From: Haematobia irritans
Taxonomy: Eukaryota > Arthropoda > Insecta > Diptera > Muscidae
Direction: 5' to 3'
Length of the DNA stretch: 64,000 bases
Assembly: GCF_050003625.1 (NCBI RefSeq)
Contig: NC_134400.1
Span: 189,191,726 to 189,255,725, forward strand
The notes beneath the pieces were generated by a model that was given only the letters and a program-made list of their open reading frames with translations, was not told where the DNA came from and ran no database searches. The position numbers and the translations under genes were made by a program. Shown one piece after another: positions 1 through 64,000 of the stretch; position 1 is the stretch's first letter; each line of letters begins with the position of its first letter.

Positions 1-165
1 GTCAAAATTTTATTTCTATAGAAAATTTTGTCAAAATTTTATTTCTATAGAAAATTTTGTCAAAATTTTATTTCTATATGAAATTTTGTCAAAATTTTAT
101 TTCTATAGAAAATTTTGTCAAAATTTCATTTCTATAGAAAATTTTGTCAAAATTTTATTTCGTGG
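1..165 (+). repeat. 30-bp satellite array, forward polarity (start of window)
   Basis: About five head-to-tail copies of a unit made of the palindrome TTTCTATAGAAA, then ATTTTGTC and AAAATTTTAT. Forward polarity is defined by GTC between the two AAAATTTT blocks; reverse arrays read GAC. The array is cut by the window edge. Confidence 0.95.
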
Positions 166-184
166 TTGTTTTTTTTTTTTAATT

Positions 185-700
185 TAGGCTTAAAACCATG
201 TATTACTAAACTACAAGTGTAGCTTAACCAACAGAGGAAAAGAAAAAACAACAACAATGATTAAAGAAAAAACCAACAATAACAAAACAAAACGTATGAA
301 AAAAGAGGAAACACGCTCAAAATAAACCCAGCCAACTGCATTCAAATCGATGATTTGACAGTGGCATAGGAAAAGAGATATGTTTGTACGAATTTATTTC
401 GGCATAAGCCGGCTATCAATGTAAATCCTTTTTTCGGAAGGTTCAAGTGTGGTTAGGTTTAGTGAACTGCCTGAATTTATTCTGATAATTGGTTGATAGT
501 TTTGCTGCAAGTAGAGGACGCTGATGAAGAATGTGGTAATTCCGAAACGTGCGTCCATCCAAACATCTTGCAGTCTATAGGGCTTTGCCCAAATAAATTT
601 GACAAACATTATTTTCCTCTGTTGGTAAAGCTACACTTGTAGTTTAGTCAATACATAGTTTTAAGCTGAAATCACAAAACAACAACAATAACAAAATAAA
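185..700. mobile_element. Dispersed ~500-bp element with ~55-bp inverted repeats, embedded in satellite (copy 1)
   Basis: Bases 186-242 and 611-667 are imperfect inverted copies of each other (CTACAAGTGTAGCTTAACC against its complement). The interior 405-610 recurs at 47.94-48.14 kb with about 90% identity by eye, and both copies sit inside 30-bp satellite. Both ends run into CAACAACAATAACAAAA-type A-rich sequence. No coding capacity: the open frame at 394-609 on the minus strand has no recognisable domain. Class unknown; a foldback or MITE-like non-autonomous element is an inference. Confidence 0.6.
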
Positions 701-702
701 AC

Positions 703-893
703 GAAAATTTTATTTCTATAGAAAATTTTGTCAAAATTTTATTTCTATAGATAATTTTAAAAAAAATTTTGTCAAAATTTTATTTCTATAGAAAATTTTG
801 TCAACATTTTATTTCTATAGAAAATTTTGTCGAAATTTTATTTCTATAGAAAATTTTGTCAAAATTTTATTTCTATAAATAATTTTGAAAAAA
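703..893 (+). repeat. 30-bp satellite array, forward polarity
   Basis: About six units with several base changes, directly abutting the element at 185-700. Together with 1-165 it suggests that the element inserted into a continuous array. Confidence 0.9.
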
Positions 894-1342
894 TACCGAT
901 TTGCGAAAATAGACCAAAATTAAAAATTAATAATTTTTTGGACCAACTTTGGTCCGATCGGACCTAAATGACAACCCTGCTCTGATTACTTTATCTATCT
1001 CTCTATCTCAATTTTTTAGACTCATACTCCCTCTCTTTAATTCTCTACCAATGACTCTCAAACTTACTTCCCCATGCCAGCATAACAAAGACCACACACA
1101 ACCAACCAAAACAACAGCTACTCAAACTAACATAACAACGTTTGTAAAAATCAAACTAATAAATTAAAAAAATAATAAAATAAGAGATTTGCCATATCTG
1201 CAGAAAATTTCCATTTAGTAAATAACAAATTTGCCGCGTAAAACTGTTGTATGCGCTCACAGTATGTACCCATAAAAATATATAATAACATCTTAGATAA
1301 CAGTCATACTAATTTTATTAGTGCAGTATTCGCTGGGCGAAA
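894..1342. other. Low-copy AT-rich DNA, no gene seen
   Basis: Contains a pyrimidine-rich CTATCTCT stretch near 990-1040 and A-rich sequence. The open frame at 949-1167 is Ser/Thr/Leu-rich low complexity with no recognisable domain. Confidence 0.5.
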
Positions 1343-1356
1343 GTGGTTAGGGTAAA

Positions 1357-1466
1357 AATGTTCCATGGTTGTCACAAAAAAAAGCCTCAATCATATTATT
1401 TTTCTCTTTCCAATGTTCCATGGTTGTCACAAAAAAAAGCCTCAATCATATTATTTTTCTCTTTGA
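1357..1466 (+). repeat. Perfect-looking 55-bp tandem duplication
   Basis: The sequence beginning ATGTTCCATGGTTGTCAC and ending TTTTTCTCTTT occurs at about 1357-1411 and again at 1412-1466 with no mismatch visible over more than 50 bases, so the duplication is recent. It lies in the 5' part of an open frame (1343-1711) that is not otherwise convincing. Confidence 0.85.
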
Positions 1467-1617
1467 ATATGATCGTGACAGCTAAATTTCTTCTTAGCGT
1501 ATATGCTCCACATCTCTTGGTAAAGGGTATTAACAACAATTTCACAATTAACAGACTTTTCTATATGAGTGTACATTCAAACTACAAACTTATCGCAATT
1601 TTAAGGACCATATCTAA

Positions 1618-2104
1618 TCGATTATCTACTACTCCTATAGAACACTTACCCGCATGGATGTTCTTTGCTATTATAGCTCAACACACAAAGAATTTCCTCC
1701 CTTTTGGATAGGCAAATTAGGTTATCCATTCACAAATAGGCCATAAAAAATCCATGGAAAGTTGTTCATATTACCGTAATCCTTACAAAAGATAATCCGG
1801 TTAAAGCTTACACGATAAACTCTTATGATGGTGCACTGACCTATTTAAACTTTTGTCGAAATGTAAGAAATGGCCATTATTATTTATTTGACAGCGATGG
1901 CAAAAGACTTTCTCCATCTCAGCTCAGCAAACTAAAAAAAGAAAAAAAACGGAAAACCCATTGTTAGAAAAAGGGAAAAAGTCCATTAAAAGTAGAAGTG
2001 AAAAAAGAAGAATAAATTTGCTCAAGCATTATGCTAGAAATTTGCTAAGAAGATGCAAAGACCTGGGAATATATAACGTTTTATGTTTGGAGAAAGTTTC
2101 ATAG
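1618..2104 (+). pseudogene. Decayed coding remnant, family unknown
   Basis: Three short open stretches in different frames follow one another and each reads like real protein. The first (from about 1618) contains HKEFPPFWIGKLGYPF and stops near 1742. The second (about 1740-1967) contains AYTINSYDGALTYLNFCRN and LFDSDGKRLSPSQLSKL, then turns Lys-rich over an A-rich tract. The third (about 1930-2104) contains HYARNLLRRCKDLGIYNV before a TAG. Two single-base shifts would join them, so this looks like a frameshifted gene or gene fragment, none of it starting with ATG in the right frame. I do not recognise the family. It could be an old transposon, an endogenised viral gene or a host exon relic. 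Confidence 0.4.
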
Positions 2105-2313
2105 AAGAGAAAAATTAAAATTAACGAGGTACAAATTAAATCGCAAGAAGGTTATAAAATAATCAACAAATATTTAATTTTTTAATTAATAACGCGAACT
2201 ATTTTCAATCTCTTTCCTAATTGTATCAATTAAGTTTTTATTGAAAAATGTAAACATTTGCAATCATTGATTTAATGTTTCTGGTTTGATTAAAAATTGT
2301 TTCAATTAATTTT

Positions 2314-3896
2314 TATACCCTGCGCCACACTGTGGAACAGGGTATTATAAATTAGTGCATATGTTTGTAACACTCAGAAGGAGACGAGATAGACCCATGG
2401 TGTCTTTGGCAATAATGCTCGGGGTGGTTCCCTGAGTCGATGTAACCATGTCCGTCCGTCCGTCCGTCTGTCCGTCCGCCTGTCTGTGAACACATTTTTG
2501 TGATCAAAGTCTAGGTCGCAGTTTAAGTCCAATCGACTTCAAATTTGGCACATGTTCCTGTTTTGGGTCAGAATAGAACCCTATTGATTTTGGAAGAAAT
2601 CGGTTCAGGTTTAGATATAGCTCCCATATATATGTTTCGCCCGATATTGACTAATATGGTCCTAGAAGCCAGAGTTTTGGCCCAATTTGGTTGAAATTTT
2701 GCACTAGGAGTACAATTAGTAGTGTAGTAAGTGTGCCAAATTTTATTGAAATTGGTTTAGATTTAGATATAGCTCCCATATATAGCTTTCGCCCGATTTA
2801 CACTCATATGATCACAGAAGCCAATTTTTTGCTCCGATTTAGTAATTTTGCACAGGGAATAGAATTAGCATTATAGCTATGTGTGCCAAATTTGGTTAAA
2901 ATCGGTTCAGATTTAGATATAGCTCCAATATATATCTTTCGCCCGATATGCACTAATATGGACCCAGAAGCCAGAGTTTTACCCTAATTTGCTTGAAATT
3001 TTGAACAAGAAGAACAATTAGTACTATAGTCAAGTGTGCCAAATTTTATTGAAATCGGTTCAGATTTAGATATAGCTCCCATATATATCGTTCGCCCGAT
3101 ATGAACTAATACGGTCCCAGAAGCCAGAGTTTTACCCCAATTTGGTTGAAAGTTTGCACTAGGAGTACAATTAGTAGTGTAGTCAAGTGTGCCAAATTTT
3201 ATTGGAATCGGTTCAGATTTAGATATAGCTCCCATATATATCGTTCGCCCGATTTACACTCATATGACCACAGAGGCCAATTTTTTGCTCCGATTTAGTT
3301 GAAATTTTGCACAGGGAGTGGAATTAGCATTGTAGCTATGCGTGCCAAATTTGGTTGAAATCGGTTCAGATTTAGATATATCTCCCATATATAGCTTTCT
3401 CCCGATTTACACTCATATGACCACAGAGGCCAATTATTTGCTCCGATTTAGTTGAAATTTTGCACAGGGAGTAGAATTAGGATTGTAGCTATGCGTGCCA
3501 AATTTGGTTGAAATCGGTTCAGATTTAGATATATCTCCCATATATAGCTTTCGCCCGATTTACACTCATATGACCACAGAGGCCAATTTTTAACTCCGAT
3601 TTAGTTGAAATTTTGCACAGTGAGTAGAATTAGCATTATAGCTATGTTCGCCAAATTTGATTGAAATCGGTTCAGATTTAGATATAGCTCCCATATACAT
3701 GTTTTTCTGATTTCGACAAAAATGGTCAAAATACCAACATTTTCCTTGTAAAATCGCCATTGCTTAGTCGAAAAGTTGTAAAAATGACTCTAATTTTCCT
3801 AAAGTTCTAATACATATATATCGAGCGATAAATCATAAATAAACTTTTGCGAAGTTTCCTTTAAATTGCTTCAGATTTAAATGTTTCCCATATTTT
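2314..3896 (+). mobile_element. P3-family element (copy a), 3' truncated
   Basis: Starts with the terminal hairpin TATACCCTGCGCCACACTG followed by GTGGAACAGGGTATTATAA, then the conserved leader with AGAAGGAGACGAGATAGAC and a (GTCC/GTCT)n microsatellite near 2450-2485. The body is tandem 153-bp units containing ATCGGTTCAGATTTAGATAT and AGCTCCCATATATA. It ends abruptly at CCCATATTTT, where a second P3 element begins without a gap. The minus-strand frame of each unit begins [10 protein letters not shown]. Non-autonomous; transposition mechanism unknown. Confidence 0.85.
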
Positions 3897-5268
3897 TATA
3901 CCCTGCGCCACACTGTGGAACAGGGTATTATAAGTTAGTGCATATGTTTGTAACACCCAGAAGGAGACGAGATAGACACATGGTGTCTTTGGCAATAATG
4001 CTCAGGGTGGGTCCCTGAGTCGATATAACCATGTCCGTCTGTCCGTCCGTCCGTCTGTCTGTGAACACATTTTTGTGATCAAAGTCTAGGTCGCAATTTA
4101 AGTCTAATCGCCTTCAAATTTGGCACATGTTCCTAATTTGGGTCAGAATAGAACCCTATTCATTTTGGAAGAAATCGGTTCAGATTTAGATATAGCTCCC
4201 TTATATATCTTTCGCCCGATATGCACTAATATGGACCCAGCAGCAAGAGTTTTATACCGATTTTCCTGAAATTTTGTACAAACATAATACTTATTCGTAT
4301 AGTCAAGTGTGCAGAATTTGATTGAAATCCGTTCAGATTTAGATATAGCTCCCATATATATCTTTCGCCCGATATTGACTTATATGGCCACAGAAGCCAG
4401 ATTTTTGGCCGAATTTGATTGAAATTTTGCACTAGCAGTACAATTAGTAGTATAGTCAAGTGTGCAAAATTTGATTGAAATCGGTTCAGATTTAGATATA
4501 GCTCCCATATATATCTTTCGCCCAATATGGACTTATATGGACCCAGAAGCCAGAGTTTTGGCCCAATTTGGTTTGAATTTTGCAAAGGGAGTAGATTTAG
4601 CATTGTAGCTATGCGTGCCAAATTTGGTTGAATTCGATTCAGATTTAGATATAGCTCCCATATATATCTTTCTCCCGATATGCACTTCTATGGACCCAGA
4701 AGCCAGAGTGTTATCCCGATTAGCTTGAAATTTTGCACAAGGAGTACAATTGGTAGTATAGTCATGTGTGCCAAATTTGATTGAAATCGGTTCAGATTTA
4801 GATATAGCTTCCATATATATGTTTTTCTGATTTCGACGAAAATGGTCAAAATACCAACATTTTCCTTGTTAATACGCCACTGCTTAGTCGAAAAGTTGTA
4901 AAAATGACTCTAATTTTCCTAAACTTCTAATACATATATATCGAGCGATAAATCATAAATAAACTTTTGCGAAGTTTCCTTAAAATTGCTTCAGATTTAA
5001 ATGTTTCCCATATTTTTTTATTTACTAAAATTGTGTTCCACCCTAGTGCATTAGCCAACTTAAATTTTGAGTCTATAGATTTTGTAAAAGTCTATCACAT
5101 TCTGTCCAAATCGTGTGATATTTAAATGTATGTATTTGGGGCAAACCTTTATATATAGCCCCCAACACATTTGACGGATGTGATATGGTATCGAAAATTT
5201 AGATCTACAAAGTGGTGCAGGGTATAATATAGTCGGCCCCGCCCGACTTTAGACTTTCCTTACTTGTT
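3897..5268 (+). mobile_element. P3-family element (copy b), complete
   Basis: Has both ends: the TATACCCTGCGCCACACTG hairpin at 3897 and, at the other end, GGTGCAGGGTATAATATAG, the GC-rich hairpin AGTCGGCCCCGCCCGACT (5230-5248) and the terminus ACTTGTT (5262-5268). Between them lie the leader, the (GTCY)n microsatellite (about 4034-4062), four to five 153-bp units and a unique tail from about 5018. This is the reference copy for the family in this window. Confidence 0.88.
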
Positions 5269-5274
5269 TTATTT

Positions 5275-6647
5275 TATACCCTCCACCATAGGATGGGGGG
5301 TATATTAACTTTGTCATTCCGTTTGAAACACATCGAAATTATGCTCTAAGACCCCATAAAGTATATATATTCTGGGTCGTGGTAGAATTCTGAGTCGATC
5401 TGAACATGTCCGTCCGTCCGTCTGTTGAAATCACGCTAACTTCCGTACGAAACAAGCTATCGACTTGAAACGTGGCACAAGTAGTTGTTATTGATGTAGG
5501 TCGGATGGTATTGCAAATGGGCCATATCGGTCCACTTTTACGTATAGCCCCCATATAAACGGACCCCCAAATTTGGCTTGCGAGGCCTCTAAGAGAAGCA
5601 AATTTCATCCGATCCGACTGAAATTTGGTACATGGTGTTAGTATATGGTCTCTAACAACCATGCAAAAATTGGTCCACATCGGTCCATAATTATATATAG
5701 CCCCAATATAAAACGATCCCCCGATTTGGCTTGCGGAGCCTCTAAGAGAAACATTTTTCATCCGATCCGGCTGAAATTTGGTACATGGTGTTAGTATATG
5801 GTCTCTAACAACCATGCAAAAATTGGTCCATATCGGTCCATAATTATATATAGCCCCCATATAAACCGATCCCCCGATTTTGCTTGCGGAGCCTCTAAGA
5901 GAAGCAAATTTCATCCGATCCGGCTGAAATTTGGTACATGGTGTTGGTATATGGTCTCCAAAAAGCATGCAAGAATTGGTCCACATCGGTCCATAATTAT
6001 ATATAGCCCCCATATAAACCGATCACCAGATTTGACCTCTGGAGCCTCTTGGAAGGCCAAAATTCATCTGATTCAGTTGAAATTTGGTACGTGGTGTTAA
6101 TATATGGCCTCAAACGTGGTGGTAGTATATTTTATTTAACAACCATGCCAAAAGTGCTCCATATCAGTCCATAAGCATATGTAGCCCCCATATAAACCGA
6201 TCCCCAGATTTGGTTTTGGAGCCTCTTGGAGGAGCAAATATCATCCGATTTGAAATTTGGTACATTGTGCTAGTAACAACCCTGCCTAACTAGGTCCATA
6301 TCGGGCTATAGTTATAGCCCTCAGATAAATCGATCCCCAATCACACAAAAATTGGTCCATATCAATTTCATAATGCTATATAGCCCCCATATAAGCGACC
6401 CCCATATTTTAATTTCCATGTCGATTCGTAATTATTTGTAGACTTACCTATACATAAATTTTTTGTCTAATATATACCACGTATGGACTAACTCACAATT
6501 TAGAAAACGATGTTAAGAAGATTTAAGATACCACAACCCAAGTAATTCGATTGTGGATGACAGTCTTTCGTAGAAGTGTCTACGCAATCCATGGTGGAGG
6601 GTACATAAGATTCGGCCTGGCCGAACTTACGGCCATATAAACTTGTT
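5275..6647 (+). mobile_element. P1-family element (copy a), complete
   Basis: Begins six bases after P3-b with TATACCCTCCACCATAGGAT. It carries the conserved block with CCCATAAAGTATATATATTC and CTGAGTCGATCTGA, (GTCC)n at 5405-5422, then 153-bp units containing AACAACCATGCAAAAATTGG. It ends ATGGTGGAGGGTACATAAG, the hairpin TTCGGCCTGGCCGAA (6611-6625) and ACTTGTT. Minus-strand units read MGAIYNYGPM. The (TA)n and (GTCY)n microsatellites around a conserved core are those known from dipteran mini-me elements. Confidence 0.88.
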
Positions 6648-9190
<2,543 letters not shown>

Positions 9191-11563
9191 TATACCCTCC
9201 ACCATGGGGGTATATTAACTTTGTCATTCCGTTTGTAACACATCGAAATATTGCTCTAAGACCCCATAAACTATATATATTCTGGGTCATAGTGAAATTC
9301 TGAGTCGATCTGAGCATGTCCGTCCGTCCGTCCGTCCGTCTGTTGAAATCACGCTAACTTCCGAACGAAACAAGTTATCGACTTGAAACTTGGTACAAGT
9401 AGTTGTTATTGATGTAGGTCGGATGGTAATGCAAATGGGTCATATGGGACCACTTTTACGTATAGCCCCCATATAAACCGACGCTCAGATTTGGCTTGCA
9501 GAGCCTCTTGGAGGAACAAAACTCATCCGATCCGGTTGAAATTTGGTACATGGTGTTGGTATATGGTCTTTAACAACCATGCAAAAATTGGTCTATATCG
9601 GTCCATAATTACATATAGCCCCCATATATACCGATCCCCCGATTTGGCTTGCGATTGCTCTAAGAGAAGCAAATTTCACCCGATCCGGCTGAAATTTGAT
9701 ACATGGTATTAGTATATGGTCTCTAACAACCATGCAGAAAATGGTCCATATCGGTCCATAATTACATATAGCCCCCATATAAGCCGATCCCCCGATTTGG
9801 CTTGCGGAGCCTCTAAGAGAAGCAAATTTTATCCGATCCGGCTAAAATTTGGTACATGGTGTTGATATATGTTCTCTAATGACCATGCAAAAATTGGTCC
9901 ACATCGGCCCATAATTACATATAGCCGCCATATAAACCGATCCCCCGATTTGGTTTGCGGAGCCTCTAAGAGAAGCAAATTTAACCCGATCCGGCTGAAA
10001 TTTGATACATGGTGTTATGTCTCTAACAACCATGCAAAAATTGGTCCATATCGGTCCATAATTATATATAGCCCCCATATATACCGATCCCCCGATTTGG
10101 CTTGCGATTGCTCTAAGAGAAGCAAATTTCACCCGATCCGGCTGAAATTTGGTACATGGTGTTAAAATATGGTCTCTAACAACCATGCAGAAATTGGTCC
10201 ATATCGGTCCATAATTACATATAGCCGCCATATAAACCGATCCCCCGATTTGGCTTGCGGAGCCTCTAAGAGAACCAAATTTCATCCGATCCGACTGAAA
10301 TTTAGTACATGTTGTTAGTATATGGTCTCTAACAACCATGCAAAAATTGGTCCACATCCGTCCATAATGATATATAGCCCCCATATAAGCCGATCCCCCG
10401 ATTTGGCTTGCGGAGTCTCTAAGAGAAGCAAATTTTATCCGATCCGGCTGGAATTTGGTACATGGTGTTAGTATATGGTCTCTAACAACCATGCAAAAAT
10501 TGGTCCATATCGGTCCATAATTATATATAGCCGCCATATAAATCGATCGCCAGATTTGTCCTCCGGAGCCTCTTGGAGGAGCAAAATTCATCCCATCCGA
10601 TTGAAATTTGGTACGTGGTGTTAGTATATTGTCTCTAACAACCATGCCAAAATTGGTCCACATCGGTCCATAATTATATATAGCCCCCATATAAACCGAT
10701 CCCCAGATTTGACCTCCGGAGCCTCTTAGAGGAGCAAAATTCATCCGATGCGGTTGAAATTGGGTACATGGTGTTAGTATATGGTCTCTAACAACCATGC
10801 AAAAATTGGTCCACATCGGTCCATAATTATATGTAGCCCCCATATAAACCGTTCCCACAGATTTGATCTCCGGAGTCTCTTGGAGGAGCAAAATTCATCC
10901 GATCCGGTTGAAATTTACAACGTGGTGTTAGTATAAGGCCGCTAAAAACCATGCCAAAATTGGTCCGTATCGGTCTATAGTTATATATACCCGATCCCCA
11001 ATCACACAAAAATTGATCCATATCGGCTCATAATCATGGTTGCCACTCGACCCAAAAATAATCTACCAAAATTTTATTTTTATAGAAAACATTGTCAAAA
11101 TGTTATTTCTATAGAAAATTTTGTCAAGATTTTATTTCTATAGAAAATTTTGTCAAAATTTTTTTTTGTATAGAAAATTTTTTCCAAATTTTATTTCTAT
11201 AGAAAATTTTGTCAAAATTTTATTTCTATAGAAAATTTTGTCAAAATTTTATTTCTATAGAAAATTTTTTCCAAATTTTACTTCCATACAAAATGTTGTC
11301 AAAACTTTATTTCTATAGAAACTTTGAACTTAATTATATACGTATTCAATCGGCCTTGTTTAGTTTAATATATACCACGTATGGACTATGTGGTATCTAT
11401 TACGGTGTTAGGAAATTTTAAGATACCTTGCCATCGGCAAGTGTTACCGCAACCCAAGTAATTCGATTGTGGATGACAGTCTTCAGTAGAAGTTTCTACG
11501 CAATCCTTGGTAGAGGGTAAATAAGCTTCGGCCTGGCAGAACTTACGGCCGTATATACTTGTT
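9191..11563 (+). mobile_element. P1-family element (copy b), complete, ~10 units, with satellite inside
   Basis: TATACCCTCCACCATGG at 9191, (GTCC)n at 9316-9341, then about ten 153-bp units to about 10990. Bases 11036-11335 are 30-bp satellite introduced by GGTTGCCACTCGACCC and AATAATCTACC, followed by the P1 tail and ACTTGTT at 11557-11563. The subterminal hairpin is mutated (TTCGGCCTGGCAGAA). A 349-codon open frame on the minus strand (9842-10891) is simply seven in-phase units, since 153 is a multiple of three; the plus strand is open over parts of the same units. Confidence 0.9.
11060..11335 (+). repeat. 30-bp satellite block inside P1-b
   Basis: About nine diverged units, forward polarity, between the motif AATAATCTACCAAAATTTTA and the P1 tail sequence TTATATACGTATTCAATCGG. 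Two other P1 copies carry satellite at the same place. Confidence 0.9.
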
Positions 11564-11613
11564 TTATTTGCTGTATTTGGTCGTAATTAGATAATTGAGA
11601 GGAACATATACTA

Positions 11614-11960
11614 TAGGTTATGTTAGGTTAGGTGGCTGCCCGACGTATCTGGCTCACTTAGACTATTCATTCCATTGTGATACCACATTGGTGAACTTCT
11701 CTCTTATCACTGAGTGCTGCCCCATTCTATGTTAAGCTCAATGACAAGGAACCTCCTTTTTATAGCCGAGTCCGAACGGCGTTCCACATTGCAGTGCAAC
11801 CACTAAGAGAAGCTTTGAAACCCTCAGAAATGTTACCAGCATTACTGAGGTGGTATAATCCACCGCTGAAAAACTTTTTGGTGTTCGGTCGAAGCAGGAA
11901 TCGAACCCACGACCTTGTGTATGCAAGGCGGGCATGGTAACCATTGCACCACAGTGGCTC
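11614..11960 (-). mobile_element. tRNA-derived SINE, copy A (full length)
   Basis: On the minus strand it starts GAGCCACTGTGGTGCAATGG (pol III A-box-like TGGTGCAATGG). A perfect B box GGTTCGATTCC lies about 45 bases further on, then a ~250-bp body. The 3' end is CACCTAACCTAACATAACC, i.e. the TTAGG-type pentamer on the plus strand. Non-coding: the open frame at 11738-11944 is a by-product. Confidence 0.85.
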
Positions 11961-11964
11961 CGTT

Positions 11965-12225
11965 TCAGTAACTGAACTTATTGTCGAAACCTCAGTGTGA
12001 ATTCGAATATTTATTAAATGCGTCCGTGATTGAACTTCTGACCAAAGGCTCTGCTATTTGACTGTATACAAAAGTCTCAGTTCAGTTCAATTGCAGACTA
12101 AAGTCTCCATGATTGAATCGCAGACGAAGTCTCAGTGACTGCGGATCAAGTAACGGGTTTGATACTAAAGTCTCAGCGTTTGAACTGTTCACGAAAGTCT
12201 CAATGATTGAACTGCATATTTATCC
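11965..12225 (+). repeat. Degenerate ~27-40-bp minisatellite, AAGTCTCAGTGATTGAACTG-like
   Basis: At least seven imperfect copies of AAAGTCTCAG followed by ATTGAACTGCAGAC-like sequence, for example near 12074, 12098, 12130, 12168 and 12196. It lies between the SINE and the RT fragment. Confidence 0.6.
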
Positions 12226-12860
12226 AAGTTGCCTTGCTATATACGTTGATTCGAATGATTTACCGAACCAGCTTGAACATACCAACATAAGAATGTATGC
12301 TGATGATGTCCAGCTATACACGTCTGCCACTACTGATACAATCGATAGGTGTGTAATGAATGTTAACAATGAGCTCAACAGGATCCTAGATTTGGGCGAA
12401 TGACAATGGTCTGGCTCTAAACCCCAATAAATCGAAGGCAATTCTGATTCATAAGAAGTCCACAAGTGTGGGGAATGTTAACATATTTCTGGGTAACTGC
12501 CAAATAGAACTTGTCAAGAAAGAGTAAAGAATCTTGGAGTAACTTTCAATGAGAATTTAACTTGGTCTGATCATATTACACCTTTTCGTATAAGACTGCT
12601 GTTGGCCAAATGCTAAGTTCTGCCAACATTGTTATATTGCTGTGGAATTTTCTCTGGATGTAACACCACTGACTTAAAAAGACTAACAACCACGTTCAAC
12701 AACATTGCCCGTTATGTCTTCGGATTGAAACGTTACGATATAGTGAAAATGTTTGCGAACAAAATTTTTGGTATCCCATCTGACAAATACGTTCAACTCA
12801 GAACTCTGATATCCAATTCATTCCAATTCAGTATCATATTATATGTAAATACAATTCCTT
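12205..12860 (+). pseudogene. Jockey-type non-LTR reverse transcriptase fragment
   Basis: One open stretch (about 12210-12403) carries LPNQLEHTNIRMYADDVQLY, including the catalytic YADD box of reverse transcriptases. Further frames continue in RT order after frameshifts and stops: the SKAILIHKKS region near 12435, then the thumb-like block from 12629 with LKRLTTTFNNIARYVFGLKR. Endonuclease, the N-terminal half of the RT and both element ends are missing. It stops where P1-c begins at 12866. The family assignment (Jockey-like clade) rests on the YADDVQLYTS sequence style. Confidence 0.75.
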
Positions 12861-12865
12861 ATTAT

Positions 12866-14729
12866 TATACCCTCCACCATAGGATGGGGGTATATTAACT
12901 TTGCCATTCCGATTGTAACACATCGAAATATTGCTCTAAGACCCCATAAAGTATATATATTCTGGGTCGTGGTGAAATTCTGAGTCGATCTAAGCATGTC
13001 CGTCCGTCTGTCCGTCTGTCCGGCTGTCCGTCCGTCTGTGGAAATCACGCTAACTTCCGAACGAAACTAGCTATCGACTTGAAACTTGGCACAAGTAGTT
13101 GTTATTGATGTAGGTCAGATGGTATTGAAAATGGGCCATATCGGCCCACGTTTACGTATAGCCCCCATATAAACCGATCCCCAAATTTGGCTTGCGGAGC
13201 CTTCCGGAGCAGCAAAATTCATTCGATCCGGTTGAAATTTGGTACGTGGTCTAAGTATACGGTCTCTAACAACCATGCCAAAATTGGTCCATATCGGTCC
13301 ATAATTATATATAGCCCCCATATAAACCGATCCCCAAATTTGACCTCCGGAGCCTCTTGGAGGGGCAAAATTCATCCGATCCGGTTGAAATTTGGTACCT
13401 TATGTTAGTATACGGTCTCTAACAACCATGCAAAAATTGGTCCATATCGGTCCATAAATATATATAGCTCCCATATAAACCGATCCCCAGATTTGACCTC
13501 CGGAGCCTCTTGGAGGAGCAAACTTCATCCTACCCGCTTGAAATTTGGTACGTGGTGTTAGTATATGGTCTCTAACAACCATGCAAAAACTGGTCCATAT
13601 CGGTCCATAATTATATATAGCTCCCATATAAACCGATCCCCAGATTTGACCTCCGGAGCCTCTTGGAGGGGTAAAATTCATCCGATCCGTTTGAAATTGG
13701 GTACCTGATGTTAGTATACGGTATCTAACAAGCATGCAAAAATTGGTCCATATCGGTCCATAATTATATATAGCTCCCATATAAACCGATCCCCAGATTT
13801 GAACTCTGGAGCCTCTTGGAGGAGCAAAAGTCATCCGATGCGGTTGAAATTTGGTACATTTCGTTAGTATATGGCCTCTAACAACCATGCAAAAATTGGT
13901 CCATATCGGTCCATAATTATATATAGCTCCCATATAAACCGATCCCCAGATTTGACCTCCGGAGCCTCTTGGAGGAGCAAAAGTCATCCGATGCGGTTGA
14001 AATTTGGTACATTTCGTTAGTATATGGCCTCTAACAGCCATGTAAAAATTGTCAAATTTTATTACTATAGAAAGTTTTGTCAAAATTTCATTTCTATAGA
14101 AAGTTTTGTAAAAAGTTTATTTCTATAGCAATGTTTGTCAACATTTTATTTCCATAGAAAATTTTGTCAAAATTTTATTTCTATAGAAAATTTTGTAAAA
14201 AATTTATTTCTGTAGAAAATTTTGTCAACATTTTATTTCTATAGACAATTTTGTCAACATTTTATTTCTATAGAACATTTTGTCAACATTTTATTTCTAT
14301 AGAAAATTTTGTCAACATTTTATTTTTATAGAAAATTTTGTCAAAATTTTATTGCTATAGAAAATTTTGTCAACATTTTACTTCCATAGAAAATTTTGTC
14401 AACATTTTATTTCTATAGAAAATTTTGTCAAGTTTTTATTTCTATAGAAAATTTTGTCAAAATTTTATTTCTATAGAAAATTTTGTCAAACTGAATTATA
14501 TACGTATTTAATCGGCCTTTTTTTTTTTTAATATATACCCCTTATGGACTAACTTACAATTTAGAAGACAGTGTTAAAAAGTTTTACGATACCTTGCCAT
14601 CGGCAAGTGTTATCGCAACCCAAGTAATTCGATTGTGGATGACAGCCTTTAGTAGAAGTTCCTACGCAATCCATGGTGGAGGGTACAAAAGATTCGGCCT
14701 GGCCGAACTTACGGCCGTATATACTTGTT
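12866..14729 (+). mobile_element. P1-family element (copy c), complete, with satellite inside
   Basis: TATACCCTCCACCATAGGAT at 12866, an expanded (GTCY)n at 13000-13038, and about six 153-bp units to 14046. Then comes 445 bp of 30-bp satellite (14047-14492), the P1 tail with TTATATACGTATTTAATCGG, the hairpin TTCGGCCTGGCCGAA at 14694-14708 and ACTTGTT. The neighbouring RT fragment ends at its left border. Confidence 0.9.
14047..14492 (+). repeat. 30-bp satellite block inside P1-c
   Basis: About 15 units, forward polarity, at the position equivalent to 11060-11335 in P1-b. Here the P1 unit array passes straight into satellite (CATGTAAAAATTGTCAAATT), without the GGTTGCCACTCG motif. Confidence 0.9.
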
Positions 14730-15296
14730 ATTATCTTTATTAAATTATCTTTCTACTTATTGTATTTATTATATTTGTTATAACATTACTGATTGGTTTG
14801 GTTAACCGACACACTTATTTCCTACCAACGGGTATACACAAAGAAAAAATACTTTTCTCTCAAACGAAGTTTTCTCGTTACCACAAAAACTAACGGAATT
14901 CTTTTCTTTTCCATAACGATAAACTTTATTCGATAGGGTCATACCATTACATCTCCTAGTAATTGCATTGAAGGACAATTTGTCCTTCTAAGGACATGGC
15001 AAAAAAAAAACAAACTTGGCCATTAAAGCAATTCAATTACTGTACTGTAACACAACTTGTTAGAGATATTTCCTTATGTTAACCTTTGACCCAAAGTGTA
15101 ATTAGTTGTATACAAATGCAATTACTTTGGCATCGTAATCGTCATCCTCGTTTACAGGAGTCACAAGTATGTTAGCGCATGTATTTATGTTGGTGTTGGT
15201 TGACAAACAAGTTTTGTGTATTCTTTTTAATTACAGGGCACAGAAAACTTTTAACTTTTAACATACTAACTTAGTCAGCAATTAAAAAAAAAAAAA
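14730..15296. other. Low-copy DNA, nothing recognised
   Basis: Unique-looking AT-rich sequence between P1-c and P3-c, with an A-run at 15281-15298 at the P3-c border. Confidence 0.5.
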
Positions 15297-18195
15297 AACA
15301 AGTAAGGAAAGTCTAAAGTCGGGCGGGTCCGACTATATTATACCCTGCACCACTTTGTAGATCTAAATTTTCGATACCATATCACATCCGTTAAATGTGT
15401 TGGGGGCTATATATAAAGGTTTGTCCCAAATACATACATTTAAATATCACTCGATCTGGACAGAATTTGATAGACTTCTACAAAATCTATAGACTCCAAA
15501 TTTAAGTCGGCTAATGCACTAGTGTGTAACACAATTTTAGTAAAAGACAAGTATATACAGCACTAAGTTCGGCCGGGCCGAATCTTAAATACCCACCACC
15601 ATGAACCAAATATTAGGGTTTCCTTTGAAATTTCAGGAGGGCTTGAGGACACTTCCACAAGATAAATTTAAAGATTTCCCCTATGAGGACTATATCAGAT
15701 TCTGGATTTATAAGAACCATTTTTGTTTGAGTTTTAGAGGAATCATTAACATCTCTTGTAAGTGTGCAAGAAAATTATAAAAAAAACGCCTTGATTTGAA
15801 ATCTTAAATCTGTAGAAGTAAAATCTGGAAATTTCAAGCAATTTTCATGATCAGTGCGCCTTCTACACCCTCAAGAAGTGAAGTCGGTCTATATGGAGGC
15901 ATTACCAAATGGACCGATAAAAACTTAATGCGATACACGTTTTTGTGAGCCTAAAATACCAGAATATTTACAATTTCAGGCAAATCAGATAAAAACTAGA
16001 AACCCAAGGAGTTAATTCGGGAGATCGTTCTTATGGGGGCTATACCAAAATATGGACCGATATTCACCGTTTTCGGCACACCTCTTTATGACCCGAAAAT
16101 ACCTCTATATTTCCAATTTCAGGCAAATTGGATAAAAACTTCGGATTCTAGAAACCCAAGTAGTAAAATCGGGAAATCGGTCTATATGGGGGCTAAAGCA
16201 AAATATGGACTGATACTCACCATTTTTGGCACACCTCTTTATGGTCATAAAATACCTCTAGATTTCCAATTTCAGGTAAATTGAATAAAAACTGCGGTTT
16301 CTATAAGACCAAGAAGTAAAATCGGGAGGTCGGTTTATATGGGGACCATACCAAAACATGGACCGATACTCACAATTTTTGGCACACGTATTTGTGGTCC
16401 TACAATACCTCTAGATTTCCAATTTCAGGTAAATTGAATAAAAACTGCGGTTTCTATAAGCCCAAGAAATAAAATCGGGAGATCGGTCTATATGGGGGCT
16501 ATACCAAAATATGGACCGATACTCACAATTTTTGCACACGTATTTGTGGTCCTACAATACCTCTAGATTTCCAATTTCAGGTAAATTTAATAAAAACTGC
16601 GGTTTCTATAAGCCCAAGAAGTAAAATCGGGAGATCGGTCTATATGGGGGCTATACCAAAACATGGACCGATACTCACCATTTTTAGCACACCTCTTAAT
16701 GGTCATAAAATACCTCTAGATTTCAAATTTTAGGCAAATTGGATAAAAACTACGATTTCTATAAGCCCAAGACCCCAAATCGGAGGTCGGTTTATATGGG
16801 GACTACATCAAAACCTGGACCGATATAGCCCATCTTCGAACTTAACCTGCCTGCAGACAAAAGACGAGTTTGTACAAAATGTCAGCACGATTGCTTCATT
16901 ATTGAAGACTGTAGCGTGATTACAACGGACAGACAGACAGACGGACAGACAGACAGACGGACAGACGGACATCGTTATATCGGCTTAGAATTTCTCCCTG
17001 ATCAAGAATATATATACTTTATATAGTCGGAAATCGATATTTCGATGTGTTACAAACGGAATGACAAACTTATTATACCCCCGTCACCATTCTATGGTGG
17101 TGGGTATAAAAATATGGGAAACATTTAAATCTGAAGCAATTTTAAGGAAACTTTGCAAAAGTTTATTTATGATTTATTGCTCGATATATATGAATTAGAA
17201 GTTTAGGAAAATTAGATTCATTTTTACAACTTTTCGACTAAGCAGTTGCGATTTTACAAGGAAAATGTTGGTATTTTGAGTGTAAATCAGGCGAAAGCTA
17301 TATATTGGAGCTATATCTAAATCTGAACCGATTTCAACCAAACTTGGCACGCATAGAAACAACGCTAATTCTACTCCCTGTGCAAAATTTCAACTAAATC
17401 GGAGCACAAAATTGGCCTCTGTGGTCATATGAGTGTAAATCGTCCGAAAACTATATATGGGAGATATATCTAAATCTGAACCGATTTCAACCAAATTTGG
17501 CATGCATAGCTACAATGCTAATTCTACTCCCTGTGCAAAATTTCAACTAAATCGGAGTTAAAAATTGGCCCTGTGGTCATATGAGTGTAAATCGGGCGAA
17601 AGCTATATATGGGAGATATATCTAAATCTGAACCGATTTCAACCAAATTTGGCACGCATAGCTACAATGCTAATTCTACTCCCTGTGCAAAATACCAATT
17701 AAATCGAAGTAAAAGATGGCCACTGTGGTCATATGAGTGTAAATCGGGCGAACGATATATATGGGAGCTATATCTAAATCTGAACCGATTTCAACCAAAT
17801 TTGGCACACTTGACTAAACTACTAATTGTACTCCTAGTACAAAATTTCAACCAAATTGCAATAAAACTCTGGCTTCTGGGACCGTATTAGTCCATATCGG
17901 GCGAAAGATATATATGGGAGCTATATCTAAATCTGAACCGATTTCAATAAAATTTAGCACACTTGACTATAGTACTAATTATTCTTCTTGTGCAAAATTT
18001 TAAGCAAATTAGGGTAAAACTCTGGCTTCTGGGGCCATATAAATCCATATCGGGCGAATTATATATATGGGAGCTATATCTAAATCTGAACCGATTTCTT
18101 CCAAAATCAATAGGGTTCTATTCTGAGCAAAAACACATACTTGTGCCAAATTTGACGTCGATTGGACTAAAACTGCTACCTAGGCTTTGATTTCA
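15297..18195 (-). mobile_element. P3-family element (copy c), interrupted by P2-a, 5' truncated
   Basis: Reads in reverse: terminus AACAAGTAAGG at 15297, hairpin AGTCGGGCGGGTCCGACT, then the P3 tail up to ACACAATTTTAGTAAA (about 15545). It resumes at 17109 with ATATGGGAAACATTTAAATC and runs through about six 153-bp units to 18190. The leader with (GTCY)n and the TATACCC end are lost. Removing 15547-17108 restores a continuous P3 tail, which dates P2-a as the later insertion. Confidence 0.85.
15547..17108 (+). mobile_element. P2-family element (copy a), complete, inserted in P3-c
   Basis: Starts ACAAGTATATACAGC, hairpin TTCGGCCGGGCCGAA (15571-15585), TACCCACCACCATGAACC. Then leader, about five 153-bp units (plus strand reads MGAIPKYGPI), (GACA/GACG)n at 16928-16970, the block ATATATACTTTATATAGTCGG and the end ATGGTGGTGGGTATA. 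The final palindrome pairs TATACCC with GGGTATA around TATGGTGG. The order of parts is that of P1 read from its other end. Confidence 0.9.
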
Positions 18196-18734
18196 AAAAA
18201 GGAAGCGACGTGGAATCGATGATGGAAGTGTTGTTCGAGTAGCTATAAGGCCTGGGGGCTGCATTGCGTGTTCATTTCAAAATAACATTGGATTGGAGAC
18301 CAAGGCCTTGCCTCTTGCTTCTAGTCGTATGCCTTCTAGAGGTAGTGAAGTCGATGCCATGTTATCATGCCTTCGAAAGAAGGCCCTCAAGAAGGCCTGG
18401 ACAGGAAGGCATAAAATAAAGCGTGTAAAAATAAAACTTTTGAAGGCAAGGCTGACTATGAAGTGAACATTGACCTAACAACTTTTAAGTTAGAATTTAA
18501 TTAGACTTACTTTTCCTATACAGTTTACCTCATTTTTGAGATTTTAATATTTACCTTATGAGGTATTTTTACATATGAGGTAAATTTAAACCGGGGTTCT
18601 CGTGATTGGTAGTCCTACACTCATCCACTAGCCTACGACACATTTATGTGATCTGGGCGTCAAAACGTAAACTTACGCTACACGTGAGGTCATTCCCTGT
18701 TCCCTTCTGTGGGAAGTGATAATTTATTTTGTGT
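18196..18734. other. Low-copy DNA with clustered AAGGC motifs
   Basis: No gene seen. Between 18240 and 18450 the motif AAGGC or GCCTT appears about ten times (for example GAAGGCCCTCAAGAAGGCCT near 18378), more than expected in this AT-rich context. Confidence 0.4.
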
Positions 18735-19380
18735 GCAAAATCCAACTCGCAGTTTAAGTCCTATTGTTCTCAAATTTGGCATAGGGTCCTTTTGCGGCTC
18801 AATGACGATCCATATTTGTTTTTGGAAAAAATCGGTTCAGATTTATATATAGCTGCCATATATATATATAATCGATCTGTCCATAAATGATGTATTTATC
18901 GACCGATCTTCTTCCAATTTCGTATAATCAAATAGTTTTTGATTCTAGTAAATTTTGCAAAATATCAGTAAAATCGGTTCAGATTCAGATATAGCTTTAC
19001 ACTCCTATGGGTCCAGAGGACAATCTTTTGTTCCGATTTAGTTGAAATTTTGCGCACGGAGTAGAATTAACTTTATAAATATGCACACCGAATTTGATTG
19101 AAATTTGCAATGAGAGTTCAATAAAAATTTTAGCAATGTGTGCCAAATTTTATTAAAATCGGCTCAGAATTAGACAAAGCCCCCATATATGTATATGCTT
19201 CTCCGATTTTAGCAAATATGGCCAAAATACCCACATGCTCCTTGTAAAATGGTCACAGTTACGTCGAAAACTCACAAAAATGATTCAAATTTACCTATAC
19301 TCTAATTCGTATATATCGACTTATAAATCATAAATGAAGATTTGCGAAATTTTATGAAATTTAAATATTTCCAATATTTT

Positions 19381-20069
19381 TATACCCTCCACCTTACGAT
19401 GGGGGTATATAACTTTGTCATTCCGTTTGTAATACATCGAAATATTGCTCTAAGACCCCATAAAGTATATATATTCGTCGTGGTAAAATTCTGAGTCGAT
19501 CTGAGCATGTCCGTCCGTCCGTCCGAACGAAACAAGCTATCGACTTGAATCTTGGCACAAGTAGTTGTTATTAATGTCGGATGGTATTGCAAATGGGCCA
19601 TATCGGTCCACTTTTACGTATAGCCCCCATATAAACGGACCCCAAAATTTGGCTTGCCGATCCTCTAAGAGAAGCAAATTTCATCCGATCTGGCTGAAAT
19701 TTTGTATATGATGATTAGTACATGTTCTCTAACAACCATGCAAAAATTGGTCCACATCGGTCCATAATTATATATAGGCCCCATATAAACTGATCCCCCG
19801 ATTTGGCTTGCGGAGCCTCTAAGAGAAGCAAATTCCATCCGATCCAGCTGAAATTTGGTACATGGTGTTGGTATATGGTCTCTAACAACCACGCAAAAAT
19901 TGGTCCACATCGGTCCATAATTATATATAGCCCCCATATAAACCGATCCCCCGATTTGGCTTGCGGAGCCTCTAAGAGAAGCAAATTTCATCCGATCCGG
20001 TTGAAATTAGGTACATGGTGTCAGAATATGATCTCTAACAACCATGCAAAAATTGGTCCACATCAGTCA

Positions 20070-20109
<40 letters not shown>

Positions 20110-21071
20110 CCCCCATATAAACCGATCCCCCGATTTGGCTTGCGGAGCCTCTAAGAGAAGCAAATTCCATCCGATCCGGCTGAAATTTGGTACATGGTGT
20201 TGGTATATGGTCTCTAACAACCATGCAAAAATTGGTCCATATCGGTCCATAATTATATATAGCCCCCATATAAACCGATCCCCAGATTTGACCTCCGGAG
20301 CCCCTTGGAAGAGCAAAATTCATCCGATTCGGTTGAAATTTGGTATGTGACGTTAGTATATGGTATCCAACAACCATGCAGGAATTGGTTCATATCAGTC
20401 CATAATTATATATAGCCCCCATGTAAACCGATCCCCAGATTTGACCCCCGGTGCCTTTCGGAGAAGCAAAATTCATCCGATCTGGTTGAAATTTGGTACG
20501 TGCGGTACTATATGATATTTAACAACCATGCCAAAAGTGGTCCATATCAGTCCATAATCATATATAGCCCCCATATAAACCGATCCCGAGATTTGGTTTT
20601 GGAGCCACTTGTAGGACCAAATTTCATCCGAGTCAGTTGAAATTTGGTATATTGTGCTAGTATATGGCCGTTAACAACCATGCCTAACTAGGTCCATATC
20701 GGTCTATAGTTATATATAGCCCTCAGATAAATAGATCCCCAATCACACAAAAAATTGGTCCATATCAAGTTCATAATTGTATATAGCCCACATATAAGCG
20801 ACCCCCATATTTCAATTCTGGCTCTCTACGTACCGTGCAAAAGTCCATATCGATTCGTAATTATTTGTAGACCTACCTATACATACCTTTTTTGTCTAAT
20901 ATATACCACGTATGAACTAACTAACAATTTAGAAAACGATGAAGTTTTAAGATACCACAACCCAATTAATTCGTTTGTGAATGACAGTCTTTCGTAGAAG
21001 TTTCTACGCAATCCATGGTGGAGGGTACATAAGATTCGGCCTGGCCGAACTTACGGCCGTATATACTTGTT
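19381..21071 (+). mobile_element. P1-family element (copy d), complete, inserted in P3-d
   Basis: TATACCCTCCACCTTACGAT at 19381, (GTCC)n at 19508-19524 and about eight 153-bp units. One unit has a (TA)n tract in place of TCCATAATTATATATAG. The P1 tail has ATGGTGGAGGGTACATAAG, hairpin TTCGGCCTGGCCGAA at 21035-21049 and ACTTGTT at 21065-21071. Confidence 0.9.
20071..20108 (+). repeat. (TA)19 microsatellite inside a P1 unit
   Basis: Pure TA tract grown at the ATTATATATAG site present in every unit. It produces the meaningless IYIYIY open frames on both strands. Confidence 0.95.
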
Positions 21072-21265
21072 TTTACTAACATTATGGTCCGTCCCGGTCA
21101 TAAACCAATTTAAATTTTGAGTCTAGACATTTTGTGAATGTTACAAAAAATTCCCAAATCGGTTCATATTTAAACAAATTTGAAGGTGTTAAGATGTTGG
21201 TATATATGGTGGTGAAGGGTATAATATAGCCGGCCACGCCCCACTTTAGACTTACCTTACTTGTT

Positions 21266-22197
21266 TAATATGATAATGAGTTTATTCGTGTTTTCCTATT
21301 AGACTTTACGATTCGATTTCAATTTCATACCGTGAAACAAGTTGTCAAAATTACTAGAGAGAAAGGGCGGAGCTGATCTATCAAAGACAAATTGTTTGCT
21401 TTTTTAACTCACAAATAAGAAAAATTGCTTTTATTTATTTACCTAAAGTCAGATTCAATTCCACGAATTCAAGATTGGATTAAAACTGTCCCTCTTAATC
21501 ATGGATGCATATTTTTTTTTTTTTGGATAAAGAAAAAAAATTAGTCTACGTGTTTTCAAAATTATCATAAATATAAAAAACTGAATTTTCGTTCTTATAA
21601 CAACAATGTAGGTCCTTCCTTTTTCAATTCCCAAAGAAGGCACAGAATAATGTTTGTGGACATTTTTTAGAAAGGAAGTGCAAAGCAATTTAGCATGCAT
21701 GATTGGAGAAGGCATATGGGAAGCTGCTAAGGATCCGAAAATCATGGGTTAAGAAGGCATGATTTTTGCGGCACTTCACAATTTTCCCGCTGGGTAGGTA
21801 TACCACCTGGAGTCGACTCCGGAGTCGAAGACGAGGTTAATAAGAAATGCTGGAGTCGGAGTCGGAACCGGAGTCGAGCAAAATTGACTCGACTCCGCAG
21901 CCCTGGTTCCAATGGATTGCAAAACATATCGGCCACCCTATACGCGTATGATCTTCTTTCACTCCAAGTTTTTTTTTCGATACGTATTTATTTCCTTTTT
22001 CAACTACTCTCTTCCCAAATTTATATCATTAATTAACTCTCATTTTATTTCTTTGATTTAATTCTTCTTTTCTTTCTCGATATCCACGAACCACTCCATC
22101 CATAAACATCTTAACAATCTCAATTAATGTGTGTGTGTCTTCGTAAATAGTCTATATCAAGTACGATGTTCCTTGCGTGTCTCACCCCGATTACCAG
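21266..22197. other. Low-copy DNA upstream of the exon, with a GGAGTC minisatellite
   Basis: Mostly unique AT-rich sequence. Bases 21810-21902 contain eight or nine GGAGTC/GACTCC hexamers, partly as the palindrome GGAGTCGACTCC, ending in CGCAGCCCTGG. GAGTC-rich tracts of this kind occur at ends of some hAT-like elements, but no second terminus is visible. Bases 22130-22197 look like intron with a polypyrimidine-rich acceptor. Confidence 0.5.
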
Positions 22198-22545
22198 TAC
22201 AAATCGAGACCACAATACCAGAAACCACAGCTAATGGCCAGCCAGCCATACATCCCATTGCCATAGCAACAAATGGTGAAGGAGCTGTTAATAATGGGCC
22301 AAGCATGGGTGTTAATGGCTTGGCCTCGGTTGTCAATGGCTCCACAGCAGATTCCAGCACTGAGGCCACAGATCAACATCAACTACAGCAACCCTCAGAT
22401 ATACCACCATTGCCCAACAATGTCCACAATTTAGCATCGGCCAGTATAATTAATGGGGCAGGAGCCTCACGTGTATTCCAAATACTCTATCGCAATGAGG
22501 AGGTGACTTTACGTGATGTGATATACTTTCGGACACATTTATTAG
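22198..22545 (+). CDS. Internal exon of an unidentified host gene (116 codons, phase 1-1)
   Basis: The best host coding sequence in the window. The frame 22131-22568 is open, but splice signals limit the exon. An acceptor with pyrimidine-rich lead (TGTCTCACCCCGATTACCAG) ends at 22197, and a consensus donor, TTAG then GTAAGTATG, follows 22545. The length of 348 nt is divisible by three, with phase 1 at both ends. The product is a low-complexity linker rich in Asn, Gly, Ala, Ser and Thr (NGSTADSS, QHQLQQPSD). About 25 residues follow that look like the start of a folded domain: RVFQILYRNEEVTLRDVIYF, then RTHLL. I do not recognise the protein. Codon use is more GC-rich than the flanks, fitting selection on coding. 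The next intron contains the satellite at 22.7-24.2 kb if the gene continues downstream. Confidence 0.65.
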
Positions 22546-22691
22546 GTAAGTATGACTTTCACACATAACGTGTGCTATTGACATTTTAAGTACTACGTTA
22601 ATATGAACCCTTTGATATAAGAGACCAATATGGTCACATATCCATGATGGTCCTATACACTGGAAAACAAGACTTACTAAGATGTACAGAT

Positions 22692-24236
22692 TGTCAATAT
22701 TTTATTTCTATAGAAATTCTTGTCAAATTTTTATTTCTATAGAAAATCCTCAAAATTTTATTATTATACAAATTTTTTTCAAAATTTTATTTCTACAGAA
22801 TATTTTGGCAAAATTTTATTTCTATAGATTTTTTTTTTCAAAATTTTATTTCTACAGAATATTTTGGCAAAATTTTATTTCTATCGAAATTTTTTTTCAA
22901 AATTTTATTTTTATAGAAAATTTTATTTCTATAGAAAATTTTGTAAAAAAATTATTTTTACAGAAATTTTTGTCAAAATTTTATTTTTATAGAAAATTTT
23001 CTCAAAATTTATTTCTATAGAAATTTTTGCCAAAATTTTATTTCCATAGAAAAATTTGTCAAAATTTTATTTCTATAGAAAATGTTGTCAAAATTTTATT
23101 TTTATAGAAAATTTTGTCAAAATCTTATTCTTATAGAAAATTTTTTCAAAATTTTATTTTTATAGAAAACTCTCTCAAAATTTATTTCTATAGAAAATTT
23201 TGCCAAAATTTTATTTCCATAGAAAATGTTGTCAAAATTTTTATTTCTATAGAAAATTTTGTCCAAAATTTTATTTCTATGGAAAATTTTGTCAAACTTT
23301 TTTTTTTATAGAAAAGTTTCCAAAATTTTATTTCTATAGAAAATTTTGTCAAAATTTTATTTCTATAGAAAATCTTGTCCAAAATTTTATTTCTGTAGAA
23401 AATTTTGTCCAACATTTAATTTCTATAGAAAACTTTGTCCAAAATTTTATTTCTATAGAAAATTTCGTCAAAATTTTATTTCTATAGAAAATTTTGTTAA
23501 CATTTTATTTCTGTAGAAAATTTTGTCAACATTTTATTTCTTTGGAAAATTTTGCAAAATTTAATTCTATAGAAAATTTCGTCACATTTTATTTCCATCG
23601 AAAATTTTGTCAAAATTTTATTTTGTCAAAATTTTATATCTATAGAAAATTTTGTCAAACATTTTTTCAAAATTTTATTTTTATAGAAATTTTTCTCAAA
23701 ATTTATTTGTAAAGAAAATTTTGCCAAAATTTTATTTCTATAGAAAATGTTGTCCAAAATTTTATTTCTATAGAAAATTTTGTCCAAAATTTTATTTCTA
23801 TAGAAAATTTCGTCAAAATTTTATTTCCATAGAAAATGTTGTCAAAAATTTTATTTCTATAGAAAATTTTGTCCAAAATTTTATTTCTATGGAAAATTTT
23901 GTCAACCTTTTCCAAAATTTTATTTCTATAGAAAATGTTGTCAAAATTTTATTTCTATAGAAAATGTTGTCCAAAATTTTGTTTCTATAGAACATTTTGT
24001 CCAAAATTTTATTTCTATAGAAAATTTCGTCAAAATTTTATTTCTATAGAAAATTTTGTCAAAATTTTATTTTTATAGAAAATTTTGTCAAAATTTTATT
24101 TTTATAGAAAATTTTGTCAAAATTTTATTTTTATAGAAAATTTTGTCAAATTTTTTTTTATAGAAAATTTTGTCAACATTTTATTTCTGTAGAAAATTTT
24201 GCCAAAATTTTATTTCTATAGAAAATTTTGCCAAAT
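22692..24236 (+). repeat. 1.5-kb 30-bp satellite array, forward polarity
   Basis: About 50 units. Many carry TTTATAGAAA, GTCC or deletions, so this array is older and less homogeneous than 51.3-51.6 kb. Because the unit is 30 bp, several frames stay open and give FYFYRKFCQN/ISIENFVK decapeptide repeats, which are not genes. It starts 150 bp after the exon donor, so it is probably intronic. Confidence 0.95.
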
Positions 24237-24510
24237 TCACGAAAATAATCCTACTCACCAACTCACGCTCACGAAAATAATCCTACTCATCAACATAAAA
24301 CGCTTAAGAGTTTTACTCATTTACAATTTTAATGATACCTGGGATGTTAAGAGTGTAATAACGCTCTCGATTTGAATAATGCTCGTGATTTCAGACACAT
24401 CGCTAAAGTAAATTACTCACAAAACTATTCGTGAGTCACGACATTTTCGTGCGTGAGTGTGCGTGAGTACAAAATTTCTTTTCGTGAGTGTGCGTGAGCG
24501 TGAGTCCAAA
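24237..24510. repeat. CTCAC/CGTGA-rich element with opposed halves
   Basis: The left side reads CTCACGCTCACG, the right side CGTGAGTGTGCGTGAGCGTG, so the two halves are inverted relative to each other. It resembles the element at 45990-46545 and is probably a truncated copy. Confidence 0.5.
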
Positions 24511-24543
24511 GAATACCGTGTACGCCAAAACTCAGGTCCAGTC

Positions 24544-25098
24544 ATGGTCAAGCAAACGTCTATTTTAGAGGCCCTTCTGACGTCATCGTTCCGGCCCACA
24601 TCACCCTACTATGTGGAAGAGGGAATTAGTGCAAACCCGACACAAGCAGGACGAGAGGCTACTCCACCACTACCCGAACGCCCCGTCATCCTGGCACACG
24701 AACTGCTACACGCCGGGACCATCGACGCGGGAAGCACACCGAACTCTCCGGTAGCACCACGGCCTATCTCTCCCACACTCGTGGAATCATCCGACTCGGA
24801 AGACAACGGGCCGAGACAAAATTCACGGCTGATCCGAACCCGGGAACCGTCCCCCGTCCGACCGCTTGCAAGTGCTGTAGTGGTTCCACCCCAATATGAA
24901 TGCCGCGAAGAACTGTCAGAGGAAGTGTTAAGGGAGCTGCGTCCATATATGAGGTACTGCCTGGCCATACCGAAGGCACGCCGGCCATACAAGCACACTC
25001 TGACTATAGAGGACCAACGGTACCGCATTCTCATCAACCGCCGAGGTAAAATCATCATCCAGTTGCTTCCCCCTCCGCGTTGGAGGAGGACAGTGTAA
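24544..25098 (+). CDS. GC-rich ORF, 184 codons, unknown protein
   Basis: The frame is open from 24457, but the first 29 codons fall in the CGTGA repeat, so the ATG at 24544 (MVKQTSILEALLTSSF) is the better start; the stop is TAA at 25096-25098. The region is near 55% GC against about 30% around it. The middle is Pro/Ser/Glu/Arg-rich and looks disordered (acidic SSDSEDNG near residue 90 from M30). The C-terminal third is basic and looks folded, with RPYKHTLTIEDQRYRILIN and RRGKIIIQLL. No catalytic motif, signal peptide or membrane segment is seen, and I do not recognise the family. No splice or poly(A) signal decides whether it is a single-exon gene, a retrocopy or part of a transposon. Antisense frames over it are by-products of the GC content. 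Confidence 0.45.
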   Translation: MVKQTSILEALLTSSFRPTSPYYVEEGISANPTQAGREATPPLPERPVILAHELLHAGTIDAGSTPNSPVAPRPISPTLVESSDSEDNGPRQNSRLIRTREPSPVRPLASAVVVPPQYECREELSEEVLRELRPYMRYCLAIPKARRPYKHTLTIEDQRYRILINRRGKIIIQLLPPPRWRRTV

Positions 25099-25210
25099 CG
25101 GCGAAAGTCGGTACACTCGTTTTCGCCTCACCTTTATGTTGTTTTATTTTCCATTTTGTTATAGATGACTGAATTCTTTGCTTTGAGTAACCTCTTATTT
25201 AGTTTTTTTT

Positions 25211-26421
25211 TATACCCTCCACATCGAAATATTGCTCTAAGACCCCATAAAGTATATATATTCTGGGTCGTGTTGAAATTCTGAGTCGATCTGAGCATGT
25301 CCGTCCGTCCGTCCGTTTGTTGAAATCACGCTAACTTCCGAACGAAACAAGCTATCAACTTGAAACTTGGCACAAGTAGTTGTTATTGATGTAGGTCAGA
25401 TGGTATTGAAAATGGTCCACTTTTACGTATAGCCCCCATATAAACGGACCCCCAAATTTGCCTTGCGAGGCCTCTAAGAGAAGCAAATTTCATCCGATCC
25501 GGCTGAAATTTGGTACATGGTGTTAGTATATGGTCTCTAACAACCATGCAAAAATTGGTCCACATCGGTCCATAATTATATATAGCCCCCATATAAACCG
25601 ATCCCCCGATTTGGCTTGCAGAGCCTCTAAGAGCAACAATTTTCATCCGATCTGGCTGAAATTTGGTACATGGTAATAGTATATGGTCTCTAACAACCAT
25701 GCAAAAATTGCTCCATATCGGCCCATAATTATATATAGCCCCCATATAAACCGATCCCCCGATTTGGCTTGCGGAGCATCTAAGAGAAGCAAATTTCATC
25801 CGATCCGGCTGAAATTTGGTACATGGTGTTAGTATATGGTTTCTAACAACCATGCAAAAATTGGTTCACATAGGTCCATAATTATATGTAGCCCCCATAT
25901 AAACCGATCCCCCGATTTGGCTTGGGGAGCCTCTAAGAGAAGCAAATTTCATCCGATCCGGCTGAAATTTGGTACATGGTGTTAGTATATGGTCTCTAAC
26001 AACCATGCAAAAATTGGTCCATATCGGTCCATAATTATATATAGGCCCCATATAAACCGATCCCCAGATTTGACCTCCGGAGCACCTTGGAAGAGCAAAA
26101 TTCTTCCCATTCGGTTTAAATTTAGTACATGATGTTAGTATAGGGTATCCAACAACCATGCAGGAATTGGTTCCTATCAGTCCATAATAATATATAGCTC
26201 CCATATAAACCGATCCCCAGATTTGACCTCCGGTGCCTTTTGGAGAAGCAAAATTCATCCGATCTGGTTGAAATTTGGTATGTGGTGGTAGTATATGATA
26301 TTTAACAACCATGTGAGTTGAAATTTGTGGATGACAGTCTTACGTAGAAGTTTCTACGCAATCCTTGGTGGAGGGTACATAAGATTCGGCCTGGCCGAAC
26401 TTACGGCCGTATATACTTGTT
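25211..26421 (+). mobile_element. P1-family element (copy e)
   Basis: TATACCCTCCACATCG at 25211 has lost the second half of the terminal hairpin. (GTCC)n is at 25300-25316, about five 153-bp units run to 26310, then a shortened tail with hairpin TTCGGCCTGGCCGAA (26385-26399) and ACTTGTT. The expected low-copy stretch between the unit array and the tail is deleted. Confidence 0.88.
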
Positions 26422-26649
26422 TTTTTTTTTTTACATGAATTGTTTTATGTTTGTTACTTGAAATATATTCCTGAGTTGCACATAATAAGTTTCTAACATC
26501 GTTTTAAACAAATTTTATCCCATGCGAGATAAAAGATGTCTGTTGGGTAAAGTTAAGAATTGTTGCTGGGCACATGAGTGGTAAATAAGGTACCGTTACC
26601 GGTTTGCAACAACACAACACCCACATGCAAAACCAGTATGCGTGAACCG

Positions 26650-26760
26650 CAAAGAGGCAAGGCTATAAAAGGAAGAATAGCAATTGAAACCGGTCTGTTT
26701 GGTGACGACAAGTTGGGAACGTAACACAATGAGAAAATTAAATGAGAATGGTGCTCTGCT
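26650..26760 (+). promoter_or_regulatory. Possible RNA polymerase II core promoter and micro-ORF broken by SINE-B
   Basis: GGCTATAAAAGG at 26658-26669 is a good TATA box. Two AACCGGT-type motifs (TACCGGTTTG near 26597, AAACCGGTCTG near 26688) flank it. An ATG at 26730 opens a frame of about 28 codons that runs into the SINE tail at 26802 and stops there. No downstream gene supports it, so this is only a candidate. Confidence 0.25.
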
Positions 26761-26801
26761 TGAGAGGCATCTATTTATCGTTAGCAGAAATGCAAAAGAA
26801 C

Positions 26802-27154
26802 GTAGGTTAGGTTAGGTTAGGTTATGTGGCAGCCCGATGTATCAGGTTCACTTAGACTATTCAGTCCATTGTGATACCACAGTGGTGAACTTCTCTCTTA
26901 TCACTGAGTGCTGCCCGATTCCATGTTAAGCTCAATGACAAGGGACCTCCTTTTTATAGCCGAGTCCGAACGGCGTTCCACATTCCAGTGAAACCACTTA
27001 GAGAAGCTTTGAAACCCTCAGAAATGTCACCAGCATTACTGAGGTGGGATAATCCACCGCTGAAAAATTTCTTGGTGTTCGGTCGTAGCAGGAATCGAAC
27101 CCACGACCTTGTGTATGCAAGGCGGGCATGCTAACCATTTCACCACGGTGGCTC
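26802..27154 (-). mobile_element. tRNA-derived SINE, copy B (full length)
   Basis: Minus strand begins GAGCCACCGTGGTGAAATGG (A box with one change), B box GGTTCGATTCC intact, body about 90% identical to copy A. The 3' tail appears on the plus strand as four TTAGG pentamers at 26803-26821. It directly precedes the mariner fragment. Confidence 0.88.
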
Positions 27155-27191
27155 GTACGTAACTAACAAAAATTCGAAAAATGTTTTTTTG

Positions 27192-27845
27192 ACTGCATTT
27201 GGCGTGTTGGATCGTTTTAAGCGAAATAAAATGGATTTTAAGCGTCGTTTCATAACTGTTCATGATGAGACATGGATCCACCACTATACTCCAGAGACAA
27301 AAGAACAATCCAAACAATGAACTGAAGCTGGCGGAAGTGCTCCAAAGAAGGCGAAAAAAAATTCAATCGGCTGGTAAGGTTATGGCAACGGTTTTTTGGG
27401 ACTTCAAAGGTATTTTACTGATTGACTATCTGCAAAAGGGTAAAACAATAAATTCAAAGTACTATTGCAACCTTTTTGGATCAATTAAATGTACAAATTC
27501 GAGAAAAACGTCCTGGCTTACAACACAAAAAAATAATTTTTCATCAAGACAACGCGCCAGCGTACACGGGTGTTTTAACAATGGCTAAAATCAACGAATT
27601 AAAGTACGAGTTGGGTGGTCAACCTCTTTATTCTCCTGATTTAGCTCCCAGTGACTCTTGCTTGTTCCCAAATCTAAAAAAAAATCCTTGCTGGCAAGCG
27701 TTTTACCTCAAATGAAGATGCAATTACAGTTGTAAACCACTATTTTGAAGACCACGAGGAAAACTATTTTAATCAAGGGTTAGAATTGCTAGAAAAGCGT
27801 TGGACTAAGTGTATTGAAGTTTCAGGAGATTATATTGAAAAATAA
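27192..27845 (+). pseudogene. mariner transposase remnant (DD34D), multiply frameshifted
   Basis: Pieces of one mariner transposase in order: RRFITVHDETWIHHYTPETK with the first catalytic Asp; an in-frame TGA where the family has Trp; SAGKVMATVFWDFKGILLID; a frameshift; then HQDNAPAY and YSPDLAPSD with 34 residues between the second and third Asp. After another shift comes a normal C-terminus with ITVVNHYFEDHEENY and ending GDYIEK before TAA at 27843. The DNA-binding N-terminal half is missing. Inactive. A candidate 3' inverted repeat (CTAAGAAGTTTCCAAACCGC) follows at about 27886-27907, but no 5' partner is seen. Confidence 0.85.
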
Positions 27846-27971
27846 AAATATTTTTGAAAAACTAACTATTATCTTTCATTGATAGGCTAAGAAGTTTCCA
27901 AACCGCCCTCGTAACAATCTTCGCTTATGTTGATGTCCCTCGTCAGCTCTGCATCTCCAACTTAAATTTCT

Positions 27972-28085
27972 CTATACTTCCTCTCTCCCTGATCACCTCC
28001 TTCTGTTTTTGCTTGCAGTCTTTGCATATTATTATTAAATTTTGCTTATCAAATTCAATTAAGATCATCATTAATATGCCTAACA
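27972..28085 (+). repeat. Left arm of a ~110-bp inverted repeat
   Basis: TTTCTCTATACTTCC, CTGATCACCTCCTTCT and GCATATTATTATTAAATTTTGC recur in inverted order at 28795-28916. The 700 bp between the arms (28086-28794) is low-copy with no gene. Confidence 0.6.
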
Positions 28086-28794
28086 AAAATCTTCACATTA
28101 TGAAAAAAAATCGATTAAGTCTCTCATAATCTTATATTGTTTTTTTTTTTATCCATCACTTTCTAGACGTCTTCAACAGACACTACAATGTATTTAAGTA
28201 CAAGTATACTTAAATATTTAACAAATCAAATGCCATTGACTACAATGTCTTCATCAATAATGATAATGTCCTTTTTGGTGAAGGATAATCTTGTAATATC
28301 CTTCGTTATTATTTCTTTCATTCTCTTACAATAGATCGAGGGAGGGACCCAAGTGGACAAGTGGAAGAAAACAGAAAATCTAACAATCAAAAAGATTTCC
28401 CTCCGAAATCCTATCAGTGTCACTTTTTCATTGTCGTTGTGGGAATATAAAAAAAAAGAAAAGCCAAAAACACTTTGTATGAAATTGTCAATACTACGGT
28501 TGTCTTTTTAGTCAATCATTTTGAGCAGCAAATGTATTTGCATTGACAAATGGCAAATGTGATATCCTTTTGATTCACTTACTTCACTACTAGCAGCTAT
28601 TAAAATTGTTTTTAAAGTTTTTATACCGTTGTCATTACAGACTTTGTATTTTGCTATCGTAAATTTTTATGAAAATTTTCCTTTGTGTATCTATGTATGG
28701 AGAAAATATTATTGGGAGTTTTTATTACCGTGATGTTATAGGGTGTGTCATGACTTCCGGAGACGAATGAAGAATACACAGAAAAAAAGAATTC

Positions 28795-28916
28795 CGCAGT
28801 TAAACTAATTAGTGGTGATCTTAATTGGAGCAAAATTAATCAATAATATGCAATGACTATACGCAAAGAATAGAAGGAGGTGATCAGGGGGGGGGGGGGA
28901 GAGGAATAGTATAGAG
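28795..28916 (-). repeat. Right arm of the inverted repeat, with a G12 run
   Basis: Inverted counterpart of 27972-28085. It carries a run of 12-13 G at 28887-28899 where the left arm has CTCTCC. It is cut by the P1-f end at 28918. Confidence 0.6.
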
Positions 28917-28925
28917 AAACAAGTA

Positions 28926-29858
28926 AAGGGTGATTTGTTAAGAGCTTGATAACTTTTTAAAAAAAAAAACGCATATAATTTGCAAAATCTCATCGGTTCT
29001 TTATTTGAAACGTTAGATTGGTCCATGACATTTACTTTTTGAAGATAATTTCATTTGAATGTTGACCGCGGCTGCGTCTTAGGTGGTCCATTCGGAAAGT
29101 CCAATTTTGGGCAACTTTTTCGAGCATTTCGGCCGGAATAGCCCGAATTTCTTCGGAAATGTTGTCTTCCAAAGCTGGAATAGTTGCTGGCTTATTTCTG
29201 TAGACTTTAGACTTGACGTAGCCCCACAAAAAATAGTCTAAAGGCGTCAAATCGCATGATCTTGGTGGCCAACTTACCGGTCCATTTCTTGAGATGAATT
29301 GTTCTCCGAAGTTTTCCCTCAAAATGGCCATAGAATCGCGAGCTGTGTGGCATGTAGCGCCATCTTGTTGAAACCACATGTCAACCAAGTTCAGTTCTTC
29401 CATTTTTGGCAACAAAAAGTTTGTTAGCATCGAACGATAGCGATCGCCATTCACCGTAACGTTGCGTCCAACAGCATCTTTGAAAAAATACGGTCCAATG
29501 ATTCCACCAGCGTACAAACCACACCAAACAGTGCATTTTTCGGGATGCATGGGCAGTTCTTGAACGGCTTCTGGTTGCTCTTCACTCCAAATGCGGCAAT
29601 TTTGCTTATTTACGTAGCCATTCAACCAGAAATGAGCCTCATCGCTGAACAAAATTTGTCGATAAAAAAGCGGATTTTCTGCCAACTTTTCTAGGGCCCA
29701 TTCACTGAAAATTTGACGTTGTGGCTCGTTAGTAAGTCTATTCATGATGAAATGTCAAAGCATACTGAGCATCTTTCTCTTTGACACCATGTCTGAAATC
29801 CCACGTGATCTGTCAAATACTAATGCATGAAAATCCTAACCTCAAAAGAATCACCCTT
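28926..29858 (-). mobile_element. DD41D mariner-like transposon with internal deletion
   Basis: Ends AAGGGTGATTTGTT (28926) and, inverted, AAGGGTGATTCTTT (from 29858), flanked by TA on both sides (28924-28925 and 29859-29860). Removing it restores the P1 terminus AACAAGTATATACGGCCG seen in other copies, so the insertion is precise. At 933 bp it is shorter than full Tc1/mariner elements (about 1.3 kb), because of the deletion in the transposase gene. Confidence 0.9.
29032..29745 (-). pseudogene. DD41D Tc1/mariner transposase lacking its DNA-binding domain
   Basis: A 237-codon open frame. Catalytic residues: first Asp in LFSDEAHF (about residue 35), second in WFQQDGATCHT, third in SCDLTPLDYFLWG with 41 residues between second and third, the spacing of the DD41D (rosa-like) group. 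The chain starts MNRLTNE and jumps at once to QRQIFSEWALEKL. Complete relatives have about 100 residues of helix-turn-helix DNA-binding domain in between, so an in-frame deletion is inferred. The open frame has survived, so the insertion is young, but the protein could not bind its ends in the usual way. Could be a source of a dominant-negative catalytic fragment; no evidence of use. Confidence 0.85.
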
Positions 29859-30099
29859 TATATACGGCCGTAAGTTCGGCCAGGCCGAAGCTTATGTACC
29901 CTCCACCATGGATTGCGTAGAAACTTCTACTGAAGACTGTCATCCACAATCGAATTACTTGGGTTGCGGTAACAGTTGCCGATGGCAAAGTATCTTAAAA
30001 ATTCTTAAGATCGTAATATATACTACATAGTCCATACGTGGTATATATTAAACTAAAAAAGGCCGATACGTATTTAATATAATTAAGTTTAAAGTTTCT

Positions 30100-30370
30100 A
30101 TAGAATAAATTTTGACAAAATTTTCTATAGAAGTAAAATTTGGAAAAAATTGTCAATAGAAATAAAATTTGGAAAAAAATGTCTATAGAAATAAAATTCT
30201 GACAAAATTTTCTATAGAAATAAAGTTTTGACAAAATTTTCTATAGAAATAAAATTTTGACAAAATTTTCTATAGAAATATAATTTTGACAAAATTTTCT
30301 ATAGAAATAAAATTTTGACAAAATTTTCTATAGAAATAACATTTGCACAACTTTAAAAATAAAATTTTGG
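30100..30370 (-). repeat. 30-bp satellite block inside P1-f
   Basis: About eight reverse-polarity units. The border motif AATAATCTACC (inverted at 30366-30380) and GGTTGCC (30393-30400) match the border in P1-b, at the same place of the element. Confidence 0.9.
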
Positions 30371-30973
30371 TAGATTATTTTCGGCTAGAGGGGCAACCAT
30401 GATTATGAACCGATATGGACCAAATTTTGTATGATTGGGGATCAGCTATATATAACTATAGACCCATATGGACCAATTTTGGCATGGTTATTAGCGGCCT
30501 TATACTAACATTTCAACCGGATCGGATGAATTTTGCTCCTCCAAGAGGCTCCGGAGATCAAATCTGGGGAACGGTTTATATGGGGGCTATATATAATTAT
30601 GGACCGATATAGGCAAATTCTTGCATGGTTGTTAGAGACCATATACACCCTCACAAAAAATCGCTTCTGTAACATATACTCCCAAACATATTTTGCTTCA
30701 AGCATATACATTTTTGGGTATTGGCCAAACATTTATATGTTTGATCTCTTCCAATATATAATATGTTTGAAAGCATATGGGTCTAAACAATATATGTTTT
30801 GGTAGTCTAAGTTCCAAACATTTTGTATTTTTGCATCCAAATTCAATAATGTTGTCTTCCAAAAAACAATATGTTATTATGTGAACATATAATATGTTTG
30901 GAAGCATTTTGCACCCAAAAATATTATATGCTTAAAAAAAAATTCTCCCAAACAATATTGTGCTCAAAATTTT

Positions 30974-31061
30974 ATTTATTTATTTATTTATTTACAATCA
31001 TAATGAATTATGAAAATAAACAGGTAATATAGGTGCTAACAACATAGGTTTTCGACCTGAA
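30974..31061 (-). mobile_element. 88-bp 5'-truncated retroposon with (TAAA)n tail
   Basis: Flanked by a perfect 13-bp duplication TGCTCAAAATTTT at 30961-30973 and 31062-31074. Minus strand ends TTGTAAATAAATAAATAAAT. Source family not identified; probably a LINE 3' end. Confidence 0.7.
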
Positions 31062-31204
31062 TGCTCAAAATTTTGTTTCTGCGTAATTGTATATTCCCTC
31101 ACATCTTTCTCACTTCCACGAGATTTTTTAGTTCTTAGCACCTTTTTCTGTAATACAAACATTGTAGAAGAAATTATTCAATTTTATAATTTTTTTTAAT
31201 TTTA

Positions 31205-31290
31205 CCTTTTGCCGGACGGGGATTCGAACAGCGGACCACACAGTTTGTAATGATCAAAGAAGTAGCTGATCAATTGCCCAAGGGAAAATA
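31205..31290 (-). other. tRNA-like segment with B-box motif
   Basis: Minus strand contains GTTCGAATCCCCGTCCGGCA, resembling the T-arm and acceptor end of a tRNA. About 45 bases upstream is a hairpin TGATCAGCTAC...TTTGATCA in the D-arm place. The acceptor and T stems do not pair well, so it is not a functional tRNA; a tRNA-derived SINE head is possible. Confidence 0.3.
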
Positions 31291-32658
31291 AAATGTTAAT
31301 TTTGTAATAACAAGCAACAACCACCAACTTAATTCAATATCGCTCCCTGTTAAATAGCGCTCCAAGCTACTAAACACATATATGTTTATAGGCTATTTCT
31401 AAATTAATATATGTTTGCATCCAAGCATATTATATTTACAAACATTTTATGTCCCACACATAATATGTTCTAACATATTAACATATATGTCCCAAACATG
31501 TTATGCTAGTTTATGAACATTATATGCTTGCACTCAAAAATATTGTGTTTAAAAATTTGTGTTCCAAACATATAACGTTTATAGCCAAACATATGAAAAA
31601 CAGTCTTTTTCATCCGTGTACTAACACCACGTACCAAATTTCAACCGGATCGGATGAATTTTGCTCCTCTAAGTGGATCCGGAGGTCAAATCTGGGGATC
31701 GGCTTATATGGGGGCTATATATAATTATGGGCCGATGTGGACCAATTTTTGCATGGTCATTAGAGAACACATACCAACACCATGTACCAAATTTCAGCCG
31801 GATCGGATGAAATTTGCTTTGGCTCCGCAAGCCAAATCGGGGGATCGGTTTATATGGGGGCTATATATAATTATGGACCGATATGGACCAATTTTTGCAT
31901 GGTTGTTAGAGACCATATACTAACACCATGTACCAAATTTCAGCCGGATCGGATGAAATTTGGTTCTCTTAGAGGTTCCGCAAGCCAAATCGGGGGATCG
32001 CTTTATATGGGGGCTATATATAATTATGGACCGATGTGGACCAATTTTTGCATGGTTGTTAGAGACCATATACTAACACCATGGACCAAATTTCAGCCGG
32101 ATCGGATGAAATTTGCTTCTCTTAGAGCAATCGCAAGCCAAATTTGGGGGTCCGTTTATATGGGGGCTATACGTAAAACTGGACCGATATGGACCAATTT
32201 TTGCACGGTTGTTAGAGACCATATACTAACATCATGTACTAAATTTCAGCCGGATCGGATGAAATTTGCTTCACTTAGAGCAATCGCAAGCCAAATTTGG
32301 GGGTCCGTTTATATGGGGGCTATACGTAAATGTGGACCGATATAGCCCATTTGCAATACCATCCGACCTACATCAATAACAACTACTTGTGCCAAGTTTC
32401 AAGTCGATAGCTTGTTTCGTTCGGAAGTTAGCGTGCTTTCAACAGACGGACGGACGGACGGACGGACGGACGGACATGCTCAGATCGACTCAGAATTTCA
32501 CCACGACCCAGAATATATATACTTTATGGGGTCTTAGAGCAATATTTCGATGTGTTACAAACGGAATGACAAAGTTAATATACCCCCATCCTATGGTGGA
32601 GGGTATAAAAATTAAAGATAAAATGATTATTTAGTTACAATTTATTATTATTAATATT

Positions 32659-33985
<1,327 letters not shown>

Positions 33986-34099
33986 GGTATAAAATTCAAT
34001 GATGGCATAAGTTCAAAGTAAACTCAAAACAGAAGAACATTTTCGTACTATTCCCAAAAATAAGTAAGAATGAAATTCTGTATGCACACAAACAATTTT

Positions 34100-35478
34100 T
34101 ATACCCTCCACCATAGGATGGGGGTATATTAACTTTGTTATTCCGTTTGTAACACATCGAAATATTGCTCTAAGACCCCATAAAGTATATATATTCTGGG
34201 TCGTGGTGAAATTCAGAGTCGATCTGAGCATGTCCGTCCGTCCGTCCGTCTGTTGAAATCACGCTAACTTCCGAACGAAACAAGCTATCGACTTGAAACT
34301 TGGCACAAGTAGTTGTTATTGATGTTGGTAAGGTTAGGTTATGTGGCAGCCCGATGTATCAGGCTCACTTAGACTATTCAGTCCATTGTGATACCACAGT
34401 GGCGAACTTCTCTCTTATCACTGAGTGCTGCCCGATTCCATGTTAAGCTCAATGACAAGGGACCTCCTTTTTAAAGCCGAGTCCGAACGGCGTTCCACAT
34501 TTCAGTTTTTGTTATTGATGTAGGTTGGATGGTATTGCAAATGGGCTATATCGGTCCACTTTTACGTATAACCCCCATATAAACGGACCACCAAATTTGG
34601 CTTGCCGATCCTCTAAGAGAAGCAAATTTCATTCGATCCGGCTGAAATTTTGTACATGCTGTTAGTATATGGTCTCTAATAACCATGCAAAAATTGGTCC
34701 ACATCGGTCCATAATTATATATAGCCCCCATATAAACGGACCCCCAAATTTGGCTTGCCGATCCTCTAAGAGAAGCAAATTTCATCCGATCCGGCTGAAA
34801 TTTGGTACATGGTGTTAGCATATGGTCTCTAACAACCATGCAAAAACTGGTCCACATCGGTCAATAATTATATATAGCCCCTATATAAACCGATCTCCCG
34901 ATTTGGCTTGCGGAGCCTCTAAGAGAAAAAGTTTTCATCCGATCCGGCTGAAATTTGGTACATGGTGTTAGTATATGGTCTCTAACAACCATATAAACCG
35001 ATCACCAGATTTGACCTACGGAGCCTCTTGGAAGGCCAAAATTTATCTGATTGAGTTGACATTTGGTACGTGATGTTAATATATGGCCTCAAACACCCAT
35101 GCAAAAATTGGTCGATATCGGTCCATAATTATATATAGGCCCCATATAAACCGATTCCCAGATTTGACCTCCGGAGCACCTTGGAATAGCAAAATTCTTC
35201 CCATTCGGTTGAAATTTGGTACGTGATGTTAGTATAGGGTATCCAACAACCATGCAGGAATTGGTTCCTTTCAGTCCATAATTATATATAGCTCCCATAT
35301 AAACCGATCCCCAGATTTGATTTCCGGAGAAGCAAAATTCATCCGATCTGGTTGAAATTTGGTACGTAGTAGGTGGTAGTATATGATATTTAACAACCAT
35401 GTGATTTGAAATTTGTGGATGACAGTGGAGGGTACATAAGATTCGGCCTGGCCGAACTTACGGCCTTATATACTTGTT
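34100..35478 (+). mobile_element. P1-family element (copy g), carrying SINE-C
   Basis: TATACCCTCCACCATAGGAT at 34100, (GTCC)n at 34232-34246, leader interrupted by SINE-C at 34326-34508, then about five units. The tail is shortened as in P1-e, with the last hairpin at about 35440-35455 and ACTTGTT at 35472. Confidence 0.88.
34326..34508 (-). mobile_element. tRNA-derived SINE, copy C, 5' truncated, with 13-bp target duplication
   Basis: Only the body and tail remain, so it is 5' truncated. Flanked by identical TTGTTATTGATGT at 34313-34325 and 34509-34521, the sequence found once in other P1 leaders. This is direct evidence of retroposition by target-primed reverse transcription. Confidence 0.92.
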
Positions 35479-35714
35479 TTAATTTTTTCTTTTTTTGCTT
35501 GAATCTTCTTAAGACTATTATAAAAAAATTTTTAAATTATTGTTGTTGAGCGTGTACTTCTTGTTTTTAGTTCATTTTTATAACCACCAGCATAGAGTTT
35601 TAACAAAATTTTCTATCGAAATAACATAAAATGTTGGGAAAATTCAATTTCTTTGAATTTTTTTTGTCGTAATCAATCATGCAGAAATTTGAGAGAGATT
35701 AAAGTTTGAAGATA

Positions 35715-36211
35715 CACAGACGAAAAATACTGTTTTTCATATGTTTGGGTGTAAAAATTATATGTTTGGAACTCAAATTTTTTAACACAATAGTTTTAAG
35801 TGCAAGCATATGATGTTCATAAGCTAGCATAACATGTTTGCGACATATATGTTAATATGTTAGAACATATTATGTTTGGGAAATTAACTGTTTGTAAATA
35901 TAATATGCTTAAATGCAAACATATATTTATTTAGAAATAGCCTACAAACATGTATGTGTTTAGAAAGAGAGACCTAGAGAGTATGCTGCAAGTAAAATAA
36001 CGGAAGTAACCAATTGGCGCCTTAAAAATACATCCACACAAAGAAAATTTCATTATTTTTTTTTTGTACCAGTATATGTTCTAAGGTGAAACATTATAGG
36101 TTTGAACAATACAAACAATATTATGCTTGGACCAATCCTGAAAATATATATGCTTGAAGCAAAATGTGTTTGGGGTATATGTTGCAGAAGCGATTTTTTT
36201 TTTTGAGAGTG
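35715..36211. mobile_element. TA-flanked MITE rich in ACATAT motifs (copy 2)
   Basis: Related to 30646-31618 in opposite orientation: its right end AATCGC...CTCAAAAAAA with GAGAGTGTA matches the other copy's start. TA flanks at 35713-35714 and 36212-36213. 497 bp, no coding capacity. Confidence 0.7.
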
Positions 36212-36705
36212 TAGCCTATACCGGTCCTTGGTTTGATATAGCCCCCATACAAACCCACTCCCCATTTGGGGTCTTGAGCATTTAGTCACAACAATTTTGC
36301 CTAGAATTGGAAATCTAGGAGTAAATAAGTGTAACGAAGATGGTGTGTATGGGTCTATGTTTCGGAATATCCCCCAATATAGCTCGATCTCCCCATTTGA
36401 CACCGCAATTTTTATCAGATTTTCTGAAAATAAAAATTTCTAGAAGTAGTATCGGTCCATTTTTCGGTATGGCCCAATCTCCCAATTTGACTTCTTAAAC
36501 GTATAAACATCCCAATTTTTATCCGATATGCCAGAAATTGAAAGACTTTACTATTTGAAGTCCACACATAAGTGTGTCGAACATGATGTGAATCTGTCCA
36601 TATTTTGGTATAGTCCCCTATTGGCCGATATCCCCATTTGACTTCTTGGGCTTCTGGACACCGCAATTTTTCTTCTATTTGTCTGAAATCTAGAGGTATT
36701 TTAGG

Positions 36706-36992
36706 CATGGTTGCAACTCGTACTATAAATAATCTACCAAAATTTGAAGAAAATTTTAACAAAAATCCACCAAATTAAAAAAAAAAAATATTTTGCAATT
36801 ATTGATCAAATTTTTGTGGATAGTATGGAAAAATGTTTTTGCTTCGAAAGAAATGTTTTATTTTGTTACTTTAGCAATTTATTTCAATATTTATTTTGCA
36901 AAATCTACCAAAACACCAAGAATTCTACTAATCTACAAAACACTAAAAAATCTTCCATGTTTGGTAGAATTCTACCCAATGTGGCAACCGTG
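36706..36992. mobile_element. 287-bp hAT-like MITE with 8-bp target duplication
   Basis: Ends CATGGTTGCAACTCG and, inverted, CACGGTTGCCACATTGG. Flanked by ATTTTAGG at 36698-36705 and 36993-37000; other P2 units contain ATTTTAGG once. The end sequence, followed by AATAATCTACC, is the same motif that borders satellite blocks in P1-b and P1-f. Confidence 0.8.
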
Positions 36993-37015
36993 ATTTTAGG
37001 TCCGAATATGGTGTA

Positions 37016-37077
37016 TCGTAGGTTAGGTGGCAGCCCGATTTATCTGGCTCACTTAGACTATTCAGTCCATTGTGATA
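37016..37077 (-). mobile_element. tRNA-derived SINE, copy F, 62-bp 3' fragment with target duplication
   Basis: Last ~60 bases of the SINE (plus strand: TAGGTTAGGTGGCAGCCCG ... TCCATTGTGATA), flanked by AATATGGTGTA at 37005-37015 and 37078-37088. A strongly 5'-truncated retroposition event. Confidence 0.88.
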
Positions 37078-37228
37078 AATATGGTGTAAATCGGTCAATG
37101 TTTTGTTTCATATTGCCCGACACGGTTGCCACAGTTGGTAGAATTAAACCAAACATTGATTTTTTACTCTTAGGTAAATTGGTAGTATTCATGATGTTTT
37201 GGTAGTTTTTGCAAAATATTGGCAACTA

Positions 37229-40200
37229 CGAGGAACTTTATTTTGACAAAATTTTCTATAGAAATATATAATTTTTGTAGAAATAAAATTTTGACAAAAT
37301 TTTCTATAGAATTAAAATTTTGACAAAATTTTCTATAGAAATAAAATTTTGACAAAATATTCTTTAGAAATAAAATTTTGACAAAATTTTCTATAGAAAT
37401 AAAATAGAAAATTTTGCCAAAATTTTGATTTCTAAAGAAAATTGTGTCAAAATTTAATTTCTATAGAAAATGTTGTCTAAATTTTATTTCTATAGAAAAT
37501 TTTGTCAAAATTTTATTTCTATTGAAAATTTTGTCACTTTTATTTCTATAGAAAATTTTGTAAAAATTTTATTACTATAGAAATTTTTGTAAAAATTTTA
37601 TTTCTATAGAAATTTTTGTAAAAATTTTATTTCAAAAAAAAAATTTTCAAAATTTTATTTCTAAAGAAAATTGTGTCAAAATTTTATTTCTATAGAATTT
37701 TTTGTAAAAATTTTATTTCTATAGAAAATTTTGTCAAAATTGTATTTCAATAGAAAATTTTGTCCAAAATTTTATTTCTATAGAGAATTTTTTCGAAATT
37801 TTATTTCTTTAGAAAATTTTGTCAAAATTGTATTTCAATAGAAAATTGTGTCAAAATTTTATTTCTATAGAATTTTTTGTAAAAATTTTATTTCCATAAA
37901 AATTGTGTCAAAATTTTATTTCTATAGAAAATTTTGTCTAAATTTTATTTCCATAGAAAATTGCGTCAAAATTTTATTTCTGTAGAACATTTTGCCAAGA
38001 TTTTATTTCTATAAATAATTTTGTCAAGATTTTATTTCTATAGAAAATTTTGTAAAAATTTTACTTCTACAGAAAATTTGATCAAAATTTTATTTCTACA
38101 AAAATTTTGCCAAATTTTTATATTTCTATAGAAAATTATGTCAAAATTTTATTTCTATAGAAAATTGGGTCAAAATTTTATTTCTTTAGAAAGTTTTGTA
38201 AAAATTTTATTACTATAGAATTTTTGCAAAAATTTTATTTCTATAGAAAATTTTGTTAAAATTTTATTTTTATAGAAAATTTTGTCAAAATTTTATTTTT
38301 ATAGAAAATTTTGTCAACATTTTATATCTATAGAAAATTCTGTCAAAATTTTATTTCTATAAAAAATTCTGTCAAAATTTTATTTCTATAAAAAATTCTG
38401 TCAAAATTAACTATAGCATATTTTATCAAAATTTTATTTCTATACAAAATTTTCTCAAAATTTTGTCAATATTTTTTTTTCTATAGGAAATTTTCCAAAA
38501 TTTTATTTCTATAGAAAATTTTGTAAATATTTTATTTCTATAGAAAATTTTGTAAAGATTTTATTTCTATAGAAAATTTTGTCAAAATTTTATTTCGAAA
38601 GAAAATGTTGTCAAAATGTTATATCTATAGAAAATTTTGTCAAAATTTTATTTCTATAGAAAATTTTGTAAAGATTTTCAGTAGAAAATTTTGTCAAAAT
38701 TTTATTTCTAAAGAAAATTGTGTCCAAAATTGTATTTCTATAGAAAATTTTTACCAAAATTTTATTTCTATAGAAAATTTTGTCGAAATTTTATTTCTTT
38801 AGAAAATTATGTCAACATTTTATTTCTACAGAAAATTGTGTCAAAATTTTATTTCTATAGAAAGTATTGTAAAAATTTTATTACTATAAAAATTTTTGCA
38901 AAAATTTTATTTCTATAGAAAATTTTGTCTAAATTTTATTTTTTCGAATTTTGACAAAATTTTCTAAAGAAATAAAATTTCGACAAAATTTTCTATAGAT
39001 ATAAAATTTTGACAAAATTTTCTAATTAAGAATAAAGTTTTTACAAAAATTTCCACAGAAATAAAATTTAGACAAAATTTTCTATAGAAAATTCAAATTT
39101 AATTTCTATAGAAAATGTTGTCTAAATTTTATTTCCATAGAAAATTTTGTCAAAATTTTATTTCTATTGAAAATTTTGTCACTTTTATTTCTATAGAAAA
39201 TTTTGTAAAAATTTTTTTACTATAGAAATTTTTGTAAAAATTTTATTTCTATAGAAATTTTTGTAAAAATTTTATTTCAAAAAAAAATTTTTCAAAATTT
39301 TATTTCTAAAGAAAATTGTGTCAAAATTTTATTTCTATAGAATTTTTTGTAAAAATTTTATTTCTATAGAAAATTTTGTCAAAATTGTATTTCAATAGAA
39401 AATTTTGTCCAAAATTTTATTTCTATAGAGAATTTTTTCGAAATTTTATTTCTTTAGAAAATTTTGTCAAAATTGTATTTCAATAGAAAATTGTGTCAAA
39501 ATTTTATTTCTATAGAATTTTTTGTAAAAATTTTATTTCCATAAAAATTGTGTCAAAATTTTATTTCTATAGAAAATTTTGTCTAAATTTTATTTCCATA
39601 GAAAATTGCGTCAAAATTTTATTTCTGTAGAACATTTTGTCAAGATTTTATTTCTATAAATAATTTTGTCAAGATTTTATTTCTATAGAAAATTTTGTAA
39701 AAATTTTACTTCTACAGAAAATTTGATCAAAATTTTATTTCTACAAAAATTTTGCCAAATTTTTATATTTCTATAGAAAATTATGTCAAAATTTTATTTC
39801 TATAGAAAATTGGGTCAAAATTTTATTTCTTTAGAAAGTTTTGTAAAAATTTTATTACTATAGAATTTTTGCAAAAATTTTATTTCTATAGAAAATTTTG
39901 TTAAAATTTTATTTTTAGAGAAAATTTTGTCAAAATTTTATTTTTATAGAAAATTTTGTCAACATTTTATATCTATAGAAAATTCTGTCAAAATTTTATT
40001 TCTATAAAAAATTCTGTCAAAATTTTATTTCTATAAAAAATTCTGTCAAAATTTTATAACTATAGCATATTTTATCAAAATTTTATTTCTATACAAAATT
40101 TTCTCAAAATTTTGTCAATATTTTTTTTTCTATAGGAAATTTTCCAAAATTTTATTTCTATAGAAAATTTTGTAAATATTTTATTTCTATAGAAAATTTT

Positions 40201-40666
40201 GTAAAGATTTTATTTCTATAGAAAATTTTGTCAAAATTTTATTTCGAAAGAAAATGTTGTCAAAATGTTATATCTATAGAAAATTTTGTCAAAATTTTAT
40301 TTCTATAGAAAATTTTGTAAAGATTTTCAGTAGAAAATTTTGTCAAAATTTTATTTCTAAAGAAAATTGTGTCCAAAATTGTATTTCTATAGAAAATTTT
40401 TACCAAAATTTTATTTCTATAGAAAATTTTGTCGAAATTTTATTTCTTTAGAAAATTATGTCAACATTTTATTTCTACAGAAAATTGTGTCAAAATTTTA
40501 TTTCGACAAAATTTTCTATAGATATAAAATTTTGACAAAATTTTCTAATTAAGAATAAAGTTTTTACAAAAATTTCCACAGAAATAAAATTTAGACAAAA
40601 TTTTCTATAGAAATAAAATTTTGACACAATTTTCTATGGAAATAAAATTTTGACAAAATTTTCTAT
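37229..40666. repeat. 3.4-kb 30-bp satellite block with polarity flips and a tandem 1.6-kb duplication
   Basis: Polarity runs reverse (37229-37404), forward (37405-38940), reverse (38945-39092), forward (39096-40503), reverse (40504-40666). Bases 37451-39092 and 39096-40611 are near-identical direct copies, including odd variants (AATTAAGAATAAAG, TTTTTTTTTCTATAGG). The second copy has a ~135-bp deletion at the flip and a 4-bp indel at 38408. The LINE follows immediately. Confidence 0.92.
40653..40666. other. Target-site duplication, LINE 3' side
   Basis: ACAAAATTTTCTAT, identical to 45397-45410. As it is also satellite sequence, some of the match could be fortuitous, but both copies abut the element ends exactly. 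Confidence 0.75.
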
Positions 40667-40835
40667 TGTATTGTATTCTTTATTCTTTATATATTTCATT
40701 GACTTAAGACAATATTGCAATATAAATAAAATATTTGAATAAGAATAAATAGTGTAGTTTGTTATGACATTGACTTGGTGTCGTCTGCCATTAATTATAA
40801 TGAAATTGATAACGTATAGATAAACGATTATGCGA

Positions 40836-43800
40836 TTACAAATTGAATTCAGACAGTAACTGATTTCTATACTGCATACATATTTTCAAAAAGCAAGCTA
40901 AACTTTTCCAATTAATGACACATCCGTTAAGAATATTTATTAGTTCATTTTCATTTAGCGACTGCTTGTGGAAAAACATTAAACGGAATTCTTTTAGAGC
41001 TGGACATCGGCCAAGGAAGTGCTGTATATTTTCGATTTCATCAGTGTTACACATGGAACATTTGGGATTTGTGTGTATTTGGAATCTGTTGGAATTAAGT
41101 GCAATCATGTCACCTCTGGCTTTAAATATCCACATCATTTCGTCCTGTGAGAGATGTTCTACGAGGTATGATCCACCAAGTGTAGGTTCTAATTTATTGT
41201 AGAATCTATCGGAATTGATTGCTTTTGCAACTGAATTATTAAATTGCTTTGTATGTAGACTTTGTACAAGTCGCTGAGTGTTTTGTACCCAATTTTGTTT
41301 TGTTAATTGGAGTGTAAAAGGTTCCAAACTATTTTCCCTCGTTAATGTATCCATGGATGTTTTCCAAAATATTCCATGTACCATTACCTTTCTCGCTAGT
41401 AAATTTGGTAATCTATTCTCTCCATAATCATACAAAATTCGTGTTACATACTTCAGATGACTTTGTAGAGTGTACAGATGGCCACATTCTATTCCGGTTT
41501 CTAACATTAGTGCATAAGTGGGTGTGAAGCTGGGTAATTTTAGTATTTTCTTTAAGAAGTATAACGCAAGTTTATCCACCTCATCAAAATGCGTAAAGCC
41601 CCATAATTGAGATCCGTATGATTGTATTGATCTACATATAGCCATATAAATTTTCCATTTTGTTCTCAATGATACATTTCTTCTTGACAAAAAGCAGTTC
41701 CATGTAGCATTGATACTATTTTTTGCCAACTGATTCCTTTCCAGTATCTGTTTTCTGAGTGAAAGTTTTGGGGTGAACGTCAATCCTAAATAGGAATATT
41801 CTGCGGTGTTTATTATTTCATTGCCTTGAAAATACCATTTCTCTTTTGTAGATATCCTTCCTCCTCGGCGGAATATCATTATTTTCGACTTCTCCATATT
41901 AACTTCCATGTTCCAAAGCATACAATAGTTCTCTAGTTTTTGTATCATCCCCTGTAGTACTTCTATCTCGTCTGCTAAAATCACGATATCGTCAGCATAC
42001 ATTAAAAGTCGAATATTATGACTATCAATATTTATACCGCCACCTAAATAGTCATGTAGGTCATTGAGGTATAAGGCAAATAACAGCGGTGATAGCAGAC
42101 AGCCCTGTTTTACACCTGTGTCTGTATCAAAACTATCGGAGAGTTCTTCGCCTGTCCATACTGAGAACGTAGTTTTTTCATATATTTTCTCGATAAATTT
42201 AACAGTTTTTGTTGAGACTCCAATATTATGTAGCTTAAACAGCATAGCTCTACGAGCAACGCGATCAAATGCAGCTCTGAAGTCAACAAAAAACGCATAA
42301 GTTTTCTTATTTCTGTACCAGTTCAAGTGTATAATTGAAGACAAGTTAAATATGTTATCAGCAGTGGAATAATTCTTTCGGAAACCGGCCTGATATTCGT
42401 TTAATTTGTTGTGCTTTTCTGTCCAGTTTGACAATCGATCTGCAACTATACCCATCATTATTTTTGGTAAGCAATTCATAAAAGAAATGCCCCGGTAATT
42501 ACTTGGTTGCGTTTTGTCACCTTTTTTCAGGATAGGATATATAATAGTTTTAATGAACAACATATCTAGTTCACCTTTCTCAAATAATATGTTGCAGGTA
42601 TTTGCAATCTCTTGTAATAATTCATTTGGAGCGTTTTTATAATACTCATAAGGTATACGGTCCTCCCCTGCTGCTTTATTCAGTTTGGCTTTGTTTACTG
42701 CTCTCGTAACATCTAGAATGTCAATTTCTTTATCTAAATCATTATCTTTCCAATACATATGGGCGTATTGGATATCTGACGAAATTTGTGGTTGATTCAA
42801 GAGTTGTTGAAAGTATATTTTTAAATTTTCTGCTGGTATAGGTATACTACCATTTTTTTCGTGATTTCTTAGTTCTCTTACAATCTTCCACCAATCTCGA
42901 GAATCTTTCATCATGTCAAGCTTTTCCTCCAACCTTGAAATGTATTGAACTTTAGCATTTTGACATATTTCTTTATAGTTTTTGTTATATTTTATATATT
43001 TTTCTTTATTTTCATCACTGTTATGCTTTCTGAATTTATTTAAATATTTTAAGGACTTGTTTCTGGCATTAAAGCAGGACAGATTAAACCATTTCTCTTT
43101 TTTTGGAAATAATATTGTTCTTTTAGATATAGCCATATCTGCTTCTTGAATTATGTTGACTATATCGTGAAACGAGTAATTTGATTTTTGCCTTTGTGCT
43201 AAAATGCGTCTTATATTATTTTGATATTCAGCACAAGTTCGTTTATTAAAATTCAGTTTTGGTAAAAGGGTGTTAACGTTTGACGACTTATTTTTCATTT
43301 TAAAAACCATTGATAATGTTATTGGCATGTGATCCGACCAAATTTTTGTAATAACAGTAAAGGAATGTATATGTGACAATAGTTCTTGTGATATTGCACA
43401 GATATCGTTAACAGATGTTCCGACTTGACTAACAAATGTGAACTCACCCATTTCATCTCCAGTTGTCATGCCATTTGCAATTACTAATCCATGATCGTAG
43501 CAAAAGTTAAGAAACTCATTTCCTCTAGAATTTACTTCTTTATCCTTGGATCTTCTTTTCTCTAATCCAGCGTAAAAAGTCTCTTTAAATACATCGTCTA
43601 TGTTCTTTTGCATGGATCCGATCCTCACATTCAAATCGCCTATAATTATGGGGTTTTTCACATCTATTTCTCGCAGTACTGAATCAAGTTCCAGCAATTG
43701 CTCTTTCCAGGTTGGCACTCTCATATAAATTGGAATTATATTGAAATGTATTCCATCAATTTCTAAATTTAATATGCTAATTCCACTTTCTGTTCGATAG

Positions 43801-44114
43801 GTATATCTCAGCCCAAGATTTCGTAAGGTTTTTCTTATGCCAATTAAATAACCTCCTATTCCCCTACCATACTGAGAGTTTCTTGTAGCATATCGCCAAT
43901 ATATTTCAAAATCGCCAAAATATTGCTTAAATTTTTCAGATTTATTGGAGAGAACATGAGTTTCCAAAAGAAAGAATATGTCAAATGTGCTAATGTACTT
44001 AAAAAAGTCGGCATAAAGCATTTTATTTTCTAGGCCGTGGACATTGTATGACAATATTTTTAAAAAGTTACTCTCATTAGTGCATTTGCTTTTATTTATA
44101 TTGCTTATACTTAG
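40836..44114 (-). CDS. LINE ORF2: endonuclease / reverse transcriptase
   Basis: Makes the protein that nicks the target and copies element RNA at the nick. From the TTG at 44054 it is 1072 residues. Endonuclease (exonuclease-endonuclease-phosphatase fold): SYNVHGLEN (Asn 4), LLETHV (Glu 31), IGDLN (Asp 140, Asn 142), SDH (240-242). Reverse transcriptase: LKKGD 509, NYRGIS 519, AGFRK 556, FVDFRAAFD 589-597, GVKQGCLLSP 647, YADD 686-689. A C-terminal zinc knuckle follows: Cys 999, Cys 1002, His 1012, Cys 1017. All catalytic residues are present and there is no stop. No ATG precedes the first endonuclease motif; the first is residue 12, inside it. The frame is open upstream to 44114 (LSISNINKSK...LKIL), where it meets ORF1 in the -1 frame at a slippery heptamer. 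The start given is the first codon after that shift. Confidence 0.93.
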   Translation of the reverse strand, partial: LSISNINKSKCTNESNFLKILSYNVHGLENKMLYADFFKYISTFDIFFLLETHVLSNKSEKFKQYFGDFEIYWRYATRNSQYGRGIGGYLIGIRKTLRNLGLRYTYRTESGISILNLEIDGIHFNIIPIYMRVPTWKEQLLELDSVLREIDVKNPIIIGDLNVRIGSMQKNIDDVFKETFYAGLEKRRSKDKEVNSRGNEFLNFCYDHGLVIANGMTTGDEMGEFTFVSQVGTSVNDICAISQELLSHIHSFTVITKIWSDHMPITLSMVFKMKNKSSNVNTLLPKLNFNKRTCAEYQNNIRRILAQRQKSNYSFHDIVNIIQEADMAISKRTILFPKKEKWFNLSCFNARNKSLKYLNKFRKHNSDENKEKYIKYNKNYKEICQNAKVQYISRLEEKLDMMKDSRDWWKIVRELRNHEKNGSIPIPAENLKIYFQQLLNQPQISSDIQYAHMYWKDNDLDKEIDILDVTRAVNKAKLNKAAGEDRIPYEYYKNAPNELLQEIANTCNILFEKGELDMLFIKTIIYPILKKGDKTQPSNYRGISFMNCLPKIMMGIVADRLSNWTEKHNKLNEYQAGFRKNYSTADNIFNLSSIIHLNWYRNKKTYAFFVDFRAAFDRVARRAMLFKLHNIGVSTKTVKFIEKIYEKTTFSVWTGEELSDSFDTDTGVKQGCLLSPLLFALYLNDLHDYLGGGINIDSHNIRLLMYADDIVILADEIEVLQGMIQKLENYCMLWNMEVNMEKSKIMIFRRGGRISTKEKWYFQGNEIINTAEYSYLGLTFTPKLSLRKQILERNQLAKNSINATWNCFLSRRNVSLRTKWKIYMAICRSIQSYGSQLWGFTHFDEVDKLALYFLKKILKLPSFTPTYALMLETGIECGHLYTLQSHLKYVTRILYDYGENRLPNLLARKVMVHGIFWKTSMDTLTRENSLEPFTLQLTKQNWVQNTQRLVQSLHTKQFNNSVAKAINSDRFYNKLEPTLGGSYLVEHLSQDEMMWIFKARGDMIALNSNRFQIHTNPKCSMCNTDEIENIQHFLGRCPALKEFRLMFFHKQSLNENELINILNGCVINWKSLACFLKICMQYRNQLLSEFNL

Positions 44115-44974
44115 TTTTTTTGATTCATATTGCTCAAAAAGGTATTGTAGCTAATCTCGAGAGCATTAAGTTTATCTCCATATAATTCTTTTAGATGCGT
44201 GTCAGCATTACTTTTTCCACACATTAGTTCTTTGGATCTTGACCAATACATCCATTTATTTCCAATCTTTATGGAGTCATTTCTTACAAAAATTTTATGG
44301 GTTTTATCCAAAGCCAGAATTTCGTCTTTTAGATACATTAATACTTTCTTGTCCTGTTGTTTTATTTCACTTAAATCCTTTTCAATAATAATACTAGATC
44401 CTGCTAGCTTGTTTACATTTTGTAATATCTTCCGCACCATTTCTTCGTCTTGCATTTCTACAATTGTACTCATTTTATTATTTGAAGTGTATAACACTCG
44501 TACTGAAGCAACTTTTACATCGTTGAGTTTCATTGTGTTCTTGAATAAAAACTCAACGGATGCTTTTGGGGATCCTTTTTTCATAACACCCTTTAGAAAC
44601 AAATTTTTGCGCTTGCTCTGTTCAACTAAATGCAAAAGCTGTTTTTGCTCTTTAGATCTTTCCGCTTTTAAGTCTTCTATTTCTCGTCGCAAAGCATCGT
44701 TTTCGGCTTTTAGTTCTTTGAATTTATCATCCATATCGGCTATGTGATTCTTTAGTTCTTCTATATCGTTCTTTGTTGATACGTTCCGTAATTTGTCATC
44801 CATTATAGATTCCATTGATATTTGCATCATTCTCATCAGTTCTGATAATTGTACATTTCCAACAAGCTTTTGTGACTGAGTTGCAGTAGTATCGTCTGGA
44901 GATGTATCAACTAGCATTCTCTTAGCTGATTGAGCAATTTGAATTGCATTTGTTGTAACGGGCGTATTACTCAT
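44111..44974 (-). CDS. LINE ORF1: coiled-coil nucleic-acid-binding-type protein
   Basis: ORF1 proteins of LINEs coat element RNA. The frame is open from 45169 (352 codons), but the ATG at 44974 (MSNTPVTTNAIQIAQ) gives a normal 287-residue ORF1 and is preferred. Residues 62-120 are a strongly charged heptad coiled coil (IEELKNHIADMDDKFKELKA, then ENDALRREIEDLKAE). The stretch RKNLFLKGV (122-130) resembles the first strand of the RRM-like fold that follows the coil in many ORF1 proteins. The C-terminal part is basic with IRVLYT/KKVLMYLKDEIL-like elements; no CCHC knuckle is seen. It ends NMNQKN and TAA (44113-44111), directly after the A AAA AAC heptamer. Confidence 0.88.
   Translation of the reverse strand: MSNTPVTTNAIQIAQSAKRMLVDTSPDDTTATQSQKLVGNVQLSELMRMMQISMESIMDDKLRNVSTKNDIEELKNHIADMDDKFKELKAENDALRREIEDLKAERSKEQKQLLHLVEQSKRKNLFLKGVMKKGSPKASVEFLFKNTMKLNDVKVASVRVLYTSNNKMSTIVEMQDEEMVRKILQNVNKLAGSSIIIEKDLSEIKQQDKKVLMYLKDEILALDKTHKIFVRNDSIKIGNKWMYWSRSKELMCGKSNADTHLKELYGDKLNALEISYNTFLSNMNQKN
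44114..44120 (-). promoter_or_regulatory. Candidate -1 ribosomal frameshift site A AAA AAC
   Basis: Minus strand reads CAA AAA AAC TAA in the ORF1 frame. The heptamer fits X XXY YYZ in correct register and is followed at once by the ORF1 stop. After a -1 slip the next codon is CTA at 44114, the ORF2 frame, open through to residue 1072. No strong stem-loop is obvious in the next 60 AT-rich bases. Confidence 0.65.
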
Positions 44975-45396
44975 TTTAAACAGAGTATTCCTGGCTGGCA
45001 ATGCTGCCTGTTTTTTGTATCGCAACAAATGGTTGGTAACGCTACTAGACTGTAAGCAGCTGATGATCAATTTATTTTGTATGGCAACACTCTTACCATC
45101 CAACCAGTATTCTGTTTGACAGCGAACAGCTGGGTTTTGTTGTGTACATCGATTGAGTGCAAATAACAACGCGGTCTTTCCAGTGAAATTCAGATTTTTT
45201 ATTTTTAATTATTTGTAATAATCCACCGTTTTTACCCCTTGGAGAACAAATGTTGTAACCATCCACAAGACGACACAACTCTGAGTTCCGCCTTAGTGTA
45301 CCGAAAGTGACAATATGCGTAAGAAATCAGATATCTATTTGGAGCCTCGCACAAACACGTCTATCTGTATGTATGTGTTAATGATATCACCCACCC

Positions 45397-45410
45397 ACAA
45401 AATTTTCTAT
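45397..45410. other. Target-site duplication, LINE 5' side
   Basis: ACAAAATTTTCTAT, partner of 40653-40666. Confidence 0.75.
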
Positions 45411-45745
45411 AGAAATACAATACAATGGACACAATTTTCTTTAGAAATAAAATTTTGGACAAAATTTTCTATAGAAATACAATTTTGGACACAATTTTCT
45501 TTAGAAATAAAATTTTGACAAAATTTTCTATAGAAATAAAATTTTGACACAATTTTCTATGGAAATAAAATTTTGACAAAATTTTCTAAAGAAATAAAAT
45601 TTTGACAAAAATTTCTATAGAAATAAAATTTTGACACAATTTTCTTTAGAAATAAAATTTTGACAAAATTTTCCTTAGAAATCAAAATGTTGACAAAATA
45701 TTCTATAGAAATAAAATTTTAACAAAATGTTGGTAGTTTTTTTGG
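45397..45745 (-). repeat. 30-bp satellite, reverse polarity, continuation beyond the LINE
   Basis: About 11 units, then TTGGTAGTTTTTTTGG and GTAGATTATTTTTGGTTTG, AGTGGCATCTGTGA (45771-45806), an inverted version of the MITE-type border at 36706. Confidence 0.9.
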
Positions 45746-45989
45746 TAAAAATTTCTTCAAATTTTCGTAGATTATTTTTGGTTTGAGTGGCATCTGTGAT
45801 AGACATCCCAATTTTTATCCGATTTGCCGGAAATTCAAAATCTAGGGGTATTTTAGGTACGTAAAGAGGTGTGAGGTATTTGATGTAAATCGGTCCATGT
45901 TTTGGTATAGGCTTCTCTCGATTTGTAAATCTTTTTTATATCCATAAATAGGTGTGCCGTCCGTCGATCTTCCCCGAAAGCATTCAAGA

Positions 45990-46545
45990 AGAGGTGTGCG
46001 CGAGCGTGAAATCTCACTCACGCTCACACATATTCACACACGACATGTGATTAGGAATTCACACTCACGCATATTCCCGAAATAAAATTGTTGTACTCAC
46101 GCACGCTCACGCACGAGTAACATTTAAAGTCTCGATTCACAACAAGTCTCGTAACTCACAAAATTTCTTATGATTCACGAAAATTATCGTGTTTTACGAC
46201 AAACCTCGTGACTCGCTGAGTCATGAGTAAGGAATATTTTCATAGCTCACGGCGAAACCCTTAGCAAATTAAAACTATTTCACCAGAGACTTTGTTCGTG
46301 AGAGTGATTTTTTTTTAATGTTAAACGTGAACTACATCGAGCGCGTGAATTTTTTCGTGAACGTGAATGTTGTCGTAAGTCTGAAATTAATCGTGAACGT
46401 GATTTTTTTCGTGAGCGTGATTTCGAAGAAATATTATTCATGCACATTCACCAACAGAATTTGATATTCACTCACGAAATAAAATTTTGACAAAATTTTC
46501 TATAGACATATTTTTGTTTAGTCCCATTCACGCACACGCCTCTAC
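45990..46545. mobile_element. hAT-like MITE rich in CGTGA/TCACG
   Basis: Opposed ends AGAGGTGTGCGCGAGCG and, inverted, AGAGGCGTGTGCGTGA. Flanks ATTCAAGA (45982-45989) and TTTCAAGA (46546-46553) differ by one base of eight. The interior is CTCACGC on the left and CGTGAACGTGA on the right, plus one satellite fragment at 46477-46504. The partial copy is at 24237-24510. Confidence 0.6.
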
Positions 46546-46553
46546 TTTCAAGA

Positions 46554-47249
46554 CCTCAAAGAGAATTTATTTATTCTAGATTAAATTCTCTAAACATCAA
46601 AGAATGAACAAATTATCCTTCATCTTTAACGAAATTGATCAAAAATTCAGGAACTTAACAGGAATTTGCAAAATTTGCAGGACAGGGTTAGCCTTAAAAG
46701 TACTTACAAAAAACTTCATTTATTTAATTGAGGATATCTTGAATGGGAAAATTTACTAATGGATTTGGATGACATTTCATGTTCTTTTTTTTAGTCATGA
46801 AGGATACTGATACTAGCAAAGCAAATCAAATACCTATGATATTCAAAGCAAAACAAAAACTTAATATCCTTTATCTCAAAATCAATGTAAAGAAAATCTT
46901 TATAATTCCCTTTCTTCCCTTTGCTATCAGTCCACTTTAATATAAATCAAATTTCCCACTCAAATTTAATTGGCCCAACTACTTTTCGAACTCCAATGTA
47001 CTCCAATCCATTTCGTTGCATAGCCAACTTTCGACAAAATTTAATTATTTGTTTCTGTTTTTGGGAACGTTAGAGATTTTGTTATCCTTGGACATTGTAT
47101 ACGAAAATATAGTCAATGCTTCCGGATTACAGCAGGATGTTGGTTTTTGGACAAATTGGCATCATTTTTTGTATTACATTTATTTTAGATACTAAATTAC
47201 TCCTACACCATCAACACTCTGATCTGATTGGTGAGCTGACTACAGCATC
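46554..47249. other. Low-copy AT-rich DNA, nothing recognised
   Basis: No repeat family of the window and no convincing frame. Confidence 0.5.
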
Positions 47250-47611
47250 CAAGGCCGTATTCAGGGGGGGGGGATGAGGGGGATCAAACCCCCCCCCGAA
47301 ATGAATGAATATTTTTATATAAATAAATATATATTTTTAGCTGCATAGAAAAATCTTATCGAAGATGTTGAAGGAAAGCTGAAGGTTTTATTTTGAAAAC
47401 GCTTATCTATAAAACTTGCACAAATCCTAGAATACTAGTTGAAAAGCCCGTCAAACGACGGTCGAAAAAACAAATTGTTTTTGTTCTCGCACCACAAATG
47501 TAAAATGTATTTCTGCTTTTTATGTGTGATTGTTGTTCTTTTTGTGAACATGACTCGCTTTGTTTGGCCATAGCAACAACAAGGAAACAGCCAAACAGAC
47601 ATGTGTAAATG

Positions 47612-47736
47612 AAATGGCGCAAAACCTGCGAAAAGAACCTGCCTAATTCAGCGATGGAAGCACTTGGAGAGTGCAATAAAGAGATATTTCCAAACGTGCA
47701 TATTCTTTTAAAAATTGTGGTCACTTTGCCAGTAAC
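47612..47736 (+). pseudogene. hAT transposase fragment, upstream of the insertion
   Basis: Frame reading KWRKTCEKNLPNSAMEALGE then CNKEIFPNVHILLKIVVTLP, the segment before the dimerisation domain in hAT transposases. It ends at 47736 where the nested element begins, and reads on into the piece at 48823 when that element is taken out. Everything N-terminal of it (zinc finger, catalytic core) is gone. Confidence 0.85.
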
Positions 47737-48815
47737 CAGGGATGGAAAATACAATTTTTAAGAAAGTATAAAAAAGGTATTTTTTGAGCGGAAAGGTACT
47801 TTTTACTAAATTTCAACAAAAATTTCACTGGAAGATTATTGTCATAAATTTGACAAAATTTTCTATATAAATCAATATAAATCAATTTTGACAAAATTTT
47901 CTATATAAATCAAATTTTGCAAAAATTTTCTATAGCCGGCTATCATACAAAAACCTTTTTTTCGGAAGGTTCAAGTGTGGTTCATTGTTGGGTTTAATGA
48001 ACTGCCTGAATTTATTCTGATAATTGGTTGATAGTTTTGCTGCAAGTAGGGGATGCTGATGAGGAATGTGGTAATTCCGAAACGTGCGTCCATCCAACCA
48101 TCTTGCAGTCTATAGGGCTTTGCCCAAATAAATTTGACAAACATTCTTTTCCACTGTTGGTTAAGCTACACTTGTAGTTTAGTCAATGTATGGTTTTAAG
48201 TTGCAATAAAAAAACAACAACAATGCTTAAAGAACAAAACCAACAATAACAAAACAAAACGAAGGGAAATAAAATTTTGCAAAAAAAAATCTATAGAAAA
48301 AAATTTTGCAAAATTTTTTCTATAGAAATAAAATTTTGCAAAAATTTCCTATAGAAAAAACATTTTTACAAAATTTTCTATTGGAATAAAATTTTGACAA
48401 AATTATCTATAAAAATAAAATTTTGCAAAAATTCTATATAGAAATAAAATTTAGACAACATTTTCTACCGAAATAAAACAATTGATAATATAGAATCGCA
48501 TTCTTTTTTCGACTAAAACATTCTTGAAGTTCAATAAAATCCTGTTTTTGACTATATCTTTTACAAAATCGAGATTTTCTTCCCACATGAACATGTCTGT
48601 TTTGCCATATTTGTAAAAGACTATTAGCAAATAAGGTTGATAAAGACTTTCTCAAAATATTAAAATATTTTGTCAAAGCTATTATACCATAAATCTGATA
48701 TCGACTCAAAAATGTCTACACAAAAGGTACTAAATCATTCGCGGGGGTACTACGGTACTGACCGGGGTGAAAAAGTATTGAAAAAAGTACTTTAGTACTG
48801 CATTTTCCATCCCTG
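47737..48815. mobile_element. Nested hAT-like element with ~16-bp inverted repeats and satellite interior
   Basis: Ends CAGGGATGGAAAATAC and, inverted, CAGGGATGGAAAATGC. The flanks CAGTAACC and CAGTTACT agree at six of eight bases and duplicate the CAGTAACT expected in the transposase gene. The interior has GTACTTTTTAC / AAAAGTACTTTAGTAC subterminal motifs, two reverse satellite blocks (47840-47935, 48265-48475) and a copy of the 185-700 element. Confidence 0.85.
47936..48265 (+). mobile_element. Dispersed element, copy 2 (relative of 185-700), inside satellite
   Basis: CCGGCTATCATACAAAAACC through CTTGCAGTCTATAGGGC to AACAAAACAAAACG, about 90% identical by eye to 405-705. Only the right inverted-repeat arm is present. 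Confidence 0.75.
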
Positions 48816-48822
48816 CAGTTAC

Positions 48823-49012
48823 TACGTGCTCATCCGAACGTTCATTTTCAAAAATGAAGAGATTAAAGACGTATCTTAGAAATTCGACTGGCGAGAGTAG
48901 ACTCAATGGATTGGCATTAATGTCGGTTCATCGCCGAATAAATGTGCCGACTGAAGAAGTCATTGATTTATTTACTGCCCAAAAAGCCCGTCGGCTCAAT
49001 TTGATATTATAA
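48823..49012 (+). pseudogene. hAT transposase C-terminus (dimerisation domain)
   Basis: CSSERSFSKMKRLKTYLRNS, then GESRLNGLALMSVHRRINV, ending RRLNLIL and TAA at 49010. This is the conserved hAT C-terminal dimerisation motif (SSERSFS ... RLNGLALMSVHR). Open, but without the rest of the enzyme. Confidence 0.9.
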
Positions 49013-49131
49013 AAATATTGTATACATACCTATGCATAAATAAAATTTTCTACACATGAGATTATATGAATATTTTTTTTAAAGTTGAACCCCCCCCGAA
49101 TTAAAATCCTGGCTACGGCCTTGACAGCATC

Positions 49132-49489
49132 GAATCTCAGCTACTCGTAGGGTGTGGGCTATGATAGGAGCACAAAGTGCTAAAATTTGAAAAAGCACAG
49201 TGAAATTGTTTGTGTCTAGCCTAAGCTAATGTTGCCGGTTTTACCAGCACCACATAGCTTAAATTGTTCATAGTTTATTTTTGCTTTTATTTTTGTTGTT
49301 GTATCTATTCATGTAATTGAAGTTGTTGTTATTGTTACACCATTATCAATTGCATGGTGTTCATACAATTGTGTAAAAAGTTCGTGGTTCTGACTTGCAA
49401 ACCATCGCACAGAGAATGAATGGTCATTGTAAAGTTTGATATTAGGCTGTATTGCAAATGCAGACATCACGGAAATTTGTGCGTTTTTT
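49132..49489. other. Low-copy DNA, nothing recognised
   Basis: Between the hAT target duplication and the large satellite. Confidence 0.5.
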
Positions 49490-52400
49490 TTCTGTAGAAA
49501 ATTTTGTCAACATTTTTTTTTTTTCTATAGAAAATTTTGTCAAAATTTTTTTTCTTTAGAAAATTTTGTTAAAATTTTATTTCTATAGAAAATTTTGTTA
49601 ACATTTTATTTCTATAGAAAATTTTGTCAAAAATTTTATTTCCTAAAACATTTTATCAAATTTTTTTTTCTAAAAAATGGCAAAATTTTTTTCTTATAGA
49701 AAATGTTGTCAAAATTTTATTTCTATAGAAAATTTTTTCACAATTTTATTTCTATAGGAAATTTTGTCACAATTTTATTTCTACAAAAAAAATTTTAAAA
49801 ATTTTATTTCTATGTAAAATTTTGTCAAAATTGTTTTTGTCTTTACAAAATTTTGTTAAAATTTTATTTCTATAGAAAATTTTGTCAAAAATTTTATTTT
49901 CTAAAAAATTTTGTCAAAAATTTTATTTTCTAAAAAATATTGCCACATTTTTTTTTCTTATAGAAAATTTTGTCAAAATTTTATTTCTATAGAAAATTTT
50001 GTTAAAATTTTATTGCTATAGAACATTTTTTCCAAATTTTATTTCTATAGGAAATTTTGTCAAAAATTAATTTCTATAAAAACATTTGTCAAAATTTTAT
50101 TTCTATAGGAAATTTTGTCACAATTTTATATCTACAAAAAAAATTTTTTCAAAATTTTATTTCTATAGAAAATTGTGGCAAAATTTTATTTCTATAGAAA
50201 AATTTGTCAACATTTTATTTCTATAGGAAATTTTGTCACAATTTTATTTCTACAAAAAAAAAATTGTCAAAATTTTATTTCTATAGAAAATTTTGTCAAA
50301 AATTTTATTTTCTAAAAAATGTTGTCCAAATTTTTTTCTTATAGAAAATTTTGTCAAAATTTTATTTCTATAGAAAATTTTGGCAAAATTTTATTTCTAT
50401 AGAAAAATGAGTCAACATTTTATTTCTATAGGAAATTTTGTCACATTTTTATTTCTACAAAAAAAATTGTCAAAATTTTATTTCTATAACAAAATTTTGT
50501 CGTCATTTTATTTTTATAAAGAATTTTGTCAAACATTTTTTTTCTACGAAAAACCATTGTCAAAATTTTATTTCCATAGCTTTTTTATCAAAATCTTATT
50601 TTTATAGAAAATTTTATCAAAATTTTATTTCTATAGAAAAATTTGTTAAAATTTTATTTCTATAGAAAATTTTTTCAAAATTTTATTTCTATAGAAAATT
50701 TTGTCAAAAATTAATTTCTATAAAAACATTTGTCAAAATTTTATTTCTATAGGAAATTTTGTCACAATTGTATATCTACAAAAAAAATTTTCAAAATTTT
50801 ATTTCTATAGAAAATTTTGTCAAAAATTTTATTTTCTAAAAAATGTTGTCCAAATTTTTTTCTTATAGAAAATTTTGTCAAAATTTTATTTCTATAGAAA
50901 ATTTTGGCAAAATTTTATTTCTATAGAAAAATTAGTCAGCATTTTATTTCTATAGGAAATTTTGTCACAATTTTATTTCTACAAAAAAAAATTGTCAAAA
51001 TTTTATTTCTATAGAAAATTTTGTTAAAATTTTATTTCTATAGAAAACTTTGTCAAAAATTTTATTTTCTAAAAAATGTTGTCAAAATTTTTTTCTTATA
51101 GAAAATTTTGTCAAAATTTTATTTTTATAGAAAATTTTGTTAAAATTTTATTTCTATAGAAAACTTTGTCAAAAATTTTATTTTCTAAAAAATGTTGTCA
51201 AAATTTTTTTCTTATAGAAAATTTTCTCAAAATTTTAATTCTGTAGAATATTTTGTCAAAATTTTATTTTTATAGAAAATCTTGTCAAAATTTTATTTCT
51301 ATAGAATCATTTGTCAAAATTTTATTTCTATAGAAAATTTTGTCAAAATTTTATTTCTATAGAAAATTTTGACAAAATTTTATTTCTATAGAAAATTTTG
51401 TCAAAATTTTATTTCTATAGAAAATTTTGTCAAAATTTTATTTCTATAGAAAATTTTGTCAAAATTTTATTTCTATAGAAAATTTTGTCAAAATTTTATT
51501 TCTATAGAAAATTTTGTCAAAATTTTATTTCTATAGAAAATTTTGTCAAAATTTTATTTCTATAGAAAATTTTGTCAAAATTTTATTTCTATAGAAAATT
51601 TTGGCAAAATCTTATTTCTATAGAAAAATTTGTCAACATTTTGTTTCTATAGGAAATTTTGTCACAATTTTATTTCTACAAAAAAAAAAAATGTCAAAAT
51701 TTTATTTCTATAGAAAATTTTGTTAAAATTTTATTTATATAGATTTTTTTTTTCAAAATTTTAACAAAATCTTACTACTATAGAAAATTTTGTCAAAACT
51801 TTATTTCTAAAGAAGATTTTGTCAAAATTGTATTATTCTATACAAAATGTTATCCAAATTTTATTACTATCGAAAATTTTGTCAAAATTTTATTTCTATA
51901 GAAGATTTTGTCAAAATTTTATTTCTACAGAAAATTTTGTCAAAATTTTATTTCTATAGAAAATTTTGTCAAAATTTTATTTCTATAGAAAATTTTGTTA
52001 AAATTTTATTTTTATAGAAAATTTTGTCAAAATTTTATTTCTATAGAAAATTTTGTCAAAATTTTATTTCTATAAAAAATGTTGTCCAAAATTTTATTTC
52101 TATAGAAAATTTTAACAAAATCTTACTACTATAGAAAATTTTGTCAAAACTTTATTTCTAAAGAAAATTTTGTCAAAATTGTATTATTCTATACAAAATG
52201 TTATCAAAATTTTATTACTATCGAAAATTTTGTCAAAATTTTATTTCTATAGAAGATTTTGTCAAAATTTTATTTCTACAGAAAAATTTGTCAAAATTTT
52301 ATTTCTATAGAAAATTTTGTCAAAATTTTATTTCTATAGAAAATTTTGTTAAAATTTTATTTTTATAGAAAATTTTGTCAAAATTTTATTTCTATAGAAA

Positions 52401-53202
52401 ATTTTGTCAAAATTTTATTTCTATAAAAAATGTTGTCAAAATTTTATTTCTATAGAAAATTTTAACAAAATCTTACTACTATAGAAAATTTTGTCAAAAC
52501 TTTATTTCTAAAGAAAAATTTGTCAACATTTTGTTTCTCTAGGAAATTTTGTCACAATTTTATTTCTACAAAAAAAAATTGTCAAAATTTTATTTATATA
52601 GATTTTTTTTCAAAATGTTATCAAAATCTTACTACTATAGAAAATTTTGTCAAAATTTTATTTCTATAGAAAATTTTATCAAAATTTTATTTTTCTGTAC
52701 AAAATGTTATCAAAATTTTATTTCTATAGAAAATTTTGTCAAGATTTTATTTCTGTAACAAAATTTTGTCGTCATTTTATTTTCATTTGTCAAAATTTTA
52801 TTTCTACAGAAAATTTTGTCAAAATTTTATTTCTATAGAAAATTTTGTCAAAATTTTTTTTCTACGAAAAACCATTGTCAAAATTTTATTTCTATAGATT
52901 TTTTATCAAAATCTTATTTTTATAGAAAATTTTATCAAAATTTTATTTCTATAGAAAATTTTGTCAAAATTTTATTTCTATAGAAAATTTTGTCAAAATT
53001 TCATTTCTATAGAAAATTTTGTCAAAATTTTATTTCTATAGAAACAGTTGTCAAAAATTTATTTCTATAGAAAATTTTGTCGTCATTTTATTTTTATAAA
53101 GAATTTTGTCAAACCTTTTTTTCTATAGAAAATTTTGTCAAAATTTTATTTCTATAAAAAATTTTTGTCGTCATTTTATTTTTATAGAGAATTTTATTGT
53201 TT
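49490..53202 (+). repeat. 3.7-kb 30-bp satellite array with higher-order structure
   Basis: About 120 forward units. Bases 51312-51600 hold roughly ten nearly identical consensus units. A variant cluster beginning TAACAAAATCTTACTACTAT starts at 51762, 52113 and 52463, a ~350-bp higher-order period. Another cluster (CTAAAAAATGTTGTCC ... GTCACAATTTTATTTCTAC) recurs about 520 bp apart at 50.3 and 50.8 kb. Confidence 0.95.
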
Positions 53203-53448
53203 TTATCTCAACTTAGTAATGCTGGTGACATTTCTGAGTGTTTCAAAGCTTCTCTAAGTGGTTTCGCTGCATTGTAGAACGTCGTTCGGACTCGGCTATA
53301 AAAACGAGGTCCTTGTCATTGGGCTTAATATAGAATCGGGTAGCACTCAGTGATAAGAGAGAAGTTCATCGCTGTGTTATCACAATGGACTAAATAGTCT
53401 AAGTGAGCCTGCAATTACGGGCTGCCACAATACCTAACCTAACCTATA
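53203..53448 (+). mobile_element. tRNA-derived SINE, copy D, lacking the tRNA-like head
   Basis: Body and tail (ACCTAACCTAACCTA) only. Its left edge and the following ~75 bp of satellite and AAGAAGAGAATGCATAGCC are repeated 432 bp downstream around SINE-E, so it is half of a segmental duplication rather than an independent insertion. Confidence 0.85.
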
Positions 53449-53525
53449 GACATTTTTTTCTAAATTTTATTTCTATAGAAACATTTGTCGAAGAAGAGAA
53501 TGCATAGCCTCATCTTCCTCATCTT

Positions 53526-53874
53526 CGTCACCGTGGTGCGATGGTTAGCATGCCCCCCCCCCCCCCTTGCATACACAAGGTCGTGGGTTTGAACACAGTT
53601 TCGACCAAACACCAAAAAGTGATTCAGCGGTGGATTATCCCAACTCAGTAATGCTGGTGACATTTCTGAGTGTTTCAAAGCTTCTCTAAGTGGTTTCGCT
53701 GCATTGTAGAACGTCGTTCGGACTCGGCTATAAAAACGAGGTCCTTGTCATTGGGCTTAATATAGAATCGGGCAGCACTCAGTGATATGAGAGAAGCTCA
53801 TCACTGTGATATCACAATGGACTAAATAGTCTAAGTGAGCCTGCAATATCGGGCTGCCACAATACCTAACCTAT
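53526..53874 (+). mobile_element. tRNA-derived SINE, copy E, with a C15 run
   Basis: Head GTCACCGTGGTGCGATGG, GTTAGCATG, then about 15 C (53553-53567) where other copies have CCCGCC. The B box is degraded to GGTTTGAACAC. Body is ~97% identical to copy D. Tail CCTAACCTA. Confidence 0.88.
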
Positions 53875-53949
53875 AGACAATTTTCTCTAAATTTTATTCC
53901 TATAGAAAAATTTGTCGAAGAAGAGAACGTATAGCCTCATCTTCCCTGC

Positions 53950-54304
53950 TTCGTTTACGTTTTAGGGCTTAATTTCATGGACTCCAAATTAAACAAGGCC
54001 CAAATTTAGGGCGATCGTTCATAATCAATTTGAACCCCATAAAAAGGAGAACCATCATAATTGGACATAAAAATGGACCCCAAATTAAAATGGGTCCCAT
54101 TTTAAGTTTTGATTTAAGACTAGCTTCGACTTCTCTGTTTCGAATAGGTTGTGGGGCGGTATGAAAATGGGACCAGGAAAATGTACCCAAACCTAAAATA
54201 AAACAGGGCCCCAACTGCGACGATTCCAATATGAGCCAAGAAAATGGACCCCAAAAAAGATTAACTGAAGCCTGAAAAACCAAAAAAAAAAAAAATACGA
54301 CCCA
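53950..54304. other. Low-copy DNA with repeated GGGTCC/GGACCC words
   Basis: Words such as ATGGACCCCAAATTAAA and GGGTCCCATTTTAA recur on both strands. No gene; the minus-strand frame at 53975-54283 is Trp/Phe/Gly-rich low complexity made of these words. Confidence 0.45.
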
Positions 54305-54720
54305 TTTTCACTTTTCAATTAATTAATTTTTTAATTGGATCAATTAATTTTTTAATTGACCTTCAATTAATTTTTTAATTGATACTATCATTTCTGTGAT
54401 TGACGACATTTAAATTAAAAAATTAATTGGATCAATTAATTTCGTGATTGAATAAGAAAACATTTTTTTTATGGGTCCATATTCATAACACATAAAAAAT
54501 TGTTTTCTTATTCAATCACGAAATTAATTGGGCCCATATTCAGAACACATAAAAAAATTGTTTTCTTATTCAATCACGAAATTAATTGATCCAATTAATT
54601 TTTTTAATTTAAATGTCGTCAATCACAGAAATGATAGTATCAATTAAAAAATTAATTGAAGGTCAATTAAAAAATTAATTGATCCAATTAAAAAATTAAT
54701 TGATACTATTAACTGTTGTG
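54305..54720. repeat. Foldback: ~150-bp inverted arms plus a 62-bp direct repeat
   Basis: The left arm 54312-54470 (CAATTAATTTTTTAATTGA, GATACTATCATTTCTGTGAT, TTTCGTGATTGAATAAGAAA) is nearly perfectly complementary to 54545-54705. Between them, GGTCCATATTCATAACACAT to CACGAAATTAATTG occurs twice (54475-54533, 54533-54592). Related AATTAATT-rich sequence lies at 63.65-63.9 kb. Confidence 0.85.
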
Positions 54721-54840
54721 ATTGATTTTTGGTTCCCATTAAAAAATTTGTTGATTCAATTAAATTTTTAAATGAATATATTTTCAAACTCAATTAAAAT
54801 TTTAATTGGCAAATTTTTTGTGAAATTTTTTTCTGTGAAG

Positions 54841-56328
54841 GTATGGCAAAAGTGCTTTTGGTTAGCAGTTTTTTCACCACAACTAACTACTCAGCATTTT
54901 GCTGAGTAATTTCGCAAATCTTTCATCCCATACACCCTAATATACCCATTCCAAAAGAGCACTTCACATTATTCAATTTTAATACTACTGCTACTTTTTT
55001 TGACTTTGTTTACTATGAAACAAACATTGTTTTGTTTGTACCTCGAAAATAAGAGGCGTTGATGTTAATGGACATAACCCGAGGATTTTACACAAATTGT
55101 AAAACTTTTACTACATTTTGGCCACTTTTGTATTGCTTGCTTTTTTTTCTTTACCTAACCCTCTCTTTGTAACTATCACTTATAGTTTGGCCATAGTAAA
55201 CAAACATCTAAAATGACAGAGAAATAAATGAAGACAAAGGAAAAAATTGTTTGTTGGTCATTTGAAGGTAAACACAGTGAAATGATTAGTTCATGAACAT
55301 GAAGGCAATGTGCCAACAGTTTGGAGTGAACTGAACTATTTCAAGAGATCGAAGAGGAAATCATTCGACTTTTACTTTGTACTTTGACATAGGTTGAATT
55401 CAAACAAATAAAGAAAGTCTAAAATTTAATAGAGACAATTATATCCAGTAGTGCATACACCCTGCTCGGGCGCCATTTTCCTGGTTTATTATGTTTTATG
55501 GCATATTCCTCATTTTATTGTCGATTAGGAAAAACGGGTACTTCATTTTCATAACACGTGCTAGGTCCCATTTTACTGAGGTCCCTTGAAGTTACAAGGG
55601 AGGAAGAATGGTGTCATCGCTAAGAACCAATACCGAATCCAGGAGATAGTCAGTAGATTGTTTTGATCGGAAACCAAAGCTGCGCTTTTTTTACGTCTCC
55701 AGTTGGTTGACATTCTTATTTTCGTGGGATAATCACAGAAAATTAAAAAAAAAATAATAATTTCTTTAAATTTTAATGCATTTATTTAAATCGTTTCCTT
55801 TTTGAATTAGAACCACATAGATAACGTATATGCATTTCAACCGCAACCGCAGTTGAATATCTCCCTCTCTATGTCATTCTCAAAATTCCATTAAAACTCA
55901 ATTGATTCGATCTGATCTGGTGGGGTTGATTACGAACCACCACTACCACTAGCTGTCAAATACCTACACATGGTATTCCACATGACATCATTTAGAATAC
56001 TAAGACATACTTGTCACCGTAATGCAAGTCCAACCTATATCTAGGTTCATTACTCGCAAAGGGAAGACGGAAAGTAATGCTTTACAGCGGTGTTCTGTAT
56101 CAGTTAGGAAACGTGTATTGGAAAAATATTCAAAGAATTCCTGACACAGCATTATACGAAGAAGGAAAAGCAAAGGGAAAGAATTATATATATATAGATG
56201 ACTTGAAAGACAAATGAAAAAACAAACAATGAAAACGAATATCTGCAGCTATTTTCAATGTAAATCACCAGATTGGAGTGGCATTGACAATGCACAGATG
56301 CTGGTGAATGCAGTACAAAAACATTGGA
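54841..56328. other. 1.5 kb low-copy DNA, no gene recognised
   Basis: AT-rich with no repeat family of the window and no frame longer than chance. Confidence 0.5.
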
Positions 56329-56680
56329 TTTCTTGCATTGACCTGCATATGAATATTGTATGAGGACAGTAGACAGGAGGATGAAGAAGCCACCCTTAAT
56401 ACATCAATTGAGTATAATGCACCGAGAATAACAACATATAATTTGTAAAAAACAAAAGAAATTGTTAAATTTTCTATCGAAACAAAATTTTGCCAAAATT
56501 TTCTATGGAAATAAAATTTTGACAAAATTTTCTATAGAAATAAAATTTTAACAAAATTTTCTATAGAAATAAAATTTTGGCATAATTTTCTATCGAAATA
56601 AAATTTTGACAAACTTTTCTATAGAAATAATATTTTGCCAACATTTTCTAAAGAAGTAACATTGTGACAAAATTTTCTAT

Positions 56681-58257
56681 AACAAGTATATAAAGCAGTA
56701 TGTTCGGCCGGGCCGAATCTTAAATACCCACCACCATAAATCAAATATTATATTTTCCTTTGAAAATTTCAGGGGGATTTGAGACAAGCAGACCAGTTCA
56801 ACCAGTACACTTCCCGAAGATAAATTCGAAGATTTTACCTATGAAGACTAGATCAGATTCGGGATTTATAAGAACCATATTTGTTTGAGTTTTAGAGGAA
56901 TCATAAACATCGTATGCAAGTGTGCAAGAAAACGATGAAATACGCCTTGATTTAAAATCTAACATAACATCTGTACATTTTTACCCCCATTATTTAAATG
57001 ATTAGCAGAAGTAAAATCTGGAAAGTATAATTCAGTTTCAAGCAATTTTCATTATCAGGGCACATGGACCGATATTCTCAATATTCGACATAGCATTTTA
57101 TGGTCCTACAATACCTCTAAATTTCCAATTTGAGGCAAGTTGCATAAAAACTACGGTTTCTATAAGCCTCTTGGGCTTAAAATCTGGAGATCGGTCTATA
57201 TGGGGCCAATATAAAAACATTGTCCGATACTCATCATTTTCAGTAATCCTCTTTAGGGTTTTAAAATACCACTAGATTTCTAATTTCAGGCAAATTGGAT
57301 AAAAACTACAGATTTTAGACGCCCAAGAAGTAAAAACTGGAGATCGGTCAATATGGGGGCTATACCAAAACATGGACCGATACCCACCATTTTCGGCACA
57401 CCTCTTTATTGTTCTAAAATACCTCTAGATTTCCAATTTCAGGCAAACTGGATAAAAACTACGGATTCTATAAGCCCAAGACCCCATATCGGGAGATCGG
57501 TCTATATGGGCGATATACCAAAACCTGGACCGATACTCACCATTTTTAGCACACCTCTTTATGGTCCTAAAATACCTCTAGATTTCAAATTTCAACCAAA
57601 TTGGATAATAACTACGGATTCTAGAAGCCCAAGAAGTAAAATCGGGAAATCGGCCAATATGGGGACTATACCTAAACATCAACCGATAGTCACCATTTTT
57701 GGCACACCTCTTTATGGTGCTAAAATACCTCTAGATTTCCAATTTGAGGCGAATTGGATAGAAACTATCGATTCTAGAAGCCCTAGAAATATAATCGGGA
57801 GATCGGTCTATATGGGAGCTATACCAAAACATGGACCGATACTTACCATTTTTGGCACACCCCTTTGTGGTCATAAAATACCTCTAGATTTCTAATTTCA
57901 GGCAAATTGGATAGAAACTAAGGTTTTTATAAGCCCAAGACCCCAAATCGGGGGGTCGGTTTATATGGGGACTATATCAAAACCTGGACCGATATAGACC
58001 ATCTTCGAACTTGACCTGCCTGCAAATAAAAGACGAGTTTGTGCGAAATTTCAGCACGATTGTTTTATTATTGAAGACTGTAGCGTGATTACAACAGACA
58101 GACAGACGGACAGACGGACATGGCTATATCGTCTTAGAATTTCTCCCTGATCAAGAATATATATACTTTATATAGTCGGAAATCGATATTTCGATGTGTT
58201 ACAAACGGAATGACAAACTTATTATACCCCCGTCACCATTCTATGGTGGTGGGTATA
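56681..58257 (+). mobile_element. P2-family element (copy c), complete
   Basis: AACAAGTATATAAAGC at 56681, hairpin TTCGGCCGGGCCGAA, TACCCACCACCATAAATC. It has about five units (180-codon frame 57353-57895 begins MGAIPKHGPI), (GACA/GACG)n at 58098-58120 and ends TATGGTGGTGGGTATA. Inserted in reverse satellite and followed after two or three bases by P2-d. Confidence 0.9.
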
Positions 58258-58259
58258 AA

Positions 58260-59675
58260 AACAAGTATATACAGCACTAAGTTCGGCCGGGCCGAATCTT
58301 AAATACCCACCACCATGAACCAAATATTAGGGTTTCCTTTGAAATTTCAGGAGGGCTTGAGCACTTGAGAACACTTCCCGAAGATAAATTTAAAGATTTC
58401 ACCTATGAGGACTATATCAGATTCTGCATTTATAAGAACCATTTTTGTTTGAGTTTTAGAGGAATCATTAACATCTCTTGTAAGTGTGCAAGAAAATTAT
58501 AAAATAACGTCTTGATTTGAAATCTTAAATCTGTAGAAGTAAAATCTGGAAATTTTACATTGAGTTTCAAGCAATTTTCATGATCAGTGCGCCTTCTACA
58601 CCCTCAAGAAGTGAAGTCGGTCTATATGGAGGCATTACCAAATGAACCGATAAAAACTTAATCCGACACACGACTTTGTGAGCCTAAAATACCAGAATAT
58701 TTACAATTTCAGGCAAATCAGATAAAAACTACGGTTTCTAGAAAACCAAGGAGTTAAATCGGGAGATCAATCTTATGGGGGCTATACTAAAATATGGACC
58801 GATACTCACCGTTTTCGGCACACCTCTTTATGACCCGAAAATACCTCTAGATTTCCAATTTCAGGCAAATAGGATAAAAACTTCGGATTCTAGAAGCCCA
58901 AGAAGTAAAATCGGGAAATCGGTCTATATGGGGGCTATACCCAAATATGGACCGATACTCACCATTTTCGGCACACCTCTTTATGGTCCTAAAATACCTC
59001 TAGATTTCCAATTTCAGACAAATTGTATAAAAACTACGGTTTCTATAAGCCCAAGACCCCAAATCGGGAGATCGGTCTATATGGGGGCTATACCAAAATA
59101 TGGACCGATACTCACAATTTTTGGCACACGTATTTGTGGTCCTACAATACCTCTAGATTTCCAATTTCAGGTACATTGGATAAAAACTGCGGTTTTTATA
59201 AGCCCAAGAAGTAAAATCGGGAGATCGGTCTATATGGGGGCTATACCAAAACATGGACCGATACTCATCATTTTTGGCACACCTCTTTATGGTCATAAAA
59301 GACCTCTAGATTTAAAATTTCAGGCAAATTGGATAAAAACTACGATTTCTATAAGCCCAAGACCCCAAATCTGGAGGTCGGTTTATATGGGGACTATATC
59401 AAAACCTGGACCGATATAGCCCATCTTCGAACTTGACCTGCCTGCAGACAAAAGACGAGTTTGTGCAAAATTTCAGCACGATTGCTTCATTATTGAAGAC
59501 TGTAGCGTGATTACAACAGACAGACAGACAGACGGACATCGTTATATCGTCTTAGAATTTCTCCCTGATCAGGAATATATATATTTTATATAGTCGGAAA
59601 TCGATATTTCGATGTGTTACAAACGGAATGACAAACTTATTATACCCCCGTCACCATTCTATGGTGGTGGGTATA
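58260..59675 (+). mobile_element. P2-family element (copy d), complete, abutting P2-c head to tail
   Basis: Same order of parts. About 95% identical by eye to P2-a at 15.5 kb over the first 400 bases, closer than to its neighbour P2-c, so the tandem arose by insertion at a P2 end and not by local duplication. The 214-codon frame 58775-59419 is four in-phase units. Confidence 0.9.
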
Positions 59676-62600
59676 ATAAAATTTTTTATAAAAATAAAAT
59701 TTTGACAAAATTTTCTATAGAAATAAAATTTGTACAAAATTTTCTGTAGAAATAAAATTGTGACAAAATTTTCTATAGAAATAAAATTTTAACAAAATTT
59801 TTTATAAAAGTAACATTTTGACAAAATTTTCTATAGAAATAAAATTTTGACAAAATTTTCTATGGAAATAAAATTTTGGAAAAATTTTTTATAGAATTCA
59901 AAATTTTCTATAGAAATAAAATTTTGACAAAATTTTCTATAGAAATTAAATTTTTACAAAATTTGTTATAGATATAAAATTTCTACAACAAATTTTCTAT
60001 AGAAATAAAATTTTCAGAAAATTTTCTATAGAAGTAAAATTTTTACAAAATTTTCTATAGAAATAAAATTTTTACAAAATTTTCTATCGAAATAAAATTT
60101 TTACAAAATTTTCTATCGAAATAAAATTTTTACAAAATTTTCTATAGACATAAAAGTTTGACAAAATTTTCTATAGAAATAAAATTTTGACAAAATTTTC
60201 AATAGAAATAAAATTATGACAAAATTTTCTATAGAAATAAAATTTTGACAAAATTTTCTATAGAAATAAAAATTTGACAACATTTTTTATAGAAATAATA
60301 TTTTGCCAAAATTTTCTATAGAAATAAAATTTTTAAAAATTTTTCTATAAAAATAAAATTTTTAAAAAAATTTCTATAGAAATAAAATTTTGACAAAATT
60401 TTGTATAGAAATAAAATTTTGACAAAATTTTCTATGGAAATAAAATTTTGCAAAAATTTTCTATTGAAATAAATTTTTACAAAAATTTTCGATTGAAATA
60501 AAATTTTAATCAATGCAAGATTATAGAAATCTTGCATTGACCTGCATATGAATATTGTACGAGGACAGTAGGCAGGAGGATGAGGAAGCCACTCTTAATA
60601 CATCAACTGAGTATAATGCACCGAGAAGAACAACATTTAATTTGTGAAAAAAAGAAATTTATAAATTTTCTATAGAAATCAAATTTTGACAAAATTTTCT
60701 ATAGAAACAAAATTTTGACAAAATTTTTTTGGAAATCAAATTGTGACAAAGTTTCCTATAGAAATATTATTTTGCCAAAATTTTCTATAGAAATAAAACT
60801 TTTACAAAATGTTCTATAGAAATAAAATTGTAACAAAATTTTTTATAGAAATAACATTTTTACGAAATTTTCTATAGAAATAAAATTTTTACAAAATTTT
60901 CTATACAACTAAAATTTTTACAAAATTTTTTATACAAATAAAATTTTGCCAAAATTTTCTATCGAAACAAAATTTTGACGAAATTTTCTATAGAAATAAA
61001 ATTTTGACAACATTTTCTATAGAAATAAAAATTTTACAAAATTTTCTATCGAAACAAAATTTTGACTAAATTTTCTATAGAAATAAAATTTGTACAAAAT
61101 TTTCTGTAGAAATAAAATTGTGACAGATTTTTCTATAGAAATAAAATGTTGACAAAATTTTCTATAGAAATAAAATTTTTACAAAATTTTCTATAGAAAT
61201 AAAATTTTTACAAAATTTTCTATAGAAATAAAATTTTTACAAAATTTTCTATAGAAATAAAATTTTTACAAAATTTTCTATAGAAATAAAATTTTTACAA
61301 AATTTTCTATAGAAATAAAATTTTTACAAAAATTGTTTATTGAAATAAAATTTTGACACAGTTTTTCTTATAGAAATCTTGCATTGACCTGCATATGAAT
61401 ATTGTACGAGGACAGTAGGCAGGAGGATGAGGAAGCCACCGTTAATACATTAATTGAGTATAATGCACCAAAAATAACAACATATAATTTGTGAAAAAAA
61501 GAAATTTATAAATTTTCTATAGAATTAAAATTTTGCCAAAATTTTCTATAGAAATACGATTTTTACAAAATTTTCTATAGAAATAAAATTGTGACAAAAT
61601 TTTCTATAGAAATAAATTTTTTACAAAATTTTCTATAGAAATAAAATTGTGACAAAATTTTCTATTGAAATAAAATTGTGACAAAATTTCCGATAGAAAT
61701 AAAATTTTGACAAATTTTCTATAGAAATAAAATTTTAACAAAATTTTTTATAGAAATAAAATTTTGACAAAATTTTCTTTAGAAATAAACTTTTGACAAG
61801 TTTTTCTATAGAAATTAAATGTTTACAAAATTTTCTATAGAAATAAAATTTTGACATAATTTTCTATAGATATAAAATTTTAACAAAATTTTTTATAGAA
61901 ATAAAGTTTTTAAAAAATTTTCTATCGAAATAAAATTTTGATAAAATTTTCTATAGAAATAAAATTTTGACAAAATTTTCTATAGAAATAGAATTTTGAC
62001 AAAATTTTCTATAGAAATAAAATTTGTACAAAATTTTCTGTAGAAATAAAATTGTGACAAAATTTTCTATAGAAATAAAATTTTGACAAAATTTGCATTA
62101 GAAATAATATTTTGACGAAATTTTTTTTAGAAATAAAATTTTTACAAAATTTTCTATAGAAATAAAATTTGTACAAAATTTTCCGTAGAAATAAAATTTT
62201 GACATTCTTTTCTATAAAAATAAAATGTTGACAAAATTTTCTTCCAAATAAAATTTTGCAAAAATTTTCTATTGAAATAAAATTTTTTATACAAATCTTG
62301 CATTGACTTGCATATGAATAATGTATGAGGACAGTAGACAGGAGGATGGAGAAGCCACCCTTAATACATCAATTGAGTATAATGCACCGAGAATAACAAC
62401 ATATAATTTGTGAAAAAAGAAATTGATACATTTTCTATACAAATAAAATTTTGCCAAAATTTTCTATTAAAATAAGAAATTGATACATTTTCTATAGAAA
62501 TAAAATTTTGACAACATTTTCTATAGAAATAAAATTTTGACAATTTTTGTTTAGAAATAAAATTTTGACAAATGTTTTTGTAGAAATAAAATTGTGACAA

Positions 62601-62700
62601 AATTTCCTAAAGAAGTAAAATTTTGACAAAATTTTCTATAGAAATAAAATTTTAACAAAATTTTCTATAGAAATAAAATTTTATAAAAATTTTCTACAGG

Positions 62701-63930
62701 TAGCTGGTGAAAATTGGTTTAAAACATTTCAATGTGTTTGCAGGATGGTTTACTCATTGCAACAGTCTTTTAAATTTTTAGCAATTGTTTAATGCTAATT
62801 AAATTGAGCATTTTATAGTTTGTATGTTTTTTCTTTGTTGCCTTTTTAAATGTGTGGTCATATGTGTTCTATGTATGGGGATAGGTGTTTTTTTGGGAGA
62901 GATTTCGTTTTTTGGCTTTGGGCTTTTTCTTAATTAATATGAATATAAATATTTGGGTGTCATCCAAATATTTCAATTGTACAATTTGTGTAATGCAATA
63001 ACCTAGTGCTCATAGTAACAGAATGAATCGAAAAACCACTTTTGAGTTTTTGCCATTGGCATATGCATGAATATTAGAATATTTAGATTACATCATATGT
63101 TTGGGGCCAATTTGTGGATAGGTTGGTTTAAAGCCGCATTTTTTTCGATTAGGAAAATACTCAATTGAATTTAATATTTAAACATGTATCCCATACATAC
63201 GGCAGCATGCTTGCACTTAAAACTAATGTGCTAAAAATATTGAATACACCGAAACGTATGAATACACCGAAACGTATGAAAAAGATTCACCTCTTCCATT
63301 TGGATTTTCGGTAGGACAAAGAAAATAATCCGTAAAGTTCATAAGTCATAGAAAAATTTTACTAATATCCTCTTATAATCTCTCTCATATCCATCTATGC
63401 CACTCGACCCTAATTAAATTCCATTTTGGCAATCTCCTTGAATCAAATGTAACCCCCAAAGAGAAATCAAGGATAGTTAGTTATTAAAATCAACAAACAA
63501 ATTAAAACTCCAACAGCAACAACAATAACAATAACCATGAAGAGAACAACAATAGGATTTGAGAGGGAACAGTAATCCAGCAAACATTTAATGGAAATAT
63601 TTCCTGAATAGTTGTGTGTGACATAGTACACAGAAAAAATATCGACAACATTGCTACTATTAAAAGATTATGTTGAAAACAAAATTCAATTAAAAAATTA
63701 ATTTACATATACTTTTTGTAACTTTGTTTTTATATAATTTTTAATCAAAACGAAAAAAGGAACAAAAATAGCAACACAAATTGATTGGGGCGGATAATTT
63801 TTTAATCGGATTAATTAAGATTTTATTGACGTTGGTGATGGATCATCCGCGTAATTAAAGCAATGGTATCAATTAGTTTCGTAATTTGAGACAAACAATA
63901 TTTCTTTTCAGTTAAGACCCAAAAAGCTAT
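62701..63930. other. Low-copy DNA, no gene recognised
   Basis: Unique-looking sequence. From 63631 an element-like stretch starts ACACAGAAAAAATATCG with AATTAAAAAATTAATTTAC, resembling the foldback at 54.3 kb, but no clear second end is seen. Confidence 0.5.
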
Positions 63931-64000
63931 TTTGACAAAATTTTCTATAGAAATAAAATTTTGACAAAATTTTTTATAGAAATACAATTTTAAAAAAATT
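63931..64000 (-). repeat. 30-bp satellite, reverse polarity, cut by window end
   Basis: Just over two units reading GACAAAATTTTCTATAGAAA. Confidence 0.9.

Follow-up and report, generated by a model that had tools for sequence, protein, structure and literature searches.

A conserved A_AAA_AAC heptamer at the ORF1/ORF2 junction of a Haematobia irritans LINE suggests −1 ribosomal frameshifting

Introduction

How does a LINE make its second protein when ORF2 lies one base back from ORF1 and the first ATG of its frame comes too late to keep the Asn of the endonuclease? This question is raised by an element on the minus strand of a stretch of 64,000 nucleotides of Haematobia irritans DNA (contig NC_134400.1; the whole stretch is called the window), whose junction had been read in an initial annotation as a site of −1 frameshifting. 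Overlapping ORFs in some LINEs, such as R1 and EhLINE2, have prompted suggestions of frameshifting. The production of the second protein in two-ORF LINEs is an old question, which the reviews consulted usually answer with reinitiation; among the papers listed by searches of the open-licence literature, none reported that a LINE joins ORF1 to ORF2 by frameshifting or by readthrough. The junctions collected here from one genome favour, with a probability of about 0.93, the reading that ORF2 would be made by −1 ribosomal frameshifting at A_AAA_AAC as a minority ORF1-ORF2 fusion.

The element and its junction

The features of the element are collected in Table 1. Two marks of a −1 site are present, namely an X_XXY_YYZ heptamer in register and an early stop in the 0 frame with an open −1 frame. 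When the coordinates were rechecked, the junction proved to be as the initial annotation had described it: ORF1 ends CAA AAA AAC TAA with the heptamer in slip register, the frame one base back continues CTA AGT ATA AGC without a stop into LKILSYNVHGL, and no ATG lies between the upstream TAG of that frame and the motif. The claim that the first ATG would remove the Asn was also borne out, the Asn codon lying upstream of it, so that no reinitiation-type ATG was found in the ORF2 frame before the endonuclease of this element. Analogy with L1/APE makes the Asn of SYN presumably the catalytic residue of the endonuclease, and the YN/FN motif recurs among ORF2 relatives. Gene models begun at the first ATG cut off this residue; an example is the public model P0001 (LOC142242833, Haematobia irritans), which begins exactly at that late Met (44021-44019) and therefore is without the Asn.

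Table 1. Positions in the window of the LINE and of the features of its ORF1/ORF2 junction
Feature	Position	Strand	Basis or content
Full-length two-ORF LINE copy	40667..45396 (ends approximate)	minus	alignment with copies L003, L005 and L006; target-site duplications
Target-site duplication, 5′ copy, ATAGAAAATTTTGT	45397..45410	.	flank comparison
Target-site duplication, 3′ copy	40653..40666	.	flank comparison
ORF1, 287 aa, ends ...NQKN stop	44111..44974	minus	coiled coil, then RRM-like and C-terminal domains
Nearest upstream stop in ORF2 frame, TAG	44151..44153	minus	this frame is open over the 30 nt that precede the heptamer
Slippery heptamer A AAA AAC, in 0-frame register for −1 frameshifting	44114..44120	minus	sequence reading
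ORF1 stop TAA, abutting the heptamer	44111..44113	minus	sequence reading
ORF2 as read after the putative slip, 1092 aa	40836..44114	minus	endonuclease, reverse transcriptase (RT), C-terminal zinc-binding motif
Asn codon of SYN (LSYNVHG)	44043..44045	minus	endonuclease motif
First ORF2-frame ATG after the upstream stop	44019..44021	minus	downstream of the Asn codon

In the AlphaFold model of ORF1 (pLDDT 77), a low-confidence N-terminal segment (residues 1-38 under 50) is followed by a long helix, then by an RRM-like fold and lastly by a C-terminal domain. Its nine top PDB matches, the best with E 1.9e-7, are all structures of human LINE-1 ORF1p. ORF2 matches PF00078 (E 2e-36) and PF14529 (E 7e-8), with PF13966 under its cut-off. 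The element has the features of a non-LTR retrotransposon (LINE): an endonuclease together with an RT, target-site duplications and a 3′ simple-repeat tail, which is AATACAATACA. It sits inside an array of AATTTTGTCAAAATTTTATTTCTATAGAAA-type repeats, and its duplication is weak evidence by itself because the target is a repeat of the ATAGAAAATTTTGT motif. A copy on a different chromosome, L003, is identical to it over 4731 aligned bp and has a target-site duplication of its own, and two further copies are 99.96% (L005, 4652 bp) and 99.64% (L006, 4720 bp) identical. These three copies have shared flanks of 15 bp (L003), 12 bp (L005) and 10 bp (L006) that are different from those of the window copy. 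The window LINE is a recently mobile element, and its frame arrangement is therefore that of a working lineage.

Survey of junctions in the genome

All DNA evidence on junctions comes from a single genome. A whole-genome search with the ORF2 of the window returned at least 43 places, of which 37, including the window copy (L004), hold the junction; L007, L008, L009, L016, L017 and L028 are truncated at the 5′ end and lack it. The 37 copies fall into 19 families at 80% nucleotide identity in ORF2. A search with P0039 added 12 places, seven with a junction of the heptamer type (L047-L053), three with one of another kind (L054-L056) and two without a junction (L046, L057). A search with the ORF2 of L058, in which new matches starting deep inside the query were left out, added 10 places that reach the ORF2 start, three of the heptamer type (L070-L072) and seven of the other kind (L064-L069, L073). 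The heptamer type amounts to 47 junctions in 25 families, the six added families being set apart by their junction sequence only; L051 and L053 were counted as copies of the L045 family, L052 as a copy of L050 and L071 as a copy of L070. Pairwise ORF2 identity among 18 families (L013 left out) is 40-65%, with a median of 46%, and the sequence that flanks the junction is poorly conserved among families.

Conservation of the heptamer

The anatomy of the junction is conserved at the nucleotide level across the 25 families. A_AAA_AAC stands at the end of ORF1 in the −1 slip register in 25/25 families and is present at 45 of the 47 junctions, and an ORF2-frame ATG between the upstream stop and the endonuclease motif is absent in 22/25 families, in agreement with the expectation of the initial annotation that both traits would hold when genomic copies were aligned. 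One of the two junctions without the heptamer, L015, belongs to a decayed copy in which the run is two A's short (five left). The other, L043, has apparently suffered a deletion and still has an ORF2 open over 1079 codons; the heptamer is present in L044, a copy of the same family. The annotation had named as counter-examples an ATG before the endonuclease and a destroyed heptamer beside an intact ORF2. A search for such cases found none in most families; the former occurs in L029, L030 and L036 and the latter in L043.

The codon before AAA AAC is TCA in 16 families, CAA and GCA in two each, and AAA, CCA, TTA, CTA and ACA in one each, so that the residue varies while the third base is A in all 25. 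The codon after the heptamer is TAA in 12 families, TAG in eight, TGA in three and TTT in two; the stop abuts the heptamer in 23/25 families and follows one codon later, as TAA after TTT, in the remaining two. When 23 families were aligned, the heptamer and the following T (AAAAAACT, eight columns) were the only invariant columns of 58, every other column having at most 1.1 bits. ORF2 is −1 relative to ORF1 in 25/25 families, and no stop occurs in its frame among the 574 codons between heptamer and endonuclease (25 families), about 41 being expected in the 383 codons of 19 families. In L021, L047 and L049 the ORF2 frame opens just 3 nt upstream of the heptamer, which is therefore the only plausible crossing point. 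Some families (e.g. L020, L022, L029, L036 and L042) have other in-register X_XXY_YYZ strings in the 150 nt that precede the endonuclease, as expected in A+T-rich sequence; A_AAA_AAC at the end of ORF1 is the only slippery-type heptamer in register that all families have in common.

Codon choice at the site is equally restricted. The Asn codon is always AAC, which makes up about one third of Asn codons in 19 families, and the joint chance of the third-base A, the AAA and the AAC would be about 1e-21 given the codon usage of these 19 families, if the choices were independent. When codons were drawn at random according to the usage of each of the same 19 families, the final two registers of ORF1 contained A_AAA_AAC with p ≤0.00175 per family and any X_XXY_YYZ with p ≤0.019 per family; the median share of trials per family that placed A_AAA_AAC next to the stop was 0.14%. 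Lys-Asn pairs elsewhere in ORF1 and ORF2 (16 families; L013, L014 and L040 left out) are written NNA AAA AAC in 4/108 cases, against 8.6 expected (Fisher, 25/25 versus 4/108, p about 3e-23). These statistics overstate independence because the families are related. Chance A-richness as the source of the heptamer is ruled out by the codon choice and by the Lys-Asn pairs elsewhere. The KN is unlikely to be conserved as a feature of the protein, since all families write it with the same two codons and the eight kinds of codon found in front of it share their third base.

The same protein end is met in public assemblies. Eight of nine ORF1 relatives (P0074-P0082) end in KN and one in KNQ, with differing residues before it (QKN in four, SKN in three, TKN in one and PKNQ in one; P0075 and P0076, both QKN, look like one protein). 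Such ends fit A_AAA_AAC followed by a stop, or by one codon and then a stop. The closest protein is from H. irritans, and ORF2 relatives also occur in Stomoxys and Teleopsis genomes. Of eight ORF2 relatives that are extended at the N-terminus, P0007 and P0017 show KKL, as AAAAAAC read in the −1 frame would give, and P0018, P0023, P0033, P0034, P0035 and P0040 lack it; this count is weak either way, since the start of each protein was set by computation and the site may lie upstream of it. No relatives were found in viral contigs; bacterial genome contigs yielded two LINE-like pieces with no 5′ junction, which are probably contaminants.

Competing explanations

Termination-reinitiation, in which the ribosome would stop at the end of ORF1 and restart on ORF2 nearby, usually at a non-AUG codon, is an improbable explanation of this junction. 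It has been described for SART1 of the silkworm and L1 of mammals (PMC5972666) and is discussed for both there and in PMC2881922; its caliciviral version tolerates changes of the start codon (PMC5972666). The three families in which ATG precedes the endonuclease (two ATGs in L029, one each in L030 and L036) are ones where reinitiation is therefore conceivable, and all of these codons lie downstream of an intact heptamer. UGGGA, a TURBS core motif, occurs at most 120 nt upstream in 5/25 families but is missing in the other 20, and in 15/25 families none of ATG, CTG, GTG, TTG and ACG is found in the ORF2 frame before the endonuclease. Further, the distance between heptamer and endonuclease varies from about 24 to 135 nt, and reinitiation does not predict that every family should have an A_AAA_AAC in register, an ORF2 in the −1 frame and a frame open back to the heptamer.

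Less probable still is a change at the RNA level, by transcriptional slippage or by RNA editing, in which the A run would gain or lose A's and the frames would be fused without any slip of the ribosome. A run of six A's is indeed present at the junction (seven or eight in a few families), but it is short, and slippage of this kind needs neither the C at position 7 nor the register, both of which are invariant in the 23 aligned families. Genomic copies are reverse-transcribed from RNA, yet they keep the A run at 45 of 47 junctions; the run is shortened only in the decayed L015 and deleted in L043. Finally, a frame offset seen in a single copy of a transposon is usually the result of decay, and the offset might have been put down to decay or sequencing error in a dead copy. 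This reading is refuted by matching copies: the same junction is found in the full or near-full copies L003, L005 and L006, with differing duplicated flanks, as in the window copy, to which L003 is identical over its aligned length, and the arrangement recurs in every one of the 25 families.

Downstream sequence and the adjoining stop

Folding energies gave no support to a downstream stem as the stimulator of −1 frameshifting. In the 19 families, the folding energy of the sequence downstream of the junction, calculated for nested folds and not for pseudoknots, was not below that of shuffled sequences in windows of 50, 80 or 120 nt, with mean z of +0.51, +0.90 and +0.65, respectively. A z below −2 was obtained for L040 only, and only in the shortest window. 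The sequence is A+T-rich and has little from which a pseudoknot could be made. A structured RNA is the less likely second part of the signal; this role more probably falls to the stop that adjoins the heptamer. The stop stays in place while the codon that serves as stop changes among families, a pattern that suggests help from slow termination; the two TTT families indicate that the stop need not be immediate.

A related lineage with an in-frame stop

The junctions of the other kind comprise seven types at 10 loci (L054/L056, L055/L073, L064, L065/L067, L066, L068 and L069). At 10/10 loci ORF2 continues in the frame of ORF1, with just one stop between the two. The stop is UAG at nine of them and UAA in L068, a decayed copy. 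It is followed by CAR-YY at all 10 loci, so that UAG-CAR-YY is complete in 9/10; the hexamers after the stop are CAACCA, CAATTA (CAATCA in L073), CAATTT, CAATTC and CAGTTA, and the final A of CAR-YYA is present at five loci. No in-frame ATG was found between the stop and SYN at any of the 10 loci. L061-L063 are extensions of L054-L056 in which the upstream ORF1 can be followed back to an ATG without a stop. In L058 (346-3576) the open frame of ORF2 starts at the base next to the stop and runs for 1076 codons.

In this lineage, readthrough of the stop codon is the probable route to ORF2. The type I readthrough signal is UAG-CAR-YYA (PMC3542737). The related LINE families resemble the type I readthrough of tobamoviruses in carrying UAG-CAR-YY at the ORF1/ORF2 border; they differ from it in that the last A is found at just half of the loci, and the likeness extends to the related lineage only, not to the window element. 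Part of the conservation of CAR may reflect a conserved Gln. In a quick tree of 64 rows, built from public proteins and copies from one genome and with SH-aLRT as its only support measure, L058 and L059, the only readthrough rows included, lie outside the frameshift families; the public proteins placed between them are represented by protein sequence alone. L013 stands on a false long branch in this tree because the copy is decayed, and its position was ignored.

Proposed mechanism and comparison with known systems

From the nucleotide pattern of the junction, translation by −1 frameshifting would proceed as follows. Ribosomes translating ORF1 would arrive at NNA AAA AAC. For the majority the codon that follows would be a stop, at which they would release the ORF1 protein. 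On A_AAA_AAC a minority would move one base backwards, decode CUN next and continue through a short linker into the endonuclease-RT. The product would be a fusion protein of about 1379 aa (287 from ORF1 + 1092 from ORF2), made at a low ratio, in which the ORF2 enzyme forms a C-terminal extension.

Some beta- and deltaretroviruses use −1 frameshifting at A_AAA_AAC for gag-pro. The LINE junction resembles these retroviral sites in the heptamer and its register, and in an arrangement where the polymerase would be a minority extension of a structural, RNA-binding protein. In contrast to retroviruses, the window element is a LINE: it has no LTR, neither a protease nor an integrase domain was found in it, and no downstream structure was detected at its junction, where the stop abuts the heptamer in most families. 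A_AAA_AAC is listed among the heptamers most prone to shift on mammalian ribosomes (PMC5009743). HeT-A, a telomeric non-LTR element of Drosophila, is reported to need frameshifting for Gag (PMC5009743). HeT-A would resemble the window LINE in being a non-LTR element with frameshifting, but its shift serves the Gag gene and it encodes no RT, whereas the shift in the window LINE would join ORF1 to ORF2. SART1 and L1 are similar to the window LINE in having two ORFs, an ORF1 with the fold of L1 ORF1p and an ORF2 with endonuclease and RT; the window LINE differs from them by its slippery heptamer and, in its families, by the usual lack of a start codon.

Taken with the related lineage, the clade seems to have two recoding routes, either of which would yield a fusion of ORF1 and ORF2. 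A broader reading of the same sequences is somewhat favoured: the whole LINE clade may make its polymerase as an ORF1-ORF2 fusion and may have swapped the recoding signal, between a structure-free −1 frameshift, with an abutting stop and slow termination in place of a pseudoknot, and UAG-CAR-YY readthrough. Retroviruses use frameshifting and stop readthrough as two solutions for gag-pol. If the broader reading is true, non-LTR elements would have reached this pair of retroviral solutions independently, and a limited dose of the tethered fusion enzyme would itself be under selection. The heptamer, conserved at the nucleotide level, and the readthrough-like signal in relatives point to gag-pol-style recoding, with a tethered fusion, in some LINEs.

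Other features of the window

Many AATTTTGTCAAAATTTTATTTCTATAGAAA-type repeat arrays occur in the window; among the best 40 rows they include 45459-45717, 51232-52494, 60045-62023, 37798-40461 and others. Repeats of units of about 50 codons, recognised by eye, are found at 5339-6013, 9842-10891, 13400-14083, 31782-32345, 57353-57895 and 58775-59419; the units are open in one frame and are of two types (MGAIYNYGP... and MGAIPKHGP...). A proline-rich ORF of 213 aa lies on the plus strand at 24457-25098. On the minus strand, at 29032-29745, there is an ORF of 237 aa, WFQQDGATCHTA, which we take to resemble a mariner-type transposase.
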